Source of the DNA: a virus
IMG/VR virus record: IMGVR_UViG_3300024057_000011
Span: 1 to 24,452 of that record
DNA: 24,452 nt
Reading direction: 5' to 3' (one strand)
Shown here: positions 1 to 24,452 of the stretch, piece after piece
How positions within the stretch are numbered: the first letter of the stretch is position 1
Layout: each line of letters begins with the position of its first letter
Notes under the pieces: generated by a model
Told to the model about the DNA's origin: nothing
Databases searched by the model: none
What the model saw: only the letters and a program-made list of their open reading frames with translations
Program-made: the position numbers and the translations under genes

Positions 1-490
1 GAAACTGACCAGAGCCAGGGCTGTCGAAAGTGATGTTTTTTGCTGACCTCTCAAGCTTAGAGAACCCCGTGTGAGTGGCGGATGCCCACGGGTTGTATTC
101 CGAGGTGTCTGAATCAGAACTGCTTAGTAGATAGGCTGAGTAGTAGACACGGGCATCGTCAGCAACCAGATCAATACCCAAGCTCGCTCGAGTATTGTCA
201 GTGTCAGCATTAGCACCGAAGATAACCTCGCTTGCCGCATTCACCTTCGCTATGTCGATGTTTCCAGATGTGGCAGACGCGCCCATTAGGAAGTTAGAGT
301 TAAGGAGCATTGCGCCGCCAGCCTGAAACAACGTCCTCTTGTTGGTCACGTCAAACTCAACGACCTTGGCTGTGCCCACCGAGTCATCAGACACAATGAT
401 GTTCTGGCCGGCAGTGATTGGCGTGATCCAGTTGGCCCCAATGTTGTTGTAGCCGCCTACGGGGATGATTTGGTTAGTGATTGTTGCCAT
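1..490 (-). CDS. Truncated virion structural protein (N-terminal 163 residues)
   Basis: An open frame starts at ATG 488-490 and runs off the left edge without a stop. The visible protein begins MATITNQIIPVGGYNNIGAN and is rich in Ser, Thr, Asn, Gly and Asp with alternating hydrophobic residues, as expected of a beta-rich, non-enzymatic virion protein. There is no signal peptide, membrane segment or catalytic motif. It starts 3 nt after the stop of the adaptor candidate (TAAGCTATG) with no good SD, so translational coupling is likely. Its place after capsid and adaptor genes suggests a tail, decoration or fibre-attachment protein. The structural assignment rests on position and composition only. 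Confidence 0.6.
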   Translation of the reverse strand, partial: MATITNQIIPVGGYNNIGANWITPITAGQNIIVSDDSVGTAKVVEFDVTNKRTLFQAGGAMLLNSNFLMGASATSGNIDIAKVNAASEVIFGANADTDNTRASLGIDLVADDARVYYSAYLLSSSDSDTSEYNPWASATHTGFSKLERSAKNITFDSPGSGQF

Positions 491-493
491 AGC

Positions 494-1153
494 TTAAGTC
501 GCAAATGTTACATCACCCGTAGATGCTTGAAATACCTTGGGGTGAAGGCTTCGTAGTTTCTGGGAAGCAGCCCTGTCTCTCTTGGCGGCAGCTTTCCCGT
601 TCAGATAATCTTTCTCGTATTTGAGTAGTAGTATCTCCTTGTCTCCACTAAAGAGATGCGGATACATGGTGAGAACACCCCAGGCGAGAGTCCTGTGGTG
701 CGCTCGAGCAAACTGAGGAGAATTGCTAAGAACTATTGTTGGTGGAGTTTTGTAATAGTGAAGGACCAAGGCCCAACTGTCGCCCGTAGGCACTTCCTGT
801 GCGAGAATGATATCATCACCGTGGCGGGTCCAGATATTGTAGCGTCTATCGTCCTTTCTCAACCAGGTGCGATAATCACGGTTAATCCAAGGATCTCTCT
901 GCCCATCAACGAAGAGGGCATGTTCCTTCTCGAAGTCGCTAATGGCAAAGTCAGTTACGATAGAGGCTGTGTCGTCACCAGCAGTAAGGGTGTAGGTCCC
1001 AGACGTAAGAAGTTCGTCCGGCCTGATCTCCGTGACAATCTCATCATATTTGACCTTCAGCGTGGCATAAACGTCGGTATATAGGTCACCATCAATATCC
1101 GTCGACGTGTCCAGCTTAAGGAACACCAGGTCCAAGACTTCTTGGAAGGTCAT
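494..1153 (-). CDS. Head-tail adaptor (connector) candidate
   Basis: This 219-residue soluble protein begins MTFQEVLDLVFLKLDTSTDI. The N-terminal helical segment, a central beta-rich part (residues about 45-130) and a YYKTPP stretch near residue 133, followed by a basic helical C-terminus, resemble podophage adaptor proteins that dock under the portal. Adaptors of this kind usually lie just downstream of the capsid gene, as here. The start has only a weak SD and follows a 55-nt gap containing a terminator-like hairpin, so its expression may be lowered relative to capsid. A different small neck or tail protein cannot be excluded. Confidence 0.5.
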   Translation of the reverse strand: MTFQEVLDLVFLKLDTSTDIDGDLYTDVYATLKVKYDEIVTEIRPDELLTSGTYTLTAGDDTASIVTDFAISDFEKEHALFVDGQRDPWINRDYRTWLRKDDRRYNIWTRHGDDIILAQEVPTGDSWALVLHYYKTPPTIVLSNSPQFARAHHRTLAWGVLTMYPHLFSGDKEILLLKYEKDYLNGKAAAKRDRAASQKLRSLHPKVFQASTGDVTFAT

Positions 1154-1170
1154 GAGCCAACACGCAGAGG

Positions 1171-1198
1171 GAAGAAGAGGGAGTTCCTCGCTCCCCCC
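1171..1198 (-). terminator. Terminator-like hairpin after the head genes
   Basis: Read leftward, a GGGAG/CTCCC stem (arms 1191-1195 and 1179-1183) with a 7-nt loop is followed by the pyrimidine run TCTTCTTCCC. It lies in the only clear gap between capsid-region genes. The U run is interrupted, so partial termination or attenuation between head and neck genes is more likely than a full stop. Confidence 0.35.
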
Positions 1199-1208
1199 TG
1201 CTCCCTAG

Positions 1209-1577
1209 TTATGCGCTTGTTCTACCGTGAATCAACTTACAGTCAATCACGCCAGCGGCATCGGTGGACAAACTGTTCACCACCACTACGTTGACGGATG
1301 TCGTGTCAGTTGGATTCACAAGGCTCGAGCCCGCAGCTACTCTCAACTCATAGCACGTCCCAGCGGCACTGGTTGCGAGGTCCTGAGTCAAAACAGTAGT
1401 GCCCGAGTTGAGTACCTGCACACCCGCGCCCGTTGAAGGGGCAGTTACAATGCGCAGATCTAGCCCAATAAGTCTCCACTGCTTAGTCTTAGACCACATC
1501 GTTTTCTCAGTGATGGCCGCCGAAGGAGTGCTAATGGTGAAGGTTGTTTCCTGAACATTTGTATAATCAGTACTCAT
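1209..1577 (-). CDS. Small head protein, possible capsid decoration protein
   Basis: This 122-residue protein begins MSTDYTNVQETTFTIS. It is rich in Thr, Ser, Val and Ala and appears to be all beta (for example VVVVNSLSTDAAGVIDCKLI near the C-terminus). It has no cysteine cluster or membrane segment. It starts directly on the stop codon of the major capsid gene (TAATG at 1575-1579) behind a strong SD (ACGGAGGT), so it should be made at levels close to capsid. Size, composition and position suit a head decoration or stabilising protein. I do not recognise the family. Confidence 0.6.
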   Translation of the reverse strand: MSTDYTNVQETTFTISTPSAAITEKTMWSKTKQWRLIGLDLRIVTAPSTGAGVQVLNSGTTVLTQDLATSAAGTCYELRVAAGSSLVNPTDTTSVNVVVVNSLSTDAAGVIDCKLIHGRTSA

Positions 1578-2536
1578 TACACACCTCCGTAGTTCATGAT
1601 GGCACCCTCAGTGTGGAGCGTGAAGTTTTTAGGGGCCTGAAAACCTTCCATCGACTGCCAAGCAATACCCGATTGGTTTCCAAAATCCATCCCCACGTTC
1701 AACTGCACTCGGAAGTGAAGCGGATATGGCCCAAGAATCTGCTTGATGGCTTCAAAGCCGCAAACAAATCCACTTGGGTTAGAATTCGCCGCCGTTAGAG
1801 AGAACGCATCATTATCAACAATGAGTCTCAAGCGACCAATCTTTCCAACCTCACCGTTTAGCACCTCACCAACCATCCCCTCACTGTACTTGGCAATATC
1901 GACATACTGACCGGCGGCAGTTCCAAGGAGCAAGTCGCTCTCCAGTTCTGGGCGTCCAATCATGATGAAGTTCTTGCCGTCAGCAGGTGGAGTGTTGTTG
2001 TTGTCCAAGTCCTTAACTAGGGTAATTGCGTGTAGCCAGTTAAAGGACGAGTTCGCGGTGCCGGTCACGGTTCCATCTGTGGTTAATGTTCGCGTGGTTG
2101 CAGCGGTCGCAACGTAACCAAAGGAGGCTTGCGCCACCAGTGCGGTGTAAATCACCTTGTTTCGTGTGCGAGCAGCGTTATCACGCAGCGCCTTAATTGT
2201 CTCGTCCCTAACTGAAAGACGATCCAAATCAGCACGGCTTCCTGTCCAAAGAACGCCAAGCGCCCTCCGGTAAATAGTCCCCGTTACTTCAAAGATTGGG
2301 GTCTGATACGTCGGCACAGGCTGTAGCTCGGTCAGGGCAGTGTCGCCAAGAGTGGTTAGACGGCCCACGATTCGAGTTGTCACCCGGTCGCCGCTGTTTT
2401 TGCCGATGTTAAAATCCGTCGCTGGCGATACTACCTCAAAACATCTGGTCTGCTTTGCAGCCAAATGCCGAGCCTTCATCGACAGTTCCGGGTTTCCGTA
2501 GACACCGGCTGATATGGAGGTCCATGTTGCAGCCAT
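1577..2536 (-). CDS. Major capsid protein
   Basis: At 319 residues it matches the size of HK97-fold coat proteins. It follows a scaffold gene and precedes a small head protein. The segment around residues 45-110 (KNSGDRVTTRIVGRLTTLGD, then a stretch ending TALTELQPVPTYQTP) has the pattern of the E-loop and spine helix seen in N4 gp56-like and P22-like coat proteins, and the alpha-helical run SVRDETIKALRDNAARTRNK follows. There is no N-terminal delta domain, consistent with a separate scaffold. The SD AGAGGAA lies 7 nt before the ATG. The protein should assemble into the procapsid shell around scaffold and portal. Fold assignment rests on pattern and gene order. Confidence 0.8.
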   Translation of the reverse strand: MAATWTSISAGVYGNPELSMKARHLAAKQTRCFEVVSPATDFNIGKNSGDRVTTRIVGRLTTLGDTALTELQPVPTYQTPIFEVTGTIYRRALGVLWTGSRADLDRLSVRDETIKALRDNAARTRNKVIYTALVAQASFGYVATAATTRTLTTDGTVTGTANSSFNWLHAITLVKDLDNNNTPPADGKNFIMIGRPELESDLLLGTAAGQYVDIAKYSEGMVGEVLNGEVGKIGRLRLIVDNDAFSLTAANSNPSGFVCGFEAIKQILGPYPLHFRVQLNVGMDFGNQSGIAWQSMEGFQAPKNFTLHTEGAIMNYGGV

Positions 2537-2547
2537 TGGTGTTTCCT

Positions 2548-3270
2548 CTAATCATCAATATTCATGGCACGGTTATGTTTAGAGACTATTTCTTCCATTT
2601 CCTTTTTCATTTCAGCCTCCTCGTCAAATGTGCTTTCTTGCGACCCACCGGGGGTACTTGCGCTCTTGCTCGGCACCGAGGCTGCCGCTTTTACACGCGC
2701 CTCAAAATTGCCCAGTCCGAGATTTTCAACGAGATCATGATATTGTTTCACAGCAGCATCAAACCGTTCCGTAATGGTTCCTTCGTTCGGGTTCATAGTG
2801 GCGTAGTAAGAACCGATAGTGCTCCACTCCTTGTCAGTAAGGGGGACGTTATTGTCTTCGTGTCTGCGCCGCTGAGTGTTGAGAGCTAAATCAAACTCAT
2901 CGTCTATGGCCTTCTTTTCGTCGACTGTCTCAACTGCCTTTTGTGCAGCGGCGTCAATCACTTCCGAGAAGGTGCCTACTGGGTCTTTAAGGAACTGCTC
3001 TACTACTACCCGCTGTTGGTTGGTGGCGTTTCCTCCCTGAAGGGCTGTAGTTGCAGCATTCAGTCTGTCCTGCAAAGCCTTTGTTTGGTCTGCCGCCTCT
3101 TTCACAACTTTGTCAGTCTCACCCTTCTGCGCGACAATCGCCTCGGCAATCGCCGATTTGGTCAGGGCCTCGACCTGCTCCATTGTTACACTCGGCGGAG
3201 TCGTACTGCCTTCTGTTTTAGGTGCAGTATCGCCCGTGGGTGTAGTTGGGTTTTCTGTTTCTAGCGTCAT
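2548..3270 (-). CDS. Capsid scaffold protein
   Basis: This acidic, mostly helical protein has 240 residues. The N-terminus is disordered and rich in Thr, Pro and Glu (MTLETENPTTPTGDTAPKTE). A long coiled-coil stretch with regular Ala, Gln and Lys follows (residues about 35-130). The C-terminus is short and charged (EMKKEMEEIVSKHNR), as expected of the coat-binding tail of scaffolds. The frame extends upstream to a TTG at 3294, but ATG 3268-3270 is preferred because AGAAGGAC lies just upstream. It sits between portal and capsid, the classical scaffold position, and its start overlaps the previous gene by 53 nt. It would be expelled during procapsid maturation. Confidence 0.75.
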   Translation of the reverse strand: MTLETENPTTPTGDTAPKTEGSTTPPSVTMEQVEALTKSAIAEAIVAQKGETDKVVKEAADQTKALQDRLNAATTALQGGNATNQQRVVVEQFLKDPVGTFSEVIDAAAQKAVETVDEKKAIDDEFDLALNTQRRRHEDNNVPLTDKEWSTIGSYYATMNPNEGTITERFDAAVKQYHDLVENLGLGNFEARVKAAASVPSKSASTPGGSQESTFDEEAEMKKEMEEIVSKHNRAMNIDD

Positions 3271-3511
3271 GTTGGTCCTTCTTATTTCTTTCAATCGCGT
3301 TTATCTGTACGTCGTTCTGCTCGAAAATCCATTCGTGCCAATCAAGTACTTTGCACATTCCCTGAGCATAACGAACTTGCGCTTCAGAGGACTCCGAATC
3401 CTTCAGTATGTCCTCTGACTCTTTCTTCATGGCCCTAATTGGCTGAGCAATGAACCGCTGATATTGCGAGTCTTGCTGAAGCCTTTTTAGGAACATTTGC
3501 TTGTCTTTCAT
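3218..3511 (-). CDS. Small helical protein between portal and scaffold
   Basis: This is a 97-residue charged protein with a predicted helical body (residues about 1-75, including AQGMCKVLDWHEWIFEQNDV) and a basic C-terminal tail. Its ATG overlaps the portal stop (ATGA at 3508-3511), so translation should be coupled to portal. Its end overlaps the scaffold start by 53 nt. A small gene at this place is common in podophage head modules, but I do not know a function. It could help portal or scaffold assembly. Confidence 0.6.
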   Translation of the reverse strand: MKDKQMFLKRLQQDSQYQRFIAQPIRAMKKESEDILKDSESSEAQVRYAQGMCKVLDWHEWIFEQNDVQINAIERNKKDQHDARNRKPNYTHGRYCT

Positions 3512-5649
3512 TGAACTGCCGCTCCATTAACTGGTGCTGGTTCTTCATCGTTAAGTCCCATGATGTCCAAAACTTCTGGTGGGACGGGTTGAATCTGTAG
3601 CCCCATTTGCGCCGCAAACTCAGCGTGAACCTGAATGTGGCCAGAGGTTGCATCGTTTGGCGTGATTAGAACTTGCTCATAGTGAACATTGAGGTGGACC
3701 TGATGCTCCTCGTCTGGGTGTGGCTGAATCATCTTGTCGTCAGCGAGTATCCTATTCTCCTCTCGAGCAGTGTCGTGTGGAGTGTTCTGGCGAATGAGTT
3801 TGTCAGTATCGAGACTAAGGGCTTCCCCTAAACCACGAAGAACTTCTTTATAGTCAATGTCCGCATCCATGCTCGGGTTCTGTCCTCCAACAGTAACGAA
3901 CTCGGTAAGACGCTGCGCCCGGTCGTTTCTCTCCAGGATGTCCCTAAAGCCATGAATCTTGATTCGCCAAGGACTCATCACCTCATTGTAGCGAGCAATT
4001 TTGTCAACACCGACGAGTAAATCAAAGTCCGCCCCGGTTATGACTCCCTGATCCCGTATGCGCTCTAGGTTGCCTCTCTCAAATCCATGTTGAAGGATAT
4101 TGGCCAATACTCTTTTAGCAGTGGGCCTTATCACCTCGTTGTCGACAATGGCACCCATGGTCGTTTGGGATTGCCCTTGACGAGTCAAGTTGGAGCGGAT
4201 TTCTTCTGCTGTAATTCTTGCACGAGAACTCGGGTTGCTCTCCTGGGTGTCTACCGAAGAGCCCTGCTCTGCTGTAAGCTGCAAGAACTGGACGGCCTGC
4301 AACACACTAGCCCCCACACCCACACCTACGGGCAGTTGAGAGAAAATCTTTCCGGCATCACCAAGCCCCTCGATTAATGCGGCTGGCTCGATACCGTTTT
4401 CTAACTGAGATGGGTCTGCGATTTTAGAGGAGTCATAGACAGTGGGATTAAGAACGGCCAGTTTCAGCATATCCATGTAGAGGCTGAAGATGTCGTTCAT
4501 CAGTAAGTTCTGGTCAATGCCAGGATCGGCAACTCCGGCACCCACTCCTTTAAACGGCACCTTGGAGAAGGTCGCTGTGTAGTAGGGAGACTCCTGAGTG
4601 TAGTAAGGGTTTTGTTGGTCCTTGCAGAGAACATCGTTCACGACAACAAAGTGCTTGTTCTCTTCGAGAATAGCCCCGTCCTTGTCTAATAGCGGGCCAT
4701 AGTAGTTGAGCAACTCACATTCGGGGAAGTAAGGACTAGATTCCTCTAGCTGGTTCTTCTGGGCATAGTCCTGCCCTTCCCTGGTGCTGGAGTGAGTGAG
4801 TCCGGCGTTGGCCGTGCTGCCCTCGGCGTTCCCGCCTTTCAGCACGTCTTTTCTCTTCCTGGGGTCAAGAATGCCGTTTTCAAACCAAGCCTCTAACTGA
4901 TAGAAGCGCCAAAACTGCTGCTCAATGTCATAAAGGGTGTCGTTAATGTTGCTGACGTTGGGTTCCCAGAAGCGGTTGAACGGATTGATTAGATCAAACT
5001 GACTCCCTAACTGCATCACCTTCTTACTGCCAATGCGCATGTTGGCAATGCGGCTACCCACGGGAGTAAGCTCCTTCACCGCCTTTTGGAGTGCCGCCTC
5101 CATCCCCTCCTCGTCGTTGGCGAAGTCAACTCCGTCCTGCTCTATTTTGGACGCTATCTTCTCTAGTTCCTTCTGGTCCTGCTTCTCGAGGTTATCAACA
5201 ACTATCTGCGGCTTCATAGCCAGCCTTGGGGTTACGGAACAGCCCATTGGAAGCACCCCATAAATACTTCCAATCAGCATCCCCTCGTAGAAGCGAGTCT
5301 CAAAGTCGGTCTGTCCGAGTTCGTAGCGAAGCATGTTTTGAAGAATGCGGGTGAATTCCGCGTCTGCGTCATCACTCTCGAGACTCAGAATCTCCGGCTG
5401 GCTGAAGATCATGTTGTAGGCGGTGGCTCCCCCTTGCCTCACCACGGCGGAGAACAAGGGAATAAACACCCTACTCATCCACGGATTCTCATCGCGGGTC
5501 TTTCCCCAGTCCTGCTGATTTCTAAAGAGGCTCTGCGCCACCTCCCAACGGGACCTGTCAGGCTCCATCTTCATTTGGGAGAAGCGCCGAACCTCGTTCA
5601 CCTGCTCGACGATATGCGTCTGTCGTTTCTTACCAGTGAGGCGGACCAT
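3508..5649 (-). CDS. Portal protein (P22-like size class)
   Basis: The 713-residue product is close in length to the P22 portal (about 725). It is mostly alpha-helical, with a conserved-looking opening (RFSQMKMEPDRSRWEVAQSL, then NPWMSRVFIPLFSAVVRQGG) that matches the wing region of podophage portals. A helical stem region follows in the middle, and a Gln- and Pro-rich crown or C-terminal segment at the end. It forms the dodecameric ring at one capsid vertex that binds terminase and adaptor. A TAGGAG SD lies 6-7 nt before the ATG. It lies downstream of the terminase and upstream of the scaffold, as expected. Confidence 0.85.
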   Translation of the reverse strand: MVRLTGKKRQTHIVEQVNEVRRFSQMKMEPDRSRWEVAQSLFRNQQDWGKTRDENPWMSRVFIPLFSAVVRQGGATAYNMIFSQPEILSLESDDADAEFTRILQNMLRYELGQTDFETRFYEGMLIGSIYGVLPMGCSVTPRLAMKPQIVVDNLEKQDQKELEKIASKIEQDGVDFANDEEGMEAALQKAVKELTPVGSRIANMRIGSKKVMQLGSQFDLINPFNRFWEPNVSNINDTLYDIEQQFWRFYQLEAWFENGILDPRKRKDVLKGGNAEGSTANAGLTHSSTREGQDYAQKNQLEESSPYFPECELLNYYGPLLDKDGAILEENKHFVVVNDVLCKDQQNPYYTQESPYYTATFSKVPFKGVGAGVADPGIDQNLLMNDIFSLYMDMLKLAVLNPTVYDSSKIADPSQLENGIEPAALIEGLGDAGKIFSQLPVGVGVGASVLQAVQFLQLTAEQGSSVDTQESNPSSRARITAEEIRSNLTRQGQSQTTMGAIVDNEVIRPTAKRVLANILQHGFERGNLERIRDQGVITGADFDLLVGVDKIARYNEVMSPWRIKIHGFRDILERNDRAQRLTEFVTVGGQNPSMDADIDYKEVLRGLGEALSLDTDKLIRQNTPHDTAREENRILADDKMIQPHPDEEHQVHLNVHYEQVLITPNDATSGHIQVHAEFAAQMGLQIQPVPPEVLDIMGLNDEEPAPVNGAAVQ

Positions 5650-5658
5650 GCCTGACTC

Positions 5659-5907
5659 CTACAGTGGGTCTTTCGCGTGTCGACTAGTAGGAACAGTTTT
5701 GCCTATACCCTCTCTCTTAGCGTCGTAGCCAGGATCGGGAGATTCGCTTTTCATTGAGCCAGTGCCATCACCTTTGGGCATCGACCAACTTTTGACCTCT
5801 GAGCCACTAGATCCGCCAGTTCTCTTGGCACACTCAGGACCAGACTTTTCTGGCATCTTTCCCACGCCAAGCGGGGCTTCTTTGTACTGAGCTTTATTGC
5901 TAGGCAT
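5659..5907 (-). CDS. Small hydrophilic protein between terminase and portal
   Basis: This 82-residue low-complexity protein is rich in Lys, Gly, Ser and Pro (for example SMPKGDGTGSMKSESPDPGY) and is probably disordered. Its ATG sits on the terminase stop (TAATG) behind a very strong SD, CAGGAGG, that lies inside the last terminase codons. It is 9 nt from the portal start. The strong SD argues that it is real. It may be a minor head or assembly factor, but no family is recognised. Confidence 0.6.
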   Translation of the reverse strand: MPSNKAQYKEAPLGVGKMPEKSGPECAKRTGGSSGSEVKSWSMPKGDGTGSMKSESPDPGYDAKREGIGKTVPTSRHAKDPL

Positions 5908-7634
5908 TACTTACCTCCTGGTATTAGGGGTTGCATGTGAAATCCGTCGTCATAACGGGATATATTCATGGAAGGTTCGGTTTCGCGCTGAGTTGAGGGC
6001 CTGAATCCGATTGTTCTCGGGGCCTGCTTTCGACGCCTGAAGTGCTGAGGTTTGGTGAAGCGGTCCACCATTAAGAACAACCGACGAGCTTGATAGTCCG
6101 TCTTGGCTGTCTTAAATCTGTCGCACGCTAGTCCGTATAACTCACCATTATACTTACAAACGGCAACAATGGCGGTGAAGTCTGCATCATCATCGACTGA
6201 AAAAGCCGGGTCCATCCAGATGAAAACACCTGGCGCAGATTCCGCACTTCCCTCATGAGCTAAATTGGTAGCACATGCAAAGGCATCAATGCAATCATCT
6301 TTTCCTTTGGGGAAGTCCCTAATCTCTTGTCCGAGACTATCATCGGCTAAAAGTATGCTCCTTTCTAGGTGGCACTGACCGTCCGCTATCCAGTGCTGAA
6401 GATTGGTCTTAATCTTAGTCTCTTTGTTCATTGTTTTCGGGGCGTTATACCCCTCAATGGGGAAGCTGCGATTCTCCTTTTTCATCATGGCCCGGAAGGT
6501 GGTTACGAGGTTCGCGGCCTGGCTGTCACACTCCACCCCAACTTTTATTACTCGGCCCAGTGAAAATGGCGGTATCTTGAGGAAACTCTTCAACATTTCG
6601 ACATCAAATTGCCGGTCAACGTCCCTCATGGGTTGATTCCAATACTGCCCAGAATAGCGATGTCCAGCATTAGATTTGTGAGATGCATCTGTCTCTTCGT
6701 TCTGCCCGACAACCATCTCATTGCCGCTCATATCGAAGTAAGTGGTGCGCGGCCAGATGAAATACCCCTGCTTGTCCTTGATGCCCAGCACCATCTTCTC
6801 GAGTGGCGCGTGTGTCCCTACCTTCTTGTCTTCCAGAATATCAGCATAAACATCGTCATATTCCCAGCGGGTGCCGATAACGATGAAGGGCACATAGTCA
6901 TTAAGGGTTCTCATTGCCTCGCCGTAGAACTTCTTGACCTTCTTCATCTTCACGGGCGAGTCAGCAATTTCCTCATTAATCACATCATCAAGAATCATCC
7001 CGCCGTTCCAGTGGGAACCAGTAATGTTACCCATTACGCCATAGCTCCCGATGGCCGGATCGATGCGCTCTACGGAAAAATCCCCCTCAGTCATGGCATC
7101 AAGGTTGAGCCAGTAGCCCTTATCCCCCCACTTGTCTCCTGGAACCACGTCAGGGAAGCAATGCTGATAATTCTTGTTGTTTGAGATGATTTTGGAGTTA
7201 ACTTTGGCCATTTGGTTGGCCTTACCCTCCGCTGCATTGCAAATAACGCAGGTAACGAAGGGGTTTCTGGCTAACCACCATGCCGGTCGGCAGGCAGTGA
7301 TGCTTCCAGACTTGCCGTGATCGCGCGGAACAAGGAGTAGGCACCCAGGATCGGCCTCATAGCGGTCAATAAAGGGTATAATCTCCTCGCCGTGGAGCCA
7401 CGGGTCCATCCAGCGGTATTGAAGGATCTCGTTAAGGTAAAACCAGTAGTCAGTCTTGGCGAATTGCGCCGTTGCCTGGAAGAACGCTAGCGGATCCTGC
7501 TCCTTTATCTGCCTTAGAAGCTCTCTTTGCTCTTCTAGCCTTCTTTCGCACGGGGCTTTTCGGCCCTTGAGCTTCGGGTTTCGGGCTATTGGCCTGAGTT
7601 TCTTCGACACTATCTTCGTTTTCGGCAAATTCAA
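5907..7634 (-). CDS. terL: Terminase large subunit with permuted nuclease domain
   Basis: This 575-residue DNA-packaging motor cuts concatemers and pumps DNA through the portal. The N-terminal ATPase has Walker A VPRDHGKSG (residues 102-110), Walker B MILDD (213-217) and the coupling motif VIGTRW (252-257). The C-terminal nuclease has all three acidic motifs, but in the order VGVECD (E368), KGKDDCIDA (D446, D447), then MDPAFS with DADFTAIV (D475). In the usual family order the DPAFS motif comes first. The domain therefore looks circularly permuted, with no stop or frame break. The start is uncertain: the longest frame begins with TTG at 7634 without a clear SD, overlapping the upstream gene by 185 nt. 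A GTG at residue 9 is an alternative. Confidence 0.9.
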   Translation of the reverse strand: MNLPKTKIVSKKLRPIARNPKLKGRKAPCERRLEEQRELLRQIKEQDPLAFFQATAQFAKTDYWFYLNEILQYRWMDPWLHGEEIIPFIDRYEADPGCLLLVPRDHGKSGSITACRPAWWLARNPFVTCVICNAAEGKANQMAKVNSKIISNNKNYQHCFPDVVPGDKWGDKGYWLNLDAMTEGDFSVERIDPAIGSYGVMGNITGSHWNGGMILDDVINEEIADSPVKMKKVKKFYGEAMRTLNDYVPFIVIGTRWEYDDVYADILEDKKVGTHAPLEKMVLGIKDKQGYFIWPRTTYFDMSGNEMVVGQNEETDASHKSNAGHRYSGQYWNQPMRDVDRQFDVEMLKSFLKIPPFSLGRVIKVGVECDSQAANLVTTFRAMMKKENRSFPIEGYNAPKTMNKETKIKTNLQHWIADGQCHLERSILLADDSLGQEIRDFPKGKDDCIDAFACATNLAHEGSAESAPGVFIWMDPAFSVDDDADFTAIVAVCKYNGELYGLACDRFKTAKTDYQARRLFLMVDRFTKPQHFRRRKQAPRTIGFRPSTQRETEPSMNISRYDDGFHMQPLIPGGK

Positions 7635-7800
7635 TCACCGGACGAATGTGCGCAAACAGTGCAGGAGCAAACCAGCCAGCATAAACATCGCCGGTCCTCC
7701 CATTTTCCGTGCAGGCGTCGACGATGGGCTCCGGGTCCTCGTAAAGCTTACTGCATGTTCCGTCTGGCAGTTGTAGAAAGTATTTTAATCCCGGTTCCAT
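7450..7800 (-). CDS. Hypothetical protein overlapping the terminase start
   Basis: A 116-residue protein. Its N-terminal half looks folded (MEPGLKYFLQLPDGTCSKLY, then a GWFAPALF patch). Its C-terminal half is low complexity and rich in Lys, Arg, Ala and Pro. The C-terminal 185 nt overlap the terminase frame. An SD (GGGGA) lies about 7 nt before the ATG, and the gene overlaps the end of the preceding gene by 53 nt. The folded part lies wholly upstream of the overlap, so the basic tail may be the constrained partner. It has no known family. A role with the terminase is possible because the two are probably translated together. Confidence 0.5.
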   Translation of the reverse strand: MEPGLKYFLQLPDGTCSKLYEDPEPIVDACTENGRTGDVYAGWFAPALFAHIRPVIEFAENEDSVEETQANSPKPEAQGPKSPVRKKARRAKRASKADKGAGSASVLPGNGAIRQD

Positions 7801-8185
7801 CCATGTCCCCTATCTTTTTCTTAGATAGATAATCATCGACTAGTTGTTTGCCCTTTCCAGTAGGTTCGGCTGGCTTGACCGGCACACGCTGAATCTTACT
7901 GGTGGCATTCCAACCCTTACGACAGGCCAGTACATGCCGGGCTTTCTGAAAATCATAGTTCTTGTATTTCTCAGGAAGTTCCTGCCCCATTGCGTCCATC
8001 ATCACCAAATGCTCGAGGATGTTGTAGGACTCCTCTTCCACCTCCATGAATCGCTTCAGGTGCAATCCGCGAAGTTCCATAAATTCCAGGAACTCCATGT
8101 CCAATATCTTCGCGCAACCAGTATAGTCAAGAGGATGTGAGCGCAAATGCTCGAGAACTTCCAGTATCTTTTCAGTCAGGTCCAT
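7748..8185 (-). CDS. Candidate terminase small subunit
   Basis: A 145-residue protein. Its N-terminus (residues about 3-45, LTEKILEVLEHLRSHPLDYT then GCAKILDMEFLEFMELRG) resembles a helix-turn-helix. A helical middle region follows, then a basic, flexible C-terminus (SKKKIGDMDGTG). This layout of DNA-binding head, helical oligomerisation region and tail fits small terminases, and the position one gene before the large subunit supports it. Such a subunit would recognise the packaging site and load the large subunit. Sequence alone does not prove the family. The SD is weak (AAGG close to the ATG), and the start follows the upstream stop by 3 nt. Confidence 0.4.
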   Translation of the reverse strand: MDLTEKILEVLEHLRSHPLDYTGCAKILDMEFLEFMELRGLHLKRFMEVEEESYNILEHLVMMDAMGQELPEKYKNYDFQKARHVLACRKGWNATSKIQRVPVKPAEPTGKGKQLVDDYLSKKKIGDMDGTGIKILSTTARRNMQ

Positions 8186-8188
8186 GCC

Positions 8189-8566
8189 TTATTGTGACAC
8201 CTTTTTCTTAGGCTTGTCACCCTTTTTCACAGACTCCTCCTCTAACCCCCTCAACTCATTGACGAACTCACGGGCTTTCTCCTCGTCCGCCATGATCGCA
8301 GCTTCCGGGTTTTGAATGCGATGGGCGATAGTAAGGAATCGAGCCAGAGCGCTCAAGCTACTCCAGAACACTCCAAGCTGCTCATTGTCATGCGACCCCG
8401 GAGCAGTGGAGCAAATAGTGATGTGCTTGTCCACAGAAACCGCACTATAGAAGTCGTCAATGCGTAGGCGATTAACAGTGCCATCAAGCAGACACTTCAC
8501 CTGATTCTCCAAACTGTCCTGCTTACTCAACACGGTTTTCCGCTCGGCGTTTAGTGCCTCTTTCAT
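8189..8566 (-). CDS. Hypothetical protein upstream of packaging genes
   Basis: This 125-residue, mixed helical protein begins MKEALNAERKTVLSKQDSLE and ends in a strongly charged tail (EEESVKKGDKPKKKVSQ). No membrane segment or known motif is visible. Its ATG overlaps the stop of the preceding gene (TAATG at 8564-8568), with GAGG 9 nt upstream, so the two are co-translated. I do not recognise a function. Confidence 0.55.
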   Translation of the reverse strand: MKEALNAERKTVLSKQDSLENQVKCLLDGTVNRLRIDDFYSAVSVDKHITICSTAPGSHDNEQLGVFWSSLSALARFLTIAHRIQNPEAAIMADEEKAREFVNELRGLEEESVKKGDKPKKKVSQ

Positions 8567-9087
8567 TAATTAATCCTCATTCCTGATTGCGGATTCTGCA
8601 CTCGGCTCTCTGTCTGCTTCATCCGAATGTCCGCGTTAGTAAGGTCTGTTTGGTGCTGGCGAATGATAGCTTCCAGGGCTTCCTGCCTGCGCTCTATGTT
8701 GTTGATCTTCACCTGTAGGTTTTGCAGCGAATTCAAATTTGGCTGGTCACTAAGAGGGGCAGTAAGGGGAAGTGCTCCAGGCACAACTAGCGGTATGCTC
8801 TCTCCGGGGGTGCCCGTATAGTCAGGGGTGTCACTACCTTCCGCTGGTGGCGGTCCCCCGAGTATGTCCGCAACAATAGACTGGTCTACCACTTTCGGTG
8901 GAGGAGGAGGCGGTGAGGGAATTGGTTCAGGGGGGGTGTCGCAACTAATAGTGAAGGGAGGTTGCTCGGGAATAGTCAACTTCTGGAGCACGTCAATGAG
9001 AACGTCAAGCTTCTGCTCTACTCCGTTACTCTCCGGCTTCTTTTTCGCCACCCTGCGCTTCGGGCTCTTCTTCTCCGTAGGACTCAT
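8566..9087 (-). CDS. Proline-rich linker plus coiled-coil protein
   Basis: A 173-residue protein in four parts. It has a Lys-rich start, a short helix (VEQKLDVLIDVLQKLTIPEQ), a Pro-rich linker with a run of six prolines (PSPPPPPPK), and a C-terminal coiled coil (NLQVKINNIERRQEALEAII). The frame also has an ATG at 9091-9093, but the SD GGAGG abuts that codon. It lies 6 nt before the ATG at 9085-9087, which is therefore the better start. Its shape suggests a tether or oligomeric scaffold between two partners. It could be a minor virion or packaging accessory protein. The family is unknown. Confidence 0.55.
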   Translation of the reverse strand: MSPTEKKSPKRRVAKKKPESNGVEQKLDVLIDVLQKLTIPEQPPFTISCDTPPEPIPSPPPPPPKVVDQSIVADILGGPPPAEGSDTPDYTGTPGESIPLVVPGALPLTAPLSDQPNLNSLQNLQVKINNIERRQEALEAIIRQHQTDLTNADIRMKQTESRVQNPQSGMRIN

Positions 9088-9382
9088 TGCCATCCTCCAA
9101 TCCTTGCAACACCCTCATTCCAAACGGTATCGCATCCATTCGCAATATATGATACAGCGTCTCCAACTCAACAGTGTTCCACGTCATCTTCTCCCGCCAA
9201 CCGTCCTTGTGGTTTTTGCGCCAAGACACATCAATCTTGAACACCGCATACGGCTTCCGGTCATAAACAGACTCATTGCGCCAACACTGAACACTCACTC
9301 CCCTCCTACCACCATCAACCCGCGTATACCATCTGCGCAACGGCTGCTCCGGCTCTAAGTCTGGATTGTATCTCTCCCCCAC
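9026..9382 (-). CDS. Hypothetical Trp/Arg-rich protein
   Basis: A 118-residue protein starting with GTG at 9380-9382, one base after the stop of the preceding gene. The central part (WRNESVYDRKPYAVFKIDVS and a KMTWNTVELETLYHIL helix) looks like a small alpha/beta fold. The last 25 residues are acidic and low complexity and overlap the next gene by about 60 nt. The SD is weak, so initiation probably depends on the upstream gene. No known motif is visible. Confidence 0.5.
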   Translation of the reverse strand: MGERYNPDLEPEQPLRRWYTRVDGGRRGVSVQCWRNESVYDRKPYAVFKIDVSWRKNHKDGWREKMTWNTVELETLYHILRMDAIPFGMRVLQGLEDGNESYGEEEPEAQGGEKEAGE

Positions 9383-9383
9383 G

Positions 9384-9641
9384 TCACACCGTCTTCAACG
9401 CCAAATACTCCTCCATCTCCGCCGTCAAGTCCTGCCGCGACGCTATGATCGGTCGCAATTTTCGCAGTAAGGAATCAGCCCTCTCCAACTTCAACTCCAC
9501 ACTCACTATCGGTATCGACGCCGATATGTCCTCGGTGAGTTCGTCAACAATCACCTCGTCAGGAGTAGCCCCCGCAATCTCAGTCACATCAGCAGCTAAT
9601 CCCACTTCACCAAACAACCCTTCCTTCTTCTTCTTCGCCAT
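9384..9641 (-). CDS. First gene of the leftward late unit, hypothetical
   Basis: An 85-residue acidic protein with a basic start (MAKKKKEGLFGEVGLAADVT) and an amphipathic helical C-terminus (ELKLERADSLLRKLRPIIAS). A good SD (GGGAGAG) lies 5 nt before the ATG. It is the first gene reached by leftward transcription from the 1.4-kb control region. No domain is recognised. It could be a small regulatory or assembly protein. Confidence 0.55.
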   Translation of the reverse strand: MAKKKKEGLFGEVGLAADVTEIAGATPDEVIVDELTEDISASIPIVSVELKLERADSLLRKLRPIIASRQDLTAEMEEYLALKTV

Positions 9642-9814
9642 GTCACTCTCCCACTTTCACCGTAACCGTCACTAGACACTTATCCACATACCACACTTAC
9701 ACACCACCGCGCACCACTTTTATCGTTTGCGAAAACACTAACTCCCTCATATAGATACATTCCCCCATGCTTCCACTCACCTTCTATCTGGGGTTTTGGT
9801 GAAAAATCATAGAC

Positions 9815-9837
9815 GGGGTATTAACGGGGAGGGAGGG
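9815..9837 (+). other. Putative G-quadruplex motif
   Basis: Four G runs fit the intramolecular quadruplex rule: GGGG, a 7-nt spacer, GGGG, A, GGG, A, GGG. The motif lies on the strand opposite to the late transcripts and about 175 nt upstream of the first late gene. It could affect transcription, replication or packaging. Only the motif is seen, not a function. Confidence 0.45.
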
Positions 9838-10165
9838 AGACATGCGCATTTCTTCACACTTCGTGACTCACACGGAAGGACTCGGCATTAGTGCCTCGAG
9901 GACCCCACCACCCACCAGCCCAGCACCACCAGGCATACGCAGCTAACACGGCAGTAAGGAAGAACCACGGCACGGCACACCCAACACTGCGGTAATATGT
10001 ATGTATATCGAGCACGCACGTCCGGGGCCTGGGGGGCAGTAGCCCACACGCTCACCGGCCGAACGCCAGACCACCCCACCTTATAGGGAGTAAGGAAGAT
10101 ATGTGAATACCCCAAAGCGCCATAAACGAGAACAAGGGCCCTCTCGCTGTCGGGCTCCATATTGA

Positions 10166-10185
10166 CCGATAACAAGACTTATCGG
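10166..10185. repeat. Inverted repeat, operator-like
   Basis: A perfect 7-bp inverted repeat, CCGATAA-(6 nt)-TTATCGG. The right arm overlaps the proposed -10 of a leftward promoter, a typical placement for a repressor site. It is too short and lacks the U run of a terminator. Confidence 0.5.
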
Positions 10186-10205
10186 ACATCACATAAGTTA
10201 CTCAA
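10178..10205 (-). promoter_or_regulatory. Leftward sigma70-like promoter for the late unit
   Basis: Read leftward, TTGAGT (10205-10200), a 16-nt spacer and GATAAG (10183-10178) give 4/6 matches to each consensus box. It points toward the late genes, with a long leader of about 530 nt, and its -10 lies in an inverted repeat. The boxes are moderate, so a phage activator or repressor may be involved. Confidence 0.3.
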
Positions 10206-10223
10206 TATTGTACCAAACGCTAA

Positions 10224-10236
10224 GTTACACTGTAAC
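10224..10236. repeat. GTTACACTGTAAC palindrome with flanking half-sites
   Basis: A 13-bp palindrome, GTTAC-ACT-GTAAC. Further half-sites occur nearby: GTTAC at 10197-10201 and TGTAAC at 10245-10250. The cluster lies 35-85 nt upstream of the rightward promoter-like sequence, so it could be a binding array for a phage regulator. Confidence 0.45.
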
Positions 10237-10282
10237 AACACATCTGTAACTGCCCGCACACACTGGCCTTCTCAGAAAGTAC

Positions 10283-10314
10283 TTGACAAGGTGGTTATCA
10301 ACAGTTCCTATATA
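10283..10314 (+). promoter_or_regulatory. Rightward promoter-like sequence
   Basis: A perfect -35 box TTGACA (10283-10288) is followed by an AT-rich CTATATAA segment. The best -10 (TATATA, 10309-10314) gives a 20-nt spacer, longer than ideal; shorter spacings give poorer -10 boxes. It points toward the early genes and lies just downstream of the GTTAC boxes. Confidence 0.4.
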
Positions 10315-10990
10315 ACCCATGAGGCTCGCTAAGACCCCACCTAAAGAGTCCCCTCCCAAGGCACAATCTAGAGTTAGTCGTTAGGATGAATACGTCCCGT
10401 TGGTAGTGATGTGGGTGTATGATGCAGTGTTAAAGCCCCCCAACAGCCAAGACTCATAGCCGCGGTGCCCTCACCTTGGCCTAGTCCTGCGGTGCAGTAG
10501 CTCCTCAGACTTAGTTAAAAATCAATATGCTTCGCGTTAATTAAGAAGATCTACGGTAGTATGTTAGAGCGAAGACCCAACAGCCCCATTAATGACGCGC
10601 CCGAACGCGAGTTCTCTTCTTGGCTCTATCTGTTCCACGATACTCATCATGTCGCTGGTTCTCCACCCCAAAACCCCACCACTCCCCCTCCTTGCTAATC
10701 CTTTCCATAAACAAAGCCTAATTGACAGTAAAAGAGGAATCGGGGCAATCCCTTACCCGCAAGTGGGGCGGTGAAACAAGCGAACTCCGCCATCAAGACC
10801 AAACAGACATCAAAAAACTATCTAACCAGGATTCCATAACCCCCGTCTAAGAGCCGACCTCCAAAGCAGTGGGCTAGCACCCGCAAGCAATTAAGTCTAT
10901 TCTGTGTAATTTGCACAAACGGTTATTAGTGGATGCCCCTACCAAATGTAATAAGTTTGTAACACCCCAATTATCTTCTTCCTTCCCCTG

Positions 10991-11004
10991 CTAGCATATG
11001 CTAG
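10991..11004. repeat. 14-bp perfect palindrome upstream of first early gene
   Basis: CTAGCATATGCTAG is self-complementary over 14 bp and ends 44 nt before the first early start codon. A perfect palindrome here suggests an operator for a dimeric regulator, such as the HTH protein encoded at 16874-17143. No terminator-type U run follows. Confidence 0.4.
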
Positions 11005-11048
11005 ACTGATACTAAGACAACAATACCAACTAGCAAAGGAAAAACGAC

Positions 11049-11258
11049 ATGAAATCAGACAACTGGAAAGACTATTATCTTTGTTCCCCCGAAGACATTC
11101 AAGCCGCTGTTACGAAAGACCGACTCCGCCCCGTGCTTATCAGATGCGGCAGCGGTCGCTTGACTTGCCCCGCTCAGGATGCACAACACTGGATTGACAT
11201 CATTAAACGTGAAGACAGCGACTATATTAGAGACGTTTCTTACCCCGCAGGCTACTAA
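11049..11258 (+). CDS. First early gene, hypothetical
   Basis: A 69-residue acidic/mixed protein starting MKSDNWKDYYLCSPEDIQAA. It has three cysteines (at about residues 12, 34 and 41) but no paired CxxC, and no membrane segment. It starts with the phage leader AAAGGAAAAACGACATG, which shows a strong SD and identifies the start. It is the first gene of the rightward unit and is followed by a short GC-rich hairpin (GGGGC-AGGT-GCCCC, about 11265-11278). No family is recognised. Very early small proteins of this kind often act on host proteins. Confidence 0.6.
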   Translation: MKSDNWKDYYLCSPEDIQAAVTKDRLRPVLIRCGSGRLTCPAQDAQHWIDIIKREDSDYIRDVSYPAGY

Positions 11259-11343
11259 CAACCGGGGCAGGTGCCCCACGCAGCGCAGGCAGTTCAGCTT
11301 GTGTTGCGCGGATCATCTAAACCAAACAACAAGGAAAAACGAC

Positions 11344-12321
11344 ATGCATGACATCGAAGAAAACAACGCATTCTACTTTGGCAAACCAGCTTGGCACGGC
11401 CTTGGAGTAACCTTGGAAGAGCACATCGACACACGCGAAGCTGCTTTGATTGCTTATGCTGGTAGACACTTAATCGAGCTTGAGCTTAAAGCGCACCTCG
11501 AAGACACCGACGAAACAATGGACATAGACACACACAAAGCTATTGTCCGTTCAGACGGCGAGCTTTTAGGCGTGGTTGGCAGCGGCTACACTCTGATACA
11601 ACCGGAAGAAGCTTTTGATTTCTTCCAACCGTGGCTTGATTCGGGCCTTGTAACCCTGGAAGCAGGCGGCAGTCTAAGAAACGGCACCCGACTTTGGGCA
11701 CTTGCTGCAATCAAAAACAGTGAAGAGCCTATTGTGGGCAACGACACCGTGAAAAGTTACTGCTTAGTTTACACCAGCTTTGACGGCAGCCTAGCACACG
11801 GCATCGGACAAACTAATGTCAGAGTAGTTTGCAACAACACGCTCCAATTTGCAGACCAAATAGACGCTGATTCTATTGTCCGCTTCAAACACACCAAAAA
11901 CCTGAAATCACGCATTGACAACGTTAAGCAGGACATCGACCGGAGGTTAGCAAAACACCACAACTCAGTATTAATGTATCGCCAACTTGCAGAGAAAAAG
12001 ATGGAGCGCAAAGAACAAGAGCTTTACATTGAAGATGTCTTTATCACCAAGCAGATGAAGGAAAAAGCAATCGAAGAGAAAAAACCCATATCCACAAAAA
12101 CGCTCAATAAAGTTCAAACGGTTCAAGACTTGATCGACAATCAAAGAGGGCTTGAGCTTGTGCCAGCCACACGTGAAACAGCTTGGCAGGCATACAACGC
12201 AGTAACCGAATACCTAACCCACGACGCTGGAAACGGCGACGACTCACGACTAAATGCACAATGGTTTGGAGGAAACCGAGCAGTAAACAGCAGAGCTTTA
12301 GAACTTGCACTGGCCGCATAA
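11344..12321 (+). CDS. DUF932 phage/plasmid-like protein
   Basis: A 325-residue protein matching the DUF932 (TIGR03299 phage/plasmid) family by its opening (NAFYFGKPAWHGLGVTLEEH), the HKAIVRSDGELLGVVGSGYT block, the VRVVCNNTLQ motif near residue 185 and a helical basic C-terminal half. Family members are common early genes of phages and plasmids; their biochemistry is not settled. The frame extends upstream, but the ATG at 11344 follows the conserved leader AAGGAAAAACGAC and gives the family-typical N-terminus, so it is preferred. Confidence 0.85.
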   Translation: MHDIEENNAFYFGKPAWHGLGVTLEEHIDTREAALIAYAGRHLIELELKAHLEDTDETMDIDTHKAIVRSDGELLGVVGSGYTLIQPEEAFDFFQPWLDSGLVTLEAGGSLRNGTRLWALAAIKNSEEPIVGNDTVKSYCLVYTSFDGSLAHGIGQTNVRVVCNNTLQFADQIDADSIVRFKHTKNLKSRIDNVKQDIDRRLAKHHNSVLMYRQLAEKKMERKEQELYIEDVFITKQMKEKAIEEKKPISTKTLNKVQTVQDLIDNQRGLELVPATRETAWQAYNAVTEYLTHDAGNGDDSRLNAQWFGGNRAVNSRALELALAA

Positions 12322-12335
12322 CAACAAAGGAAATC

Positions 12336-12617
12336 ATGGACTTCGCACAAGCACTCAAAGCAAAAAACGACAAAGTATCGGCACAGCTTGACCAATCCAG
12401 GCCAACACCGAAGACAGCTCCACAACCACCGGCACCACCCACGCCGCCAGTTTTGGAGGTAGCTAAACCAGAAACCACGGAAGTAAACGAAACAGCACAA
12501 TTCAAGCTATTCAAACGGCAATGTCAGGAAATACAGGCAGAACTCGACATCGACCTCGCAGACCTTGCATTGCTAGCCGTTCAAGCACTACACATCAAAG
12601 TATTTATGCGCCACTAG
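12336..12617 (+). CDS. Small protein with proline-rich linker
   Basis: A 93-residue protein. It has an N-terminal helix (MDFAQALKAKNDKVSAQLDQ), a Pro-rich linker (residues about 26-45, containing PQPPAPPTPP) and a C-terminal amphipathic helical region (FKLFKRQCQEIQAELDIDLA). The ATG follows AACAAAGGAAATC, the leader seen in this operon, 14 nt after the DUF932 stop. No family is recognised. The two-helix and linker layout suggests a protein-interaction role, perhaps with its DUF932 neighbour. Confidence 0.6.
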   Translation: MDFAQALKAKNDKVSAQLDQSRPTPKTAPQPPAPPTPPVLEVAKPETTEVNETAQFKLFKRQCQEIQAELDIDLADLALLAVQALHIKVFMRH

Positions 12618-12630
12618 TCGCAAAAATTAC

Positions 12631-12670
12631 GGGTGAGCACTTTCACGGGAGAGTGTTCCCCGCAGTTTTT
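12631..12670 (+). terminator. Hairpin followed by T run
   Basis: An AGCACT/AGTGTT stem with an outer GGG/CCC extension across a 2-nt bulge precedes CCGCAGTTTTT (T run 12666-12670). It could be a weak intrinsic terminator or RNA-stability hairpin between two early genes. Confidence 0.35.
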
Positions 12671-12698
12671 AAGACAACAAACAACGAAGGAAACGACA

Positions 12699-12899
12699 AT
12701 GTTAGCAATCCAGAATCTATTTTTGCGCCGCTTGCACCAGCTTCCGACGCGCTTCATCCTGGACGCCATAGAACACACCAATCACACAAACCCGCTCTTC
12801 AACATTTTATCTGAAGAGTTAAGCGCACGTGACAAAATCGGCGACCCAGAACACTTTGCAACCGTGATTCAGTATTACGCCGCTGAGGTGAGCCCATGA
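12699..12899 (+). CDS. Small hypothetical early protein
   Basis: A 66-residue protein (MLAIQNLFLRRLHQLPTRFI, then a helical acidic C-terminus). The start is set by the leader AACAACGAAGGAAACGACAATG, nearly the same as at 13092. The N-terminal helix is amphipathic with several Arg residues. Its stop overlaps the next ATG (ATGA). No family is recognised. Confidence 0.55.
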   Translation: MLAIQNLFLRRLHQLPTRFILDAIEHTNHTNPLFNILSEELSARDKIGDPEHFATVIQYYAAEVSP

Positions 12900-13072
12900 G
12901 TGATAAACTAATTCAGATCCCTTGCCCTTGCTGCAAACAATATTTCTCAATCTCACTCGAATATAAGCAAGCGCAGAATAAACAGAAACGCAAGCCACTT
13001 TGCCAGACATGCACAATCCGCCCAATTTACGAACCAATTCCGCGCCTAGGGCAAGCGCACTATACCCACTGA
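12896..13072 (+). CDS. Small zinc-ribbon protein
   Basis: A 58-residue protein starting MSDKLIQIPCPCCKQYF. It has two CxxC knuckles (Cys10/Cys13 and Cys36/Cys39) separated by a basic helix (YKQAQNKQKRKP), a one-zinc ribbon. Its ATG overlaps the stop of the preceding gene (ATGA), so it is translationally coupled. Such tiny ribbons usually bind nucleic acid or a protein partner. The target is unknown. Confidence 0.6.
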   Translation: MSDKLIQIPCPCCKQYFSISLEYKQAQNKQKRKPLCQTCTIRPIYEPIPRLGQAHYTH

Positions 13073-13091
13073 ACAACGAAGGAAAACGACA

Positions 13092-13412
13092 ATGTTCATT
13101 CAAATACCCGAACACCTAACCATCGAAGACAACGCAGCAGAGCAACTCGATAAATGCCAAAAATACCTACTCGAACAACCAAAAGAACAACGCGACGACC
13201 TAACTAGAAGCCTAAACCAAGGACTCAAACAACTAGGAAACCTCAAAGCAACGCTTTACAAAGACTTTGCCCCACTATCATTTGGTTTCGGCGACTGCGG
13301 CTTTGTTGGGGGACTCATTTTCCACGGACAAATCGACGGATACGGCAGCGGCGCCGCACCAACCTTCTCATGCACCCTAACACCCGTAAACGGCTGGAGC
13401 ATTCACACCTAA
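13092..13412 (+). CDS. Conserved-type early phage protein
   Basis: A 106-residue protein with a helical N-terminal half (residues 1-55). The C-terminal half is Gly-rich and beta-type (FAPLSFGFGDCGFVGGLIFH, then CTLTPVNGWSIHT). The C-terminal pattern recalls a domain in other phage and plasmid early proteins, often near DUF932 genes, but I cannot name it. The leader ACGAAGGAAAACGACAATG sets the start. A GNRA-type hairpin follows the stop. Confidence 0.6.
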   Translation: MFIQIPEHLTIEDNAAEQLDKCQKYLLEQPKEQRDDLTRSLNQGLKQLGNLKATLYKDFAPLSFGFGDCGFVGGLIFHGQIDGYGSGAAPTFSCTLTPVNGWSIHT

Positions 13413-13418
13413 CAATCC

Positions 13419-13434
13419 GGGGGAGAAATCCCCC
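13419..13434 (+). terminator. GAAA-loop hairpin after an early gene
   Basis: GGGGGA-GAAA-TCCCCC gives a 6-bp stem with a stable GNRA tetraloop, 7 nt after the stop at 13412. The downstream U run is poor (CAATCTTAAA), so protection of the mRNA 3' end or partial termination is more likely than full termination. Confidence 0.4.
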
Positions 13435-13494
13435 AATCTTAAACTAAAGGAAAAAACCCAAACCCTATGAACGGGAGCAATAAAGGAAAACGAC

Positions 13495-13956
13495 ATGCTA
13501 AACGAATACGAGCAGCAAGCTAATAACTTCTGCCGCAAACACAACGCAACCATTGTTTTTGACTTAATCGCCGTGTTTGCTGACCCGAACCTTAAACCGT
13601 ATATAGGGGAATATCGTTCCGGTAAAACCGAGCGTGTGTTGATGAAGCGCTGTAAATACCTCTGTACGATTAATCGAGGCGAGAAGAAAGAAACATTCGA
13701 GTTTACGAACTCAGCCTTTCATGAAATCAGGCCGATCAGGGGCCAGTGGATGAAAAAAAGAGAACCTACTGCCTACGACATCCTAGCATGCTTACAAGAC
13801 CATGACCCAGGCGACTTTGAAGAGTTTTGCTGCGACTACGGATATAACACCGACAGCAAAAAGCACACAGAAACATACTTGGCCGTGAGAACTGAATACT
13901 CTAAAGTCCTCCGCTTGTTCCATGATGTAATGGAAGAACTGCGAGAGATAACATAA
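13495..13956 (+). CDS. Conserved phage protein with AYDxLxCLxxxDPGxFE motif
   Basis: A 153-residue protein. The second half (TAYDILACLQDHDPGDFEEF, a CCDYGYNTDSKK segment and an EYSKVLRLFHDVMEELREIT end) matches a family widespread in phage early regions and plasmids, often annotated only as hypothetical. The N-terminal half carries a basic patch. The leader TAAAGGAAAACGACATG marks the start. Its stop overlaps the next start (TAATG). Its biochemical role is unknown. Confidence 0.7.
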   Translation: MLNEYEQQANNFCRKHNATIVFDLIAVFADPNLKPYIGEYRSGKTERVLMKRCKYLCTINRGEKKETFEFTNSAFHEIRPIRGQWMKKREPTAYDILACLQDHDPGDFEEFCCDYGYNTDSKKHTETYLAVRTEYSKVLRLFHDVMEELREIT

Positions 13957-14225
13957 TGAGCAAACGCAAACGACAACGCCGCCGCAGTTACCCAGCATAC
14001 CCAGGGCAACCCGGCATAATACAAATCCGAATCGATTACCTATTCGGCGCCATCGCAACCATACCAGCATGCGACAACGCTAAACATTTTGCTGCCATTG
14101 CGGGCACGAAAGGATTGACAGAGAAAACACTACAACTCGCCGAGCAATTAGGCTTTGAAATTATGAACCTCAGTGAACAATGGGAGGAACCGAAAGCAGA
14201 CAATTACGCGGGAATGAACTACTAA
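13956..14225 (+). CDS. Basic small protein, hypothetical
   Basis: An 89-residue protein with a very basic N-terminus (MSKRKRQRRRSYPAYPGQPG) and a helical C-terminal part (KGLTEKTLQLAEQLGFEIMN). It is coupled to the preceding gene by TAATG at 13954-13958. The basic arm could bind RNA or DNA. No family is recognised. Confidence 0.55.
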   Translation: MSKRKRQRRRSYPAYPGQPGIIQIRIDYLFGAIATIPACDNAKHFAAIAGTKGLTEKTLQLAEQLGFEIMNLSEQWEEPKADNYAGMNY

Positions 14226-14246
14226 CAACAACGAGGGAAACAACTT

Positions 14247-14570
14247 ATGATCCTAGCATTTACACTAGACATGCCGAACGTGGGTAGTTGGAACGGTAAA
14301 TGGTCTGGAGAAGGAGCAGGCTACCACTTGACGAGAAGCTTCCACGGGAAGCAGGGAATAATAACGGCAACCAAGCTACTCACTAACAGCCCATTTCACT
14401 ACTCATGGAACGATGGCTGGTCTACTCGCATTAACGTAAGGGAAGTAAAGAGCAATGAAGCAGCAAAGCTTCGCAGGAAATCGTGCGGCTTTAGTGGGTA
14501 CGATTGGATGGTTACCTCGCTATGTAAAGAAATTCCAATAGAGGACAAACCAAATATCCAGACTAATTAG
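14247..14570 (+). CDS. Conserved phage protein (MPNVGSWNGKWSG family)
   Basis: A 107-residue protein whose opening (MILAFTLDMPNVGSWNGKWS), central FHYSWNDGWSTRINVREV and GFSGYDWMV motifs match a small protein found in many unrelated phages and plasmids, function unknown. It is Trp- and Gly-rich and looks like a compact beta fold. The leader ACAACGAGGGAAACAACTTATG follows the operon pattern. Confidence 0.7.
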   Translation: MILAFTLDMPNVGSWNGKWSGEGAGYHLTRSFHGKQGIITATKLLTNSPFHYSWNDGWSTRINVREVKSNEAAKLRRKSCGFSGYDWMVTSLCKEIPIEDKPNIQTN

Positions 14571-14600
14571 GTTTTACTAACATAACAAAGGGACAACAAC

Positions 14601-14813
14601 ATGGAAATAGCACAATGGATTATTATCGTCCTTCTAATGTGGGCTATAGGGGCCATATTCGCCGCATGTGCCGTCGTGACACCGGGGGGATATTCGGCAA
14701 TCGTGGCGCCGCAAGCAGTACATGAGCTTTACGTGACGCCTCCAATGGACGCATACACACAAGCAGAACGCCGCAGGCTAGGCGCAGTAATAGCCCGGAG
14801 GAACCGTGATTGA
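14601..14813 (+). CDS. Small single-span membrane protein
   Basis: A 70-residue protein with one hydrophobic segment at residues 5-27 (QWIIIVLLMWAIGAIFAACA) and a soluble C-terminus ending in basic residues (RRRLGAVIARRNRD). There is no positive charge before the segment and the lipobox fit is poor, so a plain membrane anchor is more likely than a lipoprotein. The leader AACAAAGGGACAACAACATG gives the start. It overlaps the next small membrane gene by 8 nt. The two may act together, for instance in host envelope takeover. Confidence 0.6.
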   Translation: MEIAQWIIIVLLMWAIGAIFAACAVVTPGGYSAIVAPQAVHELYVTPPMDAYTQAERRRLGAVIARRNRD

Positions 14814-14982
14814 GAAAACCAAACGAGCGCTTCTGTGGATTATCGCAGTTCCCGCAGCAGTAATGATAATTCAACTATCAGGGATTGCGCTTTATATCCT
14901 CGCGGTTCAGTCCTTCACCTCGATGGAGCCCTTGTGCCGGGTCGAGAGCATTACGTACAAGGATTCACAAGTTGTTGATTGA
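14806..14982 (+). CDS. Tiny membrane protein, GTG start
   Basis: A 58-residue protein, MIEKTKRALLWIIAVPAAVM and on, with a basic N-terminus and a hydrophobic span at about residues 8-35, followed by a short soluble tail. A strong SD (GGAGG, 4 nt before GTG) supports the start although the gene is very short. It overlaps the previous membrane gene by 8 nt. It is the last gene before a strong promoter. Function is unknown. Confidence 0.55.
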   Translation: MIEKTKRALLWIIAVPAAVMIIQLSGIALYILAVQSFTSMEPLCRVESITYKDSQVVD

Positions 14983-15008
14983 CCAAGCTAGCGCCGGGCT
15001 GCTACAAT
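14979..15008 (+). promoter_or_regulatory. Strong sigma70-like promoter
   Basis: TTGACC (14979-14984), an 18-nt spacer and TACAAT (15003-15008) give 4/6 and 5/6 consensus matches. Transcription would start near 15015 and read into the second early gene cluster. It overlaps the end of the preceding membrane gene. Confidence 0.6.
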
Positions 15009-15052
15009 ATTCTAGCGGTCCGGTATTCTTGCGCTAAGACGCTAAACCGTAG

Positions 15053-15090
15053 GGGGCGGGTGAGACACAAGGCACCCAGCCCCGCTTTTT
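15053..15090 (+). terminator. Promoter-proximal terminator or attenuator hairpin
   Basis: The stem GGGGC-GGGTG (15053-15062) pairs with CACCC-A-GCCCC (15073-15083, one bulged A) around a 10-nt loop and is followed by GCTTTTT (T run 15086-15090), a classical intrinsic terminator. It lies only about 40 nt after the predicted transcription start. A second hairpin, GGGGG-TGGT-CCCCC, follows at about 15099-15112. It may attenuate the downstream operon or end a small RNA of about 75 nt. Confidence 0.55.
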
Positions 15091-15133
15091 CCAGGGAGGG
15101 GGGTGGTCCCCCATAAACGAGAGCAAAGGAACT

Positions 15134-15466
15134 ATGAAACTATTTGAGATACGAGATGCGGCGACATTCATACCCGTGATGTGCATAGCGATTCAGCCTG
15201 ACAGGCACAAGAAGGAGGATTATCTGTTGCGGCGTGCTGGGTTTGGCCCGGACTTTCGCTTGATTCAGGTGGTTTGGCTGGAGAACAACAAGACCTCCTA
15301 CGACCCCTATGGATGGGGAGGGGGGAGAACCTTACCCGAGGCCCATCGGTACATCGAGGAGAACTGGGACCAACTAAAGAGTGGGGATGTGATTGATGTT
15401 GAGTTCATCCTTGGCGAGACTGGAGTAAAGAAAGAATCAGAGAGAGTAAGTTCACCATATGCGTAA
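15134..15466 (+). CDS. Conserved phage protein (MKLFEIRDxATFIPV family)
   Basis: A 110-residue protein opening MKLFEIRDAATFIPVMCIAI with a conserved-looking middle (LLRRAGFGPD) and end (SGDVIDVEFILGETG). I recognise this as a small protein repeated in many phages, but without a known function. The SD AGCAAAGGA lies before the ATG. It is the first gene after the promoter/attenuator at 15 kb and overlaps the next gene by 8 nt. Confidence 0.65.
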   Translation: MKLFEIRDAATFIPVMCIAIQPDRHKKEDYLLRRAGFGPDFRLIQVVWLENNKTSYDPYGWGGGRTLPEAHRYIEENWDQLKSGDVIDVEFILGETGVKKESERVSSPYA

Positions 15467-15713
15467 ACTACCACCAGAAACATTCAGCGGGCAGGCATGT
15501 GGCCCGGTGATGGAAATAGAAAGCTACAACGTGACTGAATGGTGCCCTACCCCTGATGGGTCTGGTCAGCCGGAACAGGTGTGGCTACAAGTCAATTTGA
15601 AGGACGTGCCTATCCCGATGGCCCTTCGCCTTAAATCTATGGACGCAGTTGACACTTTGATTGAAGCTTTGACTCGGCATCGACTCAATGTTTGGCCACA
15701 GACAGTCACATGA
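15459..15713 (+). CDS. Conserved-type small phage protein
   Basis: An 84-residue protein starting MRKLPPETFSGQACGPVMEI and ending in a segment (MALRLKSMDAVDTLIEALTRHRLNVWP) that looks like a beta strand plus helix seen in other small phage proteins. The ATG overlaps the end of the preceding gene by 8 nt. It carries no catalytic motif. It may be a small dimeric protein; function is unknown. Confidence 0.6.
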   Translation: MRKLPPETFSGQACGPVMEIESYNVTEWCPTPDGSGQPEQVWLQVNLKDVPIPMALRLKSMDAVDTLIEALTRHRLNVWPQTVT

Positions 15714-15721
15714 GGGGGAAC

Positions 15722-16075
15722 ATGAACGAGAGCAAAGAGCGACTTCTTCCATGTCCGTTCTGCCCACCGGGCAGCAGTGAGCAGGAGTTAGAACTTGAAC
15801 CAGGATGCATGCCAGACGCTTGGTGGAGGGGGGTGTGCGACTCTGGGTGCGCTGGTCCGTGGAAGCCGACTAAGGCCGAAGCCGAAGCCGCCTGGAACAC
15901 AAGACACCGAGCATCCAACTGGGTGAGGGTGGAGACTGACCCACCAGAAACAGGTTCTTACTTATGCCTAACGCAGTTTGGATGGGACGTACTTGTTTGG
16001 AGTTCTGTTTTAGGTTGGGGGAATAAGAACCCGTGGCGTTGGCAACACCTCCCACCCCCACCAGAGGAGGAGTGA
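15722..16075 (+). CDS. Lar-like zinc finger fused to DUF551 domain
   Basis: A 117-residue protein. Residues about 8-60 have the Lar-type pattern: LLPCPFCPPG, two further cysteines and the TKAEAEAAWNTR ending. Residues about 65-117 match DUF551: NWVRVETDPPETGSYLCL, a strand-rich middle and the ending WRWQHLPPPPEEE. Lar proteins of phages and prophages alleviate type I restriction; the DUF551 role is unknown. The start follows GAGGGGGAAC. Its 3' end carries the SD of the next gene (AGAGGAGG) inside the PPPPEEE codons. Confidence 0.7.
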   Translation: MNESKERLLPCPFCPPGSSEQELELEPGCMPDAWWRGVCDSGCAGPWKPTKAEAEAAWNTRHRASNWVRVETDPPETGSYLCLTQFGWDVLVWSSVLGWGNKNPWRWQHLPPPPEEE

Positions 16076-16209
16076 TGCGAGACTGGATAGTCTTCTATTT
16101 TGTTATGTTGTTTCTTTGCATGGCCCTTCATGCATTCGAGAGCAATAAGAAGCACAACGAAGTGATGCAGCAGTTGGAATGTCTATCAAGCGAGTTGAGT
16201 AGGAGATAA
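16075..16209 (+). CDS. 44-residue membrane protein
   Basis: A 44-residue protein starting MRDWIVFYFVMLFLCMALHA and ending with a charged helix. One transmembrane span covers residues about 4-20. The ATG overlaps the preceding stop (TGATG), and the AGAGGAGGAG just upstream is a near-ideal SD. Its length and SD support a real microprotein, one of several in this cluster. Function is unknown. Confidence 0.55.
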   Translation: MRDWIVFYFVMLFLCMALHAFESNKKHNEVMQQLECLSSELSRR

Positions 16210-16214
16210 CATAT

Positions 16215-16286
16215 GCCCGGTGGCCTCCAGCGGGGGGTACTACTTAATGGCAACAGGCCAGCAGTGGGCTACCGCAGCCACCGGGC
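16215..16286 (+). ncRNA. Structured RNA element upstream of the lipoprotein gene
   Basis: A perfect 10-bp stem, GCCCGGTGGC (16215-16224) with GCCACCGGGC (16277-16286), closes a 52-nt region that can form inner helices (GGTA/TACC and TGGC/GCCA). It fills the gap between two genes, and the SD of the next gene (GGAGGG, about 16296-16301) lies just 3' of the stem. There is no U run, so it is not an intrinsic terminator. It could be a cis-regulatory leader; no known riboswitch class is recognised. Confidence 0.4.
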
Positions 16287-16304
16287 GCTTCTTAGGAGGG
16301 AGCA

Positions 16305-16601
16305 ATGAAACGAATAGTCTTAGCAGCTATCTTTTTATGTTCATGCGGTGGAGGTGGGGGAGGATACGACGGGCCGACCTGTGAAACCTACTGCGCTTAT
16401 GCCTGCAACAAGGGCGGGCAGTGCTTTGGCTTCACTCGGCGGCAAGTCGATCAGTGTGAGTATGAATGTGTAATGGGGACTGATCGGAATGGTAGGTCGA
16501 ATGAGTCATGTGGGGAGGCGCAGTACATGATGCAGGACATGACGTGTTTGGAACTAGCTATTACCCTCGGTCTAGTAAGGACAGGGGGGAGCAGTGACTA
16601 A
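16305..16601 (+). CDS. Cysteine-rich phage lipoprotein
   Basis: A 98-residue protein with a signal peptide (MKRIVLAAIFLCSC) ending in lipobox L11-C12-S13-C14, so Cys14 should be lipidated by the host. A run of six glycines forms a flexible tether. The mature domain carries about nine cysteines (for example CETYCAYACNKGGQC), suggesting a disulfide-bonded periplasmic or surface domain. The SD GGAGGG lies 3-5 nt before ATG. Phage lipoproteins made early often block superinfection, as known for Llp and Cor. That role is inferred only, since no sequence match is seen. Confidence 0.65.
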   Translation: MKRIVLAAIFLCSCGGGGGGYDGPTCETYCAYACNKGGQCFGFTRRQVDQCEYECVMGTDRNGRSNESCGEAQYMMQDMTCLELAITLGLVRTGGSSD

Positions 16602-16851
16602 CCAACTCAAACCGTGCCCGTTTTGCGGGGGTGAGCCACGACTAGAAGACGATTGCTGTGAATGGTGGGTTGAATGCCTAAAGTGCTGGGGTAGACTTGG
16701 CGCTGATCGGACTGAAGCCGAAGCCGTAGCCGCCTGGAACACAAGGCCCCTCCCACCCCCACCAGAGGAGGAGGTTAGACAAGACGGCTGGCGGGATGAC
16801 GCCGAGATGTTTGCTGCTTATGGGGACAAGGAAGACCCAGAAGGGTTATAG
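16594..16851 (+). CDS. Lar-like zinc finger (restriction alleviation family)
   Basis: An 85-residue protein starting with GTG, 8 nt inside the end of the lipoprotein gene, behind GGGGGAGCA. Residues about 4-48 have the Lar pattern: LKPCPFCGGEPRL, a second knuckle CLKC and the ending EAVAAWNTR. After this comes LPPPPEEE, identical to the end of the gene at 15722, then a unique acidic tail. Lar proteins modulate type I restriction enzymes. The presence of two Lar-like genes 0.5 kb apart points to duplication. Confidence 0.7.
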   Translation: MTNQLKPCPFCGGEPRLEDDCCEWWVECLKCWGRLGADRTEAEAVAAWNTRPLPPPPEEEVRQDGWRDDAEMFAAYGDKEDPEGL

Positions 16852-16873
16852 CTGATAAACGGGAGTATCGGAC

Positions 16874-17143
16874 ATGAGAGACGCACAGATAGAAAGAGGG
16901 ATACGAGAAAAACAAAGCACCGGGCTATCGCTGCGTGGGCTAGAGGATGCAACCGGAGTTAGTGCGTCCACCTTATCCCGGTTTCTAAACTATAAAGGCA
17001 ACCTATCTGCCCGTTGTCGGGAGAGGGTGATTTGCTATTTGACGGGGAGTCCCACGCCAGCACGGTGCCCTGTGGCCACAAGGCGCATAGCCGTTGGGGG
17101 AAAGGTGTTTATGGTAACGATTGAGGAAGTGAAAACCCAATAA
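16874..17143 (+). CDS. XRE/Cro-type helix-turn-helix regulator
   Basis: An 89-residue protein. Residues about 17-58 form a helix-turn-helix (LRGLEDATGVSASTLSRFLN, then NLSARCRERVICYLTG), the fold of Cro/CI-type DNA-binding proteins. A short beta-rich tail could serve for dimer contacts. It lies in the accessory cluster and is the best candidate here to bind the palindromes near 10.2 and 11.0 kb. Its ATG follows ATCGGAC, part of a local leader pattern, without a strong SD. Confidence 0.7.
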   Translation: MRDAQIERGIREKQSTGLSLRGLEDATGVSASTLSRFLNYKGNLSARCRERVICYLTGSPTPARCPVATRRIAVGGKVFMVTIEEVKTQ

Positions 17144-17166
17144 CCGAACTACCGGACGGAGGGAAC

Positions 17167-17373
17167 ATGGAAGGGGAATACTACATCTGGAGTCATGAGC
17201 ATAAAGCCTGGTGGAAGGAAAACAATAAGGGTTATTCCACCAACATTGCTAATGCGGGGATTTACCAGACAGAAGAAGCTCGTGCGATTTGTAGCCAAGC
17301 AAATATGTATCACGGGGGTAGTGTGAAACTAAACGAGTCCTTAGTTCCACTGCAAATGCTTGGGGAAAAGTAA
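17167..17373 (+). CDS. Conserved phage protein (YYIWSHEHKAWW family)
   Basis: A 68-residue protein opening MEGEYYIWSHEHKAWWKENN with a Tyr/Trp-rich beta hairpin, a GYxTNIANAG segment and a helix containing EEARAICSQAN. I recognise it as a small family present in many phages, function unknown. The SD GGAGGG stands 3 nt before the ATG. Confidence 0.7.
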   Translation: MEGEYYIWSHEHKAWWKENNKGYSTNIANAGIYQTEEARAICSQANMYHGGSVKLNESLVPLQMLGEK

Positions 17374-17406
17374 CAGCGAATAAGACACAACATCGGACGG
17401 AGGGTG

Positions 17407-17775
17407 ATGAACATTACACAAGAGAAAATGGAAGAACAAATGACAGATGAAGACCACCGCGAATTTTTAATAGAGCTACGTGGAGGGATGGAAATATTAA
17501 CCACCGACAAGACCGCTATAGACCGAATAATGCTGGATGTAGCTAATTATCTTCGGCATTGCCGCTCATCCGATTGGGTGAGAGTGGAGGAGTCCCCACC
17601 ATACAACAAGCCCGTAATGGTGTGCATAGAGAACAAAACTACTAAAGCTAAGGTAGTAGCAAGAGCTTGGTTAGAAGTAGACGGTAGCGGTTGGCACTGC
17701 TTAGGAGAGGGGAACGGGAACGTCGTGGTCACCCACTGGCAACCCCTCCCACCCCCTCCAGAGGAGGGAGAATGA
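17407..17775 (+). CDS. DUF551-domain protein
   Basis: A 122-residue protein. The N-terminal 50 residues are acidic and helical. Residues about 57-122 match DUF551: DWVRVEESPPYNKPVMVCIE, a beta-rich middle and the ending VVVTHWQPLPPPPEEGE. The ATG at 17407 is used here because GGAGGG ends 2 nt upstream; an overlapping GTG at 17404 is possible. The last codons contain the SD AGAGGAGGG of the next gene, whose ATG overlaps this stop. DUF551 proteins are common in phages and of unknown role. Confidence 0.7.
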   Translation: MNITQEKMEEQMTDEDHREFLIELRGGMEILTTDKTAIDRIMLDVANYLRHCRSSDWVRVEESPPYNKPVMVCIENKTTKAKVVARAWLEVDGSGWHCLGEGNGNVVVTHWQPLPPPPEEGE

Positions 17776-18047
17776 GAGGCATTTACGAAAGAGGCTCAGA
17801 CGTAACGAACCTTCTATTACAAGTAGAAGGGCTGAAAGAAGCAAACGCAAAGTCAGAACAGTTCGCCAATGACCAAGACCGCCTCTACCGCCGAGACTTG
17901 GTGAGGGCCGCGTTACAGGGAGAGATTGCGTGTCAAGGACAGGAATACTACTCCGGGGAGTATGTGCCAAAATTAGCAGAACGTGTCTGCGATCTAGCCG
18001 ACGCTGTTCTGGCTGAGGTCAAGCGCAGAGAGAAGGGAAGCGAGTGA
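17772..18047 (+). CDS. Small helical hypothetical protein
   Basis: A 91-residue helical protein beginning MRGIYERGSDVTNLLLQVEG, with a heptad-like stretch (LKEANAKSEQFANDQDRLYR) and a second helix (LAERVCDLADAVLAEVKRRE). It is coupled to the DUF551 gene by ATGA and carries a strong SD. It may oligomerise. No family is recognised. Confidence 0.55.
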   Translation: MRGIYERGSDVTNLLLQVEGLKEANAKSEQFANDQDRLYRRDLVRAALQGEIACQGQEYYSGEYVPKLAERVCDLADAVLAEVKRREKGSE

Positions 18048-18280
18048 TGGCTAGTTGCGAAAACTGTGGAACCGGAGTTACGGCATACGTGGTTGGTCAG
18101 CCCGTCTTCTGCGACTACTGCCAGGGCCAAAAGCTCCAAGCAGAAAACCAGGAACTTAGGGAGTTGCTGGGGTGGTGCTGGACGTTTGCCAAGAACCACG
18201 TGCCAATAACAACAGACGATAAGGGCAACTTCGTTTCCACGGAAGAGGTTAAACGCATCAAGGAGATGCTAGATGAATGA
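18047..18280 (+). CDS. Zinc knuckle plus coiled-coil protein
   Basis: A 77-residue protein. Residues 1-30 hold two CxxC pairs (CENC and CDYC), a small zinc ribbon. Next is a coiled coil (KLQAENQELRELLGWC), then a C-terminal helix (STEEVKRIKEMLDE). The ATG overlaps the preceding stop (TGATG), with AGAAGGGAAG upstream. The AENQELR stretch recurs in the next gene with similar DNA, a sign of local duplication. A dimeric nucleic-acid or protein adaptor is plausible. Confidence 0.6.
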   Translation: MASCENCGTGVTAYVVGQPVFCDYCQGQKLQAENQELRELLGWCWTFAKNHVPITTDDKGNFVSTEEVKRIKEMLDE

Positions 18281-18719
18281 CGAAATACAAAACCGATTAA
18301 AGACTCACTACACGGACGGAAATTATGTCACCGTGAACAACTGTGGCGACGTGCTACACACCGCCGCCGAAGATTTGGCAACCACATTAGCAGAAAACCA
18401 GGAGCTAAGGGACGAGATAGCAAAAAGCAATCAATGGGCAGACACCCAAGCACGGTTACTACAGCAGGAGCATGGGGAGGTTAAAGAGCTTAAGAAGCGA
18501 CTAGAGATAATGAGTAACTGGAGGGAGAAGAGCCTAGAGAGAGAAGCTAATCTTAGGGGAAAAAACCAATTCCTGGAAAGGTGTGTAACAGACAAGGGCA
18601 AGGTGATTGATGAGCTTAGAGACTATCTCCGCTGGTGCTACCCCGTTCTTTCCTGGCTGTCCGCCCAGCCTGGTTATCGAGAGAAGGTCAAACGAATTGA
18701 GGATCTATTAAGTGATTAA
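18273..18719 (+). CDS. Long coiled-coil protein
   Basis: A 148-residue protein starting 8 nt before the end of the previous gene. Residues about 28-115 form a nearly continuous coiled coil (LATTLAENQELRDEIAKSNQ, then EVKELKKRLEI and further). A Trp-rich C-terminal segment (YLRWCYPVLSWLSAQPGYRE) is similar in character to the LLGWCWTF end of its neighbour. It may pair with the preceding zinc-knuckle protein through related coiled coils. Function is unknown. Confidence 0.6.
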   Translation: MNDEIQNRLKTHYTDGNYVTVNNCGDVLHTAAEDLATTLAENQELRDEIAKSNQWADTQARLLQQEHGEVKELKKRLEIMSNWREKSLEREANLRGKNQFLERCVTDKGKVIDELRDYLRWCYPVLSWLSAQPGYREKVKRIEDLLSD

Positions 18720-18837
18720 AACCTGGGTGTTCATTTTCTTTTCAGCAGCCATTTTAGTTAGTGTTGATGTTTATCTTTATACAGACAACATTCCAGGGAA
18801 CTCAATCTCTCAAGTCATAATCTCCGCTGCCGAATAG
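18712..18837 (+). CDS. 41-residue membrane protein, GTG start
   Basis: Starts inside the end of the preceding gene (GTG 18712-18714). The protein MIKTWVFIFFSAAILVSVDV and on has a basic start and one transmembrane span (residues about 5-22), then a short polar tail. The SD GAGGATC lies about 10 nt upstream. It belongs to the series of tiny membrane proteins in this cluster. Function is unknown. Confidence 0.45.
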   Translation: MIKTWVFIFFSAAILVSVDVYLYTDNIPGNSISQVIISAAE

Positions 18838-18840
18838 TCT

Positions 18841-18915
18841 ATGCTAATCCCCTGGTTCGTGGGGTTTGTTATGGGAGCTTCAACCTTTCATTGGTTTGAT
18901 AATTATAAGGAATAG
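18841..18915 (+). CDS. 24-residue hydrophobic microprotein (tentative)
   Basis: ATG 18841, 3 nt after the preceding stop. The peptide is MLIPWFVGFVMGASTFHWFD plus four residues, a possible single membrane helix. There is no clear SD, so it would rely on termination-reinitiation. The region otherwise only supplies the SD (AAGGA) of the methylase. It is called because the spacing and hydrophobicity match its neighbours. Confidence 0.3.
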   Translation: MLIPWFVGFVMGASTFHWFDNYKE

Positions 18916-18918
18916 ATC

Positions 18919-19356
18919 ATGATCCTCACATCAAGCTCAGACGAATTCGGCACACCACAGGGGTTGTTCGATACCCTTAACTTGGAATTTAACTTTTCGG
19001 TTGATGTTTGTGCTAGCAAAGATAACGCGAAGGTACAGAAATATTACGATAAGGATGATGACGGACTAACGAAATCATGGGCCGGTGAGCGGGCTTTTTG
19101 TAACCCACCATATAGTCGGGGGAATATGGTGCCCTGGGTAGAGAAGGCATACAACGAAAACCGCGACGGATCGTGTATCCTTGCTGCACTACTACTCCCA
19201 GCCCGTATTGAACAAGCCTGGTTTCATAAACTGGTAAAGCCCTTCGGGGAATGGCGGCCTATCGCCGGTCGTGTACGTTATCAGGGCGGGGAAACCTCCG
19301 CCCGGTTCCCGTCGATGATAGTAGTTTTTAGAAACCCAGGACTCTTGATTTGGTAA
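18919..19356 (+). CDS. dam: Phage-type DNA N6-adenine methyltransferase
   Basis: A 145-residue protein matching the phage Dam family (PF05869): opening SSDEFGTPQGLFDTLNLEF, the DVCASKDNAK segment, the catalytic NPPY motif at residues 62-65 (FCNPPYSRG), LLPARIEQAWFH and the ending RFPSMIVVF. It would transfer a methyl group from S-adenosylmethionine to adenine N6, protecting phage DNA from host nucleases or marking it. It is about the usual length, so it appears complete. The SD AAGGA lies 7 nt before the ATG. No partner endonuclease gene lies beside it. Confidence 0.85.
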   Translation: MILTSSSDEFGTPQGLFDTLNLEFNFSVDVCASKDNAKVQKYYDKDDDGLTKSWAGERAFCNPPYSRGNMVPWVEKAYNENRDGSCILAALLLPARIEQAWFHKLVKPFGEWRPIAGRVRYQGGETSARFPSMIVVFRNPGLLIW

Positions 19357-19388
19357 AATATGCACGCGAATAGTTAAGGAGAAACTAG

Positions 19389-19670
19389 ATGAACTGGACA
19401 AAGACAAAGCTAAAGACTGAGGCGTATGCGTTCTACTTCCTAGCCAGAGGCCCAGTCGGCTGGTACTACTGGCACTGGGGGGAAGACACTGGCGAGGATG
19501 GCTGTGGTGTGGGTCGGTTTAAATTGCCGCCCAGTCATCCCTTTACCCCAGCTTGTAAATGGCACGATATGGAATACGAACTGAAGCGCTTCACCCGCAA
19601 AAACGTCGACGTGGGATTTCTCACGCGCATGTTGGCGATTGCCGAGGGGAGGGACTGGATTAACGCATGA
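19389..19670 (+). CDS. Small phospholipase A2-like protein
   Basis: A 93-residue protein with a Trp/Tyr-rich N-terminal half and the pattern ACKWHDMEYEL (Cys56, His59-Asp60), followed by Asp74 in KNVDVGFLTRMLAI. An HD pair followed by Asp on the next helix, with an upstream Gly/Cys loop (DGCGVGRF), recalls the PLA2 catalytic His-Asp arrangement and small phage proteins of that type. The calcium loop is not canonical, so activity is unproven. SD AAGGAG precedes the ATG. It overlaps the next gene by 4 nt. Confidence 0.45.
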   Translation: MNWTKTKLKTEAYAFYFLARGPVGWYYWHWGEDTGEDGCGVGRFKLPPSHPFTPACKWHDMEYELKRFTRKNVDVGFLTRMLAIAEGRDWINA

Positions 19671-20020
19671 AACCTGAACCAAACAACAAACTAGATGCGT
19701 ACCGTAACAAATACCCCCCGAGCAAGGACGGAGCTAGTTACGGGGACTTTACTATAAAGGTAGACCGGTTTGAGTTGCACGTAATTTCTAGTGGTTCACA
19801 CGAAGATTCTGACTGGGAGCACGTATCAGTGAGCTTGAAGCATCGATGTCCGAGATGGGGGGAGATGTGCATCGTAAAAGATATGTTCTGGGACGAAGAG
19901 GAAACGGTTGTGCAGTTTCATCCCAGACAATCTGATTACGTCAATCTTCATCCCTTCGTCTTGCATATGTGGAAGCAACGCGGGGTAAGTTATGGACTAC
20001 CTCCCCAAATATATATATAA
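19667..20020 (+). CDS. Conserved phage protein, DUF7694-like
   Basis: A 117-residue protein. The block SDWEHVSVSLKHRCPRWGEM, then KDMFWDEEETVVQFHP and YVNLHPFVLHMWK, matches a family common in phages that I recall as DUF7694. It is rich in His, Trp and acidic residues, which could form a metal site, but no function is known. It is coupled to the PLA2-like gene by ATGA. Confidence 0.65.
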   Translation: MKPEPNNKLDAYRNKYPPSKDGASYGDFTIKVDRFELHVISSGSHEDSDWEHVSVSLKHRCPRWGEMCIVKDMFWDEEETVVQFHPRQSDYVNLHPFVLHMWKQRGVSYGLPPQIYI

Positions 20021-20035
20021 AAAAATGGAGGAGAA

Positions 20036-20308
20036 ATGGGCGAAATAGCAGACATGATGTTGGATGGAACGCTTTGCCAAACATGCGGAACGTTCATTGA
20101 TAATCCTTGTGATTACCCTCGGTACTGCGCCGGGTGCCAACCAGAGGAGGAGACAGAAGAAACACCCGACAAGGCGAAGCAAGAGAAGAAACGAGCAAAG
20201 CGCCAACGATACCGAAAGCGGAGAAGAGAGAGGGAGAGGGAGGCCAGAGAATTCAATAACTTCGGGGTTGCTTTTGATTGCGATGGCAACGACCACTCAG
20301 GAGCTTAG
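20036..20308 (+). CDS. Phage zinc-ribbon protein with basic tail
   Basis: A 90-residue protein opening MGEIADMMLDGTLCQTCGTF, a start shared by many phage proteins. Two Cys pairs (CQTC and CAGC) form a zinc ribbon in residues 14-39. A long Glu/Lys/Arg-rich helix follows (RAKRQRYRKRRREREREARE), then a short tail. It probably binds nucleic acid. The SD GGAGGAGAA is 4 nt from the ATG. The CCAGAGGAGGAG stretch at about 20141-20152 inside the gene matches the SD-like cassette seen elsewhere. Confidence 0.65.
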   Translation: MGEIADMMLDGTLCQTCGTFIDNPCDYPRYCAGCQPEEETEETPDKAKQEKKRAKRQRYRKRRREREREAREFNNFGVAFDCDGNDHSGA

Positions 20309-20311
20309 CAG

Positions 20312-20479
20312 ATGCGTAACACACCTCAAGACTGCCCCGAATGCGGGGAGCCGATCAACGTCAACTGGCAGACCAACGGGAAGTGCGTAGGCTGGGCTGG
20401 TTGGTTCTGGCGCTGTTTTTGGTGTGGAGAGAGTGAGGAAGTTGAACCGTATAACCCTTTAGAGGAGGGGGCTGATTGA
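20312..20479 (+). CDS. 55-residue zinc-ribbon protein
   Basis: A 55-residue protein, MRNTPQDCPECGEPINVNWQ and on, with CPEC and CFWC pairs around a Trp-rich loop (KCVGWAGWFWRC), a single-zinc ribbon. It starts 3 nt after the preceding stop. Its last codons (LEEGAD) contain AGAGGAGGGG, the SD for the glycosyltransferase-like gene, whose ATG overlaps its stop (TGATG). Confidence 0.55.
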   Translation: MRNTPQDCPECGEPINVNWQTNGKCVGWAGWFWRCFWCGESEEVEPYNPLEEGAD

Positions 20480-21171
20480 TGACCGTAGCATCGACATACG
20501 AAAAATACCTAGAGGGTAAGACAGTGGCGCTAGTGTGTGGTGGGCAGGAGGACGACGAGTTTATCCGGGACTGCGATGTGTTTGTCAGCATCAGCATGAA
20601 GGCGCTGACCTATGATGTGGTGGACATCGCCTACCTGACCGGGGGAGTTGTTGCCGAGAACTTTGTGATAGCCAAGAACGACAACTTTGACTGGGTGTGG
20701 CACTTCCTGGGTTATCCTAACGCCTACACGCTGGAGATGATTCGGCAGCTAGACGAGTTCTATGAGGCCAGGGGCATTCCTTGCGCTCCATACATCGAGG
20801 GCTGGCGCAACCACCTATATACGTGTCCGTGGGCAGAGGAGTTGTTCCAGGAAATCAAGACACAGCCGCTCAGTGGCCTGCTTGTGCTCACTCACTTACT
20901 GCAATTTCCGCTAAAGCAACTCCGTGTTACTGGCATGACCTTTTTTGCCAAGGACGGCCTGGTGCCATTCGCTAGGGACGTGCATAGGCTAGGGCCACAG
21001 CGTGAATATGTTAAGCGCATTCGGAGGGAGGACTCGAGGGTGTTTCTCGATGATGCGTGCTGTGAGGCGCTCCGTTTGCCCATTGAGGACCTAGACTGGA
21101 AGCGCGAAGACGGACAGATGAATGTGCAAGTAATAGACCCGAGGGATAAGAGCGATGGCGAGCATGTTTGA
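20479..21171 (+). CDS. GT29 (sialyltransferase)-like glycosyltransferase candidate
   Basis: A 230-residue protein, longer than its neighbours. The N-terminus (GKTVALVCGGQEDDEFIRDC, then DVFVSIS and VDIAYLTGG) resembles the nucleotide-binding half of GT29-like proteins. PLSGLLVLTHLL (residues 130-141) followed by LRVTGMTFF resembles sialylmotif S, and H169 with the REYVKRI segment resembles the later His/Glu motif. It could decorate a phage or host glycan. Acceptor and donor are unknown, and a DUF115-like enzyme is an alternative. Strong SD AGAGGAGGGG 9 nt upstream. Confidence 0.45.
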   Translation: MTVASTYEKYLEGKTVALVCGGQEDDEFIRDCDVFVSISMKALTYDVVDIAYLTGGVVAENFVIAKNDNFDWVWHFLGYPNAYTLEMIRQLDEFYEARGIPCAPYIEGWRNHLYTCPWAEELFQEIKTQPLSGLLVLTHLLQFPLKQLRVTGMTFFAKDGLVPFARDVHRLGPQREYVKRIRREDSRVFLDDACCEALRLPIEDLDWKREDGQMNVQVIDPRDKSDGEHV

Positions 21172-21415
21172 AGATGCGTTTAACGCAATTAACTGGAAAC
21201 ATAAGCACAAAGACGATCCGCCATGTGAGCGTCCAATGAGATTTCGCTGGAGGGAGGGAGATCAGTTTCCCGAAGCAATGAAAACGCCCGGGAATATGCA
21301 AGGAGAAACTCTATCCCTTGTCCGCGAGTTGTTTTTATATGAGGCCAGTAGTGGAATCATGCTGGCGGTCATGGAACGGAAGAAAACAAAAGAAGAACTC
21401 CTGGGGGATAAATGA
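21155..21415 (+). CDS. Small hypothetical protein
   Basis: An 86-residue charged protein (MASMFEDAFNAINWKHKHKD and on) overlapping the end of the previous gene by 17 nt. A GAGGG stands 10 nt before the ATG; an in-frame ATG at 21164 is an alternative start. The middle (RFRWREGDQFPEAMKTPGNM) is mixed and the C-terminus is a basic/acidic helix. No family is recognised. Confidence 0.5.
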   Translation: MASMFEDAFNAINWKHKHKDDPPCERPMRFRWREGDQFPEAMKTPGNMQGETLSLVRELFLYEASSGIMLAVMERKKTKEELLGDK

Positions 21416-21723
21416 TTCAGTACAAGAAGGTGGACTCGAACGCGGAGACTTGGCAACAGATGTGCAGTCAGACATGGGGCCTAGTAATGTACTTTCTGGG
21501 GGCACTCCCGGAGACAAGGGAGGAGTGGGAGAATGACAAGAACTGGCAGGCGGCATTTTTTGATTTGCCGACGTGGGTGTATCACATACAGGCAATGTCG
21601 AAGCATTATCAGCGACTAACAAGAGAGGGGGAACATGGACAATCGCGAGTTGAACGACCTGGAGAGAGCGAAGAGGAAGAAGGAACAACACCAGAAAATG
21701 GAAGCTCAGTTGCAGGACCCTAG
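21412..21723 (+). CDS. Hypothetical protein, possibly with long overlapping tail
   Basis: A 103-residue protein coupled to the preceding gene by ATGA. The first 75 residues (SNAETWQQMCSQTWGLVMYF, LPETREEWEN and so on) look folded. The last 30 are low complexity and Glu/Gly/Ser-rich, and are encoded in the 89-nt overlap with the next gene. Function is unknown. Confidence 0.5.
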   Translation: MIQYKKVDSNAETWQQMCSQTWGLVMYFLGALPETREEWENDKNWQAAFFDLPTWVYHIQAMSKHYQRLTREGEHGQSRVERPGESEEEEGTTPENGSSVAGP

Positions 21724-21931
21724 CTTCGGAGCGTTGGGGACAATGGGGCACATTGAGTGGGTTGAGGACATGAAGGCCACAAATAGGCAGGAGGAGCGCA
21801 AGAAGTTCTGGACGGAACTATATCTAGACCTAATGACGGCGGAGAACATAGTGGGGCAATCCTGGACAGAGGATGCAGCCGAGGTAGCAGACGACGCCCT
21901 AGAGGAGTGGGACAAGCGATGGAACAAGTAA
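21635..21931 (+). CDS. Acidic helical hypothetical protein
   Basis: A 98-residue protein starting MDNRELNDLERAKRKKEQHQ with a charged helix, then a Trp-containing acidic helical region (MTAENIVGQSWTEDAAEVAD). The SD GAGGGGGAAC before ATG 21635 is one of the best in the region, so this frame is favoured in the overlap with the upstream gene. Its end overlaps a tiny membrane gene by 13 nt. Confidence 0.55.
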   Translation: MDNRELNDLERAKRKKEQHQKMEAQLQDPSFGALGTMGHIEWVEDMKATNRQEERKKFWTELYLDLMTAENIVGQSWTEDAAEVADDALEEWDKRWNK

Positions 21932-22065
21932 TTCAACTGTTGTTGATTATCTTTCTAATCCTAGCCTCTTTGTTGGTAGGGGGATTGCTGTTGATAGAAG
22001 TCCTAGAGGGATTCGCCATCATACGGGACCGGATACGGGAAATCGTAGAGCACCGATACAAATAA
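21919..22065 (+). CDS. 48-residue membrane protein
   Basis: A 48-residue protein, MEQVIQLLLIIFLILASLLV, with one long transmembrane span (residues about 4-27) and a basic amphipathic tail (IIRDRIREIVEHRYK) that should face the cytoplasm. It overlaps the preceding gene by 13 nt; GAGGAG lies about 13 nt upstream. It is the last gene before a leftward terminator. Function is unknown. Confidence 0.5.
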   Translation: MEQVIQLLLIIFLILASLLVGGLLLIEVLEGFAIIRDRIREIVEHRYK

Positions 22066-22097
22066 AAACCCCCGCCAGGTGACAAGCCTAACGGGGG
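22063..22097 (-). terminator. Leftward intrinsic terminator
   Basis: The stem CCCCCG/CGGGGG (22069-22074 with 22092-22097), with an inner AGG/CCT helix, is followed on the minus strand by TTTTT (22068-22064). On the plus strand no U run follows. It should stop leftward transcripts coming from the replication genes before they run antisense into the early operon. Confidence 0.6.
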
Positions 22098-22116
22098 AAC
22101 AACAAAGGAAAAAACT

Positions 22117-22152
22117 ATGAACGAGATCGAAAGTTCCATCTCCTACCAATAA
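22117..22152 (+). CDS. 11-residue leader peptide candidate
   Basis: ATG 22117 stands after AACAACAAAGGAAAAAACT, the same leader type as the early genes, and encodes MNEIESSISYQ and a stop. It ends 21 nt before the next gene. A good leader with so short a frame suggests a leader peptide or the remnant of a deleted gene. Confidence 0.3.
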   Translation: MNEIESSISYQ

Positions 22153-22173
22153 TTATAGCACGGAGTAAAGTTT

Positions 22174-22386
22174 ATGTCAGAGAAAAAGATGTTGGGCAGG
22201 CGCTTTGAGGTTGAAGACATGAGGCAGTGGCAGGAGAACGCCAACTACGAAAGTGGGGGGAACCTGACTAGTTGGATAGAGAACAGACTCAATAGGGCAG
22301 TGCCGCTTCGTGATTCCCTCACGCGGATAGAGCAGAAACTAGACGAAGTGCTCGGGGATTACGTGGATTGGGAGGATGAAGCCTAA
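22174..22386 (+). CDS. Small hypothetical, last rightward gene
   Basis: A 70-residue helical protein (MSEKKMLGRRFEVEDMRQWQ and on). The segment GNLTSWIENRLNRAVPLRDS resembles helix pairs of ribbon-helix-helix or mobilisation-type proteins, followed by a short coiled coil (LTRIEQKLDEVLG). GGAG stands 8 nt before ATG 22174. It may be DNA-binding. It is followed by a rightward terminator-like hairpin. Confidence 0.55.
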   Translation: MSEKKMLGRRFEVEDMRQWQENANYESGGNLTSWIENRLNRAVPLRDSLTRIEQKLDEVLGDYVDWEDEA

Positions 22387-22397
22387 GCTCCATATTT

Positions 22398-22448
22398 GCC
22401 CTGTGCGGGGCTTTCTCTTCTCAGGCCCAACTGAGCGGGCTTTGGGCC
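22398..22448 (+). terminator. Terminator-like hairpins between convergent genes
   Basis: A GCCC/GGGC hairpin (22398-22411) is followed by TTTCTCTTCT. A second inverted repeat, GGCCCAA/TTGGGCC (22424-22430 with 22442-22448), follows. They lie between convergent transcription units, where rightward termination is expected. The rest of the gap to 22499 shows nothing else. Confidence 0.5.
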
Positions 22449-22498
22449 GTTCGTCGAATGTCGTCCCCGAAACGGTTTTTAAAACGGCGCTCACCCAC

Positions 22499-22933
22499 CT
22501 AGCAATAACTCCCACAACTGTATTGTGCTGTTTCCTCTGCCCATCGTTCAGACATAAAGCGGTGAAGCAGTGTCTTATACTCAGCAAAATACCAGCCCAC
22601 TTTTGATTGCCGCAGTATGGCCAGCGAACAAGCAGGACAGTTTTCCCCGAAATTCATCAAGTTTTCCTCTATTTCCTTATCGCTGTAGGATTCCTTGTAC
22701 TCAGCAAGCAGGTTGTTCCAAGTAGGAGGGTTCGTGTTCTCCTTCTCGTAGGCCACAAAGAACACCCGGAAGGCTTCCGCTGCTTCGGGGAGATCAATTC
22801 CATCAGCGCAAACCCCGCACTGCCTCTCTGGGTTCATCGTGCAGTGCTTCTCGTGGTTTTCTATGTGATAGGCTATCATTCCCTTCTTTTTGCAGTAATC
22901 ACAGTAGTACACGGTTTTTTGCTTTGCTTTCAT
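22499..22933 (-). CDS. Conserved phage zinc-finger protein
   Basis: A 144-residue protein. Residues 9-42 hold a zinc finger (YYCDYCKKKG, then HIENHEKHC and CGVC). A helical middle follows, then a second conserved block (ENCPACSLAILRQ) and a Trp/Phe-rich end (WYFAEYKTLLHRFMSERW). I recognise the overall pattern from many phage genomes, without a known function. It is the last gene of the leftward replication unit, 18 nt after the initiator gene, with SD GAGGAAAC. Confidence 0.65.
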   Translation of the reverse strand: MKAKQKTVYYCDYCKKKGMIAYHIENHEKHCTMNPERQCGVCADGIDLPEAAEAFRVFFVAYEKENTNPPTWNNLLAEYKESYSDKEIEENLMNFGENCPACSLAILRQSKVGWYFAEYKTLLHRFMSERWAEETAQYSCGSYC

Positions 22934-22951
22934 AGTTTCCTCTGTCTAAGG

Positions 22952-23698
22952 TCATAGGTCTAGTTTATTCAGTAAGCGTTGTTGGTGAAAGCTCACTTTC
23001 TTGTGGGCGCCAACTCCTCCTCCGTGCTCTTTCGCATTGATGGCGATCAGCTTGTCGGCCTCTTCCCACAGGAAGCAATTCTTGGGATTTAGGTAGGTAA
23101 ATGCTGAGTGGTAGTTTTTGTAGAACCACCGCAGTTGGCCGTTCTTCTTTGCGACCCACGCATCAAAGGCAGCAACGCCGTAGTCGCAGCGAGAATTGTA
23201 CTTCTTCTTGAGCTTGTCATATTCCTCAGTGGTCAACTCACAAAACCCGTTAGGGCCATAGGGAACTTTTTTGGGGGTATCTTTCTTTTGTTTAGGTTGT
23301 TTTTGGTTGTTAGGTTGTTTAAGGGTGTCGCACTTTTGTTCCGGTTGGTGTTCCGGTTTGCGGTCCGTTTGGTGTTTCACGTTTCGGAAAGTATCTTGAT
23401 ATTTCGCATAGTTAAGTGTTCCGATTAGTGTTCCGTTTCGTGTTCCGTTTATTGTCGCACTTTTGTTCCGCTCTAGTTTTCTAAGGAATCGCCACACTTT
23501 CGACTTGGCCCACTGCCACTTCATCGTGAGTTGTCGGGTAGTTACGTGGCATGCCCCGCGTGGATAACGCCTCCTTCCAGCTTCTTCTTTATTGGCCTCA
23601 GAGATAAGATATAAGAACGCTTCGCGCTCCGTAAAAGGCTCGTTCTTAAATCCGGGTGAGTCAAATATCTTATGAGATACTAGAAAGACCCCTGACAT
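22952..23698 (-). CDS. Lambda O-like replication initiator containing iterons
   Basis: A 248-residue protein. Residues about 1-80 (FLVSHKIFDSPGFKNEPFTE, then REAFLYLISEANKEE, TTRQLTMKWQWAKSKVWRFL) form the winged-helix DNA-binding domain typical of phage replication initiators. Residues about 83-145 are a Gly/Thr-, Gln- and Lys-rich linker encoded by repeated DNA (23326-23470), and the C-terminus is helical and basic. By analogy with lambda O it would bind the repeats in its own gene and recruit a helicase loader or helicase. It overlaps the upstream HTH gene by 19 nt. Confidence 0.7.
   Translation of the reverse strand: MSGVFLVSHKIFDSPGFKNEPFTEREAFLYLISEANKEEAGRRRYPRGACHVTTRQLTMKWQWAKSKVWRFLRKLERNKSATINGTRNGTLIGTLNYAKYQDTFRNVKHQTDRKPEHQPEQKCDTLKQPNNQKQPKQKKDTPKKVPYGPNGFCELTTEEYDKLKKKYNSRCDYGVAAFDAWVAKKNGQLRWFYKNYHSAFTYLNPKNCFLWEEADKLIAINAKEHGGGVGAHKKVSFHQQRLLNKLDL
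23326..23470 (-). repeat. Iteron array, putative replication origin
   Basis: On the minus strand CGGAACAC occurs at 23348, 23416, 23428 and 23440, and CGGAACAA at 23336 and 23463 (left ends). Degenerate copies lie at 23360 and 23372. Within each block the step is exactly 12 bp. An 18-bp perfect repeat (TGTCGCACTTTTGTTCCG on the plus strand) sits at 23326-23343 and 23453-23470. AT-rich DNA lies between the blocks (23388-23415) and next to them (23281-23325), suitable for unwinding. Copies are read in three different codon phases, so the DNA rather than the protein is conserved. Confidence 0.7.
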
Positions 23699-23907
23699 TT
23701 ACCATTCCCTGAGTGATCGGATTTATTCTCGTTCACCCAGTTTAAAACTTCCTGGTAATTGAAGATAAGCTCTCTGTTGAGGCGCTGATATGGCATACCC
23801 TGCTGCCGCCATATGTAGATAGTTTGGCGGGATACGCGGAACATATCTTGGACTTGTTTGCGAGTTAAATAGCACTGGCCAGGGGAGTATTTGATTTGGG
23901 AGAACAT
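23680..23907 (-). CDS. Small MerR/excisionase-type HTH protein
   Basis: A 75-residue protein. Residues about 13-60 (LTRKQVQDMFRVSRQTIYIW, then RELIFNYQEVLNWVNEN) match the single winged HTH domain (HTH_17) of excisionase-like and MerR-like DNA-binding proteins. No integrase is present, so a regulator or replication accessory role is more likely than excision. There is no clear SD before ATG 23907; the gene may be translated from a short leader. It overlaps the initiator gene by 19 nt. Confidence 0.65.
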   Translation of the reverse strand: MFSQIKYSPGQCYLTRKQVQDMFRVSRQTIYIWRQQGMPYQRLNRELIFNYQEVLNWVNENKSDHSGNGKCQGSF

Positions 23908-23932
23908 AGGCAGTTAGTTTACTACACGCCAA

Positions 23933-24268
23933 TTACTCAGACAACCCCTTTTCTATCCACTCGAGCGCTTTTCCGCTCTTGACCTGCCGTCCAGTCATTT
24001 CTAAGACTTTAAAACCGAGAAGTACCGCTGTATTAACTTTTTCTCTATCCTGCTCAAATCCCTCAGGGCTGACATGCTTACCTCGAACGTGGCGCCCCTG
24101 GACGAGAGTGCCGGTGCCGCCGTGGACCTCGACCAGTAGTTTTTGCGGCAACCAGGCGAAGTCAAAGCGCCATCTGCGTTTGTTGGTAAGTCGGTATTCC
24201 CGCGTGGGCTCGGGTAGGTTTACGGCCTTGAGCTGGAACGCCAGCATTTCTTCCCAGTGCGATGCCAT
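23933..24268 (-). CDS. VSR-like PD-(D/E)xK-fold nuclease
   Basis: A 111-residue protein. RWRFDFAWLPQKLLVEVHGG supplies the Asp and Glu-x-His core of the VSR/EDxHD-type nuclease fold, and GRHVRGKHVSPEGFEQDREK the conserved GFEQDxxK block, followed by the strand FKVLEMTGRQV. Small phage enzymes of this type may act in mismatch nicking, recombination or packaging. The ATG at 24266-24268 overlaps the upstream stop (TGATG); a TTG one codon earlier is an alternative. All expected core residues are present. Confidence 0.65.
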   Translation of the reverse strand: MASHWEEMLAFQLKAVNLPEPTREYRLTNKRRWRFDFAWLPQKLLVEVHGGTGTLVQGRHVRGKHVSPEGFEQDREKVNTAVLLGFKVLEMTGRQVKSGKALEWIEKGLSE

Positions 24269-24452
24269 CAATCCACAATCGTCAGCAAGAACTCACTCCC
24301 CGCCACTATCTCCGTCAGGGTCCGGAACGCTCGTGAGGACTCCAGGACTCCACGACCCTTCGAAGTTACGCCAAATTTGGTTCCAACTAAGATACAACCA
24401 GAAATTTCCGTCCAGTGGTTCCCTATGTGTATCAAGATGCCACTCCGGTTCG
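24268..24452 (-). CDS. DUF5675 family protein, C-terminal part
   Basis: An open frame enters from the right edge and ends at TGA 24270-24268. The visible part (NRSGILIHIGNHWTEISGCI, then LVGTKFG and a C-terminal strand LLTIVD) matches the DUF5675 pattern RxGIxIHxGN...GCIxxG. The IHxGN and SGCI motifs, resembling a His/Cys active site, hint at an enzyme acting on the cell wall or a peptide bond, but no activity is established. It is coupled to the nuclease gene by TGATG. Confidence 0.6.
   Translation of the reverse strand, partial: NRSGILIHIGNHWTEISGCILVGTKFGVTSKGRGVLESSRAFRTLTEIVAGSEFLLTIVD

Follow-up and report, generated by a model that had tools for sequence, protein, structure and literature searches.

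A phage large terminase with a naturally circularly permuted, predicted RNase H-like nuclease domain

The large terminase (TerL), an almost universal viral protein, is encoded by one of the hallmark genes of tailed phages and herpesviruses; to our knowledge, its domains have been taken to follow a fixed order. The window analysed here, a 24,452 nt stretch of viral DNA (IMG/VR record IMGVR_UViG_3300024057_000011), carries a TerL gene that does not follow the customary motif order of D1, second acid and D3; the order in the window is second acid, D3, D1. The locus raises the question of whether the two halves of the nuclease domain have genuinely changed places in a functional protein. We conclude that the gene very likely encodes a working TerL of a little-known podovirus-like phage lineage, in which the RNase H-like nuclease is circularly permuted.

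The gene is a single uninterrupted frame that opens with a TTG codon (Table 1). Its best match amongst the PHROGs was family 38, terminase large subunit (E 5.5e-50), and the NCBIfam T7-type TerL model matched below threshold. Homology and context otherwise class the protein as a TerL: it has a P-loop ASCE ATPase (PHROG_38 columns 251-493) with Walker A (PRDHGKS, residues 103-109) and Walker B (ILDD, residues 214-217) motifs, three acid motifs in an RNase H-like nuclease towards the C terminus, and a neighbourhood of portal and head genes. The P-loop and Walker B residues are largely invariant (alignment A6), and the nuclease acid motifs invariant, relative to the second permuted TerL described below. 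A preliminary description of the locus had reported that all catalytic residues were intact in one open frame, and that the Shine-Dalgarno sequence of the next gene was built into the last TerL codons. Both observations hold: the 575 aa ORF retains every catalytic acid, AGGAGG is found at 5919-5914, and the TerL stop overlaps the start of the next gene (TAATG, 5909-5905).

Table 1. Coordinates in the window of the TerL gene, its parts and neighbouring structural genes
Feature	Position	Strand	Basis
Major head protein, 319 aa	1577..2536	(-)	PHROG_1357, E 2e-16; 43% to the second phage's
Portal/head-tail adaptor, 713 aa	3508..5649	(-)	PHROG_332, E 3e-16; 35% to the second phage's portal
Large terminase (TerL), 575 aa, nuclease circularly permuted	5907..7634	(-)	Open frame; PHROG_38
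ATPase domain, residues ~35-345	6600..7532	(-)	PHROG_38 columns 251-493
New ATPase-to-nuclease linker, residues ~346-360, straight into beta4	6555..6599	(-)	Alignment to canonical TerLs; AF2
E-D3 block, first: beta4 with VGVE (E368), beta5, helix KDDCIDA (D446, D447, D450)	6255..6554	(-)	PHROG_38 columns 607-710, E 4.3e-13; block HMM 3.9e-23
Closure linker, residues 459-469, third-Asp helix to beta1	6228..6260	(-)	AF2 secondary structure
D1 block, last: MDPAFS...ADFTAI (D475, D485), beta1-beta2-beta3, helix A	6045..6227	(-)	PHROG_38 columns 549-590, E 7.6e-7; block HMM 5e-20
C-terminal tail, residues 531-575 (~50)	5910..6044	(-)	Poorly conserved
Shine-Dalgarno AGGAGG of next gene, in last TerL codons	5914..5919	(-)	Sequence

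Along the window gene, PHROG_38 matched in the column order 251-493, then 607-710 (E 4e-13), then 549-590 (E 8e-7), and the same order (251-493, 607-710, 549-590) was found in the DNA of a twin contig considered below. Two canonical controls each gave a single colinear match (283-719 and 266-727). Alignment to the profile in two halves, which had been proposed as a check, placed the middle block at columns 607-707 (E 9e-12) and the last block at 549-591 (E 1e-5). When aligned with Zobellviridae-like TerLs, the D1 block of the window protein corresponded to the canonical D1 region, and E-D3 formed an extra stretch ahead of it. Alignment to canonical TerLs revealed no first-Asp strand between the ATPase and VGVE, where the sequence reads FDVEMLKSFLKIPPFSLGRVIK. 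The D1 motif comes last, as described, at residues 474-490 (MDPAFSVDDDADFTAIV, with MDPAFS at 474-479), and KGKDDCIDA precedes it at residues 443-451. VGVECD was also correctly placed ahead of D1, but it occupies residues 365-370 rather than 366-370. Because the D1 block ends in FTKPQH and the other block opens K/VGVE (the slash marking the junction), the cut lies exactly before strand beta4; the corresponding junction in canonical TerLs of the L004 type reads KPQH/VGIE.

Scanning DNA for the reversed pattern, in which the D3 motif is followed after 50-80 bases by the D1 motif, yielded a homologue with the same arrangement, a TerL of 586 aa in one open frame on IMG/VR contig 3300022719_000136 (41,119 bp). 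PHROG_38 matched this second TerL in the gene order 235-531, 607-712, 551-607. The BLASTP alignment of the two proteins was colinear through both swapped blocks, with 37% identity over 517 aa (E 3e-120); restricted to the nuclease, it gave 32% over 190 aa (E 4e-25). By block, the identities were 0.43 (ATPase), 0.28 (E-D3) and 0.41 (D1). Residues E368, D446, D447, D450, D475 and D485 are invariant between the two, and the closure linker of ~11 residues has an identical length without gaps. The C-terminal tail shares only 22% identity, and pLDDT is low where it was modelled. The phages are also syntenic, with identities of 35% for the portal, 43% for the major head protein, 27% for a tail protein and 42% for an internal virion protein. 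The swap is thus in frame, with its acids kept, and is conserved in a distant phage with syntenic head genes, in agreement with the earlier view that it was real rather than decayed. Judged from the sequences, the reversed halves are a real and inherited circular permutation and not an error, since the swap recurs in a phage that is only distantly related. As the divergence of the TerLs matches that of the head genes, the permutation can be placed in a common ancestor; by this comparison it predates the split of the two divergent phages and has been retained since. In a tree of the ATPase domain the two permuted TerLs are sisters (100/91), with branches too long for deeper placement to be safe. 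No other TerL match was present in the window contig, the twin contig or the 41-kb second genome; the window and twin contigs are fragments, and for them this absence is firm only over the DNA that they cover.

Structure prediction with AF2 likewise gave a permuted RNase H-like fold. Residues 346-545 were modelled from alignment A7, composed of the window protein, the second member and pieces of canonical blocks, with a pLDDT of 80.8 and a pTM of 0.81. The predicted elements, in model numbering, are beta4 (17-24), alphaB (29-41), beta5 (48-52), alphaC (102-113), beta1 (125-130), beta2 (142-150), beta3 (153-162) and alphaA (167-179). All elements of the RNase H core, including its five strands, are present in the prediction, but the canonical chain order (beta1-beta2-beta3-alphaA-beta4-alphaB-beta5-alphaC) is not met, the model starting at beta4. 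As a possible counterpart of the auxiliary beta-hairpin peculiar to terminase nucleases, the model has only a short strand (model 76-78) between beta5 and alphaC. In an order-dependent Foldseek search with the model, viral TerLs matched half-domains only, over ~100 columns (rmsd 1.9-3.1) or ~60 columns (1.5-1.8), as expected for a permutation, and no solved structure was matched at E<=0.001. It should be noted that the unpaired pieces in A7 were placed by homology and that rows of the window and second member were repeated, such that the model still depends in part on the homology that was assumed. A poorer alignment (A3) reached a pLDDT of only 57, making Foldseek on that model meaningless; full-length MAFFT drew the blocks either to their canonical positions or onto the tail, A7 was preceded by several piece alignments that were set aside, and the divergence within the multi-way alignment A1 made it unsuitable for scanning. 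With these reservations, the nuclease domain is predicted to adopt a permuted RNase H-like fold.

We propose that the window TerL is most likely an ordinary packaging motor, although its activity and motor geometry are inferred in the absence of biochemical data. The chain runs from the ATPase into beta4 (VGVE), through the third-Asp helix (KDDCIDA) and a linker of ~11 residues to beta1-beta2-beta3 and helix A, and finally into the tail. The usual RuvC-like two-metal site would then be assembled from D475, E368 and D446/D447/D450; this is an inference, and no catalytic geometry was measured. In G20c TerL, whose nuclease has a similar two-metal RNase H-like site but a canonical, beta1-first topology, three acids (D294, D347 and D429) are indispensable (PMC5389553). 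The RNase H-like superfamily shares its core elements with the window domain, its canonical order beginning with beta1, and the C-terminal, third-Asp helix of terminases is antiparallel to beta1 (PMC3985635). This geometry makes a short closure linker plausible, with the end of the third-Asp helix presumed to lie near the start of beta1 so that the linker could close the ring. Concatemer cutting and DNA packaging would proceed as usual. Only the tether would differ: the ATPase would connect to beta4, where canonical TerLs use beta1, and the C-terminal arm would exit from helix A and not from the third-Asp helix. The change in the nuclease-ATPase connection, anticipated in the preliminary description, follows from the sequence, whereas its mechanical effect remains a surmise. 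D6E TerL has the same ATPase-linker-nuclease layout, and its C-terminal arm, which follows the last nuclease helix, reaches the ATPase site (PMC5727402). In the window protein the chain instead runs on from that helix to beta1; the position of the D6E arm is taken by the closure linker, so any such arm in the window lineage would leave helix A and act from another place. We infer that the arrangement probably arose when the nuclease segment was duplicated once in tandem and the outer halves were then lost.

Other explanations of the reversed order were considered. The window is a metagenomic contig, and its sole near relative is 100% identical and possibly from a related sample, so a scrambled assembly of a gene that truly has the usual order had to be weighed. 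That relative, IMG/VR contig 3300024517_000158, is identical to window positions 1-10756 (10,756 bp) but has different ends, indicating a separate assembly, and the two assemblies agree throughout. The window contains no Ns, and a repeat scan found no repeats of 14 nt or more touching 5850-6750. Above all, a contig from another metagenome, at 37% identity, shows the same order and the same linker length. Misassembly had been checked with the twin contig, the repeat scan, the N count and GC content, and was rejected once the second permuted TerL appeared; we now regard it as extremely improbable. Alternatively, the permutation could be real and the nuclease degenerate, leaving a motor-only protein while another protein cuts the DNA. 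Vestigial nuclease domains occur in some packaging motors, such as that of phi29 (PMC7672431), and the E-D3 block and tail are the least conserved parts of the window protein (0.28 and 0.22 identity). We nevertheless consider degeneration unlikely, given that the acids and the surroundings of the motifs (DPAFS, ADxTAIV, VGVE, DDxIDA) are invariant in two divergent members, and that the identity of the D1 block (0.41) is on a par with that of the ATPase (0.43).

A further rival is that the permuted chain, whose closure linker is short, might open and let the D1 block of one subunit complete the E-D3 block of the adjacent subunit in the motor ring; TerL is known to act as an oligomer (PMC5727402). 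Such a domain swap appears very unlikely, as AF2 gave a confident closed monomer and the geometry of the helix and beta1 favours closure within the chain (PMC3985635). The remaining possibility is a chimera, in which the phage did not permute its own domain but gained an E-D3 block from another TerL and lost the previous one. Zobellviridae-like TerLs are the best matches of the ATPase and D1 blocks, and TerLs of the L004 group the best match of E-D3; this closer likeness leaves a chimeric origin possible. Every piece nevertheless falls in one PHROG family, GC is even along the gene, and E-D3, a short block, is simply the one that has diverged most. On balance we judge a chimera rather unlikely; it would, in any case, likewise give a permuted domain.

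The closest canonical relatives help to place the window TerL. Zobellviridae-like TerLs of PHROG_38 (SIO1, ICBM1, ICP2) share the ATPase, both nuclease blocks and the catalytic acids, and their genes have the same neighbourhood as in the window (TerL, small gene, portal); they differ in having D1 before E-D3 in every case, at ~25% identity overall. TerLs of the L004 type, from 70-76 kb phage contigs, have the E-D3 block most like that of the window (31%), but combine canonical order with a different ATPase. We presume that these phages are N4-like (Schitoviridae). PHROG_20726, a 199 aa family of unknown function, matches the TerL nuclease blocks in canonical order (3-66 D1, 70-174 E-D3), and may represent either a family of free-standing TerL nucleases or TerLs that have been split.

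Amongst fetched loci, separate D1 and E-D3 HMMs identified 197 ORFs in canonical order, and every permuted ORF was a copy of one of the two genes. Both permuted members were included in building these HMMs; the PHROG result is independent of them. INPHARED, PLSDB and GTDB genome contigs yielded no relatives with permuted order, searches by sequence in Pfam and PDB returned nothing, and single-sequence searches of viral and genome contigs returned only the twin contig and L004. The portal and head proteins had no INPHARED match, which marks the lineage as uncultivated. The pattern scan with K encoded as AAA matched only the window phage, and the matches of the scan with H encoded as CAC are a lower bound; two of the four K/H codon variants were covered, with AAG and CAT left out, so further permuted TerLs may exist. 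Among the matches listed there are at least two permuted lineages, both metagenomic. The literature searched, which excluded subscription papers and preprints, held nothing relevant on a permuted RNase H, RuvC or terminase nuclease, and neither 'permut-' nor 'circular' occurs in a survey of the RNase H-like superfamily (PMC3985635). The earlier statement that no described family has this order stood in PHROGs, Pfam, NCBIfam, INPHARED and the literature as far as searched, and within those databases and that literature we found no previous description of a permuted TerL nuclease.

We think it probable that these phages form a lineage, which may rank as a family, and that its only TerL contains a functional and naturally permuted RNase H-like nuclease. 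If so, this would be the first naturally permuted nuclease in a packaging motor, and the motor would tolerate, or exploit, an altered mechanical coupling of the nuclease to the ATPase. Being a natural variant with which phages are still built, the permutant would offer a ready-made test of motor models that rely on the tie between the two domains, and the permuted TerL would mark a new lineage. It would also serve as a warning that TerL profile searches can split such genes into pieces or miss the nuclease.

Several observations concern other genes of the two phages. A 116 aa ORF (window 7450-7800) overlaps the TerL start by 185 nt, out of frame, and in the second phage an ORF at 4338-4793 likewise overlaps the TerL start at 4639; the two overlapping ORFs showed no mutual sequence match at E 1e-3. 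Upstream of TerL, a 145 aa ORF (7748-8185) weakly matches its positional counterpart in the second phage (24%, E 8e-4), and by its position is a candidate small terminase. The internal virion protein is one 672 aa ORF in the window phage (L014:3763-5781) and two overlapping ORFs (15012-16403 and 16400-16990) in the second phage (L319:15012-16990), a difference that could stem from a frameshift, from an error in sequencing or from a genuine split. Another 145 aa ORF (18919-19356) matches a DNA methyltransferase PHROG of 345 columns (E 4e-43), but over columns 62-203 only, and in view of this partial coverage may be a truncated or split methyltransferase. Finally, a 380 aa protein (11179-12321) that matches PHROG_1221, of unknown function (E 2e-54), opens the + strand arm of the genome.
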